A stretch of DNA of 64,000 bases, taken from the NCBI RefSeq assembly GCF_000175935.2, contig NC_014837.1, positions 1,364,001 through 1,428,000 of the forward strand, written 5' to 3'. Numbering within the stretch: the first letter of the stretch is position 1; each line of letters opens with the position of its first letter. This document shows positions 1 through 64,000 of this stretch, in pieces. The notes beneath the pieces are model-generated. The model made no database searches. It saw only the letters and a program-made list of their open reading frames with translations, and was not told where the DNA came from. Source of the stretch: Pantoea sp. At-9b. GTDB taxonomy: Bacteria > Pseudomonadota > Gammaproteobacteria > Enterobacterales > Enterobacteriaceae. The position numbers and the translations under genes were made by a program.

Positions 1-57
1 CAGCCGCTCGGCGTGCTGCACTTCAGTGATTTACTGCGTCAACGCGAGGCGGGGTAA
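1..57 (+). CDS. yehX: YehX-like osmoprotectant ABC transporter ATPase, C-terminal end only
   Basis: Only the last 18 codons are inside the window; they end in [17 protein letters not shown] and a TAA. The segment looks like the final CBS-domain strand and helix that close ATPases of the YehX/OsmV type. The stop codon shares its last A with the ATG of the next gene, the permease YehW, which supports the assignment because these two genes are adjacent in E. coli. So little sequence is present that identification rests mainly on the neighbour. Confidence 0.6.
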
Positions 58-788
58 TGCGCTGGCTAAAAGATCCGTTGTACTGGTTGCTGGCGTTGTT
101 TCTGTTGCTGCTATGGGGGCTGCCACACAGCGCGCCGCTGTTTGCCCACTGGTTTCCGCAACTGGAGCGTCCTCTGTATCAACAGGATAGCTTTTGGCGT
201 CTGGCGCTGGCGCATCTGCTGCTGGTGGTCAGCGCCAGTGCGCTGGCGGTGGTGGTTGGAGTGAGTTGTGCGGTGTTTGCCACGCGGCGTAAGGGCAGGG
301 CGTTCCGTCCGTTGCTGGAAACGCTCGCCGCCGCCGGACAGACCTTTCCGCCGGTGGCGGTGCTGGCGATTGCGGTGCCAGTGATGGGGTTTGGTGCCAC
401 ACCGGCGGTAATCGCGTTGTTCCTCTATGGTCTGCTGCCGATTTTGCAGGGCACGCTGGCGGGGCTGGATAGCGTACCGTCCAGCAATCGCGAAATCGCG
501 ACCGGTCTCGGTATGGGGCCATGGCGGCGGTTGTGGCAGATCGAACTGGCGCTGGCGGCACCGGTGATGATGGCTGGGGTGCGCACGTCGGTGATGATCA
601 ACATTGGCACGGCAGCGATTGCCTCAACCGTGGGCGCAGAGAGTTTGGGTTCACCGGTGATTATCGGTCTGAGCGGCTTTAACACCGCCTATGTGATTCA
701 GGGGGCATTGCTGGTGGCGCTGCTGGCGTTGGTCTGCGATCGCCTGCTGGAACGTGTGCAGCGCTGGCTTAGTTGGCGTGCAGAATAA
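57..788 (+). CDS. yehW: YehW, permease of the YehZYXW osmolyte ABC transporter
   Basis: An inner-membrane permease of 243 residues, the usual length for YehW. A hydrophobic first segment (about residues 8-25) is followed by a BPD_transp_1 domain. The region around residues 95-175 carries very conserved stretches such as [15 protein letters not shown] and the coupling helix with an EIATGLGMG loop, and the C-terminal part reads [13 protein letters not shown] and [15 protein letters not shown]. In E. coli, YehZYXW is a low-affinity glycine-betaine-type importer under RpoS control. The start codon overlaps the stop of yehX (TAATG), so the two are translationally coupled. The substrate was not deducible from this sequence. 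Confidence 0.93.
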
Positions 789-876
789 GGCTGTAGCCGA
801 CCAACATCAGGCCGCCCATGCCGCCCAGTGCCATCACGGCAAACAGGGTAGAGATGAAGATTTTTTGCCAGTTCAT
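769..876 (-). CDS. yohO: YohO-family small membrane protein (35 aa)
   Basis: A 35-codon frame begins at ATG 876 and ends with TAA at 769-771. It reads [18 protein letters not shown] followed by [17 protein letters not shown], a charged N-terminal tip and one membrane helix. E. coli YohO is also 35 residues, has the same MALGG-(I/M)-GG-x-ML-x-GY core as I recall it, and lies between mlrA and yehW, exactly as here. A weak Shine-Dalgarno (CAGG) precedes the ATG. The 3' end overlaps the antisense end of yehW by 20 bases. Its function is unknown; a single-pass inner-membrane location is expected. Confidence 0.85.
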
Positions 877-916
877 GTCAAAACCTGAGAAAAGTCATTG
901 AAGGCGGCATGATAAC

Positions 917-955
917 GCGCACATCAGCCCCGGCAAAGGCCGATGTGTGCTTTTT
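917..955 (+). terminator. Rho-independent terminator after yehXW
   Basis: A stem GCGCACATC / GATGTGTGC (one mismatch) encloses a GC-rich loop and is followed by five T residues on the + strand. The T-run lies on the + strand, so it ends transcription of the yehXW operon. It overlaps the last base pairs of mlrA, which converges from the other side. Confidence 0.7.
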
Positions 956-1694
956 ATTTGGTGTTGGGGTCGTGGAGGTGAACGTTAAATCCTTGCGCCT
1001 GCCAGTGTTCCAGCTGTTCATGCTGGCGACGCGTCAGTTTTTTGCCGGTCCATACAAACAGATTCTGGCCGGGGAACAGCTCCGGACGTGGCAGCTCCAG
1101 CGGCTCCGCCAGCACATCCATCCGCCATCCCTGTTGCGACAGACGCCAGGCTTCCAGCCAGATGCGGGTGCGATCGTCAACGCCCCAGCCAATCATCAGC
1201 GCATCTTTCCCGGCTTTTTTACGTGAACCGGTCAGGCAAAACGCCACATAATCGATTAACGCGCCATCGAGCAGGCTGCACATGGCACGTGCGGTGTTTT
1301 GATCTAACCCGAGGCGCTGGCGTACCGGCACAATGACGTGATCGATAAGCACATCCACCGGATGTTCACGGCCAATCGTGGCGATTTTGGCGCGCAGCTT
1401 TGAGGGTCTGACATGGCGCAGCACGCTCATCAGCTCCTCTTGTAAAGTATTCCAGCCGTCGTGAACATTGACTTGTTCTCCCTCCAGCAGGGCCTTGACC
1501 TTGCCAACGGGCACGCCACTCTCTATCCAGCGTTTGATCTCTTCAATGCGCTGAACATCTTCGTCGTCAAACTGACGGTGACCACCTTCGGTGCGCTGGG
1601 GCTTTAACAGACCGTAACGTCGCTGCCAGGCGCGAAGTGTTACCGGATTGATTCCACAGCGTTCGGCAACGTCGCCGATACTGTATAAGGCCAT
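954..1694 (-). CDS. mlrA: MlrA, MerR-family activator of curli/csgD
   Basis: The protein of 246 residues opens with a MerR winged helix-turn-helix (about residues 3-72: [20 protein letters not shown], then [19 protein letters not shown]). A helical C-terminal region resembles the domain seen in MlrA and BluR, where no metal-binding cysteines are expected. In E. coli, MlrA activates csgD and thus curli and biofilm formation under RpoS control. Position next to yohO and yehW supports orthology. An inverted repeat of the type bound by MlrA lies about 50-85 bases upstream of the start, which suggests autoregulation (see that entry). Confidence 0.9.
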
Positions 1695-1743
1695 ATCTTC
1701 CTCAACATACTGACCTGCTTCGCCACACCTTAACCGCAGCGAT

Positions 1744-1778
1744 CAAGTTGTACAACAAATTTTTCCGTGTACAACTTG
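1744..1778. promoter_or_regulatory. MlrA-box-like inverted repeat upstream of mlrA
   Basis: A perfect 11-base inverted repeat, CAAGTTGTACA and TGTACAACTTG, is separated by 13 bases. From memory, the site reported for MlrA in the E. coli csgD promoter is a TTGTACA inverted repeat with about 12 bases between arms, so this is close to it. It lies between mlrA and the divergent XRE-cupin gene and could serve either. Binding is inferred. Confidence 0.6.
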
Positions 1779-1801
1779 ACGGAAATCGTGTTTTCAGGCT
1801 T

Positions 1802-1838
1802 TATCTCACATATGAGATATTTTCCCAAATGTGAGATA
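1802..1838. promoter_or_regulatory. Three-half-site operator upstream of the XRE-cupin gene
   Basis: TATCTCA (1802-1808) and TGAGATA (1813-1819) form one palindrome, and a further half-site TGTGAGATA (1830-1838) is the inverse of TATCTCACA (1802-1810). The last half-site ends five bases before the ATG at 1844, so a bound protein would cover the ribosome binding region. Autoregulation by the XRE-cupin protein is the simplest reading. Confidence 0.55.
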
Positions 1839-1843
1839 AGAGA

Positions 1844-2407
1844 ATGTCTGAACCGGATACCGAAGATCGGCTGGCCGCTCGTTTAGCTGAATTACGCCTG
1901 CAACGCGGTTGGTCACTGGATGAACTGTCGATGGCCACCGGCATCAGTCGGGCCACATTGTCGCGCATTGAGCGCGCGGAGACCAGCCCAACGGCAGCAT
2001 TACTCAACCGCCTGTGTGTTGCCTACGGACTCACCATGTCGCGCCTGTTAAGCGAAGTGGAGGACGAGGCACCTTTATTGCTCAAACCTGAGCAGCAACC
2101 GGTTTGGGTCGATGAACTGAGCGGTTTCCAGCGTCGCAACGTTTCGCCACCTGCCACTCATTTTAGAGCAGAAATGGTGGAAGGGGTGTTACAACCCGGT
2201 TCACGCATTGATTATGACGCGCCGCCCATTCAGGGATTGGAGCAGCATATCTGGTTACAGTCCGGTGAGCTAACCATCAGTATGGAAGCGCAAAGCTGGA
2301 CATTGCAGGCAGGAGACTGCCTGCGTTTCCATTTGACCGGCAAATCCTCCTTTACCGCACACCCGCAGGGGGGTGCACGTTACATTCTGGTGGTGTGCAA
2401 ACCATGA
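1844..2407 (+). CDS. XRE-family regulator with C-terminal cupin domain
   Basis: The 187-residue protein has an HTH_3 domain at about residues 10-65 (LAELRLQRGWSLDELSMATG, then ISRATLSRIERAETSPTAA) and a cupin at about residues 110-185 (HIWLQSGELTISMEAQSWTL, then AGDCLRFH). Such proteins are sensors in which the cupin binds a small molecule. It opens an operon with two acetyltransferases; its TGA overlaps the ATG of the first one. An operator-like set of repeats lies immediately upstream. Neither the ligand nor the targets can be read from the sequence. Confidence 0.85.
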   Translation: MSEPDTEDRLAARLAELRLQRGWSLDELSMATGISRATLSRIERAETSPTAALLNRLCVAYGLTMSRLLSEVEDEAPLLLKPEQQPVWVDELSGFQRRNVSPPATHFRAEMVEGVLQPGSRIDYDAPPIQGLEQHIWLQSGELTISMEAQSWTLQAGDCLRFHLTGKSSFTAHPQGGARYILVVCKP

Positions 2408-2931
2408 TTGACATTGAACAGCTTAGCGCCAGCCAGGCGCAACCTCTGATAGGGGAATTGTGTGATGTGTTGCAGGGATGTGTGGCGGACGGTGCCAGCG
2501 TGGGATTTATCGATGCCAACGATCGCGCTGTGATGGAACGCTTCTGGCAGGACAAAATTTTCAGCCTTGCCAGCGGTGATAACCAACTGCTGGTGGCGCG
2601 GCTCGACGGCGTCATGGTCGCGACGGTGATGGTCGGGTACAGCGCGATGCCTAATGGCCGCCATCGTGCTGAAATCAGCAAACTGCTGGTACACCCACGG
2701 GCGCGACGTCGGGGTATCGCCCGTAGCCTGATGCAGCAGGCGGAGCAATTGGCGGCGCAGAACGGCAAAACCTTGCTGGTACTGGATACGCGCAGCGGCG
2801 ATGTGGCGACCGATCTCTATCTGTCGCTCGACTGGCACATCGCCGGTTCTATTCCGCACTATGCCGAATCAACCGCAGGTGTGCTGGATGCAACAACGGT
2901 GATGTTTAAAACCTTAAGGTCACCCGAATGA
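2404..2931 (+). CDS. GNAT-family N-acetyltransferase
   Basis: The product of 175 residues is a GNAT acetyltransferase, with the acetyl-CoA-binding motif A visible as ISKLLVHPRARRRGIARSLM at about residues 95-115, and a C-terminal strand region LVLDTRSGDVATDLYLSLDW. I chose the ATG at 2404 because it overlaps the upstream stop in an ATGA arrangement; a GTG nine bases earlier is possible. Regulator-acetyltransferase-acetyltransferase coupling suggests detoxification or modification of a small amine, but no substrate can be named. Confidence 0.85.
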   Translation: MIDIEQLSASQAQPLIGELCDVLQGCVADGASVGFIDANDRAVMERFWQDKIFSLASGDNQLLVARLDGVMVATVMVGYSAMPNGRHRAEISKLLVHPRARRRGIARSLMQQAEQLAAQNGKTLLVLDTRSGDVATDLYLSLDWHIAGSIPHYAESTAGVLDATTVMFKTLRSPE

Positions 2932-3392
2932 TTGTGGTGGCACAGGAATCGATTCAACAGCCGGATGCCCTGTGGCTATTGGATCGCCTGTCCGACACCC
3001 TCGCGCAACTTACGGGCAGCAGCGGGCGCGCCAGCTTTGATGCTGGTGCAATGCAGCAGCCCGGTAGTTGTTTTGCCATGGCGCGCGATGCACAACGCAG
3101 GCCGGTGGGCTGTGGCGCGTTTCGCCCGTTGCAACCAGGGGTCGCTGAACTGAAACGGATGTATGCGTTGCACTGCGGGCAGGGCATCGGTGCGGCGCTG
3201 GTGCAGTTTCTCGAACAACAGGCGCGGGAGCAGGGGTATCAGGCGATGTGGCTGGAGACGCGTAAGGTCAACTCGCGCGCGCTGGCGTTTTATGCCGGCC
3301 AGGGTTATCAGCCGATTGTGCCCTTTGGGCATTATGTGGGAAATGCGGCGGCGCAGTGTCTGGGGAAAAGCTTAGTGTTTCCCTCACCCTAA
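2928..3392 (+). CDS. GNAT-family N-acetyltransferase, 3' end supplied by a repeat
   Basis: The 154-residue protein has GNAT motif A (LKRMYALHCGQGIGAALVQF, about residues 72-92) and motif B (LETRKVNSRALAFYAGQGY, about residues 106-124). The start overlaps the previous stop as ATGA. The last codons, P-S-P-stop, are the first 12 bases (3381-3392) of the hairpin repeat that follows, so the natural C-terminus may have been altered by insertion of that repeat. The catalytic fold looks complete; the substrate is unknown. Confidence 0.8.
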   Translation: MIVVAQESIQQPDALWLLDRLSDTLAQLTGSSGRASFDAGAMQQPGSCFAMARDAQRRPVGCGAFRPLQPGVAELKRMYALHCGQGIGAALVQFLEQQAREQGYQAMWLETRKVNSRALAFYAGQGYQPIVPFGHYVGNAAAQCLGKSLVFPSP

Positions 3393-3910
3393 CCCTCTCC
3401 CGCCAGCGGGAGAGGGGACTGATCGCGCCCGGATTGGCATATTGCACATTTCCCTCTCCCATCTTGCGGGAGAGGGGACTGATCGCGCCCGGATTGGCAT
3501 ATTGCACATCTCCCTCTCCCGTCTTGCGGGAGAGGGGGACTGGTCGCGCCCGGATTGGCATATTGCACATCCCCCTCTCCCGTCTTGCGGGAGAGGGGGA
3601 CTGATCGCGCCCGGATTGGCATATTGCACATTTCCCTCTCCCATCTTGCGGGAGAGGGGACTGATCGCGCCCGGATTGGCATATTGCACATTTCCCTCTC
3701 CCATCTTGCGGGAAAGGGGACTGATCGCGCCCGGATTGGCATATTGCACATTTCCCTCTCCCGTCTTGCGGGAAAGGGGACTGATCGCGCCCGGATTGGC
3801 ATATTGCACATTTCCCTCTCCCATCTTGCGGGAAAGGGGACTGATCGCGCCCGGATTGGCACATTGCACATCTCCCTCTCCCGTCTTGCGGGAGAGGGCC
3901 GGGGTGAGGG
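3381..3910. repeat. Tandem array of nine hairpins with eight near-identical spacers
   Basis: CCCTCTCCC ... GGGAGAGGG hairpins begin at 3393, 3452, 3512, 3573, 3634, 3694, 3754, 3814 and 3874, a period of 59-61 bases. Eight spacers of about 35 bases are almost identical (they contain GATCGCGCCCGGATTGGCA). The loop of each hairpin after the first is RTCTTGC, and three later copies have GGGAAAGGG. Outer arms CCCTCACCC (3381-3389) and GGGGTGAGGG (3901-3910) bracket the whole array. It looks like one intergenic palindromic element whose inner part was amplified. Open reading frames of 60-210 codons on both strands here are by-products of a period divisible by three and were not called. Confidence 0.95.
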
Positions 3911-3941
3911 CAACCGCGCGCACCTCACCCATTGCACCAAA

Positions 3942-4913
3942 TCAGTGCACTCCCTCCGCCTCCGGGATCGCCAGCGCCTGCATAAACAACTTAATAATCG
4001 GATTTATTTTGCGGCCCTTCTTCATCATCAGACAGAAGGGATTCTCCATACGAATCGATTCATCTCCCAATTCACACAGCTGACCCCGCGCAATAAACGC
4101 AGCGGCATAGTGTTCGGGTAAATAACCAATAAAATGGCCGGTGAGGATCAGCATGGCGACCGACTCAACCTGAACCGCTTGCACACCGCTGTCGTGGAGT
4201 GGAATAACCCGACGTGCATCACGTGGCGTAACATATAAGTGATTTATTACTTTTTGTTCGCGTAATAATTCCAGGGGTATTTTATGGTCAGCACTGCCGG
4301 AATAAAGTGGGTGGCCCACTGAACAATAAAGTTTTGAGTATTCTTTATATAACGGGAAGTAATCGAAATCACTTTTCATTTCATAAACTGGCGCGACACC
4401 ACAATGAAAACGGCCTTCACTAATACCGCGTTCAATATCGTCTAATTGTGCCGTTTGCAGACGGATTTGTACCTTTGGCGCATTTTGGTGCAACTGTTGC
4501 ACCGCGCTGGTAACAGGCGATTGTGGGTCGGAAATGGTGTTATCCACGACGCAAATGGCGATGTCACCCAATAGCTCGTTGCGGCTGTTGTGCAGCCGTT
4601 CGCGGAACAAATTGAGCGAGACAAACAGCTCCAGCGTCGCCTGATAGACGTTAACGCCGTACTGCGTCAGTTCAAAGCCTTCGCGCCCGCGGCTACACAG
4701 GGTCATGCCGAGACGAATTTCCAGATCGGAAACCTGCTTACTGATTGCCGCCAGACCAATATTCAACTCGTGGCTGGCGGCGGTTAATCCACCGGCCTCC
4801 ACCACGCATTTAAATACGCGCAGCAATTTTAAATCGATATTACTTAATGCCAGCACCGCATTATCGTTGCGATTGATTGCATTGTTTCCAGACTGGGAAA
4901 CTTTACTTTCCAT
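3942..4913 (-). CDS. LysR-family regulator, left end of the lyase/ABC locus
   Basis: A 323-residue LysR-type protein. After a 25-residue extension, the winged helix occupies about residues 26-85 (LKLLRVFKCVVEAGGLTAAS, then ISKQVSDLEIRLGMTLCSR). The rest is a substrate-binding-like effector domain ending near TGHFIGYLPEHYAAAF. It is transcribed divergently from the lyase operon, the usual arrangement for a LysR regulator and its target. It is related to the second LysR protein at 14394-15290: both have LCxRGRxGFxLT in the HTH-linker part and G(H/R)FIGYLPEHYA in the effector domain. The effector is unknown. Confidence 0.9.
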   Translation of the reverse strand: MESKVSQSGNNAINRNDNAVLALSNIDLKLLRVFKCVVEAGGLTAASHELNIGLAAISKQVSDLEIRLGMTLCSRGREGFELTQYGVNVYQATLELFVSLNLFRERLHNSRNELLGDIAICVVDNTISDPQSPVTSAVQQLHQNAPKVQIRLQTAQLDDIERGISEGRFHCGVAPVYEMKSDFDYFPLYKEYSKLYCSVGHPLYSGSADHKIPLELLREQKVINHLYVTPRDARRVIPLHDSGVQAVQVESVAMLILTGHFIGYLPEHYAAAFIARGQLCELGDESIRMENPFCLMMKKGRKINPIIKLFMQALAIPEAEGVH

Positions 4914-4988
4914 CTTTGCTATTCAACTCCGGAATTATTGCGGTGAAAGTGTAGTGAACCTGAAATGTGCCGTATTTACCAGCGTAGC

Positions 4989-5007
4989 AATAAAATAAGT
5001 TTTTATT
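4989..5007. promoter_or_regulatory. Candidate LysR operator in the divergent promoter
   Basis: An AATAAAA / TTTTATT inverted repeat with a five-base centre lies 54-72 bases before the lyase ATG, inside the 147-base divergent region. AT-rich dyads of this kind are typical LysR sites, but A/T runs arise easily by chance. Confidence 0.35.
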
Positions 5008-5060
5008 ATCGCTGACACCTAATTCATCTCGCTATTGATTATTGGTAAGGGGAAAATTGC

Positions 5061-6488
5061 ATGTCTGAGAAAGCAGAACTGTTATGGGGTGCGCGTTTTA
5101 AAGCGGCACCGGCGGCCAGTTTAACCGCGCTGTCACGTAGCCCGGATTACTACTTTGCTCTGGCGCCTTACGATTTTGCTGGCTGTCGTGCCCATGCTCG
5201 TGAACTGGCGCGTGGAGAACTGCTAAGCGACGCGGAACTGAGCACCATGCTGGCGGCGATTGATGAGCTGGATGCTGAGTTCCGCGCCGGTCAGCTGCAT
5301 CCGATTGCGGCAGATGAAGATGTGCATACCTTTGTGGAACGCGCGCTCACCGAACGTTTAGGGCCGCTGGGTGGCAAGCTGCGTGCCGGTCGTTCGCGTA
5401 ACGATCAGACCGTCAATGACCTGCGTCTCTACCTGCGCGATAACGGCCGCAAGGTGGTTACTGCGCTGCTCGGACTGCAACAGGCGCTGGTCGAGCAGGC
5501 AGCACAGCATACCGAGAGTGTGGCACCAGGCTTTACCCATCTGCAACAGGCTCAGCCGATTGTGTTTGGACATCAGTTGCTGGCGCATGCGCAATCCTTT
5601 GCGCGTGATATCGAACGTATGCAGGACTGGGATCGCCGCAGCGCGCGTTGCCCACTCGGTGCGGCCGCGATGGCCGGTTCCGCCATTGCCCGCCAGCCAG
5701 AGCTGGCAGCGGCTGATTTGGCCTATCTCGCGCCGTGCGAGAACTCGATTGATGCGGTTGCCAGCCGTGATTACGCCGCCGAATTTCTGTTCGTTACCAG
5801 CATGATTGGCATCAACCTGTCACGCCTGTGTGAAGAGGTGTGCATGTGGGCATCGCGTCAGTTCCGCTGGGTCGAGCTGCACGACAGCTACGCCACCGGC
5901 AGCTCAATCATGCCGCAGAAAAAGAACCCGGATATTGCCGAGCTGACGCGCGGTCGTTCTGGTCGCCTGGTCGGCAACCTGACGGCGCTGCTCACCACCA
6001 TGAAAGCGATGCCGCTCTCCTATAACCGCGACCTGAGCGACGACAAACGTAACGTGATTGATGCCGTTGACACCCTGCTGCTGGTGCTGCCTGCGATGGC
6101 CGGGATGATGGCGACGCTGAAATTCAACACCGAGGTGATGCGTGAGCAGGCACCGGATGGCTTCACGTTGGCGACCGAAGTGGCCGACTGGCTGGCCATG
6201 CGCGGTGTGCCGTTCCGTGAAGCCCATGAAATCACCGGTCAGCTGGTGCAGCTGTGCGAGCAGCAAGGTTGTGGCCTGTCCGATCTCAGCGATGCGCAGC
6301 TACAGGCGGTGGATAGCCGTCTGACCGCCGAGGTACGTGGTGCATTGACGCTGGAGTCAGCGCTGGCAGTACGTAACGGTTACGGCGGCACAGCGCCTGA
6401 GCGTGTACGCGAGCAACTGGCACGTTTGCAAACCCTGATGCAGGCCCAGCAGCAGTGGGCTGACGACTACGCTGGCCCGCGCGCCTGA
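5061..6488 (+). CDS. ArgH-like C-N lyase (aspartase/fumarase superfamily)
   Basis: The 475-residue protein belongs to the superfamily that eliminates fumarate from N-substituted aspartates. Motifs include KLRAGRSRNDQTVNDLR (about residues 109-125), PGFTHLQQAQP (general acid/base His region), and the signature TGSSIMPQKKNPDIAELTRG near residue 280. It differs from housekeeping ArgH at CPLGAAAMAGSAIAR, where ArgH has a GSGALAG-type loop, so substrate specificity is probably altered. It opens an operon with an amino-acid importer and MmgE/PrpD, which fits catabolism rather than arginine synthesis. EDDS lyase and iminodisuccinate-cleaving lyases are known relatives. A free-standing second argininosuccinate lyase is the alternative. 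Confidence 0.85.
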   Translation: MSEKAELLWGARFKAAPAASLTALSRSPDYYFALAPYDFAGCRAHARELARGELLSDAELSTMLAAIDELDAEFRAGQLHPIAADEDVHTFVERALTERLGPLGGKLRAGRSRNDQTVNDLRLYLRDNGRKVVTALLGLQQALVEQAAQHTESVAPGFTHLQQAQPIVFGHQLLAHAQSFARDIERMQDWDRRSARCPLGAAAMAGSAIARQPELAAADLAYLAPCENSIDAVASRDYAAEFLFVTSMIGINLSRLCEEVCMWASRQFRWVELHDSYATGSSIMPQKKNPDIAELTRGRSGRLVGNLTALLTTMKAMPLSYNRDLSDDKRNVIDAVDTLLLVLPAMAGMMATLKFNTEVMREQAPDGFTLATEVADWLAMRGVPFREAHEITGQLVQLCEQQGCGLSDLSDAQLQAVDSRLTAEVRGALTLESALAVRNGYGGTAPERVREQLARLQTLMQAQQQWADDYAGPRA

Positions 6489-6498
6489 GGAGACGCTG

Positions 6499-7371
6499 AT
6501 GTCGCAATCGACCACCACGGCAACGAACAACGCCAGCAGTCAGCCGCATTACGATCTTGATCGTTATCAGGTGGTGCCGCGTCGTTATTACGGCCGCATC
6601 ACCGCCTCGGTAGTGATCCTGATCCTGCTGGCGTTGCTGGTTAATGCCTTTGCGCACGGCAATATCGAATGGTCGTTTGTCGGCCAGTTCTTTACCGCCA
6701 AGGCGATTCTCGACGGGGTGGTCAACACCCTGATTATGTCAGTTCTGGCAATGGGCTTCGGCGTGTTGTTCGGGGTGATCACCGCCATCATGTACATGTC
6801 GCCCAACCCGGTGCTGCACTACATCGCGGTCGGTTACGCCTGGATCTTCCGTGGTACGCCGCTGATTCTGCAACTGCTGCTGTGGTTCAACCTGGCGTTG
6901 GTGTTTCCCACCATCAGCATTCCCGGCGTGTTCAGTGTGCAAACCGTCACCGTCATGACGCCGTTCCTCGCCGCGCTGCTCGGCCTGAGCATCAACCAGG
7001 GGGCATACACCTCCGAAGTGGTGCGTGCCGGTCTGCTGTCGGTGGATACCGGTCAGTACGAGGCGGCTAAAGCGATCGGCATGCCACGTTTGCAGGCATT
7101 GCAGCGCATCATCCTGCCGCAGGCGATGCGCGTCATCCTGCCGCCGGTAGGCAACGAATTTATCAGCATGATCAAGACCACCAGTCTGGCGAGCATGATT
7201 CAGTACTCGGAACTGCTCTACAACACCCAGAACATCTACTTTGCCAACGCGCGCGTGATGGAACTGCTGTTCGTGGCCGGTATTTGGTACTTGATCGTGG
7301 TGACGGTGCTGTCCTTCGGCCAGAGCCAGCTGGAACGCTACTTCTCACGCGGCCATCGCCGTCGTCACTAA
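6499..7371 (+). CDS. Polar amino-acid ABC transporter permease
   Basis: A HisM/GlnP-type permease of 290 residues with a long cytoplasmic N-terminal extension (about 40 residues, including a tract of Thr, Asn and Ser) before the first helix. The coupling loop EAAKAIGMPRLQALQRIILP lies near residue 190. A strong Shine-Dalgarno (GAGGAG) precedes the ATG, 10 bases after the lyase stop. Only one permease gene is present, so the transporter is presumably built on a permease homodimer. Substrate class, polar amino acid, follows from family membership. Confidence 0.9.
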   Translation: MSQSTTTATNNASSQPHYDLDRYQVVPRRYYGRITASVVILILLALLVNAFAHGNIEWSFVGQFFTAKAILDGVVNTLIMSVLAMGFGVLFGVITAIMYMSPNPVLHYIAVGYAWIFRGTPLILQLLLWFNLALVFPTISIPGVFSVQTVTVMTPFLAALLGLSINQGAYTSEVVRAGLLSVDTGQYEAAKAIGMPRLQALQRIILPQAMRVILPPVGNEFISMIKTTSLASMIQYSELLYNTQNIYFANARVMELLFVAGIWYLIVVTVLSFGQSQLERYFSRGHRRRH

Positions 7372-7383
7372 GGAGTGAGAGAG

Positions 7384-8148
7384 ATGAGAAACATCGTGCG
7401 CGCCGTCAAGGTGAACAAATATTTCGACCAGTTCCACGCATTGAAGGACGTCAGCCTTGAGGTGAATTACGGCGAGGTGATGTGCATTCTCGGGCCATCC
7501 GGCTCCGGCAAAAGCACCTTCCTGCGCTGCATTAACCAGCTGGAAAAGGTCGATCAGGGCGGTATCTGGGTCGACAACGAACTGGCGGGTTACCGCATCA
7601 ATGGCAACAAACTTTATCCGCTGAGCGACAAGCAGATTGCCCGCCAGCGTTTGCAAACCGGCATGGTGTTCCAGCGCTTCAACTTGTTCCCGCATAAAAC
7701 CGCGTTGGAAAACATCATCGAAGGGCCGTGTCGTGTGCTGTTGCGCCCGAAACGTGAAGCCAGCGAAGAGGCGATGGCGTTGCTGGATCGCGTCGGTCTG
7801 GCACACAAGGCGCATGACTACCCTCAGTCATTGTCCGGCGGTCAGCAGCAGCGAGTGGCGATTGCCCGCGCGCTGGCGATGAAACCGAAATTAATGCTGT
7901 TTGATGAACCCACCTCGGCACTCGATCCGGAAATGGTCGGTGAAGTGCTGGCGGTGATGCGTCAACTGGCAAAAGAAGGCACCACCATGCTGGTCGTTAC
8001 TCACGAGATGGGCTTTGCCCGCGAAGTGGCGAACCAGGTGGTGTTTATGGACGAGGGACGCATTATCGAGCAGGGCGCACCGGAAGATATTCTGTTGAAC
8101 CCGCAAAACCCACGGATGAAAAACTTTATCAACGCGATTCTTCTTTAA
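7384..8148 (+). CDS. Polar amino-acid ABC transporter ATPase
   Basis: The 254-residue ATPase has Walker [10 protein letters not shown] (about residue 37), Q-loop [12 protein letters not shown], signature [16 protein letters not shown], Walker [15 protein letters not shown] and the switch HEMGFA. It matches GlnQ/HisP-type subunits. I chose ATG 7384 because AGGAG lies eight bases upstream; a GTG at 7375 would overlap that Shine-Dalgarno. It lies between permease and binding protein in the same operon. Confidence 0.92.
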
Positions 8149-8166
8149 CTGACCGGGGTGATTTGA

Positions 8167-8988
8167 ATGAAAAAACTGTTATTGAGCGCCGTAAGTGCCG
8201 CGCTGTTGCTGCAATCGTCTGCCTGGGCCGACATCGCTGTGCCAGCGTCGATCAAAGAGAAAGGTCTGACCGTGGCGATCATGCCGAACTATCCGCCGAT
8301 GGATTTTAAAGATCCGGCCAGCAACCAGTTGACCGGTGTCGATTACGATCTCGGTATGGCGATTGGTCAGAAGCTGGGCGTCAAGATCAACTGGCAGGAG
8401 ATCGCGTTTGAACAGATGGTCAACGCGGTCGTCACCAAACGCGTTGATATGGTGATGTCCGGTATGACCGACACCAAAGAGCGTCAGAAGGTGGTCAACT
8501 TTATCGACTACTTCAAAACCGGCCCGCAGTTCTACACCTTATCGGCCCGCAGTGACATCAACAGTGCGATGGATCTGTGCGGCAAGCGCGTCGGCACCAG
8601 CCGTCGCACCACCTTCCCGCAAGAGATTGCTAACTGGAGCAAAGAGCACTGCGAATCTGCCGGTAAACCGGCCATCGTAGTGGTGGGCGCAGAAGGCACC
8701 GCGGATGCCCGTACTCAGCTGCGTCAGCGTCGTCTGGATGCGGCAGTGCAGGGCAGTGAAACCCTGCCGTACATCATGGACCTGGAAAAAGGCACCTTTA
8801 AACCGCTCGATAAAGCGTTCTCCTTCCAGTACACCGGCATGGCGATCGGCAAAGATGCCTCGGATCTGACCACCGCCGTGCAGGGCGCGCTGGATGCGAT
8901 GATCGCCGATGGGACTTACCAGAAGATCCTCAGCAAATGGGGTCTGAGCGACAACGGCGTGGCAAAAGCTACGGTAAACCAGGGCTAA
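8167..8988 (+). CDS. Periplasmic polar amino-acid-binding protein
   Basis: A 273-residue SBP_bac_3 protein. The signal peptide (MKKLLLSAVSAALLLQSSAWA) is followed by the mature start around residue 22. The core includes LTVAIMPNYPPMDF, GVDYDLGMAIGQKLGV and MSGMTDTKERQKVVNFIDY. Two cysteines (in DLCGKRVG and KEHCESAG) are spaced as in family members with a disulfide. The ligand should be a polar or charged amino-acid-like compound; the neighbouring lyase suggests an N-substituted amino acid, which is inference. Confidence 0.9.
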   Translation: MKKLLLSAVSAALLLQSSAWADIAVPASIKEKGLTVAIMPNYPPMDFKDPASNQLTGVDYDLGMAIGQKLGVKINWQEIAFEQMVNAVVTKRVDMVMSGMTDTKERQKVVNFIDYFKTGPQFYTLSARSDINSAMDLCGKRVGTSRRTTFPQEIANWSKEHCESAGKPAIVVVGAEGTADARTQLRQRRLDAAVQGSETLPYIMDLEKGTFKPLDKAFSFQYTGMAIGKDASDLTTAVQGALDAMIADGTYQKILSKWGLSDNGVAKATVNQG

Positions 8989-9001
8989 CAGGAGACGGCT
9001 G

Positions 9002-9847
9002 ATGCAACAACCGGGCGCAGTGCGCTGGCCACAGGGCAAGCGCGGCTGTATGGCGCTGGCGTTTGACCTTGATGGTCCCACCGGCGATGCCATGTTGAAT
9101 GGCAGCCTGTGGTCAACGCCAGAGTATTTCACCTTTGGCGCTTACGGGCCGTACCGCGCGCTCGGGCGTTTGCTCGATCTGCTGCGGGCGTTTCAACTGC
9201 CCGCCACCTTCTTTGTTCCCGCGTGGGTGGTGGAGCAGTGGCCGCAGCAGTGTCAGGCGATTATTGAACAGGGCCACGAAGTGGCCTATCACGGCTACCG
9301 TCATGAATCATTCTGGGCGATCTCGCCTGAAGAACAGCGGGCGGTGATGACCAAATCGGCGGCGATCTTTCAGCAATATCTCGGCATTACCGCCTGTGGT
9401 TTCCGCACGCCGTCAGGCGACTGGCATGCGGAAACGCCACAGATCCTGCGTGAAGCTGGGGTGATCTACTCCAGCAGCATGCGTGGCGACGACCGTCCAT
9501 ATAGCATCCCGGTGGCCGGGCATACGCCGCTGGTTGAGATCCCTGGCAAATGGGAGATGGATGATTACGCCTCATTGGCCTATACGCGCCAGCCGGACTT
9601 CCCGAAAGGCGGCGATCGTATTGCCAGCTATGCCCACACCCGCGATAACTGGCAGCGTGAATTCGATGGCGCGATGGATGAAGGCTTGTGCCTGACCACG
9701 CTGTTCCATCCGAAAATTTCCGGCCAGCCCGGGCGTTTACTGCTGCTGGAGCAGCTGTTTGAACATATGACGGCGCGTGATGATGTGTGGTTTGCGCGCT
9801 GCGATGCGGTGGCGCAGTGGTACTTGCAGGAGCAGCAGCATGACTGA
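9002..9847 (+). CDS. NodB-fold amidohydrolase/deacetylase, complete metal site
   Basis: A 281-residue protein of the polysaccharide-deacetylase fold, without signal peptide, so cytoplasmic. Motifs in order: FDLDGPTGD (about residue 21, metal Asp), EVAYHGYRHE (HxxxH metal ligands), GFRTPSGDW, a conserved SSSMRGDDRPY, and LFHPKISGQPGR (final His). Cytoplasmic members of this branch (PuuE allantoinase, cyclic imide hydrolases, HP0310) hydrolyse cyclic or linear amides rather than polysaccharide. In this operon a role in opening or deacylating the imported compound is likely. It overlaps the next gene, a paralogue, by eight bases. Confidence 0.85.
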   Translation: MQQPGAVRWPQGKRGCMALAFDLDGPTGDAMLNGSLWSTPEYFTFGAYGPYRALGRLLDLLRAFQLPATFFVPAWVVEQWPQQCQAIIEQGHEVAYHGYRHESFWAISPEEQRAVMTKSAAIFQQYLGITACGFRTPSGDWHAETPQILREAGVIYSSSMRGDDRPYSIPVAGHTPLVEIPGKWEMDDYASLAYTRQPDFPKGGDRIASYAHTRDNWQREFDGAMDEGLCLTTLFHPKISGQPGRLLLLEQLFEHMTARDDVWFARCDAVAQWYLQEQQHD

Positions 9848-10718
9848 ATCTTCCCGCTGGCCGCTGGGCTTCCAGTCGGCGGCGATCATCACCATCGATT
9901 TTAACGATATTCACGGCATTCTGACGCAGGCTCCGGCCGTGGCGGGACGCGACAAAACCCTGTCGGTATGGCGCTATGGCACACTACGCGGCGTCGATCG
10001 TCTGTTGAACCTGCTGGCGGAAAAGCAGCTAACAGCCAGTTGGTGCTTACCGGCGGTGGTGGCGGAGGAGCAGCCAGAGCTGGTGCAACGCATTATCGCT
10101 GCCGGCCATGAAATTGCCTGTAGTGGCGATCGCCATGAAGATTTCTCCACGCTGACCCTGGAACAACAAATTGCCAGCATCACGCGGGGTTGCGACAAAC
10201 TGGCGCAGGTAACCGGTCAACCGATTCAGGGTTTCCGCACCCCGGCAGGGCAGTGGAAACCGGGCCTCGCCCAGGCGTTGATTGAGCAGGGTATTCGCTG
10301 GTCCTCCAGCTGGCGCGGTGATGATTTGCCCTATTTCCACCCCGGTACCCGGCTGGTGGAACTGCCGATGCACTACACGCTGGAAGACGAACCCTATTTT
10401 GCCTTTAACCTCAGCCCGGCGATTCCACCGGGGCAGTCGCGTATTGCCCCTTACGGTGAAACCCTCGACAACCTGACCCAGGATTTTCGCGGCTTCCATC
10501 GCTTTGGCTTGTGTTATTTGCTGCGTCTGCATCCGGAAATCATCGGCACTGCCGGGCGTATCGGTCTGCTGCGATCGCTGCTCGACACGCTGCAACAACA
10601 CAACGTGTGGATCGCTACCGCGCAGCAGGTGGCGGCGCATTGGCAGAGCCAGCCCGACAACGGCCCGGATCATCCGGCTGAAGTCTTCACCCGCGTCATC
10701 GGAGAGATCAATGCTTAA
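9840..10718 (+). CDS. NodB-fold paralogue with a degenerate metal-binding motif
   Basis: A 292-residue paralogue of the preceding protein with matching motifs in the same order: TIDFND, GFRTPAGQW, SSSWRGDDLPY and LRLHPEIIGTAGR. The key metal motif reads CSGDRHE where the upstream protein has YHGYRHE, so the first histidine of HxxxH is a serine. It may be an inactive subunit that pairs with its neighbour, or may bind metal differently. The start at ATG 9840 overlaps the upstream stop, which favours coupled synthesis of the two proteins. The stop overlaps the MmgE/PrpD start by eight bases. Confidence 0.8.
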   Translation: MTESSRWPLGFQSAAIITIDFNDIHGILTQAPAVAGRDKTLSVWRYGTLRGVDRLLNLLAEKQLTASWCLPAVVAEEQPELVQRIIAAGHEIACSGDRHEDFSTLTLEQQIASITRGCDKLAQVTGQPIQGFRTPAGQWKPGLAQALIEQGIRWSSSWRGDDLPYFHPGTRLVELPMHYTLEDEPYFAFNLSPAIPPGQSRIAPYGETLDNLTQDFRGFHRFGLCYLLRLHPEIIGTAGRIGLLRSLLDTLQQHNVWIATAQQVAAHWQSQPDNGPDHPAEVFTRVIGEINA

Positions 10719-12069
10719 TCAGCTGGCGAGTTTTATCGCTGAAACCCGGTTTGACCAACTGCCCACCGCGCTGGTGGAGCAGGCCAAACGTCACTTCCTC
10801 GATACCCTGGGTGCCTCGCTGGCGGGCAGTGATAGCCCGATCTGGCGCGAGTGCCTGGCGCTGGTCGAGGCCGAGGGCGGCTATGCTCAGGCGCAGGTGT
10901 GGGGCAGCGCACAACAGGTCAATGCGCGTCAGGCGGCGTGGCTGAACGGCGTTGCGGCGCACATGTACGAGCTGGATGATACCGGCGGCTGCGATCATTC
11001 CGGCGCGGTGGTGATCCCGGCGCTGCTGGCGGTGTTGCCGTTGGCACCACAGCCGGTGAGTGGTCAGGCGCTGTTAACCGCGATGGTGATCGGTTATGAC
11101 ATCGGTCGCCGGGTGCTGGAAGCCTGCGGTGGTTATTCAGCGCACAACGGTGCGGGCTGGCACTCCACCGCCAGCTGTGGCGTTTTCGGCGCGGCGGCGG
11201 CAGTCTGTTCGTTGCTGCAACTCAACGCGGCGCAAAGCGCCTCGGCGTTGGGCATCGCCGCCAGTTTCAGTGGCGGGTTGTGGGGCTTTATTCACGACGG
11301 CTCGCACACCAAAAAGCTGCACGCCGCACGTGCGGCGGAAGGTGGCGTGCAGGCAGCGCTGCTGGCTCAGCGAGGTATCAGCGGTCCTTCGGCAGTCTTT
11401 GAGCCACGCTGGGGTGGTTTCCTGCAAACGCTGGCGGCGGACACTCAGCAGCCCGAGGCGTTAGTGGCCGATCTGGGCGTGGTGTGGAAACTGGCACGCT
11501 GTTCGATCAAACCCTATGCCGCCTGTCGTGGCACGCATTCCGCGATTGATGCGCTGGGTATCCTGTTGCAACAGCAACCGCTGGCAACCGCGGACATTGC
11601 ACGCATTGTGGTGGGGGTGAATCCGTTCCTGCTGGAGATGTGCGGCACTCGTGATGTCGCCAGCCTGGCGGCCGCGCAGATGAGTTTGCCTTACGCGCTA
11701 ACGGCGCGCGCGCTGTATGGTGCGGCGGACCTCGCCAGCTATGATGACGCGAAACGCCTGCACCCTGATGCGGAAGCGCTGATGGCGCGGGTGGAGTTGG
11801 TGATCGATCCTGAACAAAGCCGGGATGCCGAACCCTGGGTACGACTGGAGACGGTGCAGGGCGCACAGTGGCAGCAGCATGTGGCGGTGCCCTCGGGTGC
11901 GCCGGCTAACCCACTGAGCCTGGACGCATTGCTGGAGAAATACCGTAGCCTCGCGGCGCGCGTACTGCCAGAAGCGCAGGTGGTGCAGTTGGAAACGGTG
12001 TGCATGGCGCTGGATGACATCCGCGATGTGAGTCAGATTACGGCGTTGCTGGCAGTCAAACACCATTAA
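10711..12069 (+). CDS. MmgE/PrpD-family protein (iminodisuccinate-epimerase-like)
   Basis: A 452-residue MmgE/PrpD protein. Visible family features are LDTLGASLAGSD near residue 32, the helical core with AAHMYELDDTGGCDHSGAVV near residue 85, and the segment GWHSTASCGVFGAAAA, then DGSHTKKLHAARAAEGGVQA. The family includes 2-methylcitrate dehydratase and the iminodisuccinate epimerase of Agrobacterium. Coming after an ArgH-like lyase in the same operon, an epimerase that presents the right stereoisomer of an N-substituted aspartate to the lyase is an attractive reading; a dehydratase role cannot be excluded. It is the last gene of the left operon. Confidence 0.8.
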   Translation: MLNQLASFIAETRFDQLPTALVEQAKRHFLDTLGASLAGSDSPIWRECLALVEAEGGYAQAQVWGSAQQVNARQAAWLNGVAAHMYELDDTGGCDHSGAVVIPALLAVLPLAPQPVSGQALLTAMVIGYDIGRRVLEACGGYSAHNGAGWHSTASCGVFGAAAAVCSLLQLNAAQSASALGIAASFSGGLWGFIHDGSHTKKLHAARAAEGGVQAALLAQRGISGPSAVFEPRWGGFLQTLAADTQQPEALVADLGVVWKLARCSIKPYAACRGTHSAIDALGILLQQQPLATADIARIVVGVNPFLLEMCGTRDVASLAAAQMSLPYALTARALYGAADLASYDDAKRLHPDAEALMARVELVIDPEQSRDAEPWVRLETVQGAQWQQHVAVPSGAPANPLSLDALLEKYRSLAARVLPEAQVVQLETVCMALDDIRDVSQITALLAVKHH

Positions 12070-12073
12070 CTTT

Positions 12074-12134
12074 GCGCGATGAATCGCGCCGCTACACATA
12101 TTTGTACCTCTCGTAGCGGCGCGATTTATCGCGC
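12074..12134. repeat. Dispersed palindromic repeat, inverted pair (copy A)
   Basis: Two copies of the 22-base repeat, 12074-12095 and 12113-12134, face each other around 17 bases and can fold into one long hairpin. Core sequence GCGCGATTTATCGCGC with a GTAGCG flank; the left copy has GATGAATC in the centre. The pair fills the gap between two convergent operons and may act as a bidirectional transcript end. Confidence 0.9.
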
Positions 12135-12136
12135 GG

Positions 12137-13219
12137 TTACCGTGTTGCCAGCTTCTCAACGCGTGCGATTGCCGCCAGTAAACGATCTTCCGTCACCGTT
12201 TCCGCCATATTCGCCATATCCGGCGCATGCACCGACTCACGTACAATCAGCTCCAGCTCGGCTGTGTCCAGATCGGCAATTTCAGTCAACGTTAGCGGTA
12301 CACCGCAATCACGCGCCAGACGCATCTCCGCCAGCACTTCGTCATCGCTACGATGTTCCAGCGCCAGCAGGCACAGGTTACCAAAGCCCACCAACAGGCC
12401 ATGGCCAAACTCGCGTGTCTTATCGCAGAAGGTAAAGCCTTCGTAGATGGCATGCGATGCCGCTGCGTGCGCACCGTTGCTCATCAGCGAGGTTAAACCG
12501 GCCCAGGTGAAAATCGCGTCCAGCACCTGATCCAACGAGCTGCCGCTCTCACCGCGCAGCACGGCGGCATAAGCGGCCGGGCCGTGTTCAGCAATCACGT
12601 CGTAACAAATCTTGCTGTGCGCCAGTGATGACAGCGCGTTACCTTCTTTGGCCGGATGGCGGGTGCTGACGGCGCGGAATTCGTACCATTTCGCCAGCGT
12701 ATCGCCCAGCCCGGCGGCCAGCCAGCGCGGCGGCGCTTTTGCCAGCAGCGCGCTGTCAATCACCACGGCTGCCGGGGCTTGCGGTAGCGGGAAAATATCA
12801 AAGAAGTTGCCGTTATCATCGTAGCGAATACTCAGCGGCGTCACGGCCGAGCAAGTCGCCGCAATGGTGGGGATGGTCACTACCGGCAGGCCAAGCTGTG
12901 CCGCTACCGCTTTACAGGTATCCAGCGATTTGCCGCCGCCGACACCGATAATCACCTCCGCCTGCAATTCGGTGGCGATGGCTGCCAGCCGATTGATGTG
13001 ATTGATCGAGGTTTCGCCGCCAAACCACTCCTGCGCCACCAGCGCCACATCGGCCGCCAGTAGCTGAGCGCGCACCTGCGCTTCTACCGCGTGCAGAGCC
13101 TGATGGCCGCCGATCAGCAGCGCACGCTGCCCGAGACTGGCGCAGATTGCACCCAACTGATTAATTACCCCCGCACCGCGCAATACGCGGGCCGGGAACA
13201 CCAGATTCATTTGTGTCAT
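12137..13219 (-). CDS. Iron-type alcohol dehydrogenase, YbdH/HcxA-like
   Basis: A 360-residue GldA/YbdH-type dehydrogenase. It shows an NAD-binding GVGGGKSLDTCK motif at about residues 89-100, then TIPTIAATCSAVTPLS as in E. coli YbdH (HcxA, 2-oxoacid reductase), and a metal-site region GLGDTLAKWYE and HAAASHAIYEG. In iron-type dehydrogenases these histidines and aspartates hold Zn or Fe. The ATG at 13219 overlaps the stop of the upstream ureohydrolase gene as ATGA; the 13 codons before it belong to that gene's end. Reduction or oxidation of a 2-oxo/2-hydroxy acid is the probable reaction; the substrate is open. Confidence 0.82.
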   Translation of the reverse strand: MTQMNLVFPARVLRGAGVINQLGAICASLGQRALLIGGHQALHAVEAQVRAQLLAADVALVAQEWFGGETSINHINRLAAIATELQAEVIIGVGGGKSLDTCKAVAAQLGLPVVTIPTIAATCSAVTPLSIRYDDNGNFFDIFPLPQAPAAVVIDSALLAKAPPRWLAAGLGDTLAKWYEFRAVSTRHPAKEGNALSSLAHSKICYDVIAEHGPAAYAAVLRGESGSSLDQVLDAIFTWAGLTSLMSNGAHAAASHAIYEGFTFCDKTREFGHGLLVGFGNLCLLALEHRSDDEVLAEMRLARDCGVPLTLTEIADLDTAELELIVRESVHAPDMANMAETVTEDRLLAAIARVEKLATR

Positions 13220-14175
13220 TGCTTCTTCTCTGTGTAACGGACGCCGGGCAACACGCACAGCATCTCATAAAGGATATTGGCCGCCAGCTGTGAGGTCATG
13301 CCGCTTTGGTCATACGGCGGTGACACTTCCACCAGATCGCCACCCACCAGATTCAAACCGCGACAGCCACGCACGATCTCCAGCCCCTGCATCGAGGTCA
13401 GTCCTCCCACTTCCGGCGTACCGGTGCCGGGAGCCCAGGCGGGATCAAAGCTGTCGATATCGTAAGAAAGGTACACCGGGCCGCTACCGATCCGCGTGCG
13501 CACCTCGGCCATCAACGGCGTCAGCGAGCGATGCCAGCACTGCTCGGCGGGGATCAGCTGGAAGCCCTGATCGACCCCCCATTGAAAGTCGTCTGCGGCG
13601 TAGCCCTGCGCACGTTGCCCAATCTGCACCACGCGCTGACAATCCAGCAAGCCTTCTTCTACCGCCCGGCGAAACGTGGTGCCGTGGGCAATTTTTTCAC
13701 CAAACATCTCATCATTGGTGTCGGTATGGGCATCCACGTGGATCAGCCCCATCGGGCCGTGTTTTTTTGCCAGCGCACGCAGAATCGGCAGCGTCAGAGT
13801 GTGGTCACCGCCCAGCGTCAGCGGAATCAGCGGCCATTGGTTTAGATCGCTGTAAAATTCTTCAATGATATCGACCGATTTCAGCAGGCTGTAGGTATTG
13901 ATCGGCACATCGCCGAGATCGCCGACGCGCAGCGAATCAAACGGCGCTGCCCCGGTCGCCATATTATAAGGACGGATCATCACCGAATCGGCGCGGATGG
14001 CGCGCGGCCCGTAGCGGGTGCCGCTGCGCTGTGAGGTGCCGATATCCAGCGGGATACCGATAAACGCCACATCCAGATCGGCGGGGGACTCACTGGCCGG
14101 TAAACGCATCATGGTGCCGCGTCCGGCGAAACGCGGCATCTCATTGCCGCCCTGCGGTTGGGGAAAATGGGTCAT
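13216..14175 (-). CDS. Ureohydrolase, 4-guanidinobutyrase (GbuA)-like
   Basis: A 319-residue agmatinase/arginase-fold enzyme with all manganese ligands visible: GGDHT, DAHTDTND, and SYDIDSFDPAWAPGTGTPEV. The stretches QGGNEMPRFAG near the N-terminus, ADSVMIRPYNMATGAAPFDS and FGEKIAHGTTFRRAVEEGLL strongly resemble Pseudomonas GbuA, which cleaves 4-guanidinobutyrate to GABA and urea. Differences such as DAHTD (for the usual DAHAD) and DIDSFD (for DIDGID) may signal a shifted substrate. It is the first gene of the right operon, with AAGGAG seven bases before the ATG, and is divergent from a LysR gene. Confidence 0.85.
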   Translation of the reverse strand: MTHFPQPQGGNEMPRFAGRGTMMRLPASESPADLDVAFIGIPLDIGTSQRSGTRYGPRAIRADSVMIRPYNMATGAAPFDSLRVGDLGDVPINTYSLLKSVDIIEEFYSDLNQWPLIPLTLGGDHTLTLPILRALAKKHGPMGLIHVDAHTDTNDEMFGEKIAHGTTFRRAVEEGLLDCQRVVQIGQRAQGYAADDFQWGVDQGFQLIPAEQCWHRSLTPLMAEVRTRIGSGPVYLSYDIDSFDPAWAPGTGTPEVGGLTSMQGLEIVRGCRGLNLVGGDLVEVSPPYDQSGMTSQLAANILYEMLCVLPGVRYTEKKQ

Positions 14176-14310
14176 GACCGGCTCCTTACATTGAACAGAC
14201 GGACATCATTACCTGACGGAGCGGCGGGAAAAATCCTTGACAGCAGATAATCACTTCAGAGATTACTTAACTTTTACCGGTAATTTCTTAAGAAAAAGGG
14301 AGAGACTAAC

Positions 14311-14382
14311 GTAGCGGCGCGATTTATCGCGCAGGCTTTTCCGCCAGCGCGCACAGGATTGCGCGATAAATCGCGCCGCTAC
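14311..14382. repeat. Dispersed palindromic repeat, inverted pair (copy B) against a ribosome binding site
   Basis: Repeats at 14311-14332 and 14361-14382 face each other around 28 bases. The pair lies in the divergent region between the ureohydrolase and LysR genes, and the second copy ends directly at a GGA (14383-14385) that serves as the Shine-Dalgarno of the LysR gene. A transcript starting upstream would carry this hairpin at the ribosome binding site. Confidence 0.9.
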
Positions 14383-14393
14383 GGAATAACATT

Positions 14394-15290
14394 ATGCAAC
14401 CGTTACCCAATCTCAAACTGCTCCAGGTCTTCGCCAGCGTGGTAGAAAACCAGGGCTATTCGCGCGCGCAGCAGGCACTGAACATGACCACCCCGGCCAT
14501 CAGCGCCTATATGAGCGAACTGGAAACCCAACTGGGGTTTATTCTCTGCCAGCGGGGGCGTGGCGGCTTTACCCTGACCAGTAAAGGGGAACAGTTTTAT
14601 CGTTACAGCCAGCAAATGTTGGCGACGCTGGCGGGCTGGCAGGAACAGGTGGAGACGCTGAAAAGCGCGCAGGGTGGCACCTTTTCCCTCGGCGTGGTGG
14701 ATGCCACCGTTACCGACAGCACGCTGGCTTTGCCCGCGGCCATCGCCCGTTTTAATCAACGTTTTCCGGCGGTGTTTTTCAATCTCAGCGTGCGCGATCC
14801 CAATGAACTGCAACAACAATTGCTGGAAGATCGCCTCGATTTGGCCATCGGTCATTTTCCCCTGCGCGCCAGCAATCTGGTGACCATTCCGCTGTACGAA
14901 GAACAACATTGGTTATATTGCAGCCCGGATCATGCGCTGGCGCAGGGCGCGCCCGATGTGCGTACCGTGCAACAAACCGGGATGGTGACGCGGCGCTACT
15001 GGAACCAGCAGGAACTGAACAAACGCGGCTTCCGCCAGACCAATGCCTCGGTGGAAAGTATCGAGGCACAGTTGACCTTGATCCTTAGCGGACGGTTTAT
15101 CGGTTATTTGCCGGAACACTACGCACGCAGTTGGGAACAGCAGGGGGCGTTGTGTCGCTTGCTGCCGCAGCATTTTCACTTCCGCGCGCCGTTCTCCTTT
15201 GCTTTCCGTCGTGGGAGGGCGCGTGAAACGCTGATCCGTGCGATGCGAGATATTCTGAATCCCGCGCGAAAAAATAGCAGCGAAAGCTGA
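14394..15290 (+). CDS. LysR-family regulator, right end of the locus
   Basis: A 298-residue LysR protein with the HTH at about residues 5-65 (LKLLQVFASVVENQGYSRAQ, then PAISAYMSELETQLGFILCQ) and an effector domain ending near LSGRFIGYLPEHYARSW. It is paralogous to the LysR protein at the left end and is divergent from the ureohydrolase/dehydrogenase operon, so each half of the locus appears to have its own related regulator. The Shine-Dalgarno is weak (GGA) and abuts a palindromic repeat. Confidence 0.9.
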   Translation: MQPLPNLKLLQVFASVVENQGYSRAQQALNMTTPAISAYMSELETQLGFILCQRGRGGFTLTSKGEQFYRYSQQMLATLAGWQEQVETLKSAQGGTFSLGVVDATVTDSTLALPAAIARFNQRFPAVFFNLSVRDPNELQQQLLEDRLDLAIGHFPLRASNLVTIPLYEEQHWLYCSPDHALAQGAPDVRTVQQTGMVTRRYWNQQELNKRGFRQTNASVESIEAQLTLILSGRFIGYLPEHYARSWEQQGALCRLLPQHFHFRAPFSFAFRRGRARETLIRAMRDILNPARKNSSES

Positions 15291-15303
15291 CGCTGTGGCG
15301 ATA

Positions 15304-15319
15304 CTGTGTAAAAATACAG
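15304..15319 (+). promoter_or_regulatory. LexA (SOS) box of dinG
   Basis: CTGTGTAAAAATACAG matches the CTG-N10-CAG LexA consensus and lies 28 bases before the dinG ATG, as expected for this damage-inducible gene. Confidence 0.85.
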
Positions 15320-15346
15320 GCCGTTTCCCGTAAGAAGTTAATGATA

Positions 15347-17500
15347 ATGGCCCTGACAGCAGCGATAAAAAGCCAGATTGCGCAATGGTATAAGGCGCTG
15401 CAACAGCAGGTTCCTGACTTTATTCCGCGTGCACCACAGCGCCAGATGATCGCCGAAGTGGCGAAAAGTCTGGCCGGTGACGAAGGCCGTCACCTGGCGA
15501 TTGAAGCGCCCACCGGGGTGGGTAAAACCCTGTCGTATCTGATCCCTGGCATTGCCGTCAGCCGTGCGGAAGAGAAGCGGCTGGTGATCAGCACCGCCAA
15601 CGTGGCGTTGCAGGATCAAATCTTCAGTAAAGACCTGCCGCTACTGAAAAAAATCATTCCCGACCTCACCTTTACCGCCGCATTCGGACGTGGGCGTTAT
15701 GTCTGTCCGCGCAACCTTGCTGCGCTGGCGGCCAGCGAAGACCAGCAGGGCGATTTGCTGCTGTATCTCGATGAAGAGGCGGTGACCGGCTCCAAAGAGG
15801 AGCAGAAATTGTGCGCCGGGCTGGAAAAACAGCTCAGCCGCTACCAGTGGGATGGGCTGCGCGATCATACCGATGTCGCGATCAATGACAGCCTGTGGCA
15901 GCGCCTCTCCACCGACAAAGCCAACTGTCTGGGGCATCATTGCCGCTGGTATCGTGAATGCCCGTTCTTTGTGGCACGGCGCGAGATTGAGCAGGCGGAT
16001 GTGGTGGTGGCGAACCACGCGCTGGTGATGGCGGCGATGGAAAACGAATCGGTGTTGCCGCCCGCGAAACACCTGATGCTGGTACTGGACGAAGGTCATC
16101 ATTTGCCGGAAGTGGCGCGTGATGCGCTGGAGATGAGCGCTGAGATCACCCCGGGCTGGAGTAGCCTGCAACTGGATCTGTTTGTGCGTCTGGTGGAGAC
16201 CATCATGGCGCAGTTCCGCCCTAAATCGCCGCCGCCGCTGACTAACCCGGAGCGCCTCAAAGCGCACTGTGACGAAATGCGCGAGTTGTTGCAGACGTTG
16301 TGCAATGCGCTCAATCCGTTGCTGCCCGCCCATAATCAGCCGGGCGAATTTCGGTTTGTGCTGGGGGAGTTACCGGAAGAACTGCTGACGATGTGCGCCC
16401 GGCTGTTCAAACTCAGCGACGCGCTACGCGGTCTGGCGGAAGGGTTGCTGAATGAACTGGGCGATCAAACCGGTAAGGCCGACATCATGCGGCTGCATAA
16501 AGCCATTTTGCAGCTTAACCGTCACTTTGGCTGGTTTGAATCCATCAGCAAGCTGTGGCGACTGGCGGCCATGGCGAAGGCCTCTAATGCACCGGTCTCC
16601 AAATGGGTGACACGTGAACTGCGCGACGGTCAGGCGCATTTGTTGTTCCACTGCGCCGGGATTCGCGTCAGCGATCAGCTGGAGAAACTGCTGTGGCGCA
16701 AAATTCCTCACGTGGTGGTGACCTCTGCCACGCTGCGCTCGCTGAACAGCTTTAACCGGCTCCAGGAGATGTCCGGGTTGAACGAGAAGGCGGGCGATCG
16801 CTTTGTGGCGCTGGACTCGCCGTTCCAGCATGTCGACCAGGGCAAGTTGGTGATCCCGCAAATGCAGTATGAACCGCTGATGAGCCACGAAGCGGAACAC
16901 ATCGCCGAGATGGCCCGCTTTTTCCGCGCTCAGATGGCGGCAGAGAAACATAAAGGGGTGCTGGTGTTGTTCGCCAGTGGCCGTGCCATGCAACAGTTTT
17001 TGACCCACGTTACCGACTTACGCCTGTCGATGCTGGTGCAGGGTGACCAGCCACGTTATCGGCTGGTGGAGTTGCATCGTCAACGTGTGGAGCAGGGCAA
17101 GACCAGCATTCTGGTCGGTTTGCAATCCTTTGCCGAGGGGCTGGACCTGAAAGGGGACCTGCTGTCCCAGGTGCATATCCACAAAATTGCTTTTCCCCCG
17201 GTGGACAGTCCGGTAATTTTGACGGAAGGGGAGTGGCTGAAGAGCCTCAGACGCTACCCGTTTGAAGTCCAGAGTTTACCCAGTGCCTCATTTACCCTGA
17301 TCCAGCAGGTCGGCCGTCTGATTCGCAGCCATCAGTGCTTCGGCGAGATCGTCATTTACGATCGACGCTTAATCAGCAAGCCATATGGTAGCCGCCTGCT
17401 GGCCGCATTGCCGGTGTTCCCGATTGAACAGCCGCCTATGCCTGAGGCGACCAGCGAACCGGTAGCGCCGCGCAAAAGGCGCGCCAGCAGAAGGAGTTGA
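15347..17500 (+). CDS. dinG: DinG, SOS-inducible ATP-dependent DNA helicase
   Basis: A superfamily 2 helicase of 717 residues from ATG 15347, the equivalent of the E. coli MALTAA start (an in-frame ATG lies six bases earlier). Walker A is APTGVGKT (about residue 54), the iron-sulfur cluster cysteines fall in the region from GRGRYVCPRN to CLGHHCRWYRECPF, the Walker B box is LVLDEGHH, and motif VI is QVGRLIRS. DinG unwinds 5'-overhang DNA, D-loops and R-loops, helping replication cross transcription units. The LexA box upstream indicates SOS control. The end overlaps the Shine-Dalgarno of the PaiB-like gene. Confidence 0.97.
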   Translation: MALTAAIKSQIAQWYKALQQQVPDFIPRAPQRQMIAEVAKSLAGDEGRHLAIEAPTGVGKTLSYLIPGIAVSRAEEKRLVISTANVALQDQIFSKDLPLLKKIIPDLTFTAAFGRGRYVCPRNLAALAASEDQQGDLLLYLDEEAVTGSKEEQKLCAGLEKQLSRYQWDGLRDHTDVAINDSLWQRLSTDKANCLGHHCRWYRECPFFVARREIEQADVVVANHALVMAAMENESVLPPAKHLMLVLDEGHHLPEVARDALEMSAEITPGWSSLQLDLFVRLVETIMAQFRPKSPPPLTNPERLKAHCDEMRELLQTLCNALNPLLPAHNQPGEFRFVLGELPEELLTMCARLFKLSDALRGLAEGLLNELGDQTGKADIMRLHKAILQLNRHFGWFESISKLWRLAAMAKASNAPVSKWVTRELRDGQAHLLFHCAGIRVSDQLEKLLWRKIPHVVVTSATLRSLNSFNRLQEMSGLNEKAGDRFVALDSPFQHVDQGKLVIPQMQYEPLMSHEAEHIAEMARFFRAQMAAEKHKGVLVLFASGRAMQQFLTHVTDLRLSMLVQGDQPRYRLVELHRQRVEQGKTSILVGLQSFAEGLDLKGDLLSQVHIHKIAFPPVDSPVILTEGEWLKSLRRYPFEVQSLPSASFTLIQQVGRLIRSHQCFGEIVIYDRRLISKPYGSRLLAALPVFPIEQPPMPEATSEPVAPRKRRASRRS

Positions 17501-17502
17501 GC

Positions 17503-18156
17503 ATGTTGTACACGCCACGGGCGTTTAACCAGCCGGATGCGGAAGCGCAGCGTCAGCTGGTGCTACGTCATCCGCTGGGTTTGTTGCTCTCTAACGGGAG
17601 CGATGGCCCGCTGGCGACGCCGTTGCCGTTTTTATTGCAGGTCGATGCGCAGGGCGAGTGGGTATTGCAGGGGCATTTATCCCGCGCCAACCCGCACCTG
17701 AAAGCCCTGGAGGACGGCATGCCGGTGCTGGTGGTATTTCAGGGTGAACAGGGCTATATCACCCCAGCCTGGTATGAAGAGAAGGCGCGCAGCGGCAAAG
17801 CGGTGCCGACCTGGAACTACCTGACGTTACACTGCCGGGGGGCGATCACCCGACAGGATAACGCTGACTGGCTAAGGACGCGGGTCGAGCGGCTGACTGC
17901 GCAGCAGGAACAGGGGATGCCGCAGCCGTGGGCCGTGAGCGATGCCCCCGCCGCTTATATCGACAGTATGGTTAAAGCGATTGTCGGCGTGGAGATTCGC
18001 GTGACGCAACGCGAAGGTAAGTGGAAACTCAATCAAAATCGCAGCCTGACGGATCGCCAGCAGGTGACAGACGGTTTAATACAACAAAACAACTCCCCGT
18101 TGGCCGCCGAGATGCGGCGCACTCTGGAAGCGGAAACCCCTGATGGAACTGAATAA
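17503..18156 (+). CDS. PaiB-family FMN-binding split-barrel protein
   Basis: A 217-residue protein of the PaiB/negative-regulator family with the diagnostic PTWNYLTLHCRG (about residue 105) and an N-terminal LRHPLGLLLSNGSDGPLATPLPF barrel strand pair. Bacillus PaiB is linked to polyamine metabolism and protease regulation; most relatives are uncharacterised FMN- or heme-binding split barrels. ATG 17503 has AAGGAG six bases upstream; it follows dinG directly and overlaps ybiB by 14 bases, so it probably forms an operon with them. E. coli lacks it between dinG and ybiB. Confidence 0.8.
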   Translation: MLYTPRAFNQPDAEAQRQLVLRHPLGLLLSNGSDGPLATPLPFLLQVDAQGEWVLQGHLSRANPHLKALEDGMPVLVVFQGEQGYITPAWYEEKARSGKAVPTWNYLTLHCRGAITRQDNADWLRTRVERLTAQQEQGMPQPWAVSDAPAAYIDSMVKAIVGVEIRVTQREGKWKLNQNRSLTDRQQVTDGLIQQNNSPLAAEMRRTLEAETPDGTE

Positions 18157-19111
18157 AATTATTAAAGAGATTGGGCGCGGGAAAAATCACGCGCGCGATA
18201 TCGATTTTGACACCGCGCAGGCGCTGTATAGCGCAATATTGGCGGGTGAAGTGCCGGATCTTGAGCTGGGCGGTGTGCTGATCGCCCTGCGTATCAAGGG
18301 AGAAGGTGAGGCGGAGATGCGCGGCTTTTATCAGGCGATGCAGCAGCAGATGATGCGTCTGCAACCGCCCGCTGGCCGTCCGATGCCGATCGTCATTCCC
18401 AGCTATAACGGTGCCCGCCGTCAGGGCAACCTGACGCCATTACTGGCGTTGTTGCTGGTCAAACTCGGTTTTCCGGTGTTGATGCATGGCATCAGTGATG
18501 ACCCGACGCGTGTGACCAGTGAAGCGGTGCTGGCGGCACTGGATATCAACCCGGTGACCACTGCGCAACAGGCGCAGGCACAGTTGGATAATGGCGCGCT
18601 GGCGTTTATCACCATCGATCATCTCTGCCCGCCGATGGCGAAACAGCTGTCGCTGCGCTGGCGTATGGGGGTGCGTAACAGCGCTCACACGCTGGCGAAA
18701 CTGGCGACGCCCTTTGCTGAGCGAGCGGCGTTGCGACTGGCCAGCGTATCCCATCCCGAATATGTGCCGCGTGTCGGCAAATTCTTTCAGGATATCGATG
18801 CGCCCGGATTGCTGCTGAACGGCACCGAGGGCGAGGTCTATGCCAACCCACAGCGCTGCCCGGCGATCAGCTACATTCAGGGCGCCAATGCGCAGGCGGA
18901 AGAGTGGGTTGCGCGTCAGCCGGAGTGGGAAGTTGAACTGCCGCTATCAAAAAGCGCACTGGATACCGCTGCCTGGATTCGTGCGGTGCTGGCAGGAGAA
19001 CGGGCGGTGCCGCAGGCGCTGCGTCTGCAACTGGCTTGCTGCCTGGTCGCCAGCGGCGAAAGCGCCAGCCTGGCTGACGCAGAACAGCGTCTGAGCCAGG
19101 CGGGAATTTGA
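18143..19111 (+). CDS. ybiB: YbiB, TrpD2-like nucleic-acid-binding protein
   Basis: A 322-residue protein aligning along its length with E. coli YbiB: IIKEIGRGKNHARDIDFDTA, LELGGVLIALRIKGEGEAEM, PIVIPSYNGARRQGNLTPLL, RWRMGVRNSAHTLAKLATPF and HGTEGEVYANPQRC-type stretches are present. It has the anthranilate phosphoribosyltransferase fold, but E. coli YbiB (TrpD2) binds DNA and RNA and shows no transferase activity. The start overlaps the upstream gene. YbiB is LexA-regulated in E. coli; here cotranscription with dinG would give the same effect. Confidence 0.93.
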   Translation: MELNKIIKEIGRGKNHARDIDFDTAQALYSAILAGEVPDLELGGVLIALRIKGEGEAEMRGFYQAMQQQMMRLQPPAGRPMPIVIPSYNGARRQGNLTPLLALLLVKLGFPVLMHGISDDPTRVTSEAVLAALDINPVTTAQQAQAQLDNGALAFITIDHLCPPMAKQLSLRWRMGVRNSAHTLAKLATPFAERAALRLASVSHPEYVPRVGKFFQDIDAPGLLLNGTEGEVYANPQRCPAISYIQGANAQAEEWVARQPEWEVELPLSKSALDTAAWIRAVLAGERAVPQALRLQLACCLVASGESASLADAEQRLSQAGI

Positions 19112-19114
19112 GGA

Positions 19115-20272
19115 TCAGGCTTTCACCAGCGTACTTTCCACCAACTGCTGCCAGAAGGTGATGCCGATGGGCAGCAGTTCATCATTGAAGTCGTAACCGG
19201 CGTTGTGCAGCGGGGCTGACGGCGTGGTGCCATCGGCACCCAGCCAGAAATAGGCACCCGGACAGGCTTCCAGCATACAGGCGAAATCCTCCGATGCCAT
19301 GGACGGATTAACCTGCCAGTGTACCTGTTGCTCACCGAGCAAATTTACGGCTGCCTGACGTACCTGTTCAGCCGGTTGTTGATGGTTGGCGGTGACCGGA
19401 TAGCCCGGATACCAGTGAATCTCACCACTGACGCCAAACGGGCGCGGCAGCGTGCTGACAAAATCCTCGATCAGGCCGCGTACCCGGTTACGCACATCGG
19501 TTTGCAGGCAGCGTACCGTGCCGCGTAACACGATTTGTTCGGGAATCACGTTAATCGCTTCGCCGCCGTGGATTTGCGTCACGCTGACCACCGCCGAAGC
19601 CAGTGGTGACAGACGGCGTGACGGAATGGTTTGCAGCGCCAAAATCAACTCGGCGGCCACCACCATCGGATCGGCACCGCTTTCCGGCATCGCCGCGTGG
19701 CAGCTCTTGCCGTGCAGGGTGATTTCAAATGAGTCGAGCGAGGCCATCATTGCCCCGGCATTGACCGCCAGCGAACCCACCGGCAAACCCGGCCAGTTAT
19801 GCATCGCGTAGACCGCGTCCATCGGGAAGCGCTGGAACAAACCTTCTTCCACCATCTTGCGTGCGCCGCCCAGGTTTTCCTCGGCGGGCTGGAAGATAAA
19901 ATGCACCGTACCGCTGAACTGGCGTGTCGCCGCCAGCTGACAGGCTGCCGCCAGCAGTACGGCGGTATGACCATCATGACCACAGGCATGCATCACGCCC
20001 TGACGGGTGGATTTCCACTGCGGATCGCCTTTTTCGGTGATCGGCAGCGCATCCATATCGGCACGCAGGCCAATCACTGGCCCCGGACCATTTTCCAACG
20101 TGCCAATCACCCCGGTGCCTGCCAGACCACGAAATACCTGCAAGCCGGCATCGTTCAACACCTGTGCCACCAGCTCGCTGGTACGCTGTTCCTGGTAACC
20201 CAGTTCAGGATGTTGATGAAGCTGGCGACGCCAACGCAGGGCGTTTTCCAGCAAAGCGACAGGCAGGGTCAT
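19115..20272 (-). CDS. M20 family amidohydrolase (HipO-like)
   Basis: A 385-residue M20D metallopeptidase. Metal-binding segments are MHACGHDGHTA (about residue 92), QPAEENLGGA (catalytic Glu), and a late MASEDFA. The family includes hippurate hydrolase, N-acetylamino-acid and indole-acetyl amino-acid hydrolases. No signal peptide; cytoplasmic. It converges on ybiB with only three bases between stops, and has a 340-base upstream region. The actual acyl-amino-acid substrate cannot be told from sequence. Confidence 0.87.
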   Translation of the reverse strand: MTLPVALLENALRWRRQLHQHPELGYQEQRTSELVAQVLNDAGLQVFRGLAGTGVIGTLENGPGPVIGLRADMDALPITEKGDPQWKSTRQGVMHACGHDGHTAVLLAAACQLAATRQFSGTVHFIFQPAEENLGGARKMVEEGLFQRFPMDAVYAMHNWPGLPVGSLAVNAGAMMASLDSFEITLHGKSCHAAMPESGADPMVVAAELILALQTIPSRRLSPLASAVVSVTQIHGGEAINVIPEQIVLRGTVRCLQTDVRNRVRGLIEDFVSTLPRPFGVSGEIHWYPGYPVTANHQQPAEQVRQAAVNLLGEQQVHWQVNPSMASEDFACMLEACPGAYFWLGADGTTPSAPLHNAGYDFNDELLPIGITFWQQLVESTLVKA

Positions 20273-20613
20273 AGGGCAGGATTCTCCATTATCAGCAGTA
20301 CGTCCATGGGCAGGTACTGCAAAAAATTATCTTCTCACTGTAGTGGCAAGCGCGGGGCGGCGTCTATCGCGAAACGGGATAATTTGGCTATAGACTATAG
20401 CGAAATGGAATAAGCCTGTTCAATCCGCAGCAAGATGAATTTTATCCGCAAGGAGACCTTGGTTGTCACTGGACAAGGCGGGTTAATTCTGAATGTTTTA
20501 TCAACATGTTATGAATTTCTTAACGCGCCCTGATATTTTCTTTTCTTATATATCAGTTGGATAGCGACTATGCTAACGTCCGGCCACTCTCATCACTCTG
20601 GCAGGTAAGCTTA
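20273..20613. other. Intergenic region with an imperfect direct repeat
   Basis: No gene was found in these 341 bases. Two similar 20-base blocks lie at 20363-20382 and 20396-20415 (TATCGCGAAACGGGATAA and TATAGCGAAATGGAATAA), near the M20 gene, and could be paired regulator sites. Close to the Rpn gene a TATGCT (-10 like) box is seen near 20573. The right half (20430-20570) is clearly richer in AT than its surroundings. Confidence 0.4.
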
Positions 20614-21495
20614 ATGAGTGCCACCGCAACGCCGCATGATGCCCTGTTCAAAAAATTTATGAGTCAGCCTGTCCTTGCCAGACAGTTTCTCGACATCCAT
20701 CTGCCGCCCGTCATCCATCAGCACTGCGATCTGGATACGCTGCAACTGGTACCGACCTCCTTTATTGAACGTGATCTCAGCGCTTTTTATTCCGACGTGC
20801 TGTTCTCAATGAAGACGGATTGTGGCGAAGGATATATCTATACTCTGATTGAGCACCAAAGCACGCCTGATAAGCATATGACTTTACGCATGATGCGCTA
20901 TACCATTGCCGCTATGCAGCGTCACATTGACGAGGGTCATAACGAAATTCCGCTTGTGGTACCGGTATTGTTTTATCAGGGAAAAATCAGTCCCTATCCT
21001 TACCCGATGAACTGGCTCGATTCATTCCGTGATCCAGCACTGGCAAGGCAGGTCTACTGCCATCCTTTCCCGTTGGTCGATATTACCGTGATCCCGGATG
21101 AGGAGATCATGACGCACCGGGGTATCGCGCGCATGGAAATGGCACACAAGATCATACGCCTGCGCGATATGTTGGAAAACATAGACCCGATAGCCACATT
21201 ACTGTCGGTGGATTACAATGATAATCTCTCCATCGACGTGATCTTCTATCTGCTGCGCCATGGGGACACCGATGACCGGGATAAGGTCGTTGAGATATTG
21301 ATGCAAGCCAAACCGCAACTTAAGGAACAGATTATGACAATTGAACAACAGTGGCGGCAGGAGTCTCTTCTGCAGGGGCTTCAGGAAGGTAAATTGCAGG
21401 TGGCGCAGCGTATGCTGCGGGAGAACGTAGATATTAAAACCATTATCAAATTCACTGGTCTGAGCGAGAAAGAGTTACAGCAGCTCCATGCCTGA
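20614..21495 (+). CDS. Rpn family recombination-promoting nuclease / transposase-like protein
   Basis: A 293-residue member of the YhgA/Rpn family (PD-(D/E)XK nuclease fold). The catalytic core is visible: Asp61 in AFYSDVLFSM and Glu80/Gln82 in YIYTLIEHQSTPDKHMTLRM. The C-terminal part ends in a short helix-turn motif (MLRENVDIKTIIKFTGLSEK) common in this family. In E. coli, RpnA-E are DNA endonucleases that promote RecA-independent recombination and appear horizontally mobile. ATG 20614 was chosen over an upstream in-frame start at 20557 because homologues start ATPHDALFKKFM. Lower GC here than in neighbours fits transfer. Confidence 0.88.
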   Translation: MSATATPHDALFKKFMSQPVLARQFLDIHLPPVIHQHCDLDTLQLVPTSFIERDLSAFYSDVLFSMKTDCGEGYIYTLIEHQSTPDKHMTLRMMRYTIAAMQRHIDEGHNEIPLVVPVLFYQGKISPYPYPMNWLDSFRDPALARQVYCHPFPLVDITVIPDEEIMTHRGIARMEMAHKIIRLRDMLENIDPIATLLSVDYNDNLSIDVIFYLLRHGDTDDRDKVVEILMQAKPQLKEQIMTIEQQWRQESLLQGLQEGKLQVAQRMLRENVDIKTIIKFTGLSEKELQQLHA

Positions 21496-21548
21496 ATAAT
21501 GCAAACGTTGCCGGGGCTGGCGGTGCGGAAAGTTACGCTATGCCGGGC

Positions 21549-21577
21549 AAAAAAATGGCGGGCCTGACGCCCGCCAT
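21549..21577 (-). terminator. Rho-independent terminator of hutHU
   Basis: ATGGCGGGC and GCCCGCCAT form a 9-base-pair stem with a five-base loop, followed in the minus direction by seven T residues. It lies six bases after the hutU stop. Confidence 0.9.
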
Positions 21578-21582
21578 CCAGG

Positions 21583-23268
21583 TTATTTCTGCATCGGCAG
21601 ATTCAGCCCATGCTCCTTCGCACAAGCCTGTGCCTGTTCGTACCCCGCATCCGCATGGCGCATCACGCCGGTAGCCGGGTCGTTCCACAATACACGCGCC
21701 AGACGTACATCCGCTTCGGCGCTGCCGTCGCAGACAATCACCACTCCCGCATGCTGTGAGAAGCCCATGCCCACGCCGCCACCATGATGCAGGCTGACCC
21801 AGGTCGCGCCGCCTGCGGTGTTCAGCAGGGCGTTGAGCAGCGGCCAGTCGGATACGGCATCGGAGCCATCTTTCATCGCTTCGGTTTCACGGTTCGGTGA
21901 AGCCACGGAGCCACAATCCAGGTGGTCACGGCCAATCACAATCGGCGCTTTCAGCTCACCATTGCGCACCATCTCGTTGAACGCCAGCGCGGCTTTATGG
22001 CGCTCGCCCAGCCCCAGCCAGCAGATACGTGCCGGTAAGCCCTGGAACGCGATACGCTCCTGCGCCATATCCAGCCAGCGATGCAGGGTTTTATGGTGCG
22101 GGAACAGTTCTTTCAGTTTGGCATCGGTTTTATAGATATCTTCCGGATCGCCCGACAGCGCTACCCAGCGGAACGGGCCTTTACCTTCGCAGAACAGCGG
22201 ACGGATATACGCCGGTACAAAGCCAGGGAAATCAAAGGCGTTTGCCACCCCTTCATCCAGCGCCACCTGACGGATATTGTTGCCGTAATCGACGGTCGGG
22301 ATACCCATATGGCAGAAATCGAGCATCGCCTGGACATGGGTTGCCATTGAGGCGCGCGCCGCTTTTTCTACGGCTTTCGGGTTGCTGGCACGTTCGGCCT
22401 GCCAGCGATCCACATCCCAGCCAATCGGCAGGTAGCCGTTTACCGGATCATGTGCGGAGGTCTGATCGGTAACGATATCCGGTTTCATGCCGCCCGCTTT
22501 GGCGCGTTTCACCAGCTCCGGCAGGATTTCCGCCGCGTTGCCCAGCAGGCCAACTGAAATGGCTTTTTTCGCTTTGGTGGCGTCGTCGATCAGCTGTAAC
22601 GCCTCGTCGAGGGTATAGGCTTTATGGTCGACATAGCGGGTGCGCAGACGGAAATCGATACGGGATTCCTGGCACTCGATCGCCAGCACACAGGCACCGG
22701 CCAGCACACCAGCCAACGGTTGGGCACCGCCCATGCCACCCAGACCGGCGGTCAGGATCCAGCGACCACTCAGGTCGTTATCGTAATGCTGACGGCCCGC
22801 TTCGACGAAGGTTTCGTAGGTGCCCTGCACGATCCCCTGAGCACCGATGTAAATCCACGAACCGGCGGTCATCTGGCCGTACATCATCAGGCCAGCTTTA
22901 TCCAGCTCGTGGAAATGATCCCAGGTGGCCCAGTGCGGTACCAGGTTGGAGTTTGCCAGCAGAACACGCGGTGCGTCGGCATGGGTACGGAACACGCCCA
23001 CCGGTTTGCCTGACTGGATCAGCAAGGTTTCTTCCGGCTGCAATGCGCGCAGTGAACGCAGAATCTGCTCGAAGCATTCCCAGTTGCGCGCCGCTTTACC
23101 GATGCCGCCATACACCACCAGATCTTCCGGGCGCTCGGCCACATCCGGATCAAGGTTGTTCTGGATCATGCGGTAAGCCGCTTCAATCAGCCAGTTGGCG
23201 CAGTGCAGTTCACTCCCCTGTGGGGCACGGATTTCACGGGCAACTGCCTGGGTCAGAGTTTCGCTCAT
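21583..23268 (-). CDS. hutU: HutU, urocanate hydratase
   Basis: A 561-residue urocanase, standard length. The family-specific glycine-rich stretches are present: [30 protein letters not shown] (NAD binding), [12 protein letters not shown] and the [17 protein letters not shown] signature with the active-site Cys region. It converts urocanate to imidazolone propionate with NAD+ as electrophile. Start 23268 gives seven bases to the GGA Shine-Dalgarno; the ATG just before it (23271) is the alternative. It follows hutH in the same operon with an 11-base gap and ends at a strong terminator. Confidence 0.97.
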
Positions 23269-23279
23269 CATCAGTTCCT

Positions 23280-24836
23280 TTATTCAACATTGGTGGTGCG
23301 CATGCTCGGCAGCAGCGCAGAAAGGGCTTCCGGCCAGGCATTGCTGCTGGCCCACAGGCGCATGGTGTCAATATCTGGCGCGAGTAAACGGTCCTGATCG
23401 AGGAAGGCGACTTGTGCGCGGATGCGGCTCATCTCCTGCTCGATGGTGTTGGAGCTTTGCAGTGGGCGATGGAAATCAATGCCCTGTGCGGCAGCCATCG
23501 CTTCAATCCCCACCACCGCGGCGGTGTTGAAGCACATGCTACCGAGACGGCGTGCAGCATAGGTCGCCATCGAAACATGGTCTTCCTGATTGGCAGAAGT
23601 CGGCAGGCTATCGACGCTGCCCGGATGGGCCAGCGATTTGTTTTCCGATGCCAGCGCCGCTGCGGTAACCTGGGCAATCATAAAGCCCGAGTTGACGCCG
23701 CCATCGCGCACCAGGAACGGCGGCAGGCCGGATAAACCGGTATCCAGCAGCAGCGCCAGGCGACGTTCGGAAATCGCGCCCACCTCGGCTACCGCCAGCG
23801 CGATGATATCGGCAGCAAAGGCCACCGGTTCGGCGTGGAAGTTACCGCCGGAAATCACATCGCCGCTGTCGCTGAACACCAGCGGGTTATCTGAGGCGGC
23901 GTTGGCTTCAATCTGCAACACGCGCGCCGCATGGCTCAGGTTGTCCAGACACGCGCCCATCACCTGCGGTACGCAGCGAATCGAGTAGGGGTCCTGTACC
24001 CGGCCACAGTTGGCGTGTGAGCTGAGAATTTCACTGCCTTCGAGTAACGCGCTGACTGCGGCGGCGACACGGATTTGTCCCTGCTGACCACGTGCCTGAT
24101 GGATACGTGCATCGAAAGGTTTAATGGATCCTTTGATGGCTTCCAGTGACAGCGCCCCGGCCATCAGTCCGGCGGCAAACAGGTTTTCTCCTTCAAACAG
24201 GCCACGCAACGCCAGCGCGGTGGAGACTTGCGTACCGTTCAGCAGCGCCAGTCCCTCTTTCGGGCCGAGCACAAACGGCGTCAGGCCAACGCGAGCCAGA
24301 CCTTCGGTGGCCGGGATTAACGCGCCATCAACGCGTACCTGGCCTTCACCCAACAGCATCAGCGACAGGTGTGCCAGCGGGGCGAGATCACCGGAGGCCC
24401 CCACGGAACCTTTTTCCGGGATGCACGGCATCACACCGGCATTAAACAACGCCAGCAGCGCTTCGATCAGGGCGATGCGCACACCGGAATGGCCGCGTGC
24501 CAGGCTGATGATCTTGGTGGCAACCACCAGACGGGTGACATTATCAGGCAGCAGTTCGCCAAGGCCGACGCTGTGCGACAGCACCAGATTACGTTGCAGC
24601 TCGGCAAGGCGGCTCGCCGGGATTTGCGTTTGCGCCAGTTTGCCAAAGCCGGTGTTGATGCCATACACCACGTTGCCCGAGGCCACGATGGCATCCACCG
24701 TAGCACTCGCGCGATCGATTGCCGCACGAGCTTCATCGGCCAGCGTTAATGCGACGCCACCTTGGTAAATCGCGCGCAGTGTGGCGAGGTCCACTTCACC
24801 GGGAACGAGGCGAATATTCTGAACCGAACCTGACAT
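23280..24836 (-). CDS. hutH: HutH, histidine ammonia-lyase
   Basis: A 518-residue histidase with the complete MIO site: Ala147-Ser148-Gly149 in [17 protein letters not shown]. Other pocket segments are present, including [30 protein letters not shown] and NQEDHVSMA. It removes ammonia from L-histidine to give urocanate, the first hut step. A HutC-type operator overlaps its ribosome binding site and a second lies about 110 bases upstream. A second, MIO-less HutH-like protein is encoded at 33411-34901. Confidence 0.97.
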
Positions 24837-24844
24837 AGTCTACT

Positions 24845-24858
24845 CCTGTCTATACAAG
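24845..24858. promoter_or_regulatory. HutC operator O1 over the hutH ribosome binding site
   Basis: CCTGTCTATACAAG lies 9-22 bases upstream of hutH and overlaps its AGGAG Shine-Dalgarno on the minus strand. It differs by one base from the perfect site O2, so is probably a weaker site. HutC sites in Pseudomonas and Klebsiella have similar CTTGTATxTACAAG form. Confidence 0.65.
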
Positions 24859-24868
24859 TAAAGCGGCA

Positions 24869-24908
24869 ATTGCCGACAACATTGACTCGTGGAAGTTTTG
24901 TCGGCGAT
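24869..24908 (-). promoter_or_regulatory. Inverted repeat in the hutH leader
   Basis: ATTGCCGACAA and TTGTCGGCGAT (11 bases, one mismatch) lie 18 bases apart between HutC operators O1 and O2. In the minus-strand mRNA they could form a stem-loop ahead of hutH. No T-run follows, so it is not a terminator. Confidence 0.5.
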
Positions 24909-24944
24909 GCCATGAATAATGCGAGTGAAGCATAAGTGTCTATT

Positions 24945-24958
24945 CTTGTCTATACAAG
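24945..24958. promoter_or_regulatory. HutC operator O2 in the hutH-hutC region
   Basis: CTTGTCTATACAAG, with palindromic ends CTTGT and ACAAG, sits in the 317-base divergent region between hutH and hutC, where promoter elements of the hutHU operon are expected. It is the best match to the HutC-type consensus here. Confidence 0.75.
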
Positions 24959-25090
24959 TAGCAAGCGCTGTGCCAGATTGATCACATTCTGTGAACAGCG
25001 CGCTGATGCGGATTGATATCCAGGTCGCATGGCGCTTTGCACTGTAATAAGGCAAATGCTGCACAGGCAGTGGGCTGGCTGCACTGCGGG

Positions 25091-25102
25091 ATGTATATAC
25101 AT
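25091..25102. promoter_or_regulatory. HutC operator O3 upstream of hutC
   Basis: The perfect palindrome ATGTATATACAT is 52 bases before the hutC ATG and would allow HutC to repress its own gene. Confidence 0.65.
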
Positions 25103-25153
25103 TTCCCGTCTGAGACAGTAAACTCTGGGCACTATCAGGAAAAGGAACAGGAT

Positions 25154-25909
25154 ATGGTTGAGCAAACGGCAATAGCACAACTGGCCGCGGCCATGGGTGA
25201 TGAGCCTGCGCCGATTTACCAGCGCGTTAAACAGGCGATCATCAGCCAGATCCGTGAAGGTCACTGGAAGGCCAATCAACGTGTACCGTCGGAAAGCGAA
25301 CTGGTTAACGAACTGGGCGTCAGCCGTATGACCATCAACCGCGCGTTACGCGAACTGACCAGCGAAGGTTTTCTGGTGCGTATGCAGGGCGTAGGCACCT
25401 TTGTCGCCGAGATGAAGGGCTACACCGCGATGCTGGAAGTGCACAATATCGCCGATGAGATCGCGCAGCGCGGTCATCGCCACAGCTGCAAAATTTTATC
25501 GCTCGGGCAGATGAAGGCAGACCCGGAGCAGGCGGCGGTACTGGGTTTATCCACCGGGCAGACGCTGTACCACTCACTGATCGTACATTACGAAAACGAT
25601 ATGCCGGTACAGCTGGAAGATCGTCTGGTGAATCCGCTGGTGGCACCGGATTATCTCAGCCAGGATTACCACCAGTTGACGCCCTACACCTATTTGATGC
25701 GCGTCGCGCCATTAACGGCGGGTGAGCATATTGTCGAGGCGGTATTGCCGGATCTGCGCCAGCGTAAGCATCTGGCGCTGGATGAGCACGAACCCTGCTT
25801 GCTGATCCGCCGTCAAACCTGGAGCGACACCAAAATTGTGACCTACGCGCGCCTGCTGTATCCCGGCTCGCGTTACAAGCTGCTGGGCCGTTTCAGAGGA
25901 CACGGCTGA
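25154..25909 (+). CDS. hutC: HutC, GntR-family repressor of histidine utilization
   Basis: A 251-residue GntR/HutC protein: winged helix at about residues 20-90 (PIYQRVKQAIISQIREGHWK, then PSESELVNELGVSRMTINRA) and a UTRA effector domain after residue 105 ending RQTWSDTKIVTYARLLYPG. In the family urocanate is the inducer. The start ATG 25154 has AAAGGAACAGGA upstream; the longer frame from 25013 would cross operator O3 and was not used. It is divergent from hutHU and converges on hutD with a 17-base overlap of coding ends. Confidence 0.96.
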   Translation: MVEQTAIAQLAAAMGDEPAPIYQRVKQAIISQIREGHWKANQRVPSESELVNELGVSRMTINRALRELTSEGFLVRMQGVGTFVAEMKGYTAMLEVHNIADEIAQRGHRHSCKILSLGQMKADPEQAAVLGLSTGQTLYHSLIVHYENDMPVQLEDRLVNPLVAPDYLSQDYHQLTPYTYLMRVAPLTAGEHIVEAVLPDLRQRKHLALDEHEPCLLIRRQTWSDTKIVTYARLLYPGSRYKLLGRFRGHG

Positions 25910-26435
25910 GTGCGGTAAACAACAGGCTGGCATCGGCAGAGTGCGGTGCCAGCAGCGTCTCTTCATCCAGCCACCACATCCCCTGATTGACCTCCAGCAC
26001 GTCGCCTTCGCCACTTTGCCAGACACCGGACAGCACCCAGGCCACACCCTGTGTCGCCCGCACCGCTTGCTGTTGTACCGTCACCTGTGCCTGCCAGCTA
26101 TCGCGCCGCGTCATGATGTTGAAATCCTGACAGGGGCTTGCGCCGATACGCGCATCGATCGCCCATTCGCCGGGAAACGCCCACGGCTGATGGCGCTGAA
26201 GTTGCTGTTCACCCTGCGCGCTGGTTAGCAACACGCTGTCTCCGTGCAGCAGGGTGATCACCCGATCAATGCCGGGGAAGGGGGAAAAGGGGCCGTCGGC
26301 AGCGATGGTGGCGATACTGGCGCGCCAGGCAAAATCCGCCGCGCCGGGCGGATAGCTGATGATCTCGCGCGTTTCACCGCCGCCGTTGCGCCAGCGGCTG
26401 ACCGGTAAGCTGTCGTAAGCGAAACGGGTTCTCAT
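25893..26435 (-). CDS. hutD: HutD family protein
   Basis: A 180-residue HutD/Ves cupin. The N-terminal motif VSRWRNGGGETREI and later FPGIDRVITLLHGDS and FPGEWAID mark the family. HutD occurs in many hut operons; in Pseudomonas it has been proposed to limit hut expression by binding formylglutamate or a related intermediate, though the biochemical role is not settled. Its ATG overlaps the hutF stop as ATGA, so it is the second gene of the hutFD operon. Confidence 0.92.
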   Translation of the reverse strand: MRTRFAYDSLPVSRWRNGGGETREIISYPPGAADFAWRASIATIAADGPFSPFPGIDRVITLLHGDSVLLTSAQGEQQLQRHQPWAFPGEWAIDARIGASPCQDFNIMTRRDSWQAQVTVQQQAVRATQGVAWVLSGVWQSGEGDVLEVNQGMWWLDEETLLAPHSADASLLFTALSRVL

Positions 26436-27787
26436 CGTAACGCCCTCATGGCTGCGGCAAAGCGTGCGGCACAGGCCTCTTCTGCCGGATGCTGCCCCTG
26501 TTCGACCACCGCATGACCGGCTACATACACATCGCGAATCTGTTCACGCTGACCGGCAAAGAGCCAGCGGTTGAGCAGCGAGGCACTCTCCACGCTACTG
26601 AGCCAGGCATCAGCTTTCAGAACTAACCAGTCGGCGCGTTTGCCAACCGCCAGTTCACCGGTAGGGATGCCACAGGCTTGCGCGCCACCCTGTGCCGCCT
26701 GCTGCCATAGCAGGTCGCCCACCGAAGCCTGGTGGGGGGTGGTGATGCGGTTACGGCGGCGATCGCGCAGCCGTTGACCGTACTCCAGCCAGCGCAACTC
26801 TTCCAGCGTACTCAGCGACACGTGGCTGTCGGAGCCAATGCCCCAGCGACCGCCGCGGGCAATGTACTCCACCGCCGGGAAAATACCGTCACCGAGGTTG
26901 GCTTCCGTGGTCGGACACAAACCGGCCACTGCACCGCTGGCGGCCAGACGCGTGATTTCATCATCGTCGAGATGAGTCGCGTGGATCAGACACCAACGTT
27001 GATCGACGGCAAAGCGATTCAGCAACCACGCCACCGGACGCTCGCCGCTCCACGCCAGGCTGTCGTTGACTTCTTTTTCCTGCTCCGCCACATGAATATG
27101 CACCGGCAGGTGAGTGGGGCTGGCGGCCAGGACCTCGTGCATCTGCGCTTCATTCACCGCGCGCAGCGAGTGGAAGCACAGGCCGTGATTAAACAGCGGT
27201 TTGTCAGCGACCCAGCTTGCCAGTCGTTGTTGTTGTTGCAGATAGGCGTCAGTTTGCTGAATAAAGCGGCGCTGGCCGTCACTGGCCGGTTGCGAACCAA
27301 AACCGCTGTAGCTGTAGAGTACCGGCAGCAATGTCTGGCCGATCCCGGCGGTTTCAGCGGCGGCCATCAGCTGTTGCAGCATATCGTCATGTGGATAGGC
27401 TTTCCCGGCACCATCGTGATGCAGATAGTGGAACTCCGCTACCTGGCTGTAGCCGCCTTTCAGCATCTCGATATACAGCAGCGCGGCGATATCACCCACC
27501 TGCTCGGGCGACAGCCGTTGCACCATGCGGTACATCAGATCGCGCCAGGTCCAGAAACTGTCCTGCGGATCACCGGCGACTTCCGCCAGTCCGGCCATGG
27601 CGCGTTGAAATGCATGTGAATGCAGATTGGCAATCGCCGGGATCACCGGCCCAGTCAGGCGCGTGGCGCTACCCGGTTCGCTGTTGGGGGTGAGATCGGT
27701 AATCACTCCGGAAGCATTAACAGAAATCAGCACTTGCTCATGCCAGCCATCGGCCAGCAATGCCCTGGGGGCAAAAAAAGTCGTCAT
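26432..27787 (-). CDS. hutF: HutF, formimidoylglutamate deiminase
   Basis: A 451-residue amidohydrolase-superfamily enzyme. The metal residues appear in [11 protein letters not shown] (about residue 56) and later in [24 protein letters not shown] and GSDSHVSLS. HutF deiminates N-formimidoyl-glutamate to N-formyl-glutamate and ammonia; with HutG it completes the five-step route known from Pseudomonas. I used ATG 27787 ([10 protein letters not shown]), since the longer frame would cross the HutC operator upstream. Confidence 0.96.
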
Positions 27788-27810
27788 GGTTGATCCTACA
27801 CGGCGGTTGG

Positions 27811-27830
27811 TTGTATATACATATACATAC
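27811..27830. promoter_or_regulatory. HutC operator O4 between hutF and hutI
   Basis: TTGTATATACATATACATAC carries two overlapping TATATACA-type half-palindromes. It lies in the 88-base divergent promoter region and is placed to repress both the hutFD and hutIG operons. Confidence 0.75.
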
Positions 27831-27875
27831 TTTGATGAGCAGTGTAAATCGCCAAAGGCGAAGGGGACACGGGGG

Positions 27876-29093
27876 ATGGCAGAAGCGAAGCAGATCGACA
27901 GCCTGTGGTTGGGCGCGGATATTGTGACCATGCGCGAAGGCCGCTACAACCTGATTGCCGACGGTGCGCTGGCGGTGGACCAGGGCAAGCTGGTATGGGT
28001 AGGGCCGCGCAGTGAGCTACCGGCGTTTAACGCGCGGCAGCAACACCACTTTGACGGTGGCATCATCACGCCGGGCCTGGTGGATTGCCACACCCATCTG
28101 GTATTTGGCGGTGACCGCAGCGCAGAATTTGAACAGCGCCTGAACGGGGTCAGCTATGCTGAGATTGCCGCGCAGGGCGGCGGCATCCTTTCCACGGTAC
28201 GCGCCACGCGAGCAGCGACACAGGAAGAACTGGTGGCTGCGGCGCGCTGGCGGCTGGATCGTCTGCTGGCGGAAGGCGTGACCACGGTTGAGATCAAGTC
28301 CGGTTATGGGCTGGATGAAGCCAGCGAGCTGACAATGCTGCGCGCGATTCGCCAGCTGGCGCAAAGTGTCCCTGCTGATGTGCTGGCGACCTGTCTGGCC
28401 GCGCACAGCTTCCCACCCGAGTTCAAAGACAACCCGCAAGGCTGGGTGGATATTATTTGCGAGCGACTGCTGCCGCAGGTGCAGGCGGAAGGGCTGGCGG
28501 ATGCGGTAGACGCGTTCTGCGAACATCTGGCGTTCTCACCACAGCAGGTCCGCCAGGTTTTTGATAAAGCGCAAGCGTTGGGGATGCCGATCAAACTGCA
28601 CGCCGAGCAGCTCTCCTCACTGGGCGGCGCGGCGCTGGCGGCCAGTTATGGTGCTCTGTCGGCAGACCATCTGGAATACGCCACCGAGAGCGACGTGCAG
28701 GCCATGGCGCAACATGGCACGGTCGCCGTCCTGCTGCCGGGCGCATTTTATCTGCTGCGCGAAACGCAACGGCCACCGGTGGCGCTGTTTCGTCAGTACG
28801 GCGTACCGATGGCGCTGGCCAGCGATGCCAACCCCGGCACCTCACCGGCGCTGTCGCTGCGCCTGATGTTGAATATGGGTTGCACGCTGTTTGGCATGAC
28901 GCCGGAAGAGGCGCTGGCAGGTGTGACCCTGTGGGGCGCACAGGCGCTGGGGTTACAGCAGACGCAGGGTTCGCTGGAGTCAGGCAAAGTGGCGAATTTT
29001 GTCCACTGGCCGCTGGCGCGTCCGGCGGAACTGGTTTATTGGTTGGGCGGCGAATTGCCGTGCCAGGTTATCTATCGTGGAGAAGCGCAATGA
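27876..29093 (+). CDS. hutI: HutI, imidazolonepropionase
   Basis: A 405-residue amidohydrolase with metal and substrate motifs [20 protein letters not shown] (about residue 70), [25 protein letters not shown] and [12 protein letters not shown]. It opens the imidazolone ring to give N-formimidoyl-glutamate. ATG 27876 follows a GGGG-rich Shine-Dalgarno; longer upstream frames would read through the operator. It overlaps hutG by four bases (ATGA). Confidence 0.97.
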
Positions 29094-29878
29094 CACCGTT
29101 TCATTTTACCGAAGGGAAGCTGCCGCTGCTGGTCAGCATTCCGCACGCCGGGACGCAGCTAACGCCAGAAGTCGATGCCGGGTTAAGCGATGCCGCCCGG
29201 GGTTTGCCGGATACCGACTGGCACATTCCGCTGCTGTACGATTTTGTGCGCGATCTGGGTGCCAGCGTGCTGATTGGGCACTACTCACGTTTTGTCATTG
29301 ATCTGAACCGTCCACCGGACAATCAGCCGTTGTACACCACCGCCACCACCGGTCTGTACCCGGAGACACTGTTTGATGGCACCCCGACCTTTGCGCCGGG
29401 CAAAACGCCGACGGCGGAGCAGCGTCAGGGTTATCTGGATCAGATCTGGCACCCGTATCATCAGCAGATTCAGCAGGAGCTGGCGCGTCTGAAGGCGCAG
29501 CACGGCTACGCGCTGTTGTTTGATGCTCACTCCATCGCCTCGGTGATCCCGCGTCTGTTTGAGGGGCGTCTGCCAGATTTGAATATCGGGACCAATGAAG
29601 GCAGCAGTTGCTCACCGGCGGTGACGGCAGCGATTGAGGCAGTGTGCGCGGCCCAAACCGAATACCGTTGGGTGGTCAATGGACGCTTTAAGGGCGGTTA
29701 TATCACCCGTGCCTATGGGCAGCCAGCGCAGGGCGTGCAGGCGGTACAGCTGGAACTGGCACAGATTAATTATATGGATGAAACGCCACCGTTCGCCTGG
29801 CAGCAGGCCCGGGCTGCGCAGTTGCAGAAGGTACTGAAACCGCTGTTGCAGGCGTTTTTGCAGCAGGGTAAAGCGTAA
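29090..29878 (+). CDS. hutG: HutG, N-formylglutamate amidohydrolase
   Basis: A 262-residue N-formylglutamate deformylase of the FGase family, with [13 protein letters not shown] near residue 16, [11 protein letters not shown] near residue 70, and [10 protein letters not shown] near residue 145. It hydrolyses N-formyl-glutamate to glutamate and formate. This is not the manganese formiminoglutamase also called HutG in Klebsiella. It is the last gene of the hutIG operon and is followed by palindromic repeats. Confidence 0.95.
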
Positions 29879-29883
29879 AACCC

Positions 29884-29994
29884 GCACGATAAATTGTGCC
29901 GCTACCTATGTTTGCACGTTACCGTAGCGGCGCGATTTATCGCACAATGTTTTGGCGCGGAAAGCAAAACCCGCGCGATAAATCGCACCGCTAC
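29884..29994. repeat. Dispersed palindromic repeat, three copies (copy C)
   Basis: Copies at 29884-29905, 29924-29945 and 29973-29994 follow the hutG stop in alternating orientation (reverse, forward, reverse). The first has drifted to GCACGATAAATTGTGC, the others keep most of the GCGCGATTTATCGCGC core. They may protect or end the hutIG mRNA. Confidence 0.88.
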
Positions 29995-30126
29995 CATGCG
30001 TGCCTGTTACTGAAACCTGCGCCAGCGTGGTGCGATGCCCGCCACCCAATGGTGCAACTCACCATTTCCTTGCCTCACATCCCCTGATTCCACCCATCAT
30101 CACGAGCTGGCACAGCCTTTGCTAGG

Positions 30127-30139
30127 TTGTATGTACAAG
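30127..30139. promoter_or_regulatory. HutC operator O5 before the importer operon
   Basis: TTGTATGTACAAG, nearly the full CTTGTATGTACAAG palindrome, is 159 bases before the binding-protein gene. With O6 it ties the importer to the hut regulon. The rest of the 419-base gap (29879-30297) holds the repeats described and no gene. Confidence 0.72.
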
Positions 30140-30221
30140 TACAGACCGCGTCATCATTCAGACGATTTATTGCATCTGGCTCACAAAAAACTCAAGCCGA
30201 CAATGATCTGGCGCAGGCTAA

Positions 30222-30235
30222 CTTGTATATACATG
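30222..30235. promoter_or_regulatory. HutC operator O6 before the importer operon
   Basis: CTTGTATATACATG is 63 bases before the binding-protein gene and about 95 bases from O5, which would allow looping or cooperative binding. Confidence 0.72.
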
Positions 30236-30297
30236 AAATGTCATTTGCGAAACCACGCAAATACAGCACCTACTGATTATCGACCAGGAGAAGCCGC

Positions 30298-31146
30298 ATG
30301 ACGCACCGCACCACATTTCGCCGTTTTTGCCTCACGACCCTGTTTTCCAGCCTGCTGCTGAGCGGTGTTGCCGCGCAGGCCAAAGAGTGGAAATCGATCA
30401 CCATTGCTACCGAAGGCAGTTATGAACCCTGGAACCTGACGCTGCCGGGCGGCAAGCTGGGCGGCTTTGAACCGGAGCTGATGGCCGATCTGTGCAAACG
30501 CATGGGGGTGCAGTGCAAGCTGGTGGTGCAGAACTGGGACGGCATGATCGCCGGACTGAACGCCGGAAAATATGATGTGATCATGGATGCGATAGTCATC
30601 ACCCCGGACCGCAAAAAAGTGGTGAGCTTCACCACGCCATATGCCTCCACCCCGGCCACCTTTATCACCGTGAAAGATTCCCTGCTGCCGCCGGATACCC
30701 ACATCATCAAGTTGCACGATGATGCGAAAGAGATCGAACCGGCAATTGCGCCACTGAAAGCGGCGTTAAAAGGCAAAACCATCGGTATTGCCTCCGGCAC
30801 GGTCTACACCCCGTTTATCGATAAATACTTCAAAGACGTCGCCGATGTGCGCGAATACACCACCTCGGCTGATGCGATTCTTGATCTCCAGGCCGGTCGT
30901 ATCGACGCGGTGTTCGATGATGTCACCTTTGCGCAATCCATGCTGGCACGCAAAGAGAACAGCAACCTGACCTTCAGCGGCCCGCAACTGGGTGGCCCAA
31001 TCTGGGGCGAAGGGGAAGCGATGGGCGTGCGCATGGCAGACGGCGATCTGAAAGCCAAACTGGATGCCGCCATCCATGCGGCGCTGGCGGATGGCACCGT
31101 GAAAACCCTGAGTGAGAAGTGGTTTAAAACTGACGTAACCCCGTAA
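30298..31146 (+). CDS. Periplasmic amino-acid-binding protein of the hut importer
   Basis: A 282-residue SBP_bac_3 protein with a 29-residue signal peptide ending AAQAKE. Binding-core stretches include ITIATEGSYEPWNLTLPGG, FEPELMADLCKRMGVQCKLV (two cysteines near each other) and DVIMDAIVITPDRKKVVSFT. It resembles the lysine/arginine/ornithine, histidine and opine-binding families. HutC operators upstream and the HutH-like gene at the end of the operon make histidine or urocanate the likely ligand, by inference. Confidence 0.88.
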   Translation: MTHRTTFRRFCLTTLFSSLLLSGVAAQAKEWKSITIATEGSYEPWNLTLPGGKLGGFEPELMADLCKRMGVQCKLVVQNWDGMIAGLNAGKYDVIMDAIVITPDRKKVVSFTTPYASTPATFITVKDSLLPPDTHIIKLHDDAKEIEPAIAPLKAALKGKTIGIASGTVYTPFIDKYFKDVADVREYTTSADAILDLQAGRIDAVFDDVTFAQSMLARKENSNLTFSGPQLGGPIWGEGEAMGVRMADGDLKAKLDAAIHAALADGTVKTLSEKWFKTDVTP

Positions 31147-31158
31147 GTGAGGTCAACC

Positions 31159-31878
31159 ATGATGAGCCTGCTGAGTTTTGGTGCTGACGGCTGGGGCCGT
31201 CTGATCCTGAGCGCTGCCTTAACCACCTTGCTGCTGTCGCTGGCGGCGTTGCTGATTGGCGCGCTGGTGGGATCCGGCGTCGCAGCGGCGAAACTCTCCA
31301 CGCAACGCTGGCTGCGCTGGTTGGGCGAAGCCTATTCCACTGTGTTTCGTGGTATCCCGGAATTGTTGGTGATCTACCTGTTCTACTTCGGTGGCTCCGG
31401 GTTGATCACCCTGATCGGTCAGATGTTCGGTGCGGATGGTTTTATCGAAGCGCCACCGTTTCTGATTGGGGCACTGGCGATCGGGCTTATCTCGGGTTCC
31501 TATCAAGGGGAAGTGTATCGGGCGGCGCGGCTGGCACTGGCGAAAGGTGAGATCGAAGCCGCCGTGGCGATCGGCATGCCGCGCTGGCGCATCGCCCAGC
31601 GGATTCTGCTGCCACAGGTGGTGCGCTATGCACTGCCCGGCATGTCGAATGTGTGGCAGATGAGCCTGAAAGATTCGGCGCTGGTGTCGGTGACCGGCAT
31701 CGTTGAATTGATGCGTGCCAGCCAGATTGCCGCAGGCTCCACCCGCGATTACTTCACCTTCTATTTAGTGGGCGGGGCCTGTTATCTGGTGCTGACCCTG
31801 CTTTCCAACCATGCGTTTCGTCGGGCGGAATCACGCCTTGGCCGCGCCTGGCAAAGTCGCACTGCGGCGCAGCATTAA
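31159..31878 (+). CDS. HisQ-like ABC permease of the hut importer
   Basis: A 239-residue BPD_transp_1 permease with coupling loop EAAVAIGMPRWRIAQRILLP (about residue 130) and the start-proximal VFRGIPELLVIYLFYFGG typical of HisQ/OccQ. ATG 31159 has GTGAGG six bases upstream. It lies 12 bases after the binding-protein gene and pairs with the next permease to form the membrane channel. Confidence 0.9.
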   Translation: MMSLLSFGADGWGRLILSAALTTLLLSLAALLIGALVGSGVAAAKLSTQRWLRWLGEAYSTVFRGIPELLVIYLFYFGGSGLITLIGQMFGADGFIEAPPFLIGALAIGLISGSYQGEVYRAARLALAKGEIEAAVAIGMPRWRIAQRILLPQVVRYALPGMSNVWQMSLKDSALVSVTGIVELMRASQIAAGSTRDYFTFYLVGGACYLVLTLLSNHAFRRAESRLGRAWQSRTAAQH

Positions 31879-31889
31879 GGAGCAGCAGT

Positions 31890-32618
31890 ATGATCGACTT
31901 CGCCTTTCTGAGTGATACCTTTCTGAAGCTGAGCGCCGCGTTGCCGGTCACGCTCGGCCTGTTTATCAGCGCTTTTCTGTGTGGTGGGCTGCTGGCGTTG
32001 GGCATTCTGACGCTGCGTATGAGCCGCTGGCGAGTGCTGAGTGGGTTTGCGCGCGGCTACATTCTGGTGTTCCGTGGCTCTCCGCTGTTGATTCAACTGT
32101 TTCTAATCTACTACGGTCTCGGCCAGTTTGGTGTGATTCGCCATAGCTTTGTCTGGCCGTTTCTGCGCGAACCCTTTATCTGTGCGGTGCTGGCATTGTC
32201 GCTGTGTACTGCCGCTTACACCGCCGAGATCCTACGTGGGGCGCTGTTGGCGGTGCCGCCAGGTCAGGTGGAGGCCGGGCTGGCATGTGGCATGTCGCGC
32301 GGTCTGTTACTGCGCCGCATTATCGCGCCAATTATGTTGCGTTATGCGCTACCGGCGTACTCCACCGAAGCGATTCTGCTGGTGAAATCCACCGCCCTCG
32401 CCAGTCTGGTCACCGTCTGGGACGTCACCGGGGTGGCGCAACAGATCATTCAGCGCACCTACCGCACCATGGAGGTGTTCCTGTGTGCGGCCGCTATCTA
32501 TCTGATTTTGAACTTTATTATCGTCCAGCTTTACGCGCTGCTTGAGCGCCGTCTGACCCCGGTGCATCGCGTTGAAAAAAAGCCGTTGCCCGCCGTTAAA
32601 CCGATTGCCGGAGAGTGA
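31890..32618 (+). CDS. HisM-like ABC permease of the hut importer
   Basis: A 242-residue permease with [20 protein letters not shown] near residue 55 and the coupling region [20 protein letters not shown]. It follows the first permease by 11 bases. The combination of two distinct permease genes matches the HisQMP and octopine-type importers, unlike the single-permease importer at 6.5 kb. Confidence 0.9.
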
Positions 32619-32619
32619 T

Positions 32620-33414
32620 ATGCACGATTTACACCCGATTACCCTGTCCGCCACTGATATCCACAAATCCTTTGGTGCGATGGAAGTGCTGAAAGGTATC
32701 AATTTACAGGCGCGCAAAGGCGACGTGATCTCGATTCTGGGTGCCAGCGGTTCCGGCAAAAGTACCTTGCTGCGCTGCATCAACCTGCTGGAGACGCCCG
32801 ATGCCGGCGTGGTGAGCGTCGGCGGTGAAACCATTGAGATGAAGCGCCACGCCCGTGGCCATCAACTGGCCGCCAACCCGAAACAAATTGAGCGTCTGCG
32901 GTCGCGGCTTGGCATGGTGTTCCAGAGTTTCAACCTGTGGTCACATATGACAGTGCTGCAAAACGTGATTGAAGGGCCGCATTACGTGCTGAAACGTGAC
33001 AAAAAAAGCTGCATCGCGCAGGCGGAGCAACTGCTGGACCGCGTGGGTCTGCTCAATCGCAAAGACTTCTACCCGGCACAACTGTCGGGCGGTCAGCAGC
33101 AACGGGTGGCGATTGCCCGTGCGCTGGCGATGGACCCGGAAGTGATGCTGTTCGATGAACCCACCTCGGCGCTGGACCCGGAATTGGTCGGCGAAGTGTT
33201 GAAGGTGATGCGCAGTCTGGCGGAAGAGGGGCGCACCATGCTGGTGGTCACGCATGAGATGGGCTTTGCCCGTAACGTCTCAAACCGCGTGGTGTTTATG
33301 CACCAGGGTACTATCGATTGTGAAGGATCGCCGGACCAGCTGTTCGGTGAACAGGGGTCGCAGCGCTTTAAGCAATTTATCTCCAGCCATCAACGCACGG
33401 AGCAACCGGCATGA
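32620..33414 (+). CDS. HisP-like ATPase of the hut importer
   Basis: A 264-residue ATPase: Walker [11 protein letters not shown]-loop [17 protein letters not shown], signature [20 protein letters not shown], Walker [15 protein letters not shown]. The HisP-type insertion between Walker A and Q-loop ([20 protein letters not shown]) is present. The ATG overlaps the region just behind the permease stop (TGATATG), and its own stop overlaps the start of the HutH-like gene (ATGA), so the operon continues. Confidence 0.93.
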
Positions 33415-34901
33415 GTGGCACAGTGATTTGGGGCGATGGCCCGCTGAACTGGCAGGAGGTGGTCGCAGTGGCGCGTCACGGTGCTGAATTAGCCCTGAGC
33501 GCTAACGCCTGGCAGCGCATTGCCCGCGGGCGGGACATTGTGGCCGAAATCGTTTCCAGTGGGCATATCGCCTATGGCATCAACACCGGGCTGGGGGCGC
33601 TGTGCAACATCACGCTGGCGGAAGAGCAACTGAGTCAGTTATCGCGCAATACGCTGCTCAGTCATGCCTGTGGCGTCGGGCCACTGCTGCCCGCAGATGA
33701 AGTGCGGGCAATTATGTGTGCCGCCATCGCCAACTACAGCCATGGCAAATCGGGCGTCTCGGTGGCGCTGGTGCAGCAGTTGTTGGCATTGCTGAATCAA
33801 CAGATTATCCCGCAGGTGCCGTCGCAAGGTTCGGTGGGTTATCTTACCCATATGGCGCATATCGGACTGGCGTTGATTGGCGTCGGCGAGGTGACGTATC
33901 AACAACAAACCCTGCCCGCTGAACAGGCGCTGGCGTTGGCCGGTTTGGCCCCGTTCCGCCCGGGAGCGAAAGAGGGGTTGAGCCTGGTCAATGGCACGCC
34001 CTGTATGACGGGTATGGCGTGTCTGGCGTTGGATGATGCCATGCGTTTGCTTGACTGTGCTGATGTCACCGGGGCGATGAGTTTCGAGGCGCTGCGTGGG
34101 CAGTTGTTGGCTTTCGATGCGGAAATCATCGCGCTGAAAGCCAGTCCGGGGATGCAGCGCAGCGCGCAGCGGTTACGGCAGCTATTGAACGATAGCCCAT
34201 TGTTGCAGGCCAGTCGTGGCGTGCGCACCCAGGATGCCCTTAGCCTGCGCTCCATGCCGCAGGTGCACGGTGCCTGTCGTGATCAGTTCGATCATGCGGC
34301 CACGCAGGTGAATACCGAGCTGAATGCCTGCACCGATAACCCGCTGGTGCTCGGTACGCCGGATAACTGGCGTGTGGTATCGCAGGCGAACCCGCACGGT
34401 GAATCGGTGGCGATGGCCTGTGATTTGCTGGCGATTGCCATGGCGGAGCTGGGCAGCATTGCCGAACGTCGGCTTGATCGTCTGGTGAATCCGCTGGTCA
34501 GCGGCCTACCGGCGTTCCTGGTGGCGCAGCCGGGGGTCAATTCCGGCATGATGATCGCGCAGTATGTCGCCGCGTCGTTGTGCGCGGAGAACCGTCAGTT
34601 AGCACAACCGGCGGTACTGGATAACTATGTGACCTCTGGCTTGCAGGAGGATCACCTGAGCCTGGGTACTGGCGCGGCGCTGAAGCTGTTGAAGCTGGTG
34701 GGTAATGTCTGGCAAATTCTGGCGATAGAATATCTGCTGGCGGCACAGGCGCTGGATTTCCACGGTGAAAACCAGTTGGCAAGCGGGACGTCGCAGGCAT
34801 TGCGTCGCCTGCGAGCGGTGGTCGCCAACTGGCAGGAGGACCGCTGGCTGGCACCGGAAATGGCGCGTGCCGTGCAGGTTCTCAAAACCTGGCAGGGTTA
34901 A
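33411..34901 (+). CDS. HutH-like protein lacking the MIO-forming tripeptide
   Basis: A 496-residue member of the histidase/aromatic ammonia-lyase family. Most active-site segments are intact: [11 protein letters not shown] (Tyr), [17 protein letters not shown] (Asn), [13 protein letters not shown] (Arg), and LQEDHLSLG (Gln-Glu). At the cofactor site, where HutH has [14 protein letters not shown], this protein has [11 protein letters not shown] (Gly143-Tyr144), three residues shorter and without Ala-Ser-Gly, so MIO cannot form in the known way. The frame is open throughout, so this is not a pseudogene. It is the last gene of the importer operon, overlapping the ATPase by four bases. It may bind histidine or urocanate as a regulator or subunit, or do different chemistry. 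Confidence 0.88.
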
Positions 34902-35530
34902 GCGCGACGCGCATCCGGGCGTACCAAATCAAAGCGCAACGCTTCACTGATGCCGTAGTAGGCCGAAGGGCCACCGGCACGCAGGATCGGTTGCGCTTTT
35001 GCCGTTTGGTAGATGCCGTTTTCCAGCAACTGCTCATCAATATGAATCGCCACCACTTCCCCCAGCACCAGCCAGCTCTCCAGCTCCGTACCCTGTACAT
35101 CCTGCAAACGGATGCATTGTGTCAACCGGCACTCAAAATTGACCGGGCTTTCCGCCACCATGCTGACGTTAACATGCGAGGCGCGGATCGGGGTCAAGCC
35201 AGCCAGCGCAAATTCATCCTGCTCCGGCGGCACGGAAGCGGAGCTTTCGTTCATCGCTTCGGCCAACGGACGCGTCGCCAGGTTCCAGACAAACGCTTTG
35301 CTCTCGCTGATATTACGCACGCTGTCTTTCCAGCCGCTGCTGGCAAAACCGATGATCGGCGGATGGTAGTTGAAGCAGTTAAAAAAACTGTAAGGCGCGA
35401 GGTTGCGCTGGCCGCTGGCACTTTGTGAACTGATCCAGCCAATCGGGCGCGGACCGATGATGGCGTTGAGGGGATCGTGCGGTAAGCCGTGACCGGCACG
35501 GGGTTGGTAAGAATAGCGCTGACGCGTCAT
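34898..35530 (-). CDS. Flavin reductase-like split-barrel protein
   Basis: A 210-residue protein of the flavoredoxin/flavin_reduct family, with PLNAIIGPRPIGWISSQSA (about residue 20), LAPYSFFNCFNYHPPIIGFA and SGWKDSVRNI stretches. Such proteins bind FMN and serve in flavin transfer or in monooxygenase systems. ATG 35530 has AGGAGATGTT upstream; the longer 250-residue reading would run into repeat DNA. It converges on the HutH-like gene with a four-base overlap. Its specific role is unknown. Confidence 0.85.
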   Translation of the reverse strand: MTRQRYSYQPRAGHGLPHDPLNAIIGPRPIGWISSQSASGQRNLAPYSFFNCFNYHPPIIGFASSGWKDSVRNISESKAFVWNLATRPLAEAMNESSASVPPEQDEFALAGLTPIRASHVNVSMVAESPVNFECRLTQCIRLQDVQGTELESWLVLGEVVAIHIDEQLLENGIYQTAKAQPILRAGGPSAYYGISEALRFDLVRPDARRA

Positions 35531-35556
35531 AACATCTCCTGGCGTGGGGTAAAACC

Positions 35557-35645
35557 GCGCAATAAATTGCGCCGCTACGGTTCCTGCATCATTGAATAGC
35601 GTAATTTCATCACCCATCTTAACGTAGCGGCGCGATTTATCGCGC
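35557..35645. repeat. Dispersed palindromic repeat, inverted pair (copy D)
   Basis: Copies at 35557-35578 (GCGCAATAAATTGCGC core) and 35624-35645 (GCGCGATTTATCGCGC core) face each other across 45 bases in the divergent gap between the flavin reductase-like gene and rlmF. The right copy lies 70 bases before rlmF. Confidence 0.88.
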
Positions 35646-35715
35646 ACCACCCATAGAGATTTTCTTTTTTGTCCGGCACGGGGTATCTTACGCCGCGTTA
35701 TCGATCGGAGAACCT

Positions 35716-36642
35716 ATGAACAAGCCAGCCGCCACTTCGCCTTTCCATCCGCGTAACCGCCATCAGGGCCGTTATGATTTTGCTGCTCTGACGGCGGCGC
35801 ATCCGCCCCTGGCGGACAAAGTCCGTCCGAACGGCTACGGCGACCTGTCGGTGGATTTCGCCGATCCGCAGGCGGTGATGTTACTTAATCAGGCGTTGCT
35901 GAAGCTGTTCTATAACCTCAACTGGCAGTTGCCGGCAGGTTATCTGACGCCGCCGGTGCCGGGCCGGGCAGATTATATCCATGCGCTGGCCGATTTGCTG
36001 GCGACCGACAACGGCGGGGTGATCCCGCGCGATGTGGATGTGATGGATATTGGTTGCGGTGCTAACTGCATCTATCCGTTAATTGGTCATGCCGAATACG
36101 GCTGGCGTTTCACCGGCACCGATATCACAGCAGAGGCGATCACTGCCGCCAACCAGATCGTGGCGAGCAATCCGGGATTACAGCGTGGTATTCGCTTACG
36201 CCGTCAGAAGCAACCCGAGGCGATTTTTGCCGGGGTAGTGCACAAAAACGAACGCTATCAGGCGGTGCTGTGTAATCCGCCATTCCATGCTTCAGCGGAG
36301 GACGCGGCGGCGGGCAGTCAACGTAAAGTGCGTAACCTCGGCTTGAAGAAAAGCACGCCGCTCAACTTTGGTGGTCAGCATAACGAGTTGTGGTGCGACG
36401 GCGGCGAACGTCAGTTTGTCGGCCAGATGATTGCCGAAAGCGTCGCTTTTGCCGACCGTATTGTGTGGTTCACCTCGCTGGTATCGCGCAAAGAGAATCT
36501 GCCCGCGCTGCGTGACCAGTTGCGCGATCTTGATGCGTATGACGTCCGCATCATCGAGATGGCGCAGGGCCAGAAGCAGAGCCGCTTTATCGCCTGGACC
36601 TTCCTGCCGGAAGCCGCACGCGCCCAGCGGCTAAGACGCTAA
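35716..36642 (+). CDS. rlmF: RlmF, 23S rRNA m6A1618 methyltransferase
   Basis: A 308-residue protein, matching E. coli RlmF (YbiN). SAM motif I is [14 protein letters not shown] (about residue 112), and the adenine methylase motif is [10 protein letters not shown] (about residue 190). The N-terminal [20 protein letters not shown] and [15 protein letters not shown] stretches are typical. It methylates adenine 1618 of 23S rRNA. It converges on ybiO with two bases between stop codons. Confidence 0.96.
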
Positions 36643-36644
36643 CG

Positions 36645-38918
36645 TTACGGCCCCGGCGGCAGTGCCGGGAAACTGGCGGCGGAGGCCACGTCGCTGCCGG
36701 TTTGCATCACCTCTACCGTCTGATGGGGCGCTTTGATGCCCGCAGCATCAAAGTGTTTTTTTACCTTGTCGTCCAGCGCAAATCTGACCGACCATTGTTT
36801 CAGCGGTTGGGTGGTGAAGGATACGCGCACGGTAAAGGATTGATTGGTCAGTCCGACCAATCCGGCAAAGCTTGGCTCACCAATCACCATGCCGCGAATC
36901 TCCGGATTTTCCAGCAATTCTTTCACCGCTGCCTGCAAGGTTGCATTCACTTTCTCCGTGTCTTCGCTGCGGTCAACATCATAGTTGGCGACGAACGAAC
37001 CGATGCCGCGCACAAAGTTAGCGAAGGTGGTGATCGAGGACCAAGGGATGATATTTAACGCTCCGGTGTCCTGGCGCACCCCGACGGAGCGAATCGACAT
37101 CCGTTCCACCGTGCCGGTGATGGTGCCGATGGTCACCAGATCGCCGGTATTCATGCCATTTTCAAACTGGATAAAGATCCCGGTGATGATATCTTTCACC
37201 AGCGTCTGTGAGCCGAACGACACCGCCAGCCCCAGTGCGCCCGCACCTGCCAACAGCGGAGCGATATTCACCCCAACCTCAGACAGCAAGATCATGATGG
37301 TGATGGTACTGATGACCACCGCCAGCGCGTTGCGAAACAGCGTCAATAGCGTGCGGGTACGGGCGCTGGGCATGGGACGGCCATGAGAATCCGAGGCCAG
37401 ACGGCTCTCAATCAGGCTGGCCAGCAACGTCCAGCCAATCGCGGACAGCAGCACAATCATCACGATGCGGATCAGCACATCGACCATCTTCTGTCCGGTG
37501 CCAAATTTCAGCCAGTGCCAAAGATCAAACAGGTTCCACGCATTCAGCAGCAGTAACAGCGTAGCCAGTACGGTGATCACCCGCGCCAGTTTGAGGATCG
37601 CCTTCACCCAGTCATTAACGCGTTTTTGTAACTCCGGATAGTTGCGTCGTAGGTCAGGGGAGAGCGTGAGCGTTTTGCCAATCCAGCGGGTCAACATGCC
37701 GGAAATCAGCGCCGCAATACAAATGATCGCCAGACTGCGCACGGTGGCCGACATCATAAACTTCAGGCTGTCGCCGGGATTGAAAATGGAGAGCAGGAAC
37801 AGCGTGATGAAGTAGGCACTCGCTAACCAGTGCCACACCATGCCAAAGGCGCGGATAAACAGGGCAAAGAAGCTCAGGCTGCGATCGGCAAGGCGCGTCA
37901 GCTCTTCGTGAATATTGCGTTTGTTACGAAAGATCAACCACAGCGCCCACACCGTCATGATCCCCATCACCAGCACGTTCACCAGCGCCGCGATTTGCAT
38001 ATTGACCTGATTAGAGACGATGGGCACGACCACTAATAAACCGTAACCGATGATGCCACTGAGCCAGCTCAGGCGGGTGTTCCAGTAGCGGGCGCGCGCA
38101 TCGGACAGATGAAAGAAGCGCAGGGTCGGGAAGCGGGGACAGAAAATCAGGCGCAGTACCGCCTTGAAAAACTCAATCAAGGCGAAGGCATTGAGAAATA
38201 GCCCCTGCTGATAAGCAATGGTGCGGTTGTCGCCGTGGTAGTTGTCACTGATGATCTGACCGATAAATAAGGTGAGCGCCAACAGCAATAAATCAATGAT
38301 AAAGGCCAGCACGATGGTGGCGGGCAGATGCAGCCATTTGCTGCGCTCAAGGTTGTGATTGCGCCCCCAACGCCCCATACGTTGCCACACCGGTGCCATC
38401 AGACGTCGAGCCAGCCAGTAGCAAGCAAAGACGGCGGCCGCCAGACCGACGAAGTGTTTCAGGGCATTGAGAAAGGTTTGCTGGTTGAACGCTTTATGCG
38501 GCGCGTTAGTGATGCTGTCGTGCAGGCGGAGAAACTGTGATGCCACTTCACCGCCGTACTCGCGGGTGACGCTGGTGACACTCTCCAGCACGGTGGGATC
38601 GTCACTTTCCGCCTGTGGGGGAGCCAGTACCGGCGCCTGGGTGGTCGAGGGGCTGTTAGCCGCCTGGCGTAGCTGGTCGATCAGCTCCTGACGCGAGTCG
38701 TTGTTTGCCAGAATGTTCGCCAGCGCGGCATAAGCGGCTTTTTTCTCCTCCAGCGTCGGGGCGCTGTTGTCGTTAGACGCAGGTGACGAGGATTGCTGTG
38801 CGGCAACCGCCGCCTGTGGCAGGGTGACCGCCTGAGTGGCTGGGATCAGCAGCAGACAGGCAACAAGAGTGAGGCTCCAGCAGATGGCACGACGCCATTG
38901 TGGGCTGGCAAACAACAT
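36645..38918 (-). CDS. ybiO: YbiO, MscS-family mechanosensitive channel
   Basis: A 757-residue inner-membrane channel, close to E. coli YbiO (741). A signal-like first helix with a Gln/Ser-rich periplasmic part (residues 30-110) is followed by many membrane helices; the MscS pore helix is GAGALGLAVSFGSQTLVKDI (about residue 575), then the beta domain FENGMNTGDLVTIGTITGTV and the C-terminal vestibule. It provides moderate-conductance osmotic release. ATG 38918 has AAGGAG six bases upstream; the longer start was rejected. Confidence 0.95.
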   Translation of the reverse strand: MLFASPQWRRAICWSLTLVACLLLIPATQAVTLPQAAVAAQQSSSPASNDNSAPTLEEKKAAYAALANILANNDSRQELIDQLRQAANSPSTTQAPVLAPPQAESDDPTVLESVTSVTREYGGEVASQFLRLHDSITNAPHKAFNQQTFLNALKHFVGLAAAVFACYWLARRLMAPVWQRMGRWGRNHNLERSKWLHLPATIVLAFIIDLLLLALTLFIGQIISDNYHGDNRTIAYQQGLFLNAFALIEFFKAVLRLIFCPRFPTLRFFHLSDARARYWNTRLSWLSGIIGYGLLVVVPIVSNQVNMQIAALVNVLVMGIMTVWALWLIFRNKRNIHEELTRLADRSLSFFALFIRAFGMVWHWLASAYFITLFLLSIFNPGDSLKFMMSATVRSLAIICIAALISGMLTRWIGKTLTLSPDLRRNYPELQKRVNDWVKAILKLARVITVLATLLLLLNAWNLFDLWHWLKFGTGQKMVDVLIRIVMIVLLSAIGWTLLASLIESRLASDSHGRPMPSARTRTLLTLFRNALAVVISTITIMILLSEVGVNIAPLLAGAGALGLAVSFGSQTLVKDIITGIFIQFENGMNTGDLVTIGTITGTVERMSIRSVGVRQDTGALNIIPWSSITTFANFVRGIGSFVANYDVDRSEDTEKVNATLQAAVKELLENPEIRGMVIGEPSFAGLVGLTNQSFTVRVSFTTQPLKQWSVRFALDDKVKKHFDAAGIKAPHQTVEVMQTGSDVASAASFPALPPGP

Positions 38919-39000
38919 GGCTTTCTCCTTGAGCAACGCACAGCGGCACAAGGGAGAAGTATAGACAGTGGGGACGGGTGAAAAGTCTGAAAGGGCAAGC

Positions 39001-39022
39001 GGGCCGCCATACAGGGCGGCCC
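39001..39022 (-). terminator. Hairpin after glnQ
   Basis: GGGCCGCC and GGCGGCCC form an 8-base-pair stem 14 bases beyond the glnQ stop on the minus strand. The following T-run is poor (CTTGCCCTTT), so it may be a weak terminator or an RNA-stabilising end. Confidence 0.6.
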
Positions 39023-39035
39023 GGCAAAGAGGCGA

Positions 39036-39758
39036 TCAGGATACGTGCTGCAAAAACTCGCGCAGACGATCGCTCGGCGGGTTGGTGATCAACGCATCCG
39101 GGTCACCATCTTCGGCGATGGTGCCTTTGTCGATAAAGATCAGGCGTGAAGCGACTTTCTGTGCGAAGCCCACTTCGTGCGTGACGATCACCATCGTCAT
39201 GCCTTCTTCCGCCAGATCCTGCATCACTTTCAGCACTTCATGACGCAATTCCGGGTCGAGCGCGGAAGTCGGCTCATCGAACAGCATCATTTTCGGCTTC
39301 ACCGCCAGGGCACGCGCAATAGCGACACGTTGCTGCTGACCACCGGAAAGCTCAGAGGGGAAGTGATGGGCGCGCTCGGCGAGACCGACTTTGCCCAGCA
39401 GTTCGCGCGCCAGCTTCTGCGCATCTTCCTTCTTCGCACCGCGCACGCGGATCGGGCCGAAAGCGACGTTATCCAGTGCGCTCATCTGTGGGAACAGATG
39501 GAATTGCTGGAACACCATGCCCGCTTCCTGACGGATCAGGCGCTCGTCGACTTTCGGATCGTTCACCTTCATGCCATCGACAATCAGATCGCCGGTAGTG
39601 ATCTCTTCGAGCTTGTTAATGCAACGCAGCAGCGTCGATTTACCGGAACCGGACGGGCCGATAATCACTACCACTTCGCCCTGATTAATTTTCAGGTTGA
39701 TGTCGTGCAGAACTTGCGTCTGGCCGAAGTTTTTAGAGACGTTTTTAAATTCAATCAC
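39036..39758 (-). CDS. glnQ: GlnQ, glutamine ABC transporter ATPase
   Basis: A 240-residue ATPase, as in E. coli. Walker [17 protein letters not shown], signature [20 protein letters not shown], Walker [15 protein letters not shown] and switch HEVGFAQ are visible. It powers the GlnHPQ high-affinity glutamine importer. The start overlaps the glnP stop (ATGA). Confidence 0.97.
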
Positions 39759-40414
39759 AGGATTTTCACCCTTTTCTCAATACGGCGCAGCACAAAGCTC
39801 AACACCAGCGTAATAACCAGATAGATGATGGCAACGGCACTCCAGATCTCCAGCGCGCGGAAGTTACCGGCGATGATCTCCTGGCCCTGACGGGTCAGTT
39901 CCGCCACCCCAATCACGATAAACAGCGAGGTGTCTTTGATGCTGACAATCCACTGGTTACCCAGCGGCGGCAGCATGCGACGCAGTGCCAGTGGCATGAT
40001 CACGTAACGCAGCGTTTCGCGACGAGACAGACCCAGTGCCAGGCCCGCTTCACGGAAACCTTTGTTGATTGACAACACGGCACCACGCGTGATTTCCGCG
40101 ATGTAGGCACCCGAGTTGATCATAATGGTCACCACCGCAGCGGTGAACGGATCGATACGCAGGTCCGGGAAGGCCATTGGCAGGGCGAAGTAGATAAACA
40201 TCACCTGCACCACAATCGGCGTGCCGCGAATCAATTCAATGAAAACCAGTGCGATGTTGTTCGCGATCCAGCCGCCATAAGCGCGGGCAAAACCGGCCAC
40301 CAGGCCGATAATCAAACCGCCGACCAGGCCGAGGACCGAAATAATCAGGGTCATTTTGGCGCCTTCCAGCAAAATCGGCAGGGCAGGCCAAATGACGCTC
40401 CAGTCAAACTCCAT
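39755..40414 (-). CDS. glnP: GlnP, glutamine ABC transporter permease
   Basis: A 219-residue single permease. [20 protein letters not shown] and the coupling loop [20 protein letters not shown] match E. coli GlnP. It follows glnH after an 84-base gap that contains a terminator-like hairpin, and overlaps glnQ. Confidence 0.97.
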
Positions 40415-40442
40415 GGTGAAACTCCAGAATTTGTTGCGATGG

Positions 40443-40468
40443 AAAAAGCAGGGCTGAATCAGCCCTGC
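40443..40468 (-). terminator. Intra-operon hairpin between glnH and glnP
   Basis: GCAGGGCTGA and TCAGCCCTGC are a perfect 10-base inverted repeat with one base between, followed by TTTTT in the minus direction. It lies 30 bases after the glnH stop and about 30 bases before the glnP start. It should end part of the transcripts and keep the binding protein in excess over the membrane parts. Confidence 0.8.
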
Positions 40469-40498
40469 TGCAAAGATAAAAATAGAACAAGATGCGAA

Positions 40499-41245
40499 TT
40501 ATTTAGGTTCGCTGCCGAACCATTTTTTATAGATAGTGTTGTAAGTGCCGTTGTCACGCAGTGTTTTCAGCGCGCCATTCACTTTTTCACGCAGGTCGTC
40601 GCTGCCTTTCGGGAACGCGATGCCGTACTGCTGGGCTGAGATTGACTCGCCAACCGCTTTGAAACGGCCTTTGCCGGCAGTGTGGATGAAGTACAGGATG
40701 TTCGGGGTGTCGTGCAACACGGCGTCAGCACGGTTGGTGCCTAACTCCATGTAAGCGTTGTCGATGTTCGGGAACTGACGCAGATCTTTCGATTTGATGT
40801 GCGCTTTCGCGTAATCAACAGAACCGGTGCCGCTTTTGACTGCCACGACTTTGCCGTTCAGATCATCGATGCTTTTGATGTTGTTTTCGTTGCTACGCAC
40901 CATCACCAGCAGACCGCTTTTGTAGTAGCCGTCAGAGAAATCGATGGCTTTTTTGCGCTCATCGGTAATGGTGATACCCGCCAGTGCCACATCGACGTTA
41001 CGGGTTTGCAGTGCCGGGATGATGCCGCTGAAATCCATCGGCTTCAGGGTGTAATCCAGTTTCAGTTCTTTAGCGATCGCGGCCCACAGATCGATATCAA
41101 AACCGACGTATTGGTCACCTTGCTTAAATTCGAACGGAACGAATGCGGTGTCAGTAGCGACAACCAGTTTTTTATCTGCTGCGGTGGATGAAAGAGAGAA
41201 GGCCAGCGCCAGGGCTGCCACGGAGACTTTAATCAGTGACTTCAT
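40499..41245 (-). CDS. glnH: GlnH, periplasmic glutamine-binding protein
   Basis: A 248-residue binding protein. The signal peptide [20 protein letters not shown] ends before [20 protein letters not shown], the E. coli-like mature start. Ligand-site stretches include [12 protein letters not shown] and [12 protein letters not shown] used ATG 41245, as in E. coli, over the preceding ATG at 41248. NtrC and sigma-54-like sites lie upstream. Confidence 0.97.
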
Positions 41246-41298
41246 CATTTTTCCTTATTACCTTCCAGACCTGCTGGCCTGATTTGCGGCTGATCATA

Positions 41299-41314
41299 TG
41301 AAAAAACTATGCCA
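41299..41314 (-). promoter_or_regulatory. Candidate sigma-54 promoter of glnH
   Basis: TGGCATAGTTTTTTCA on the minus strand has the -24 element TGGCA, but the -12 element reads TTC rather than TTGC. Position, 54-69 bases before the glnH start and with an NtrC site about 90 bases further up, fits the nitrogen-regulated glnHp2 promoter. Confidence 0.5.
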
Positions 41315-41399
41315 ACTTTTCATTTGTCGCGAAATCAGCAGGTTGCATAACGTTGCTGACACGATTTTGCTTACATGGGACGAAATGCACCACAATGAG

Positions 41400-41414
41400 G
41401 CACCAATATGGTGC
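41400..41414. promoter_or_regulatory. NtrC binding site upstream of glnH
   Basis: GCACCAATATGGTGC is the core of the NtrC consensus TGCACC-N5-GGTGCA, flanked by further half-sites (TGCACC at 41386, GGTGCA at 41428). It lies about 155 bases before the glnH ATG, as for an enhancer site. Confidence 0.75.
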
Positions 41415-41527
41415 AAAAGGCTGTTGTGGTGCAGCACACAGTGTGCCCCAGAGCGCAGGGCAGGAAAAGCAGGGATGAAGAATTTGTTAACGGTGTCAAA
41501 AAAAGCACCAGGATGTTACACAGGCAT

Positions 41528-41551
41528 AAAAAAAGGCGGGAAGACCCGCCT
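41528..41551 (-). terminator. Rho-independent terminator of dps
   Basis: AGGCGGG and CCCGCCT with a four-base loop, followed by seven T residues in the minus direction, 18 bases beyond the dps stop. Confidence 0.92.
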
Positions 41552-41568
41552 GTTTAAGAATTTACTGA

Positions 41569-42072
41569 TTATTCGATATTAGATTCGATAAACCACAGGA
41601 ACTTATCAAGATCACGTGATGCCGCGGTGAAGATATCCGCGCTGTCTTCGTCGCTGACCTCGCTAATGGCTTTACGCACATCGTTTGCCACGATGGCATA
41701 ACGATCGGCCAGCGCTTTCAGATGATCCTGCACGCTGTGGATATTGAGCGGGTAGCTTTTTAGCGGGGTTTTATCGTTGACCACCTGGGTGGTGCCCAGT
41801 GCAACGCCGCCCAGCTGCACGACACGTTCTGCAATGGTGTCCTGATGATCGGCAATCGCGGTACGGAAGCCGTCCAGCATTTCGTGCACCGCAATAAAGT
41901 TCGCGCCGCGCATGTTCCAGTGCGCCTGTTTGGTGATCAGCGACAGGTCAATAAACTCCACGACCAGACGGTTGAGCACCTCAATGGTGGCTTTCTTCTC
42001 GCTATCAGCCACGTCGTTACGGGTGTAAATCAGATCGGAAGATTTTGTTTTAACCAGTTTTGCGGTACTCAT
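41569..42072 (-). CDS. dps: Dps, DNA-protecting ferritin-like protein
   Basis: A 167-residue Dps. The lysine-bearing N-terminal tail ([12 protein letters not shown]) used for DNA binding is present, and the ferroxidase residues lie in [21 protein letters not shown] and [20 protein letters not shown]. The dodecamer stores iron and compacts DNA in stationary phase and under oxidative stress. ATG 42072 was used over an adjacent ATG at 42075. A sigma-S-type -10 box is upstream. Confidence 0.97.
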
Positions 42073-42120
42073 CATTAAATTCCTCTTGTTGATGGGTTGT
42101 CCTAATCAAGCACGGGACTA

Positions 42121-42127
42121 AGTATAG
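42121..42127 (-). promoter_or_regulatory. -10 element of the dps promoter
   Basis: CTATACT on the minus strand, preceded by TG, 49-55 bases before the dps ATG, fits the extended -10 (xCTATACT) of sigma-S promoters. The remaining bases up to 42350 are AT-rich and contain no gene. Confidence 0.6.
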
Positions 42128-42350
42128 CAGCACATCTCTGGCTTGCAGGATTGGTTCAGTCAATATCAGGAATAGGTAAACACAAATTGATCATGCGTGG
42201 CAGATTAAACACGCCTGATCGTGGTCTTGGATTAAAAATCAATACTATCAGTAAGATAAAATATCGCTGTTAATTGTCTTTCTTTAATGTTGCAAAATAA
42301 TAACAAAATGGACTGAGTAAGAAATAAAAACTGATAATGAGAATGGTTTA

Positions 42351-42384
42351 TATATTCAGCCAGCCATATGGCCAGCTGAATATA
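42351..42384 (-). terminator. Terminator-like hairpin after rhtA
   Basis: TATATTCAGC and GCTGAATATA pair perfectly around a 14-base loop that itself contains CAGCCATATGGCC. It begins eight bases past the rhtA stop; a short T/A-rich run follows. Confidence 0.65.
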
Positions 42385-42391
42385 TTGCTCA

Positions 42392-43300
42392 TTATTGTGG
42401 GGGATTTAAATCCACTTCGTTAATTTGCGGGCTTTTCGGTTTCATGGTTAGGGTGGAACCGGCGGAGGCGATAATGATCGCCAGCAGAGCAACCCATTGT
42501 TTTAACGTCAGCAATTCACCGAGGAACAGCATGCCAGAGAGGGCCGCCATGGCTGGCTCCAGGCTCATCAACGTGCCAAAAATCCGTGCGGGCAGGCGGG
42601 TCAACGCCATCATCTCAAGCGAATAGGGAATGGCGCTGGAGAGCAGGGCAATGACCAGGGCGAGCGGCAAAATCTCCCAATGCCAGATGCCGCTATGGGC
42701 GAAGGTCAGGCCGAGTGGGACAAAAATGATCGACGCCACCAGTGAACCCATCGCCACCGTCGCCGGACCGTGCTCCGCGCCTGCGCGCTGTCCTGCCAGA
42801 ATGTAGACCGCCCAGCAGGCACCGGCACCGACAGCCAGCAACGCACCCAGCGGATCAATGTGGCTTATCCCCGTGCCAATCGGCAGCAAAAACCATAAAC
42901 CGACCACCGCCAGCAGCACCCAGAGGAAATCCAGCGGGCGGCGAGAACCCAGCAGCGCCAGTGTCAACGGCCCGGTGAATTCAAGGCCCACCGCGACACC
43001 CAACGGCACCGTTCGAATGGAGAGATAGAACAGATAATTCATACAACCCAGCGCCAGGCCGTACATCAAGAGCGGCAGACGCTGTTCGCGGGTAAAACGC
43101 AGACGCCAGGGTTTAAAGATGGCGCAAAGAATGAGGGTGCCCAATCCGAGACGCAAAGCGGTAATACCTGGCGCACCGACGGTGGGGAACAACGATTTTG
43201 CCAGCGATGCGCCGCCTTGTAGCGACAACATGGCAATCAGCAGCACGGCGATCGGGAAAACCACCGGCGTCAGTTTTTTGGCAGTCAGAGGTGCAGACAT
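42392..43300 (-). CDS. rhtA: RhtA, threonine/homoserine exporter
   Basis: A 302-residue inner-membrane exporter with two EamA (DMT) repeats and about ten helices. Stretches shared with E. coli RhtA include LQGGASLAKSLFP, GMNYLFYLSIRTVPLGVAVG-type residues near 88 and LAGQRAGAEHGPATVAMGSL. It exports threonine and homoserine. ATG 43300 was chosen, as the longer frame adds 11 poorly conserved residues. Confidence 0.95.
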   Translation of the reverse strand: MSAPLTAKKLTPVVFPIAVLLIAMLSLQGGASLAKSLFPTVGAPGITALRLGLGTLILCAIFKPWRLRFTREQRLPLLMYGLALGCMNYLFYLSIRTVPLGVAVGLEFTGPLTLALLGSRRPLDFLWVLLAVVGLWFLLPIGTGISHIDPLGALLAVGAGACWAVYILAGQRAGAEHGPATVAMGSLVASIIFVPLGLTFAHSGIWHWEILPLALVIALLSSAIPYSLEMMALTRLPARIFGTLMSLEPAMAALSGMLFLGELLTLKQWVALLAIIIASAGSTLTMKPKSPQINEVDLNPPQ

Positions 43301-43679
43301 GCTGGAATCAATCCCTGTTGTTATTAACATCAAAGTAACAGCCAGCAGTGTAAAGGAATTGTGCGCAAATAAGGAGGCGCACTTTTGGCAAAAATAATCG
43401 CAACGGCAGCGTGAAAAACGACCAATTCCAGGTCCATTTCCGTAAAGAAATGTCAGACAGGATTAAGAATTTACTTAAAGGTGTAAATGATGGGCAGAAT
43501 GTTCATTGCAGAAAGATGACGGTTTTTATAAGAAAAATGAATGACATAGGAAACTTCATTAACTTTCTGTTACACCAAACAATCTGTTAGACAACAAATT
43601 AACGGCAGAGTTTCGCGCTATTATTTGTTATATTTTTAGGCGTTGTCAGGAGAGAAGTTTTATCACATTTGAGGTGGTT
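43301..43679. other. AT-rich divergent region between rhtA and ompX
   Basis: A 379-base region with no gene found. It should hold the rhtA promoter and a long ompX leader. A GAGGTGG Shine-Dalgarno precedes ompX directly. I saw no convincing operator or small RNA by eye, though an ompX leader of this size could be structured. Confidence 0.5.
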
Positions 43680-44189
43680 ATGAAAAAAATTGCATGTCTT
43701 TCAGCACTGGCTTGTGTACTGGCAGTTTCTGCAGGTTCCGCGATGGCGCAGAGCACCGTTTCTGCTGGTTACGCTCAGAGCGATTACCAGGGTGTTGCCA
43801 ACAAAGCTAACGGCTTCAACCTGAAATACCGTTACGAAGATGGTACTAACCCGCTGGGTTGGATCGGTTCTTTCACCTACACCGAAAAAGACCGCACTGA
43901 CGCTGGCGTGTACAACAAAGGCCAGTACTACGGCTTCACCGGTGGTCCGGCTTACCGTCTGAACGATTGGGCAAGCATCTACGGTGTTGTTGGTCTGGGC
44001 TACGGTAAATACCAGTCTAACGGTGCTGACCGTCAGAAATCTGACACCAGCGACGTAGGTTTCTCTTACGGTGCAGGTCTGCAGTTCAACCCGATTCAGA
44101 ACGTTGCACTGGACGTAGGCTACGAGCAGAGCCGCATCCGCAGCGTCGACGTAGGCACCTGGATTGCTGGCGTAGGCTACAGCTTCTAA
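43680..44189 (+). CDS. ompX: OmpX, outer-membrane protein
   Basis: A 169-residue eight-stranded barrel. The signal peptide MKKIACLSALACVLAVSAGS ends AMAQ, and the mature protein begins STVSAGYAQSDYQG. It ends GTWIAGVGYSF with the terminal Phe needed for barrel assembly. Codon use is strongly biased, as for a highly expressed gene (for example GGT, CGT and AAC dominate). OmpX is a surface protein linked to adhesion and envelope stress. A strong terminator follows. Confidence 0.97.
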   Translation: MKKIACLSALACVLAVSAGSAMAQSTVSAGYAQSDYQGVANKANGFNLKYRYEDGTNPLGWIGSFTYTEKDRTDAGVYNKGQYYGFTGGPAYRLNDWASIYGVVGLGYGKYQSNGADRQKSDTSDVGFSYGAGLQFNPIQNVALDVGYEQSRIRSVDVGTWIAGVGYSF

Positions 44190-44220
44190 GTTTTTGCTTA
44201 GACCAGAGTTGCAAACGAAA

Positions 44221-44244
44221 CGGCCCCGATGGGGCCGTTTTTTT
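44221..44244 (+). terminator. Rho-independent terminator of ompX
   Basis: CGGCCCC and GGGGCCG with a three-base loop are followed by seven T residues. A-rich sequence on the other side could let it also stop minus-strand transcripts from mntS. Confidence 0.92.
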
Positions 44245-44297
44245 ATGCCTGCCGTGTTGCGCTGTCTTATCTGGTGTATCGCAGACGCACAAAAGCA

Positions 44298-44319
44298 GCG
44301 CGATAAATCGCGCCGCAAC
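44298..44319. repeat. Dispersed palindromic repeat, single copy (copy E)
   Basis: One copy, with core GCGCGATAAATCGCGC and a CGCAAC end instead of CGCTAC, between the ompX terminator and mntS. Confidence 0.8.
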
Positions 44320-44342
44320 ACAATAACGGTCAGAGGATGCGC

Positions 44343-44537
44343 TTAACCGCGCCAGATCAGATTCGGGCAGGGGCGTTCGGCAAGTTTTTTGCCGGTCAGC
44401 TTTTCGATCAACATCAGACGCAGCGCGAACGGTGAGCGGCTAAACAGGCACAGCAGCGATTTCAGCTCGAAAGCTGGCGCGCTTTTTTCCGCCTGGAAGC
44501 ATTTGCCACAGTCGAGGCAGCTTTTCATGGTGGTCAT
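44343..44537 (-). CDS. mntS: MntS-like small protein with an N-terminal cysteine extension (64 aa)
   Basis: A 64-residue protein whose middle, FSRSPFALRLMLIEKL, matches the core of E. coli MntS (FSHSPFKVRLMLLSML as I recall it). Its location, next to ompX and divergent from mntR, is the same as in E. coli. MntS raises intracellular manganese, apparently by inhibiting the exporter MntP. Unlike the 42-residue E. coli protein, this one has an extra N-terminal stretch with CLDCGKC, a possible metal ligand. ATG 44537 has GGAGG five bases upstream. Two MntR boxes lie in the promoter region. Confidence 0.78.
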   Translation of the reverse strand: MTTMKSCLDCGKCFQAEKSAPAFELKSLLCLFSRSPFALRLMLIEKLTGKKLAERPCPNLIWRG

Positions 44538-44597
44538 GTACACCTCCCGATTATTGACGACGTATTTGTGAGCATTGCTGCTTACATTATCAGCGAA

Positions 44598-44632
44598 TAT
44601 AGCACCGGCTATACCCTTTAGCCAAGGCTATT
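44598..44632. promoter_or_regulatory. Two MntR boxes between mntS and mntR
   Basis: TATAGCACCGGCTATA (44598-44613) and TTTAGCCAAGGCTATT (44617-44632) both fit the form ATAGC-N3-GGCTAT known from E. coli mntH. They are side by side, 61-95 bases before mntS, so mntS should be repressed when manganese is abundant. They also lie 96 bases or more before mntR. Confidence 0.8.
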
Positions 44633-44727
44633 TAGGAAAATTTTGTGCTTATTTGTGCCTGGTTTACAATGAGCGCAGCTAATCCGTACCGCAGTTCTGG
44701 TATGGCAAATAATAAAGAGGAAGCTGA

Positions 44728-45186
44728 ATGAGTCGTCGTGCCAAGAGCGCCATCACCCCGCCGCAGGGACCGCTTAAAGATATCGAGGAGCATGTCGAAG
44801 GATTTCGCCAGGTGCGCGAAGCGCATCGTCGTGAATTAATTGATGACTACGTTGAGTTAATCTCTGATTTGATTCGTGAATTTGGCGAGGCGCGCCAGGT
44901 AGATATGGCTGCACGTCTTGGGGTTTCGCAACCGACGGTAGCGAAAATGCTCAAGCGTCTCGGCAGCACCGGGCTGGTGGAACAGGTGCCGTATCGCGGT
45001 GTTTTCCTGACGCGCGAAGGTGAGAAACTGGCGGAAGAGAGCCGTGCGCGTCATCACATTGTGGAAACTTTTCTGCTGGCGTTGGGCATCAGCCCTGAAA
45101 CGGCGCGTCGCGATTCGGAAGGTATTGAGCATCACGTCAGTGATGAAACCCTCGCCGTGTTCAAGAAGTTTTACGAGAGTCGCTAA
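44728..45186 (+). CDS. mntR: MntR, manganese-responsive repressor
   Basis: A 152-residue DtxR-family regulator. [20 protein letters not shown] (about residue 15) is nearly identical in E. coli MntR; the helix-turn-helix is [20 protein letters not shown], and the metal ligands are in the C-terminal [11 protein letters not shown] and [10 protein letters not shown] segments. It represses manganese import when Mn(II) is bound. It is followed by ybiR with a 21-base gap, as in E. coli. Confidence 0.96.
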
Positions 45187-45207
45187 CTTTTAAGGCCTTC
45201 CGCCATC

Positions 45208-46317
45208 ATGCCCATCGTGCTTCGTTCTTTCATGCGTGATCGCATTTTGCATTTGTTGTTGCTGTTGGGTGTGATATTGCTGCCGTTTGCGGACTTCCGC
45301 TGGCAGCAGTTACCTGCTGCGGTTGACTGGCATACCATCATGACGCTGACCGGCCTGTTAATGTTGACCAAGGGGCTGGAAAACAGTGGCTATTTCGATG
45401 TGTTGGGCGCGCGATTGATCCAGCGTTTCCAGCATGAACGGGCGCTGGCGCTGTTTATGGTGTGTGCTGCGGCACTGCTTTCGACATTTCTCACCAATGA
45501 TGTTGCGCTGTTTATTCTGGTGCCGCTCACCCTGACGTTGCGTAAATTTTCCCGTCTGCCCATCTCGCGCCTGATCATTTTCGAAGCGCTGGCGGTCAAC
45601 GCGGGATCGATGCTAACGCCGGTGGGCAATCCGCAAAATATCCTGTTGTGGAGTCACGGATCGCTGAGCGTATCGGCCTTTATTGGGCAAATGTTGCCGA
45701 TTGCGGCCTGGTTGATGCTGACACTGATGGCGCTGACCTGGTGGAGTTTTTCACCGCGAACTATCCAGAAACATGAAGCCAGTCAGGAACACCAATGGCA
45801 AAAGCCGCTGTTTATCCTCAGCGTGGTGCTGTACCTGGTGTTTGTGGTGGCGCTGGAGCTGAAGCTAACGGGGTGGGCGCTGCTGCTGGTCGCGGGTTGT
45901 TTTTTACTGTTGGCGCGTCAGGTCCTGATCAGCATTGACTGGAGTCTGCTGCTGGTATTTGTGGTGATGTTTATCGATGTCTTTTTGTTGATGCATCTGT
46001 CGCTGCTCCAGCCGCATTTCGCCGCCATTGGCAACCTGGGGCAGGGCGGCTTGTATCTGCTGGCGATTGGCCTGTCGCAAATTATCAGCAATGTGCCCGC
46101 AACCATCCTGCTGTTGCAAAAAGTGCCACCCTCCGAGGTGGTTGCCTGGGCGGTCAATATTGGCGGATTTGGCCTGTTGCCGGGCTCATTGGCAAACCTG
46201 ATTGCGTTACGTATGGCACAGGATCGCCGTGTCTGGTGGCGCTTCCATCTCTTTTCCCTGCCCATGCTGGCGTGGTCGATGCTCAGCGGCTGGCTATTGC
46301 TGCACTGGCTGCGTTAA
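45208..46317 (+). CDS. ybiR: YbiR, ion-transporter superfamily membrane protein
   Basis: A 369-residue inner-membrane protein (E. coli YbiR is 372). It belongs to the ArsB/NhaD/CitM-type IT superfamily. Visible stretches are LSTFLTNDVALFILVPLTL (about residue 90) and NAGSMLTPVGNPQNILLWSH (about residue 130), the usual re-entrant motifs of such carriers, and a second LSQIISNVPATILLLQ. The transported anion or ion is unknown. Probably cotranscribed with mntR, which hints at a manganese-linked role. Confidence 0.9.
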   Translation: MPIVLRSFMRDRILHLLLLLGVILLPFADFRWQQLPAAVDWHTIMTLTGLLMLTKGLENSGYFDVLGARLIQRFQHERALALFMVCAAALLSTFLTNDVALFILVPLTLTLRKFSRLPISRLIIFEALAVNAGSMLTPVGNPQNILLWSHGSLSVSAFIGQMLPIAAWLMLTLMALTWWSFSPRTIQKHEASQEHQWQKPLFILSVVLYLVFVVALELKLTGWALLLVAGCFLLLARQVLISIDWSLLLVFVVMFIDVFLLMHLSLLQPHFAAIGNLGQGGLYLLAIGLSQIISNVPATILLLQKVPPSEVVAWAVNIGGFGLLPGSLANLIALRMAQDRRVWWRFHLFSLPMLAWSMLSGWLLLHWLR

Positions 46318-46340
46318 GCCAGCGAATTCTCTTCGAACCG

Positions 46341-46361
46341 GGCGGTGAGTCACCGCCTTTT
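46341..46361 (+). terminator. Terminator of mntR-ybiR
   Basis: GGCGGTG and CACCGCC with a three-base loop are followed by TTTT, 24 bases after the ybiR stop. Confidence 0.75.
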
Positions 46362-46502
46362 CAGTATGTTATCGCGCATTTTAGCTGAAAATGCGTGCTT
46401 TCACCGTTTTGTAAAGAAATACTGGAATTTGTCAGTTTGTTATCTAAGGTTAACTTGACCGCTTACGCCCGGGGATCGGGGCCAAGATTAAGATGACAAT
46501 TT

Positions 46503-47642
46503 ATGAGTGATAATAAAAATCAGCCGCCCGCGCCCGCGGCACAACATCCACATCAGCCAGAAGAATCGCACGCCAATTCATCAGAAAACAATGAGCCGGA
46601 ACGTAAACGCCCCGGTAAAAAGCCGCTGGTTATCCTCGTGATTGTTGCCGTGATCATGCTGCTGATTATTTTCTGGTTCTGGTTCAGTAACCGCAACATT
46701 GAAACCACCGATGATGCCTTTACGGAAGGCAATGCGGTAACCATCGCGCCAAAGGCGGCGGGTTATGTGGTGAATCTATTGGTGCGTGATAACCAGCGGG
46801 TGAAAAAAGGCGATCTTCTGGTAGAGATTGACCCACGGGATAACGTGGCGCAACGCGATCAGGCACAGGCCCAGCTTGGGCTGGCACAAGCACAACTGCA
46901 TCAGGCGCAGGCGCAACTGGCGCTATCCCGCGTGCAATATCCGGCGCAGCGTGACCAGGCGTTAGCCGATCAAGCCAAAGCGCAGGCCAACTTGCTCAAT
47001 GCCCAGGCCGATTACCGTCGGCAGCGTGCAGTTGATCCGCGTGCCACTTCACAGCGCAACATAGACAGTGCCACGGTGCAATTACGCTCGGCTGAAGCAC
47101 AGTTGCTGAGTGTGAAGGCGCAGGTGGAAGTGGCATCGCAGGTACAGTTGCAACTGCGTGCGCAGGAAACCAATGTCGAAGCGCGTCAGCAGCAGGTTGA
47201 GCAGGCGCAGGCACAGTTGAATACCGCTGAGCTGAATCTTTCTTACACCCAGGTGCGCGCACCCTATGACGGTTTCGTCACCAAACGTAATGTCCACATC
47301 GGTTCACTGGTGCAGGCAGGCACCGCGTTGTTCTCGCTGGTCTCGCCCGAGATCTGGATTACCGCCAACTTTAAAGAGTCGCAACTGGAGCGGATGAATC
47401 CAGGCGATAAGGTTGACATCAGTGTTGATGCCTGGCCAAGCCTTAAGCTGGAAGGGCATGTGGACAGTATCCAGATGGGCACCGGTTCGCGTTTCTCCAC
47501 CTTCCCGGCGGAGAATGCCACCGGGAACTATGTGAAAATCGTGCAGCGCGTGCCGGTGAAAATTGTCATCGACAAAGGTCTTGATGCCAATCATCCGTTG
47601 CCGCTGGGGCTGTCGGTTGAACCGAAGGTGACTGTGGAATGA
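46503..47642 (+). CDS. EmrA/HlyD-type periplasmic adaptor
   Basis: A 379-residue membrane fusion protein. A Pro-rich cytoplasmic start (about 42 residues) is followed by one membrane helix (PLVILVIVAVIMLLIIFWFW), a lipoyl half motif (NIETTDDAFTEGNAVTIAPK), a long coiled coil rich in Gln and Ala (about residues 115-245), and the beta-barrel. It links inner-membrane pump and outer-membrane channel. It starts an operon with an EmrB-like pump and an outer-membrane factor. No local regulator gene accompanies it. EmrA-like; the exact drug range is unknown. Confidence 0.9.
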   Translation: MSDNKNQPPAPAAQHPHQPEESHANSSENNEPERKRPGKKPLVILVIVAVIMLLIIFWFWFSNRNIETTDDAFTEGNAVTIAPKAAGYVVNLLVRDNQRVKKGDLLVEIDPRDNVAQRDQAQAQLGLAQAQLHQAQAQLALSRVQYPAQRDQALADQAKAQANLLNAQADYRRQRAVDPRATSQRNIDSATVQLRSAEAQLLSVKAQVEVASQVQLQLRAQETNVEARQQQVEQAQAQLNTAELNLSYTQVRAPYDGFVTKRNVHIGSLVQAGTALFSLVSPEIWITANFKESQLERMNPGDKVDISVDAWPSLKLEGHVDSIQMGTGSRFSTFPAENATGNYVKIVQRVPVKIVIDKGLDANHPLPLGLSVEPKVTVE

Positions 47643-49207
47643 GTGCGAGCCAGAGCTGGAAACCCGCCAGCAATCCCTGGCTGGTGGCGATCACGGTAAC
47701 GCTGGCGGTGTTTATGGAGATCCTCGACACCACCATCGTTAACGTTGCGCTGCCGCATATTGCCGGGTCGCTCTCCTCCAGTTATGACGAATCTACCTGG
47801 GTGCTGACCTCCTACCTGGTGGCGAACGGCATCGTTCTGCCGATCTCGGCGTTCTTTACCCGCTTGTTTGGTCGTAAACAATTTTTCCTGATTTGTATTG
47901 TGATGTTCACCGTCTGTTCATTTCTGTGCGGCATTGCGACAGAGCTGTGGCAAATCATTCTGTTTCGCGTGATGCAGGGCTTTTTCGGCGGTGGTTTGCA
48001 ACCCACGCAGCAATCGGTGCTGCTCGACTATTTCAAACCGGAAGATCGCGGCAAAGCATTTGGTCTTTCGTCCATCGCGATCATCGTCGCGCCGGTGATT
48101 GGCCCGACGTTGGGCGGCTGGATCACCGATAACTACAGCTGGCGCTGGGTGTTCTTTATCAACATTCCGGTCGGCATCCTGACGGTGTTGGCGATTTATC
48201 AGTTGCTGGAAGATCCCCCGTGGGAAAGTAAGTGGGATAAAGCCCGCCTGAAGATTGATTACATCGGTATCGGGTTAATCACTATCGGCCTCGGATGTTT
48301 GCAGGTGATGCTCGATCGTGGCGAAGATGAAGACTGGTTCGCCTCCCACTTTATCCGCCTGTTTGCCGGGCTGGCGGTGGTGGGCATTGTCGGCGCAGTT
48401 TACTGGTTGCTGTACGTGCGTAAGCCGGTGGTGGATCTGACGGTGATGAAAGACCGTAACTTCTGGGTGGCCGGTTTGCTGATGGCGGGGATGGCGATGA
48501 TTCTCTACGGCAGTTCGGTGGTGTTACCGCAACTGGCGCAGCAGGATTTGGGCTATACCGCCACCTGGTCCGGGTTGGTGCTGTCGCCCGGCGCGGTGCT
48601 GATTGTGTTGACGATTCCGCTGGTGCTGAAGCTGATGCCGATCGTGCAGACCCGTTACATCATTGCCTTTGGCTTCAGCTGTCTGGCGCTGGCGTTTTGC
48701 TATTCCACCCGTCTGACGCCCAACGTCGATTTTACCACCTTAGTCCTGATGCGCAGTGCCCAGTCGATTGGCCTCGGTTTCCTGTTTGTCCCGCTGACCA
48801 CCATTGCGTTTGTCACCGTTCCGCAGCGCTTAAACGCCGATGCAGCCGCGTTATTTACCATGTTCCGTAACGTGGCGGGATCCATCGGTATCTCACTGTC
48901 GACGGCGGCGATCACCGAACGTATGCAGACGCAATCCGCCAATATGGTGCACAACATGACGCCGCTCAATGAGCCATTTAACCTCACGTTGCAGCACTGG
49001 GCGCAGGCGATCCGTGATTACACCACGGCGGTGGGCGATCCGTTGCAACTGGCCAGTGGGCAGCTTTATCAGGAGATGATTGCCCAGTCGCGCATCCTTG
49101 CGTATATCGATGTCTTTATGGGACTGAGTATTGTGGCCGTGCTGTTGATTCCTTTTTGTTGGTTGCTTTCGCCGATCAAGAGCGAAGGCAGTGCAGGAGC
49201 ACATTAA
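47639..49207 (+). CDS. EmrB-type MFS efflux pump (DHA2, 14 TM)
   Basis: A 522-residue drug:H+ antiporter. The family motif C stretch APVIGPTLGGWITDNYSWRW (about residue 150) and the first-helix LDTTIVNVALPHIAGSLS are present, with about 14 membrane helices. It starts in an ATGA overlap with the adaptor gene and should extrude hydrophobic or aromatic compounds through the tripartite channel. The C-terminal residues 395-440 include RMQTQSANMVHNM and NEPFN, a loop common to EmrB. Confidence 0.92.
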   Translation: MSASQSWKPASNPWLVAITVTLAVFMEILDTTIVNVALPHIAGSLSSSYDESTWVLTSYLVANGIVLPISAFFTRLFGRKQFFLICIVMFTVCSFLCGIATELWQIILFRVMQGFFGGGLQPTQQSVLLDYFKPEDRGKAFGLSSIAIIVAPVIGPTLGGWITDNYSWRWVFFINIPVGILTVLAIYQLLEDPPWESKWDKARLKIDYIGIGLITIGLGCLQVMLDRGEDEDWFASHFIRLFAGLAVVGIVGAVYWLLYVRKPVVDLTVMKDRNFWVAGLLMAGMAMILYGSSVVLPQLAQQDLGYTATWSGLVLSPGAVLIVLTIPLVLKLMPIVQTRYIIAFGFSCLALAFCYSTRLTPNVDFTTLVLMRSAQSIGLGFLFVPLTTIAFVTVPQRLNADAAALFTMFRNVAGSIGISLSTAAITERMQTQSANMVHNMTPLNEPFNLTLQHWAQAIRDYTTAVGDPLQLASGQLYQEMIAQSRILAYIDVFMGLSIVAVLLIPFCWLLSPIKSEGSAGAH

Positions 49208-49208
49208 A

Positions 49209-50732
49209 ATGAATAAGCCAGTGCGCTTTGCACCGTTGCTGAATGGGCTGGCGCTGCTGCTTGCCGGGTGTGCGGTTGGTCCCGATTATCAGCCACCCCA
49301 TGCGCAAACGCCCACCAGCTACCGTGATTTACCCTCCCAGGAAGCGTCAAAACCATTGTCAGCTGCGACCAACCCACTGTGGTGGCAAAGTTTCAATGAT
49401 CCGCTGCTTGATAGCCTGATCACCCGGGCGATTGCCGATAACCTGACGCTGCAACAGGCGGTGTTGCGCATTGCCGGGGCGCGTGAGCAACTGGCGCAGG
49501 CGGGCGGCGGCCTGTTACCCACTCTGAGCGGCTCGGCCAAGGTCACGCGCCAACAGCTCGGACTGAAAGGTTTACTGGAATCGAACGGGGTGTACGACAA
49601 GGTCGACAGTGATGTCGCGGATCAGCTCAATGGCCTGACGCATTCGGTGAATTTGTATCAGGGGAGTTTCGATGCCAGCTGGGAGTTGGATCTGTGGGGC
49701 AAAGTACGGCGGCAGATTGAGATGGCCAATGCGCAGCAGCAGGCGGCGATTGAGCAACGCAACGACGCGCTGGTGTCGTTACAGGCCGAAGTGGCGCGTG
49801 CCTATCTGCAACTGCGCGGGGCGCAGGCGGTGCTGCAAACCTTACAGGAACAGATTGCCATTGCACAGCAAACCTCGGAACTGACGCAAAGCCAACAACG
49901 CAATGGCATGGCACCGCTCACCGATGTCGAGAATGCCCGCGCACAGTTGTCATCACTCAATGCCCAGTTGCCGCAATATCAGGCGCAGGAACGTCAGGCA
50001 ATGAATGGCCTGGCGGTGCTGCTGGGGAAAACCCCTGGCGCGTTAGACAGCGAGCTGGCGAGTGTAAAACCGCTGCCCGCGTTGCCAAAACTGGTGTCAG
50101 TGGGTATTCCTGCAACCCTGGCACGCCGTCGGCCGGATATCCGTCAGGCGGAAGCCACCTTGCACGCGCAAACCGCCAATATTGGTGTGTCGGTGGCGGA
50201 ATTGTTCCCCAGCTTGTCACTGACCGGGCAGCTTGGTGTACGCAACACGGATGCCAGCTACCTCGATAACTGGAGCAGCCACTTTTATAGTATCGGCCCG
50301 TCGCTCTCGATCCCGATCTTCCAGGGCGGGCAACTGGTCTCCAACGTAAAACTGGCGCGCGCGCAACAGGCGAATGCAGCGCTGGCGTATCGTCAGACGG
50401 TGCTCACGGCGTTACAGGACGTCGAAAATGCGCTGGTAAGTTATCGCGCTGACCAACAGCAGGTCACGGCGCTGGATGAAACCACCGGTGCGTTGCAACG
50501 TGCCTTTGATCTCGCCACGGACAGCTATCGTCAGGGGATCTCCACGTTCCTTGAGGTATTGGATGCGCAACGCCAGTTAGCCCAGGCGCAGGCGCAATCC
50601 ACCCAGGTACGGATGCAAACGGCGCTGGATCTGGTGGCGCTGTATAAAGCCCTCGGCGGTGGCTGGGAACCGTATCAAACGGTCAATCTACCCGATTATG
50701 CGGTGTTTGGTCCGGCCACGGCGGTTAAATAA
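49209..50732 (+). CDS. NodT-family outer-membrane efflux lipoprotein
   Basis: A 507-residue OprM/NodT-type channel. The lipobox LLLAGC (Cys about residue 18) is preceded by a hydrophobic signal. Two OEP repeats follow, with conserved NLTLQQAVLRIAGAREQLAQ and, later, NIGVSVAELFPSLSLTGQLG. ATG 49209 is two bases after the pump stop and has GGAG nine bases upstream. With the adaptor and pump it makes a self-contained tripartite system, where E. coli EmrAB uses TolC. Confidence 0.93.
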   Translation: MNKPVRFAPLLNGLALLLAGCAVGPDYQPPHAQTPTSYRDLPSQEASKPLSAATNPLWWQSFNDPLLDSLITRAIADNLTLQQAVLRIAGAREQLAQAGGGLLPTLSGSAKVTRQQLGLKGLLESNGVYDKVDSDVADQLNGLTHSVNLYQGSFDASWELDLWGKVRRQIEMANAQQQAAIEQRNDALVSLQAEVARAYLQLRGAQAVLQTLQEQIAIAQQTSELTQSQQRNGMAPLTDVENARAQLSSLNAQLPQYQAQERQAMNGLAVLLGKTPGALDSELASVKPLPALPKLVSVGIPATLARRRPDIRQAEATLHAQTANIGVSVAELFPSLSLTGQLGVRNTDASYLDNWSSHFYSIGPSLSIPIFQGGQLVSNVKLARAQQANAALAYRQTVLTALQDVENALVSYRADQQQVTALDETTGALQRAFDLATDSYRQGISTFLEVLDAQRQLAQAQAQSTQVRMQTALDLVALYKALGGGWEPYQTVNLPDYAVFGPATAVK

Positions 50733-50741
50733 TCTGCCAAA

Positions 50742-50763
50742 GCCGCGACGGCAACGTCGCGGC
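50742..50763 (+). terminator. Hairpin after the efflux operon
   Basis: GCCGCGACG and CGTCGCGGC pair perfectly around a four-base loop, nine bases after the stop. Only a short ATCCTTT follows, so termination may be partial. Confidence 0.6.
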
Positions 50764-50771
50764 ATCCTTTA

Positions 50772-50795
50772 ATGAAATGAAAATTTTCATTTCAT
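50772..50795. promoter_or_regulatory. Perfect 24-base palindrome upstream of the sugar porter
   Basis: The half ATGAAATGAAAA is followed by its exact reverse complement. It lies 188 bases before the MFS start. AT-rich palindromes of this kind, with TGAAA ends, are typical operators for sugar-responsive repressors such as the RpiR or GntR families. No regulator gene lies beside it, so the binding protein would be encoded elsewhere. Confidence 0.55.
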
Positions 50796-50982
50796 GTCGA
50801 ATGCAAAATTTTATCTGAACGGGGTTGGGATAATTACCACCCCGGCGTGGCTTTTTTGTGATCTGAGTCCCATGTAAACTTTGTGTTTATGACATGCTAC
50901 GCAAAATTTAAATTTCATTATTATTCCAAGTGACAGAAATAATCTATTTTTATCGAATCTCTCATCCGCTAAGGAGTCGATA

Positions 50983-52464
50983 ATGTCACGGGAAACCTAT
51001 CTTACCCCCAACAAAGCATCAGGGCCGAACAGCTCAACGCGCACTGAACCCTTTGTGAAGGTGATTGCCTTGATTGCCACACTCGGTGGCTTGCTGTTTG
51101 GCTATGACACTGGCGTCATTTCTGGCGCACTGCTGTTTATGGGGGATGACCTGCATCTCACCCCGTTTACTACCGGTCTGGTTACCAGCAGTCTGCTATT
51201 CGGTGCAGCCTTTGGTGCGTTGGCTGCCGGTCACTTTGCCGCCGCCGCCGGGCGGAGAAAAATTATTCTGGTGCTGGCCGTCATCTTTGCGATTGGCGCG
51301 ATCGGCACCGCCATGGCACCCGATGTCGACTGGATGATTTTCTTCCGCCTGGTGCTGGGCGTGGCCGTTGGGGGGGCATCGGCGACGGTGCCGGTGTATA
51401 TCGCTGAAATTGCCCCGGCAAATAAACGTGGTCAACTGGTGACGCTACAGGAATTGATGATCGTCTCGGGCCAAATGCTGGCCTATATCTCCAACGCCGG
51501 TTTCAATGCGGCGTGGGGCGGCGATACCACCTGGCGCTGGATGCTGGCGGTGGCAACACTGCCTGCCGTGCTGCTGTGGTTTGGCATGATGTTTATGCCC
51601 GATACTCCGCGCTGGTATGCGATGAAGGGACGTCTGGCTGAGGCGCGTAAAGTATTGGAACGCACCCGTGCGCCACAGGATGTGGACTGGGAACTGACTG
51701 AAATCGAAGAAACGCTCGCCGAGGAGCAGCAAACGCAGCGTCCGCGTCTGCGCGAGCTGCGCAAACCGTGGCTGATGAAGTTATTCTTCATTGGGCTGGG
51801 CATTGCGGTGATTCAGCAGTTAACCGGCGTCAATACCATCATGTACTACGCCCCCACCATGTTAAAAGCCGTCGGGATGAGTGATAACGCCGCGTTGTTT
51901 GCCACCATCGCCAATGGTGCTATTTCGGTGCTGATGACCTTTGTCGGGATTTGGTTGCTGGGGCGTATTGGACGGCGCACGATGACGATGATCGGTCAGT
52001 TTGGTTGTACCGCCTGCCTGGTCTTTATTGGTGCGATAAGTTTGCTGATGCCGGAAACCATTAATGGACAGCCCGATGCATTGCGCAGTTATATGGTGCT
52101 GCTGGGGATGTTGATGTTTCTGAGTTTCCAGCAAGGGGCGCTGTCACCGGTGACCTGGTTACTGCTGTCGGAAATTTTTCCCACCCGCTTGCGGGGTATT
52201 TTCATGGGCGGGGCAGTATTTGCGATGTGGATCGCCAATTTCCTTATCTCGCTGATGTTCCCGATTCTGCTGGCATCGGTCGGTTTATCCGCCGCATTCT
52301 TTATTTTTGCCTTCATCGGCATTGGTGGCGCGATTTTTGTTATTCGCTGTGTACCGGAGACCCGCAACCGTTCGCTGGAACAGATTGAGCATTATTTGCA
52401 CGACTGGTTATCTGATGAAGAACAACAACCTTCACTGACGACAACCCTGAAGAAAAGTACCTGA
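50983..52464 (+). CDS. MFS sugar porter (inositol/galactose:H+ type)
   Basis: A 493-residue 12-helix transporter of the sugar-porter family: GGLLFGYDTGVISGALLFM (about residue 36), RLVLGVAVGGASATVPVYIA, PDTPRW, QQLTGVNTIMYYAPTM and the final PETRNRSLEQIE. Sequence resembles myo-inositol (IolT) and galactose/xylose proton symporters. A strong TAAGGAG is seven bases before the ATG. The substrate can only be inferred; inositol is likely because of the ASATVPVYIAE and NRSLEQIE versions of the motifs. Confidence 0.85.
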   Translation: MSRETYLTPNKASGPNSSTRTEPFVKVIALIATLGGLLFGYDTGVISGALLFMGDDLHLTPFTTGLVTSSLLFGAAFGALAAGHFAAAAGRRKIILVLAVIFAIGAIGTAMAPDVDWMIFFRLVLGVAVGGASATVPVYIAEIAPANKRGQLVTLQELMIVSGQMLAYISNAGFNAAWGGDTTWRWMLAVATLPAVLLWFGMMFMPDTPRWYAMKGRLAEARKVLERTRAPQDVDWELTEIEETLAEEQQTQRPRLRELRKPWLMKLFFIGLGIAVIQQLTGVNTIMYYAPTMLKAVGMSDNAALFATIANGAISVLMTFVGIWLLGRIGRRTMTMIGQFGCTACLVFIGAISLLMPETINGQPDALRSYMVLLGMLMFLSFQQGALSPVTWLLLSEIFPTRLRGIFMGGAVFAMWIANFLISLMFPILLASVGLSAAFFIFAFIGIGGAIFVIRCVPETRNRSLEQIEHYLHDWLSDEEQQPSLTTTLKKST

Positions 52465-52489
52465 ACACGCGGATGGAAATGTGACACAG

Positions 52490-52512
52490 GCCGGTGAAAT
52501 ACCGGCTTTTTT
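52490..52512 (+). terminator. Terminator of the sugar porter gene
   Basis: GCCGGT and ACCGGC with a five-base loop are followed by six T residues, 26 bases after the stop. Confidence 0.82.
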
Positions 52513-52859
52513 ATGTCTGTGTGGCGTGAAAATGTGACGTAGTCAGGTTATGCGTTAAATAAAAATCGTAAGGCTAAAAACATGTTTTCGTCATCCCATT
52601 AATCTTTGTTTACCTTTGTGCTCACTTCTGCGGCAGAAAGAATATCGTCTGAAAAACGATGCAGTTTTCTGCCCGAGGTACAAGTTGTCAGCGTTAATTT
52701 GGGGTAAATAAAGCGGTCCACCTGGTTTAATCAAGCAGGCAATCAATATCCTCCCACCTTAGGAATTATCCGCGTTGTAAAATTAATTTATTTTTTTATT
52801 TGAATTGGGTAATCTTGCCACTACAGTTTATTTAAACCCCCTTAAGCAAGGACATTGTG
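52513..52859. other. AT-rich promoter region of the H-NS-family gene
   Basis: In these 347 bases AT content rises markedly, with tracts such as AAAATTAATTTATTTTTTTA near 52780-52800. No gene was found. Such curved AT-rich DNA upstream of an H-NS-family gene fits autorepression. Confidence 0.5.
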
Positions 52860-53261
52860 ATGAGTGACGTATTTAAAGTTCTGAACAACATTCGCACATT
52901 ACGTGCGCAGGCTCGTGAGCTGCCGATGGCTGACCTGGAAGAAATTCTGGAAAAATTAACCGTCGTCGTGACCGAGCGTCGTGAAGAAGTAGAAGCTGAA
53001 GAAGCGCAGAATCGCGAAAAAGAAGAGAAATTGTCTAAATACCGCGAAATGTTGCTGGCTGACGGCATTGATCCGAACGAATTACTGGGTGCCCTGGAAA
53101 CCGGTAAAAAACGCGCCAAGCGTGCACCACGTCCGGCAAAATATTCTTACACTGATGAAAACGGTGAAGAGAAGTCATGGACCGGTCAGGGCCGTACCCC
53201 AGCCGCGATTAAAAAGGCACTGGACGCAGGCAAAAGCCTCGACAGCTTCCTGATCAAATAA
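52860..53261 (+). CDS. H-NS/StpA-family nucleoid protein
   Basis: A 133-residue protein in which both domains of the family are clear. Residues 1-80 form the helical oligomerisation part ([20 protein letters not shown], then [15 protein letters not shown]), and the C-terminal DNA-binding domain reads [32 protein letters not shown], with the QGR minor-groove hook. It binds AT-rich DNA and silences horizontally acquired genes. In E. coli neither hns nor stpA lies next to ybiT, so this may be a paralogue. GTG 52857 is an alternative start, but H-NS proteins begin at MS. Confidence 0.9.
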
Positions 53262-53284
53262 TCTGCACAATCCTTGTAAGCGGG

Positions 53285-53315
53285 AGCCGAAGGTGACATC
53301 ACCTTCGGCTTTTTT
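53285..53315 (+). terminator. Terminator of the H-NS-family gene
   Basis: AGCCGAAGGT and ACCTTCGGCT pair perfectly around six bases, followed by TTTTT. Confidence 0.93.
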
Positions 53316-53433
53316 ATTGGGGGGATAAACAACAGGTTGTTGCGCCTGATCTGCGCAATGGTGGCATCCCGGTGCCTGCTTCTGGCATAATGCCCGCTGT
53401 TTTTTCCTCCACTGCGTAACAAAGGTCAATGCC

Positions 53434-55026
53434 GTGTTAGTTTCCAGCAATATCACCATGCAGTTCGGCAGTAAGCCGCTGTTTGAGAATATCTCCGTTA
53501 AATTTGGCGGCGGTAATCGTTACGGTTTAATCGGTGCAAACGGCAGCGGTAAATCGACCTTCATGAAAATACTGGGCGGCGACCTGGTGCCAACCGCGGG
53601 AAATGTTTCCCTCGACCCGAATGAACGTATCGGTAAGTTGCGTCAGGACCAGTTTGCGTTTGAGCAATATAGCGTGCTCGATACCGTGATTATGGGGCAC
53701 CACGAATTATGGGCCGTGAAGCAGGAACGTGACCGGATATATGCGTTACCGGAAATGAGCGAAGAGGAAGGCTATAAAGTTGCTGACCTCGAAGTGCAAT
53801 ACGGTGAAATGGATGGTTACAGTGCTGAATCCCGCGCAGGGGAATTATTACTGGGTGTGGGCATCCCGGTAGAGCAACATTACGGGCCGATGAGCGAAAT
53901 TGCGCCCGGCTGGAAATTACGTGTGTTGCTGGCACAGGCATTATTTGCTAACCCGGATATTCTGTTGCTCGATGAACCGACCAACAACCTGGATATTGAC
54001 ACCATTCGCTGGCTGGAACAGGTACTGAACGAACGTAACAGTACCATGATCATCATTTCGCATGACCGCCATTTCCTGAATATGGTCTGCACCCATATGG
54101 CCGATCTGGATTACGGTGAACTGCGCGTTTATCCGGGTAACTATGACGAATATATGACCGCGGCGACCCAGGCGCGTGAGCGTTTATTAGCGGATAACGC
54201 GAAAAAGAAAGCGCAAATTGCCGATCTGCAATCTTTTGTCAGCCGTTTTAGTGCTAACGCTTCCAAATCACGTCAGGCAACTTCGCGCGCAAAACAGATT
54301 GATAAAATCAAACTGGATGAAGTCAAAGCCTCCAGCCGTCAGAACCCGTATATCCGTTTTGACCAGGATAAGAAATTGTTCCGCAATGCGCTGGAAGTCG
54401 AAGCCATCACGAAAGGTTTTGATAACGGCCCACTATTCAAAAACCTGAACCTGCTGTTGGAAGTCGGGGAAAAAATGGCGGTGCTGGGTGCTAACGGTAT
54501 TGGTAAAACCACCCTGCTGAAAACCCTGGTGGGTGAACTGACACCGGAAAGCGGCACCGTGAAATGGTCCGAGAATGCGCGCATTGGTTATTACGCGCAG
54601 GATCACGCCACCGATTTTGCCGATGACCTGACGGTATTTGACTGGATGAGCCAGTGGAAACAGGATGGCGACGACGAGCAGGCGGTGCGTAGCATTCTGG
54701 GTCGACTGCTGTTCAGCCAGGACGACATCAAGAAACCCGCCAAAGTCCTGTCCGGTGGTGAGAAGGGACGTATGCTGTTCGGTAAGCTGATGATGCAGAA
54801 ACCGAATATCCTGGTGATGGACGAACCCACCAACCACCTGGATATGGAATCGATCGAATCGCTGAACATGGCGCTGGAAATGTATGAAGGTACGCTGATT
54901 TTCGTCTCGCATGACCGTGAATTCGTCAGCTCGCTGGCAACCCGTGTGCTGGAAATCAAAGGCGATCGCGTGGTGGACTTCACCGGTAACTACGAAGATT
55001 ATCTGCGTAGCCAGGGCATTGTGTAA
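53434..55026 (+). CDS. ybiT: YbiT, ABC-F ribosome-associated ATPase
   Basis: A 530-residue ABC-F protein with two ATPase domains: Walker [13 protein letters not shown] (about residue 36) and [12 protein letters not shown], Walker [15 protein letters not shown] and [14 protein letters not shown], signatures in between ([10 protein letters not shown] is the second). The linker and arm (residues 90-115 and 240-300) match E. coli YbiT. ABC-F proteins act at the ribosomal E site. The start is GTG, matching the E. coli MLVSSN start. It converges on moeB with a shared terminator. Confidence 0.97.
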
Positions 55027-55042
55027 CCCGGCTGACTGATCA

Positions 55043-55105
55043 CCGCCGCCTCCCGTTGCGCCGCGATTTATCGCGCCCACCGCAACGGGAAGCGGCGGTT
55101 TTTTT
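55043..55105. terminator. Bidirectional terminator between ybiT and moeB, with a repeat in its loop
   Basis: CCGCCGCCTCCCGTTGCG (55043-55060) pairs with the inverse at 55081-55098 with one mismatch, and seven T residues follow on the + strand. The loop contains a copy of the dispersed palindrome (55055-55076, overlapping the stem; core CGCGATTTATCGCG, copy F). The T-run overlaps the moeB stop codon. Confidence 0.9.
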
Positions 55106-55859
55106 ATGTGCCCCCGCACACCTCGCAATGCGCATCCTGCGCCACTTTCATGTTGCGGAACTCCGCACTCAAGGCATCGTACATCAGCAGCCGTGAACTG
55201 GCCGGGGTGCCAAATGCCGTCAACACTTTGATGGCTTCCATCGCTTGCATCGCCCCCATAACACCGACCAGCGGTGCCATCACCCCCGCCTCAACGCAGC
55301 TCAGTGCCTGTTCACCAAACAGGCGGCTGATACAGCGATAGCAAGGCGTGCCGGGTTGCCAGGTAAATACGCTTAACTGGCCTTCCATACGAATGGCGGC
55401 GGCCGAAATTAACGCGACTTTGTGTTGCCAGCACAGGCGGTTGATCTGTTCACGTGTGACGACGTTATCTGTGCAATCCAGTACCGCATCATGGCGGGCA
55501 ATCAAGCTACCCAGTGCCGCATCATCCAGCTGCGCATGCAGGGTTGTTAACTGGCAATGGGGATTGATGGTGGCCAGTTGCTGCGCGGCAGAATCCACTT
55601 TCGCCATGCCAATGGTGCTGTCACGATGCAGAATTTGTCGTTGCAGATTACTCAGCGCAACCGTGTCGAAATCCAGCAGGGTAAGCTGACCCACGCCCGC
55701 TGCAGCGAGGTAAGGCGCAGCGGCACAGCCCAGACCGCCCAGGCCGATCACTAACACCCGTGATGCTTTAAGCTGCTCCTGGCCGTCAAAATCGAAGCCA
55801 CGCAACACGATTTGCCGGTTGTAGCGCAGCATCTCTTCATCGCTCAACTCCGCGTGCAT
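55104..55859 (-). CDS. moeB: MoeB, molybdopterin-synthase adenylyltransferase
   Basis: A 251-residue E1-like enzyme (E. coli 249). ATP-binding LVIGLGGLGCAAAPYLAAAG is at about residue 36, and the zinc cysteines appear as CYRC and CEVC. It adenylates the MoaD C-terminus for molybdopterin formation. Its ATG directly follows the moeA stop, so moeAB form an operon. Confidence 0.96.
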   Translation of the reverse strand: MHAELSDEEMLRYNRQIVLRGFDFDGQEQLKASRVLVIGLGGLGCAAAPYLAAAGVGQLTLLDFDTVALSNLQRQILHRDSTIGMAKVDSAAQQLATINPHCQLTTLHAQLDDAALGSLIARHDAVLDCTDNVVTREQINRLCWQHKVALISAAAIRMEGQLSVFTWQPGTPCYRCISRLFGEQALSCVEAGVMAPLVGVMGAMQAMEAIKVLTAFGTPASSRLLMYDALSAEFRNMKVAQDAHCEVCGGT

Positions 55860-57101
55860 TTATCCCTCCAGCAGGCTGTTAAACGCTTCGACTTCCACCC
55901 ATTCACCGGCTTCCACATCGCCGCGCTCACGCTCCAACACGATAAAACAGTTAGCCTGTGCGAAGGAACTGAACACATGTGAACCTTGCGCCCCGGTGCT
56001 GCGCACTTCCAGCATGCCGTCTGCGCCCCGGCTGAAGATACCGCGCTGGAAATCGAGACGTCCCGGTGATTTTTTCAGGCGCTGGCTGGCGCGGGCGCGT
56101 AACCGCGGCGGCATCAACGGCGCTTGCTGCCCGGTGAGGGTGCCGAGCAGCGGCTGAACCAGTTGATAGAAGGTCACTGCGGCTGAAACCGGGTTGCCGG
56201 GCAGGCCGCAGAACCAGCTGTTGGCGAGTCGGCCAAAAGCGAAGGGTTTGCCGGGTTTGATTGCCAGCTTCCAGAAGGTAATCGCCCCCAACTCCTCCAG
56301 CATGGCTTTGGTGAAGTCAGCTTCACCCACCGAAACCCCGCCGGTGCTGATGACCACATCGGCCTGACGATCCGCTTCGCTGAATGCCTGGCGCAACGCC
56401 AGCGGATCGTCACCTATCACACCCAGGTCGATCACTTCGCAACCGAGGCGGTTCAGCATTAACGACACGGTAAAGCGATTGGTATCGTAAATCTGTCCTG
56501 CTGCCAGCGGTTGTCCTACGGCCTGCAATTCATCGCCGGTGGAGAAAATCGCTACCCGCAATTTACGCAGCACGCTGACCTGAGCAATCCCCAGCGAGGC
56601 CAGCAATGGCAGCTCTGCCGCGCCGAGACGCACGCCCGCGTCCAGTACCTGTTTGCCTGCCTGAATATCTTCACCGCTGCGGCGAATATGCTGTCCGGCT
56701 TTGACCGGCGCGGTGATGACTATCCCACCGTCACGTTGTTCGGTTTCTTCCTGCATCACCACCGCCTCGCAGCCGGCAGGGACAGGTGCGCCAGTCATGA
56801 TACGGATGATGCTGCCTGCGGGCCATGTCCCGTTGAACGGTGCACCGGCAAAGGCTTTGCCCGCAACCGGCAACACGCGTTCGGGTGTGCAATCGGCGAG
56901 ACGCACCGCGTAACCGTCCATCGCGGCGTTATCGAACGGGGGAACATCCAGCGGCGATAATACCGGCTGGGCGGTGATGCGCCCGGCGGCTTCGAATAAC
57001 GATACCTGCAAAGAGTCGGTAATCGGGGTGAGTTGCGCCAGCATTTTTTGCTGGGCGTCTTCGAGGGAGATTAAGCCCGCAGTAAAGGGTTCCATGTCCA
57101 T
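55860..57101 (-). CDS. moeA: MoeA, molybdopterin molybdenumtransferase
   Basis: A 413-residue protein. Recognisable stretches are [14 protein letters not shown] (about residue 54), [26 protein letters not shown] and [17 protein letters not shown], with LPGNPVSA later. It inserts molybdenum into adenylylated molybdopterin. ATG 57101 has AGG five bases upstream; an ATG six bases later would match E. coli MEFTTG better, so the start is uncertain by two residues. Confidence 0.95.
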
Positions 57102-57161
57102 ATCAGCCTGGTTATGTCAGATGCTGCCTATTATGGCAGGCAAATGCCTGCCGCCGCATTA

Positions 57162-57584
57162 TTACGGCAAATGTTTTATCAGCACATCGATGTTTAAGCG
57201 GTTGATGTATTCCATTGAATTGGAGGTGAGGATCCCCATGAAACGGTTATGGTGCCCGGCAATGACTAAATCGATATGTTGTTCAGCAATGCATTTTTCC
57301 ACATCTTTAAAGCGCCGTAGCGTGACCAGTTCATGGCATTTAACCGGCACAGGTACGCTGGCGGAGAGTTTGCTCATCAGCGCTTTCGCCCGAATCACAT
57401 CGTCTGACACCACATCATTCATCAGGCTATCCGAGACATAATTCATCTCCCGATAATCATCGCTAATGTGTGCCAGCGTGATTTTCATCGCCAGTTTTTC
57501 CGCCAGTTTCGCCGCCTGGTTAAGCAGTAATGTGCCATCCTGATTACCCTGAACCAGCACCAGGGCATGGGTATAACTGTTCAT
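57162..57584 (-). CDS. Universal stress protein (UspA fold)
   Basis: A 140-residue Usp-domain protein. It begins NSYTHALVLVQGNQDG and has the ATP-binding-loop-like GHHNRFMGILTSNSMEYINR (about residue 113) at its end, in which the G-x2-G-x9-G(S/T) motif is only partly kept, so ATP binding is doubtful. Closest by appearance to UspC/UspD. Location between moeA and iaaA is not that of any usp in E. coli. Role under stress is inferred from family. Confidence 0.82.
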   Translation of the reverse strand: MNSYTHALVLVQGNQDGTLLLNQAAKLAEKLAMKITLAHISDDYREMNYVSDSLMNDVVSDDVIRAKALMSKLSASVPVPVKCHELVTLRRFKDVEKCIAEQHIDLVIAGHHNRFMGILTSNSMEYINRLNIDVLIKHLP

Positions 57585-57821
57585 GGGTTTCTCCGCCAGC
57601 ATCGTTGCTGTGAGTATAGTGTTTCACCCCAGGCAAACCGGGCACTGCTCACGCTTTTGTCAAACTTAAAGGCATAAACCACAATAAAAGGTTATGACCC
57701 GGCAACACAGTTTCTCTTTACAAGGCGGGAACGCCTTTCTATATTCGAAAGTTGCCAAAAAATAATGAAAACCATTCTAAATCAGTGTTTTTGGTTCTGA
57801 TTACTTGACAGGGTAACCGGT

Positions 57822-58787
57822 ATGACTAAAGCAGTTATCGCTATTCACGGCGGCGCGGGTGCGATCACCCGTGCGGCGATGAGCGCCGAAAAAGAACACT
57901 ATTATCGTCAGCAACTGGCGGCGATTGTCGCTGCCGGTCAGCAAATTCTCGCCGACGGCGGCAGCGCGATGGACGCGGTGACCGAAGCGGTGCGCCTGCT
58001 GGAAGAGTGCCCGCTGTTTAACGCCGGTAAAGGGGCGGTGTTTACCCATCAGGGGACACATGAACTGGATGCCAGCATTATGGATGGGCGCACGCTGGAG
58101 GTGGGGGCGGTCGCTGGGGTTAACCATATTCGTAACCCGGTGCTGGCGGCGCGCGCGGTGCTGGAGGTCAGCCCGCATGTGCTGTTTATCGGTGCCGGTG
58201 CTGAAGCCTTTGCCACCCAGCAGGGGCTGGAGATGGTCGCCGCAGACTTCTTCTCGACTCCAGAGCGCTGGGAACAGCTGCAACGGGCGCTTGGCAGCGA
58301 TCAGGCGGTGCTGGATCATGACGGCGCAGCCCAGAGCCACAGTGACGACCCGCTGGACCCCGATCGTAAATTTGGTACGGTCGGTGCCGTGGCGCTGGAT
58401 GTGCACGGCAACCTGGCCGCGGCGACCTCCACCGGCGGCATGACCAACAAACAGGCAGGGCGTGTCGGTGATTCACCGTTGGTGGGTGCTGGGTGCTATG
58501 CCAACAACGACACGGTGGCGGTTTCCTGTACCGGCACGGGTGAGGTGTTTATCCGCACGCTGGCGGCGTATGACGTGGCGGCGCAAATGCGTTATGCCGG
58601 ACGCACGTTGCAACAGGCCAGTGCCAGTGTGATTCACGATAAAGTCCAGGAGCTGGACGGCAGTGGCGGGCTGATTGCGGTTGACCGCGAAGGCAATGTG
58701 GCGTTGCCGTTTAACAGTGAAGGTATGTACCGCGGATTCGCGTATGTAGGCGGCGAAGTTGAGGTAGCCATTTACCGCGATAGCTAA
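57822..58787 (+). CDS. iaaA: IaaA, isoaspartyl peptidase / L-asparaginase
   Basis: A 321-residue N-terminal-nucleophile hydrolase. It autocleaves before Thr186 in [11 protein letters not shown], giving alpha and beta subunits; [20 protein letters not shown] and [19 protein letters not shown] are typical. It removes N-terminal isoaspartate from dipeptides and hydrolyses asparagine. It is followed by gsiA after 10 bases, as in E. coli, and cotranscription links isopeptide breakdown to glutathione import. Confidence 0.96.
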
Positions 58788-58797
58788 AGGAGCAGGC

Positions 58798-60654
58798 ATG
58801 ACGGATCGGCAGCTGCAATTAACGCCAGACCAGGTTCTGGCAGTACGGGACCTGAACGTAAGTTTCCAGCATGAAGGACGTATCACCGAAGCGGTGCGCC
58901 AGCTCTCGCTTGATCTGCATCGTGGTGAAACCCTGGCGCTGGTGGGGGAGTCCGGTTCCGGTAAATCGGTCACTTCGCTGGCGTTGATGCGGTTGATCCA
59001 ACAGGCAGGAGGGGAGGTTAGCGGTGAAATCACCCTGCGGCGGCGTAACGGCGAATTGCTGGATGTGATGCGTGCCCCCGCCAGTCAGATGCGTCGTGTA
59101 CGCGGTGCGGATATGGCGATGATTTTTCAGGAGCCGATGACCTCACTGAATCCGGTGTTCACCGTCGGGGAACAGATCGCCGAATCCATCCGTCTGCATC
59201 AGGGGAAAAGCCATCAACAGGCGCTGACCGAAGCGCGCCATATGCTCGATTTGGTGCGCATCCCCGAGGCGCAAAACGTGTTGTCGCGCTATCCGCATCA
59301 ACTCTCTGGTGGGATGCGTCAGCGTGTGATGATCGCCATGGCATTGTCCTGTAAACCTGCGCTGCTGATTGCCGACGAACCCACTACCGCGCTGGATGTC
59401 ACCATCCAGGCACAAATCCTGCAATTGATCCGCGTACTGCAAAAAGAGATGCAAATGGGGGTGATCTTTATCACCCACGATATGGGCGTGGTGGCGGAAA
59501 TGGCGGACCGGGTGCAGGTGATGTATCGCGGCGATGTGGTCGAGCGTGCGCCGGTGCAGCAACTGTTTAACCAGCCGCAGCAACCCTACACCCGGGCGCT
59601 GCTTTCCGCAGTGCCTAAACTGGGGGCGATGAATGGACAACCGCTCCCGGCTAAGTTCCCGTTGATTCATCGTGATGGTCGTGAAGAAGCCCAGACGCCC
59701 CAGGATACCGTGCGTGTTGATCGCCCTCCGGTTTTACAGGTGCGTGATTTGGTGACGCGCTTCGATATCCGCAGTGGTTTGCTTAATCGGGTGAAGCGAC
59801 GGGTCCACGCGGTGGAGAAGGTCAGTTTCGATCTTTATGCCGGTGAAACCCTCGCTCTGGTGGGGGAATCCGGCTGTGGTAAATCCACGACTGGCCGTTC
59901 ATTGCTGCGGTTAGTAGCCAGTCAGGGCGGCACCATCACCTTCGACGGACAACGCATTGATGCGCTGGAAGGGCGGGCGCTGGCCACCTTACGCCGTGAT
60001 ATTCAGTTTATCTTTCAGGATCCTTACGCCTCGCTGGACCCGCGTCTGACGGTGGGCTTCTCCATTATGGAACCGCTGCTGGTGCACCGGACGATGAGCC
60101 GACGTCAGGCCGAGCAGCGCGTGGCGTGGTTGCTGGAGCGCGTTGGCTTACTGCCGGAGCATGCGCAACGTTACCCGCATGAATTTTCCGGTGGTCAGCG
60201 TCAGCGTATCTGCATTGCGCGCGCGCTGGCGCTGAACCCTAAAGTGGTGATTGCCGATGAGTCGGTCTCGGCGCTGGATGTGTCGATTCAGGCACAAATC
60301 ATCAATCTGATGCTCGATTTGCAGCGCGAATTTGGCATCGCGTTTCTGTTTATTTCGCACGATATGGCGGTGGTGGAACGCATCAGCCATCGCGTGGCGG
60401 TGATGTATCTCGGACAGATAGTGGAGATGGGGCCGCGCCAGGCGGTGTTTGAGCAGCCGCGCCATCCCTACACCAAAAAACTGATGGCCGCAGTGCCGGT
60501 GGCCGATCCGGCACACCGGCGTCGGGAACGGGCGTTGCTGGTGGATGAAATCCCCAGTCCGATCCGCCCGTTGGGCGATGAGCCGGAAGTCGCGCCATTG
60601 ATTGAGGTGGCACCGGGCCATTTTGTCGCCCGTCATGCCATCAGCGGCACCTGA
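58798..60654 (+). CDS. gsiA: GsiA, glutathione ABC transporter ATPase (fused dimer)
   Basis: A 618-residue protein with two ATPase domains. Walker A appears as GESGSGKS (about residue 52) and GESGCGKS (about residue 360); signatures are [16 protein letters not shown] and [23 protein letters not shown] Shine-Dalgarno precedes the ATG. It drives import of glutathione with GsiBCD. Confidence 0.96.
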
Positions 60655-60722
60655 ACAGCAGCAACTCATCCGCGTCACCGGCTGGTGTGCGCAAAGACAG
60701 GGACTACAGGAGAACGATAACG

Positions 60723-62258
60723 ATGCACCATATTATGCGTAAAGGGGTTATCACTGCCGGGTTGTTAAGTTCGGCGCTGGCGCTACCGGCCTGGGCAGCG
60801 AAAGATGCGGTGATTGCCGTGGCGTCAACATTTACCACCCTCGATCCTTACGATGCCAACGACACCTTGTCGCAGGCGGTGGCGAAGTCTTTCTATCAGG
60901 GATTGTTTGGCTTCGATAAAGATATGAAGCTGACCAACGTGCTGGCTGAGAGCTATCAAACCAGCAGCGATGGCCTGACCTACACCATCAAACTGCGCCC
61001 GGGCGTGAAGTTTCAGGATGGTACCGACTTTAATGCGGAGGCGGTGAAGGCTAACCTCGATCGTGCCAGCAACCCGGATAATCACCTCAAGCGTTATAAC
61101 CTGTTTAAATATGTCGCCAGCACTGAGGCCGTGGATCCGCTGACGGTGAAAATTACCCTGAAGCAACCCTTCTCGGCCTTTATCAATAACCTGGCGCATC
61201 CGGCGGCGGTGATGATTTCCCCGACGGCGCTGAAAAAATACGGCAAGGACATTGGTTTCCATCCGGTGGGTACCGGGCCGTTTGAATTTGTCACCTGGAA
61301 CCAGACTGACTTCGTGAAAGTGAAGAAGTGGGATGGCTACTGGAAAAAGGGCTATCCGAAGCTCGACAGCATTACCTGGCGTCCGGTAGTGGATAACAAC
61401 ACCCGTGCGGCGATGTTGCAGACCGGCGAAGCCACCTTTGCCTTCCCGGTGCCGTTCGAACAGGCCACATTGCTGGAGAAAAACAGCAAGCTCGATGTGG
61501 TCACCACCCCGTCGATCATGCAGCGTTATATCAGCCTGAACGTGACGCAAAAGCCGTTCGACAACCCGAAGGTACGTGAGGCACTGGAGTATGCCATCAA
61601 CCGTCAGGCGCTGGCGAAAGTGGCGTTTGCCGGTTATGCCACGCCAGCGACCGGTATTGTGCCGCCCGCTATCGATTTTGCGCAGAAGTATCCTGCCATT
61701 GCTTACAATCCGGCTAAAGCGCGTGAACTGCTGAAAGAGGCGGGTTATCCGAACGGTTTTGAAACCACGCTCTGGTCATCACATAACCACAGTACGGCGC
61801 AGAAGGTGTTGCAGTTCACGCAGCAGCAGTTGGCGCAGGTTGGGGTTAAAGTGAAGGTGCTGGCGATGGATGCCGGTCAGCGTGCGGCGGAAGTGGAAAG
61901 CAAAGGTCAGAAAGAGAGCGGGGTGCGCATGTTCTATACTGGCTGGTCTGCCTCGACCGGTGAAGCCGACTGGGCGTTGACGCCGCTGTTTGCCACCAGT
62001 TCCTGGCCGCCAGCTATCTTCAACACCGCGTTTTACAGCAATCCGCAGGTTGATAAAGATCTGGCCGATGCGCTGAAAACCACCGATCGCGAGCAGAAAG
62101 CCAAACTGTACAAAGATGCACAGGATCGCATCTGGAACGATCATCCGTGGATTCCGTTGGTGGTGGAACAGTTGCTGTCTGCCAATAACAAAAACCTGAG
62201 CGGTTTTTACGTCATGCCTGATACCTCATTTAATTTTGATGAGGCCGACCTGAAGTAA
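60723..62258 (+). CDS. gsiB: GsiB, periplasmic glutathione-binding protein
   Basis: A 511-residue SBP_bac_5 protein. Signal peptide [20 protein letters not shown] ends ALPAWAAK. The family body includes [20 protein letters not shown] and [23 protein letters not shown] 60723 has AGGAGA 10 bases upstream. It is followed by a strong hairpin before gsiC. Confidence 0.95.
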
Positions 62259-62261
62259 CCC

Positions 62262-62290
62262 TGAGGGTCAGCCCGCGTGGCTGACCCTCA
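62262..62290 (+). terminator. Intra-operon hairpin between gsiB and gsiC
   Basis: TGAGGGTCAGCC and GGCTGACCCTCA, a perfect 12-base stem with a five-base loop, begins three bases after the gsiB stop and ends 16 bases before gsiC. No T-run follows, so it more likely protects upstream mRNA and lowers downstream expression than stops transcription fully. Confidence 0.75.
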
Positions 62291-62306
62291 CCGTGCAGGA
62301 CTTCGC

Positions 62307-63227
62307 ATGCTGAATTATTTTCTCAAACGATTACTGGGACTGATTCCCACGCTGCTGATTGTGGCGGTGCTGGTGTTCCTGTTTGTTCACCTGTTGCCGG
62401 GCGATCCGGCACGCTTGATCGCCGGTTCCGATGCGGATGCCCAGGTGGTGGCCTTGGTACGTCAGGAACTGGGTCTTGATCAGCCGTTGATCCAGCAGTT
62501 CTGGCACTTCATTCTGAATGCGGTGCAGGGAGATTTTGGTCAGTCGATGGTCTCGAAACGCCCGGTTTCCGAGGAGATCGCCACGCGTTTTTTTCCAACG
62601 CTGTGGCTGACGTTAAGCAGCATGGTCTGGGCGGTGCTGTTTGGCATGGTGATTGGCATCGTCTCTGCGGTGTGGCGTAATCGCTGGCCGGACCGACTCG
62701 GTATGACGTTGGCGGTCTCGGGTATCTCTTTTCCGGCATTTGCCCTCGGCATGCTGCTGATGCAAATTTTTTCGGTGGATTTAGGCTGGCTGCCAACGGT
62801 GGGGGCCGACAGCTGGCAGCATTACATCCTCCCCTCCATCACCCTCGGCGCAGCCGTTGCGGCGGTGATGGCGCGCTTCACCCGTGCCTCCTTCGTTGAG
62901 GTGATGCAGGAAGATTATATGCGCACCGCGCGGGCCAAAGGGGTACGTGAAACGCTGGTGGTTGCAAAACATGGGCTGCGCAATGCCATGATTCCGGTGG
63001 TGACCATGATGGGGCTGCAATTTGGTTTTCTGCTGGGTGGCTCGATTGTGGTGGAAGTGGTGTTCAACTGGCCTGGTCTGGGCCGCCTGCTGGTGGATTC
63101 GGTGGAGATGCGTGATTACCCGGTGATCCAGGCCGAGGTGCTGCTGTTCTCGCTGGAGTTCATTCTGATTAACCTGATTGTCGATATGTTGTACGCGGCG
63201 ATCAACCCGGCTATTCGCTACAGGTAA
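62307..63227 (+). CDS. gsiC: GsiC, glutathione ABC transporter permease
   Basis: A 306-residue permease, identical in length to E. coli GsiC. It shows the DppB-type start [20 protein letters not shown] and the coupling segment [20 protein letters not shown] (about residue 210). ATG 62307 was used in place of a longer frame that crosses the hairpin. Confidence 0.96.
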
Positions 63228-63236
63228 GGAGTCGCA

Positions 63237-64000
63237 ATGAAAAACTGGCGACGCGAGGCGGCACTAAAAATCATGCCGACGATGACGGAAAACCGGGTGC
63301 GCACACCGTGGCGTGAATTCTGGCGACGTTTTCGGCGTCAGCACGTGGCGATGTTGGCTGGCGTGTTTGTGTTGCTATTGATCGTGGTGGCGTTTATTGC
63401 CCCGTGGATTGCCCCCTTTGATGCCGAAAACTATTTCGATTATGACCGGCTAAATGAAGGGCCATCGCTGATGCACTGGTTCGGTGTTGATTCGCTTGGG
63501 CGTGATATTTTTAGTCGTGTGCTGGTCGGCACCCGTATTTCCTTGATTGCCGGTTTCTTTTCCGTGGCGATAGGAACGGTGATCGGGACTTTGCTGGGAT
63601 TGCTGGCCGGTTACTATGAAGGCTGGTGGGATCGTATCACCATGCGTGTTTGCGACGTGTTGTTTGCGTTTCCGGGCATCTTGCTGGCGATTGCCGTGGT
63701 GGCGATTATGGGCAGCGGGATGAGTAACGTGATTGTCGCGGTGGCAATTTTCAGTATCCCGGCGTTTGCGCGTTTGGTTCGCGGCAACACGCTGGTACTC
63801 AAACATCAGACTTACATTGAATCGGCGCGCAGTATCGGTGCATCGGACTGGACCATCATTATGCGCCATATCCTGCCGGGTACGGTCTCATCGATTGTGG
63901 TCTACTTCACCATGCGTATCGGCACCTCGATTATCACTGCCGCCAGCCTGTCGTTTCTCGGACTGGGCGCGCAGCCGCCTACGCCGGAGTGGGGGGCGAT
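63237..64000 (+). CDS. gsiD: GsiD, glutathione ABC transporter permease (3' end outside the window)
   Basis: An open frame from ATG 63237 to the window end, about 254 codons of an expected 303. It starts [20 protein letters not shown] and contains the DppC-type hallmark [20 protein letters not shown] and coupling segment [20 protein letters not shown], then [23 protein letters not shown] Shine-Dalgarno precedes it, nine bases after the gsiC stop. It pairs with GsiC in the membrane. Confidence 0.95.

Follow-up and report, generated by a model that had tools for sequence, protein, structure and literature searches.

A route for the degradation of iminodisuccinate has been described in Agrobacterium tumefaciens BY6, in which a C-N lyase is combined with an epimerase of the MmgE/PrpD type, and H99 and Y145 are proposed as the catalytic bases of this epimerase (PMC7347537). 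Among NodB-fold proteins, PuuE has a small cyclic amide as its substrate, and binding of a small molecule has been argued for HpPgdA (PMC3084791, PMC10967932). In argininosuccinate lyase (ArgH), the KLHTARSRNDQV motif is named as important for argininosuccinate binding (PMC7601404). Literature searches found no described pathway that brings together ArgH, a polysaccharide deacetylase and MmgE, nor the combination of PrpD, a polysaccharide deacetylase and an amino acid ABC transporter, in line with the original prediction, whose author knew of no described pathway with such a gene set.

In this study, we analysed a window (the whole stretch of DNA, 64,000 nucleotides) from Pantoea sp. At-9b, in which eleven genes make up a left and a right unit:

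3942..4913, minus strand: LysR1, regulator transcribed divergently from the left unit (Pfam HTH_1 and LysR_substrate)
5061..6488, plus strand: C-N lyase, probably argininosuccinate lyase-derived, with a presumably altered amine-side pocket (TIGR00838, 517.5 bits, curated cut-off 279.5)
6499..7371, plus strand: single permease of a polar amino-acid-type ABC importer (PF00528, TIGR01726)
7375..8148, plus strand: importer ATPase (PF00005; top model GlnQ with 313.5 bits, under its cut-off of 379)
8167..8988, plus strand: periplasmic binding protein (SBP_bac_3)
9002..9847, plus strand: NodB1, hydrolase of the NodB fold in which the metal motifs are intact (PF01522)
9840..10718, plus strand: NodB2, a NodB paralog whose metal site is damaged (PF01522)
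10711..12069, plus strand: MmgE/PrpD-family protein, hereafter PrpD (PF03972 and PF19305)
12137..13219, minus strand: Fe-ADH, iron-type alcohol dehydrogenase (PF00465; the ATG at 13219 is taken as the start)
13216..14175, minus strand: GbuA (4-guanidinobutyrase) ortholog (closest solved structure 3nio, 524 bits; 73% identity to P. aeruginosa 4-guanidinobutyrase over 308 positions)
14394..15290, plus strand: LysR2, regulator transcribed divergently from the ureohydrolase gene (31% identity with LysR1 across most of the sequence)

Open frames were confirmed for all eleven genes at these coordinates, and each of the ten genes that were profile-scanned (LysR2 lay outside the scan) matched its named family. 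The genes are present and placed as the original prediction had them, and its layout of two convergent units, each starting at a LysR gene, was confirmed, with a 67-bp gap between the units. The plus-strand genes of the left unit, from the lyase to PrpD, are separated by 3-18 bp or overlap by 8 bp.

Similarity to PrpD was used to collect 64 loci. Because all seven left-unit genes (lyase, permease, ATPase, binding protein, NodB1, NodB2 and PrpD) were found in 56 of them, the left unit is a conserved module and its grouping is more than chance; in 48 of the 56 complete loci, the lyase, permease, ATPase, NodB1, NodB2 and PrpD genes lie in the same order on one strand. The hosts are mainly Enterobacterales and Burkholderiales. 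The module appears to serve plant-associated bacteria in importing and taking apart a small molecule. The earlier proposal of a module devoted to import and degradation is supported, with a lyase that derives from ArgH and is probably not an ordinary ArgH.

The window lyase shares with ArgH its family, a score above the TIGR00838 cut-off, and the fumarate-side catalytic residues, whose roles we partly assume: R115, N116, T161 and H162 (duck numbering) are retained in 53 of 53 module lyases, one row being incomplete, and S283, K289 and N291 in all 54. However, two ArgH-invariant residues that we take to be on the amine side of the binding pocket are missing from the module lyases, namely D33 (34/34 ArgHs versus 0/53 module lyases) and Q328, presumably an argininosuccinate-binding residue (34/34 versus 0/54). 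The D33 position is filled by an aromatic residue, at Q328 a smaller residue usually stands instead (Ser in 25, Ala in 25 and Gly in 1, with Ile in 3), and E332 has become Arg in 29 of the 54. No paper stating the roles of D33, Q328 or the binding-protein Asp considered below was found in the literature search. At the motif named for argininosuccinate binding, the window lyase reads KLRAGRSRNDQ and Mtb ArgH RLRAGRSRNDQ, so KLHTARSRNDQV does not separate them. Among solved structures, Mtb ArgH matched the window lyase with 497 bits and EDDS lyase with 203 bits, the latter not being its closest solved relative, and no comparison with argininosuccinate was found in the available portion of a report on EDDS lyase (PMC12363623). 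The module lyases also differ from ArgH in sitting in a transport and degradation operon, and a higher-scoring true ArgH (694 bits) is encoded separately in the genome, so that the window lyase need not serve arginine biosynthesis. The residue signature weakens the case for an ordinary second ArgH, and the window lyase is probably a repurposed one.

If the lyase were nevertheless an ordinary ArgH, the substrate could be argininosuccinate or its cyclic anhydrides, with the NodB pair opening the ring, PrpD epimerising and arginine being released. The family score would agree with this, as would a Prodigiosinella locus (L025) in which a complete astCADBE operon (arginine AST) follows the module on the same strand, but the loss of D33 and Q328, a binding protein devoid of the Asp that presumably contacts the α-amine, and linked ureohydrolases that are GbuA/GpuA-like and not arginases make it unlikely. 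Arginine as the product is weakened further by another locus (L116), in which genes assigned as AST-like by their N-termini only come after a hut-type cluster with an Fe-ADH, and where the family search covered only the aminotransferase and an LldD-like gene.

In the binding protein, the column of this Asp, which we take to contact the ligand α-amine in this family, holds Gln or Gly in 43 of 43 proteins, and both the carboxylate Arg and an extra Arg146 are present in all 43 (read against one reference, AncQR). The absence of the Asp, by which the module protein differs from amino-acid binding proteins of the Lys/Arg/Orn type, together with the extra Arg, suggests that the ligand is anionic and has no free α-amine. 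The extra Arg is not specific to the module, since a paralog in which the Asp is retained (L113) has it as well.

Two NodB-type hydrolases had been predicted. Both proteins match the NodB family, and the CE4/NodB metal motifs Asp-x-Asp and His-x3-His are kept in 43 of 43 NodB1 proteins, but the metal site of NodB2 is partly lost: in motif 1 the first Asp is present in 49/49 and the second in 0/49, and in motif 2 the first His in 0/49 and the second in 24/49. NodB2 is probably a partner subunit of NodB1. The nearest solved structure to NodB1 is 3rxz, after which come the small-molecule proteins HpPgdA and PuuE; unlike PuuE, NodB1 keeps the metal motifs, and the module adds NodB2 as a degenerate partner. 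The two NodB proteins matched the PuuE allantoinase model (TIGR03212) weakly, with 82.7 and 79.5 bits against a cut-off of 424.6. This match would fit as substrate a hydantoin-like, carbamoyl or amidino derivative of aspartate with a small leaving group such as urea, guanidine or ammonia, whose ring NodB would open before the lyase yielded fumarate. The aromatic residue at the D33 position points the same way, as does a locus (L054) in which a PrpD relative (46%) adjoins hydantoinase, carbamoylase and agmatinase-like genes, with no lyase seen. Yet the mostly smaller residues at Q328 leave the pocket unfilled and the pathway would give GbuA no substrate, and we regard it as improbable.

PrpD matched the solved structure 2hp0 with 113 bits. 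When read via an alignment with B. subtilis IRG1, the H99 equivalent is present in all 54 module PrpDs, and all 54 carry Asn at the Y145 equivalent. With one of the two proposed bases replaced throughout, the predicted role as an iminodisuccinate-type epimerase is not supported as stated, and the case for a genuine iminodisuccinate epimerase is weakened. The A. tumefaciens BY6 pathway likewise combines a C-N lyase with an MmgE/PrpD protein; the module differs from it in having no Tyr base in PrpD, in its two additional NodB proteins and in a lyase that is probably ArgH-derived. An aminopolycarboxylate of the iminodisuccinate type would be cleaved by the lyase to fumarate and an amino acid such as aspartate, with PrpD handling other stereoisomers, the NodB pair first removing an amide, and the GbuA unit being an unrelated neighbour. 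The precedent agrees with such a substrate, the extra Arg in the binding protein and in many lyases fits an anionic ligand, and a ureohydrolase lies nearby in only a minority of the loci. The lost Tyr and the weaker match to EDDS lyase than to Mtb ArgH stand against it, however, and it leaves the LysR subfamily and ureohydrolase links unexplained, and we consider it doubtful.

On sequence identity, the retained metal-ligand motifs and the retained GbuA-type Met, which we take to be the specificity residue, the right-unit ureohydrolase is an ortholog of P. aeruginosa GbuA. In Pseudomonas, GbuA presumably adjoins a LysR gene; the window copy differs in that Fe-ADH comes after it and that it is linked with the left unit. 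The assignment of Fe-ADH as YbdH-like did not hold, as PRK10586, which we take to be YbdH (HcxA), gave 170 bits against a cut-off of 429 and the glycerol dehydrogenase subfamily PRK09423 fitted better (262.6 bits), without reaching its own cut-off of 336. Fe-ADH also adjoins the module in other arrangements.

Whether the two units ever occur together in related genomes was a check named in the original prediction. Comparison of 61 Pantoea genomes showed that they do: of the 22 that hold the left unit, 20 also have GbuA, usually as its neighbour, against none of the 39 that lack the left unit, a co-inheritance that could reflect one linked island gained or lost jointly. Two alphaproteobacterial loci (L064 and L049) likewise carry a GpuA/GbuA-like ureohydrolase downstream of the module and in the same orientation. 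Outside Pantoea, the units are not obligate partners. Only 17 of the 64 loci showed a ureohydrolase above 40% identity, some of the remaining loci being on short contigs; the fetched flanks of the Mangrovibacter, Prodigiosinella and Burkholderiales left units contained none, and those of Mangrovibacter and Burkholderiales contained no right-unit gene. In the family sample, only three of six left-unit genomes had GbuA, and in G358 and G370 it lies far from the left unit. A LysR2-like gene is divergent from the GbuA ortholog in G358 (L123), where the left unit is on another contig, and in G357 (L126), where the left unit was not found.

Within the genome, LysR2 is the best match to LysR1 (137 bits), which bears out the claim that both belong to the same subfamily, followed by C1:2148130 (98 bits) and then a match of 44 bits; the two closest paralogs both flank ureohydrolase genes. 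The predicted guanidino link draws support from this subfamily, from the co-inheritance of GbuA in Pantoea and from the ureohydrolases beside the two alphaproteobacterial modules. A common operator for LysR1 and LysR2 was not recognised by eye: the aligned intergenic regions show blocks conserved within each promoter separately and none recognised as shared between the divergent promoters.

Taking together protein families, conserved and lost residues, gene order and co-inheritance, all at the level of sequence, we tentatively favour, at less than even confidence, a reading in which the left unit degrades a carboxylate-rich N-substituted aspartate, most likely an N-(1,2-dicarboxyethyl) guanidino acid, to fumarate, and GbuA then acts. 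The substrate would most likely resemble argininosuccinate built on 4-guanidinobutyrate instead of arginine, with its α-amine absent or blocked, and would arrive partly cyclic or acylated. The ABC importer would take it up, the metal-dependent NodB1 and its degenerate partner NodB2 would hydrolyse an amide or re-open a cyclised iminohydantoin, and the PrpD-family enzyme would correct the stereochemistry of the succinyl part or isomerise it. The ArgH-derived lyase would then eliminate fumarate and free the guanidino acid, probably 4-guanidinobutyrate, which GbuA would convert to GABA and urea. The conserved module, the altered lyase and binding protein, the true ArgH encoded elsewhere, the GbuA linkage, the LysR1 paralogs beside ureohydrolases and the small-molecule NodB relatives PuuE and HpPgdA count for this guanidino acid. 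Against it count the small share of loci with a ureohydrolase, the possible single island in Pantoea, the three of six family genomes with GbuA, the extra Arg seen outside the module, the lack of a recognised shared operator and the Prodigiosinella AST operon, which would fit arginine as product; the change of E332 to Arg is likewise compatible with a leaving group of more anionic character, e.g. an amino dicarboxylate. To our knowledge, no N-(1,2-dicarboxyethyl) guanidino acid is a common natural nutrient. It is possible, though we hold it with more reserve, that the locus represents a previously undescribed way of catabolising N-(1,2-dicarboxyethyl) guanidino acids or their cyclic forms, in which a repurposed ArgH, a NodB protein with a pseudoenzyme partner and a PrpD protein devoid of the second base feed 4-guanidinobutyrate catabolism.

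If this is true, catabolism has taken over an essential biosynthetic enzyme, with a clear and testable residue signature, and as a consequence genes of plant-associated bacteria that score above the argininosuccinate lyase family cut-off may carry the wrong name. The reading would further point to a new class of nutrients, natural guanidino-succinyl compounds in the plant environment, and would allow direct tests of what NodB-fold hydrolases of the small-molecule kind and their pseudoenzyme partners do.

The original prediction had described eleven genes between 3942 and 15290, and all of them were matched by open reading frames and protein families, LysR2 through its similarity to LysR1. From 3942 onwards the order is:

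LysR1
left unit, divergent from LysR1: lyase, permease, ATPase, binding protein, NodB1, NodB2, PrpD (MmgE/PrpD family)
right unit, convergent with the left unit: Fe-ADH and ureohydrolase
LysR2, divergent from the ureohydrolase

The left-unit genes are separated by gaps of 3–18 bp or joined by overlaps (two, of 8 bp each), which suggests a single operon. The surrounding genome is 6.3 Mb in size and its closest named relatives are Pantoea; the top match of PrpD, with 95% identity, is from Pantoea sp. AS-PWVM4. A tandem repeat (60-bp unit, 8.2 copies, 96% match) occupies window positions 3406–3898, between a GNAT gene and LysR1.

Scanning of genome contigs with PrpD gave 64 loci, of which 56 hold the complete seven-gene left unit by identity cut-offs that were chosen after the list of loci had been inspected; since the loci were picked by PrpD similarity, these counts reflect conservation of the PrpD neighbourhood and not the frequency of the module. 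The lyase, permease, ATPase, NodB1, NodB2 and PrpD genes keep their order on a single strand in 48 of the 56, the remaining eight showing either a split into two blocks or a shifted order. Most of the complete loci come from Enterobacterales and Burkholderiales; two MAGs, one of Tolumonas (L044) and one of Rhodospirillales (L064), are also among them. Among the eight incomplete loci, two are short contigs (L032 and L053), two have NodB1–NodB2–PrpD and no lyase in the flanks (L034 and L037), and four are alphaproteobacterial (L049, L054, L062 and L068), with L049 and L062 keeping the lyase, importer and PrpD and only one distant NodB protein. In six Paraburkholderia/Burkholderia loci (L045, L048, L050, L051, L052 and L065) the module is split into NodB1–NodB2–PrpD–binding protein and lyase–permease–ATPase–binding protein. 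Within the family, sampled at one genome per genus, a NodB1 ortholog (at least 74% identity) occurs in 6 of 129 genomes. One of the six carries NodB1 in two pieces (G305 C1:4059477–4060296), while other genomes hold intact copies.

The lyase scores 517.5 bits against the argininosuccinate lyase (ArgH) model TIGR00838 (cut-off 279.5), and a second ArgH elsewhere in the genome scores higher (694 bits). An alignment was built of 54 module lyases and 34 ArgHs. The module set contains the window lyase and many closely related Pantoea sequences. The ArgH set consists of the one encoded elsewhere in the same genome, four proteins of solved structure and 29 best-scoring matches from 60 genomes sampled across the phylum, a selection in which divergent ArgHs are under-represented. 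One module sequence lacks its N-terminal part, so some counts are out of 53. None of the aligned module lyases has a substitution among the fumarate-side residues. In duck numbering, Asp33 is present in 34/34 ArgHs versus 0/53 module lyases (Tyr 29, Phe 24), and Gln328, which we take to contact argininosuccinate in δ-crystallin, in 34/34 versus 0/54 (Ser 25, Ala 25, Ile 3, Gly 1). Glu332 is found in 33/34 ArgHs, the module lyases having Arg (29), Ile (18), Asn (4), Ser (2) or Trp (1). In the tree all module lyases group together with a support of 0.80, and their clade is placed next to the Mycobacterium tuberculosis ArgH. Because the fumarate side is kept, Asp33 and Gln328 are lost and a better-scoring ArgH is encoded elsewhere, our preferred reading of the lyase is a repurposed ArgH, for which the amine partner would be other than arginine or would be bound in another way.

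In 43 binding-protein sequences from 39 sources, the window's included (255–330 aa, >45% identity, second copies at the same locus counted), no Asp occupies the column of the residue that presumably holds the ligand α-amine in this family, judged against one reference, AncQR; a one-residue alignment gap leaves the replacement (Gln or Gly) uncertain, Asp being absent in both cases. Against the same reference, the carboxylate-binding Arg is kept and an extra Arg is present in all 43. On a different replicon, the genome encodes a 43% identical paralog with the extra Arg and with an Asp at the motif.

With residue roles assigned as in PMC10967932, the Asp pair of motif 1 and the His pair of motif 2 are intact in 43/43 NodB1 sequences. 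In NodB2 the first Asp is kept in 49/49, the second in 0/49 (Asn 46, His 3), the first His in 0/49 and the second in 24/49; from this loss of motif residues, NodB2 looks like a catalytically degenerate partner. PuuE and HpPgdA are small-molecule relatives of the NodB fold, as described in PMC3084791. Two further NodB-type hydrolases, both with metal motifs, are encoded in another cluster of the same genome (L113, G000 C5:236000–252000), together with a polyamine-type importer, an isoaspartyl-dipeptidase-like gene scoring below its family cut-off and a relative of the binding protein in which the Asp is retained.

Among solved structures, PrpD is nearest to IRG1/cis-aconitate decarboxylases (124 bits) and then to iminodisuccinate epimerase (113 bits). 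PMC7347537 proposes H99 and Y145 as the two bases of the epimerase, and gives both as conserved in Bacillus subtilis IRG1. All 54 module PrpDs keep the H99 equivalent, and all have Asn for Y145 and Cys for R100, a nearby active-site Arg of IRG1; an epimerase function for PrpD is therefore uncertain.

The window ureohydrolase probably acts on 4-guanidinobutyrate, given its 73% identity to Pseudomonas aeruginosa GbuA and its retained metal-ligand motifs. In 61 Pantoea genomes the left unit (NodB1, E <1e-80) was called in 22, and GbuA (E <1e-120) in 20, all within those 22, versus 0/39 genomes without the left unit; in one of the 20 (G443) the match covers residues 1–250 only. Fisher's test of this association gives p = 4e-14 with shared ancestry ignored; because the two units are adjacent in the genus, gain or loss of a single island would yield such a distribution as well. 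Across the family, GbuA orthologs (at least 72% identity) occur in 3/6 of the sampled genomes with the left unit versus 2/123 without, and in two of the three (G358 and G370) GbuA is not close to the left unit. The P. dispersa and P. wallisii loci (L016 and L017) keep Fe-ADH and LysR2 and lack GbuA. Ureohydrolases of >40% identity are present in 17 of the 64 loci, comprising 15 Pantoea/Erwinia-group loci plus L064 and L049, where the gene follows the module in the same orientation and is preceded by a second binding-protein gene (L064) or a NodB gene (L049). These two are closer to GpuA (51% and 48% identity) than to GbuA (42%), the nearest solved proteins to that of L064 being GpuA (288 bits) and then GbuA (254 bits).

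LysR2 is the top match of LysR1 in the genome (137 bits), followed by a paralog at 98 bits and a drop to 44 bits; the 98-bit paralog flanks an operon of a ureohydrolase, an amino-acid-type importer and a second ureohydrolase. This third LysR of the subfamily and its operon lie at 7020–13442 of L158 (G000 C1:2141000–2160000), with an FAD oxidase gene convergent. LysR2-like genes are also divergent from GbuA orthologs, with importer genes near, in G357 (L126), where the left unit was not found, and in G358 (L123), where it is on another contig.

Fe-ADH orthologs (at least 59% identity) are present in 6/6 family genomes with the left unit versus 6/123 without, a contrast to which five further genomes without the unit would be added at a cut-off of about 52%; in Pantoea the figures are 22/22 and 6/39. 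The gene adjoins the module in three arrangements: that of Pantoea/Erwinia, immediately downstream of PrpD (L027–L029 and L115) and upstream of LysR1 (L114). It is found too in hut-type clusters without the module. In L116, L117, L118, L120 and L124, Fe-ADH orthologs lie near hutH-/hutU-like genes, some with a HisC-like aminotransferase, names resting mostly on N-termini.

We favour an argininosuccinate-like substrate with no free α-amine, since the α-amine contacts are lost, the binding site is carboxylate-rich, the ureohydrolases are of the guanidino-acid kind and the lyase has ArgH ancestry. The NodB pair would act on it first, through amide hydrolysis or by opening the ring of a cyclised form, and the lyase would then release fumarate and an ω-guanidino acid, e.g. 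4-guanidinobutyrate. However, 47 of the 64 loci have no ureohydrolase of >40% identity in the examined flanks, and we know of no natural compound of this kind, both of which count against this reading. The arrangement in L025 also speaks against it: there the left unit is followed immediately, in the same orientation, by the complete arginine operon astCADBE (11466–17593), which fits arginine as the product.

Our search of the open-licence literature for the left-unit gene combination found no paper with this gene set. The module can be likened to the known C–N lyase/epimerase type of pathway, from which it differs in its gene combination and altered lyase. Its parts belong to known families; the novelty is in that combination and in the altered lyase.
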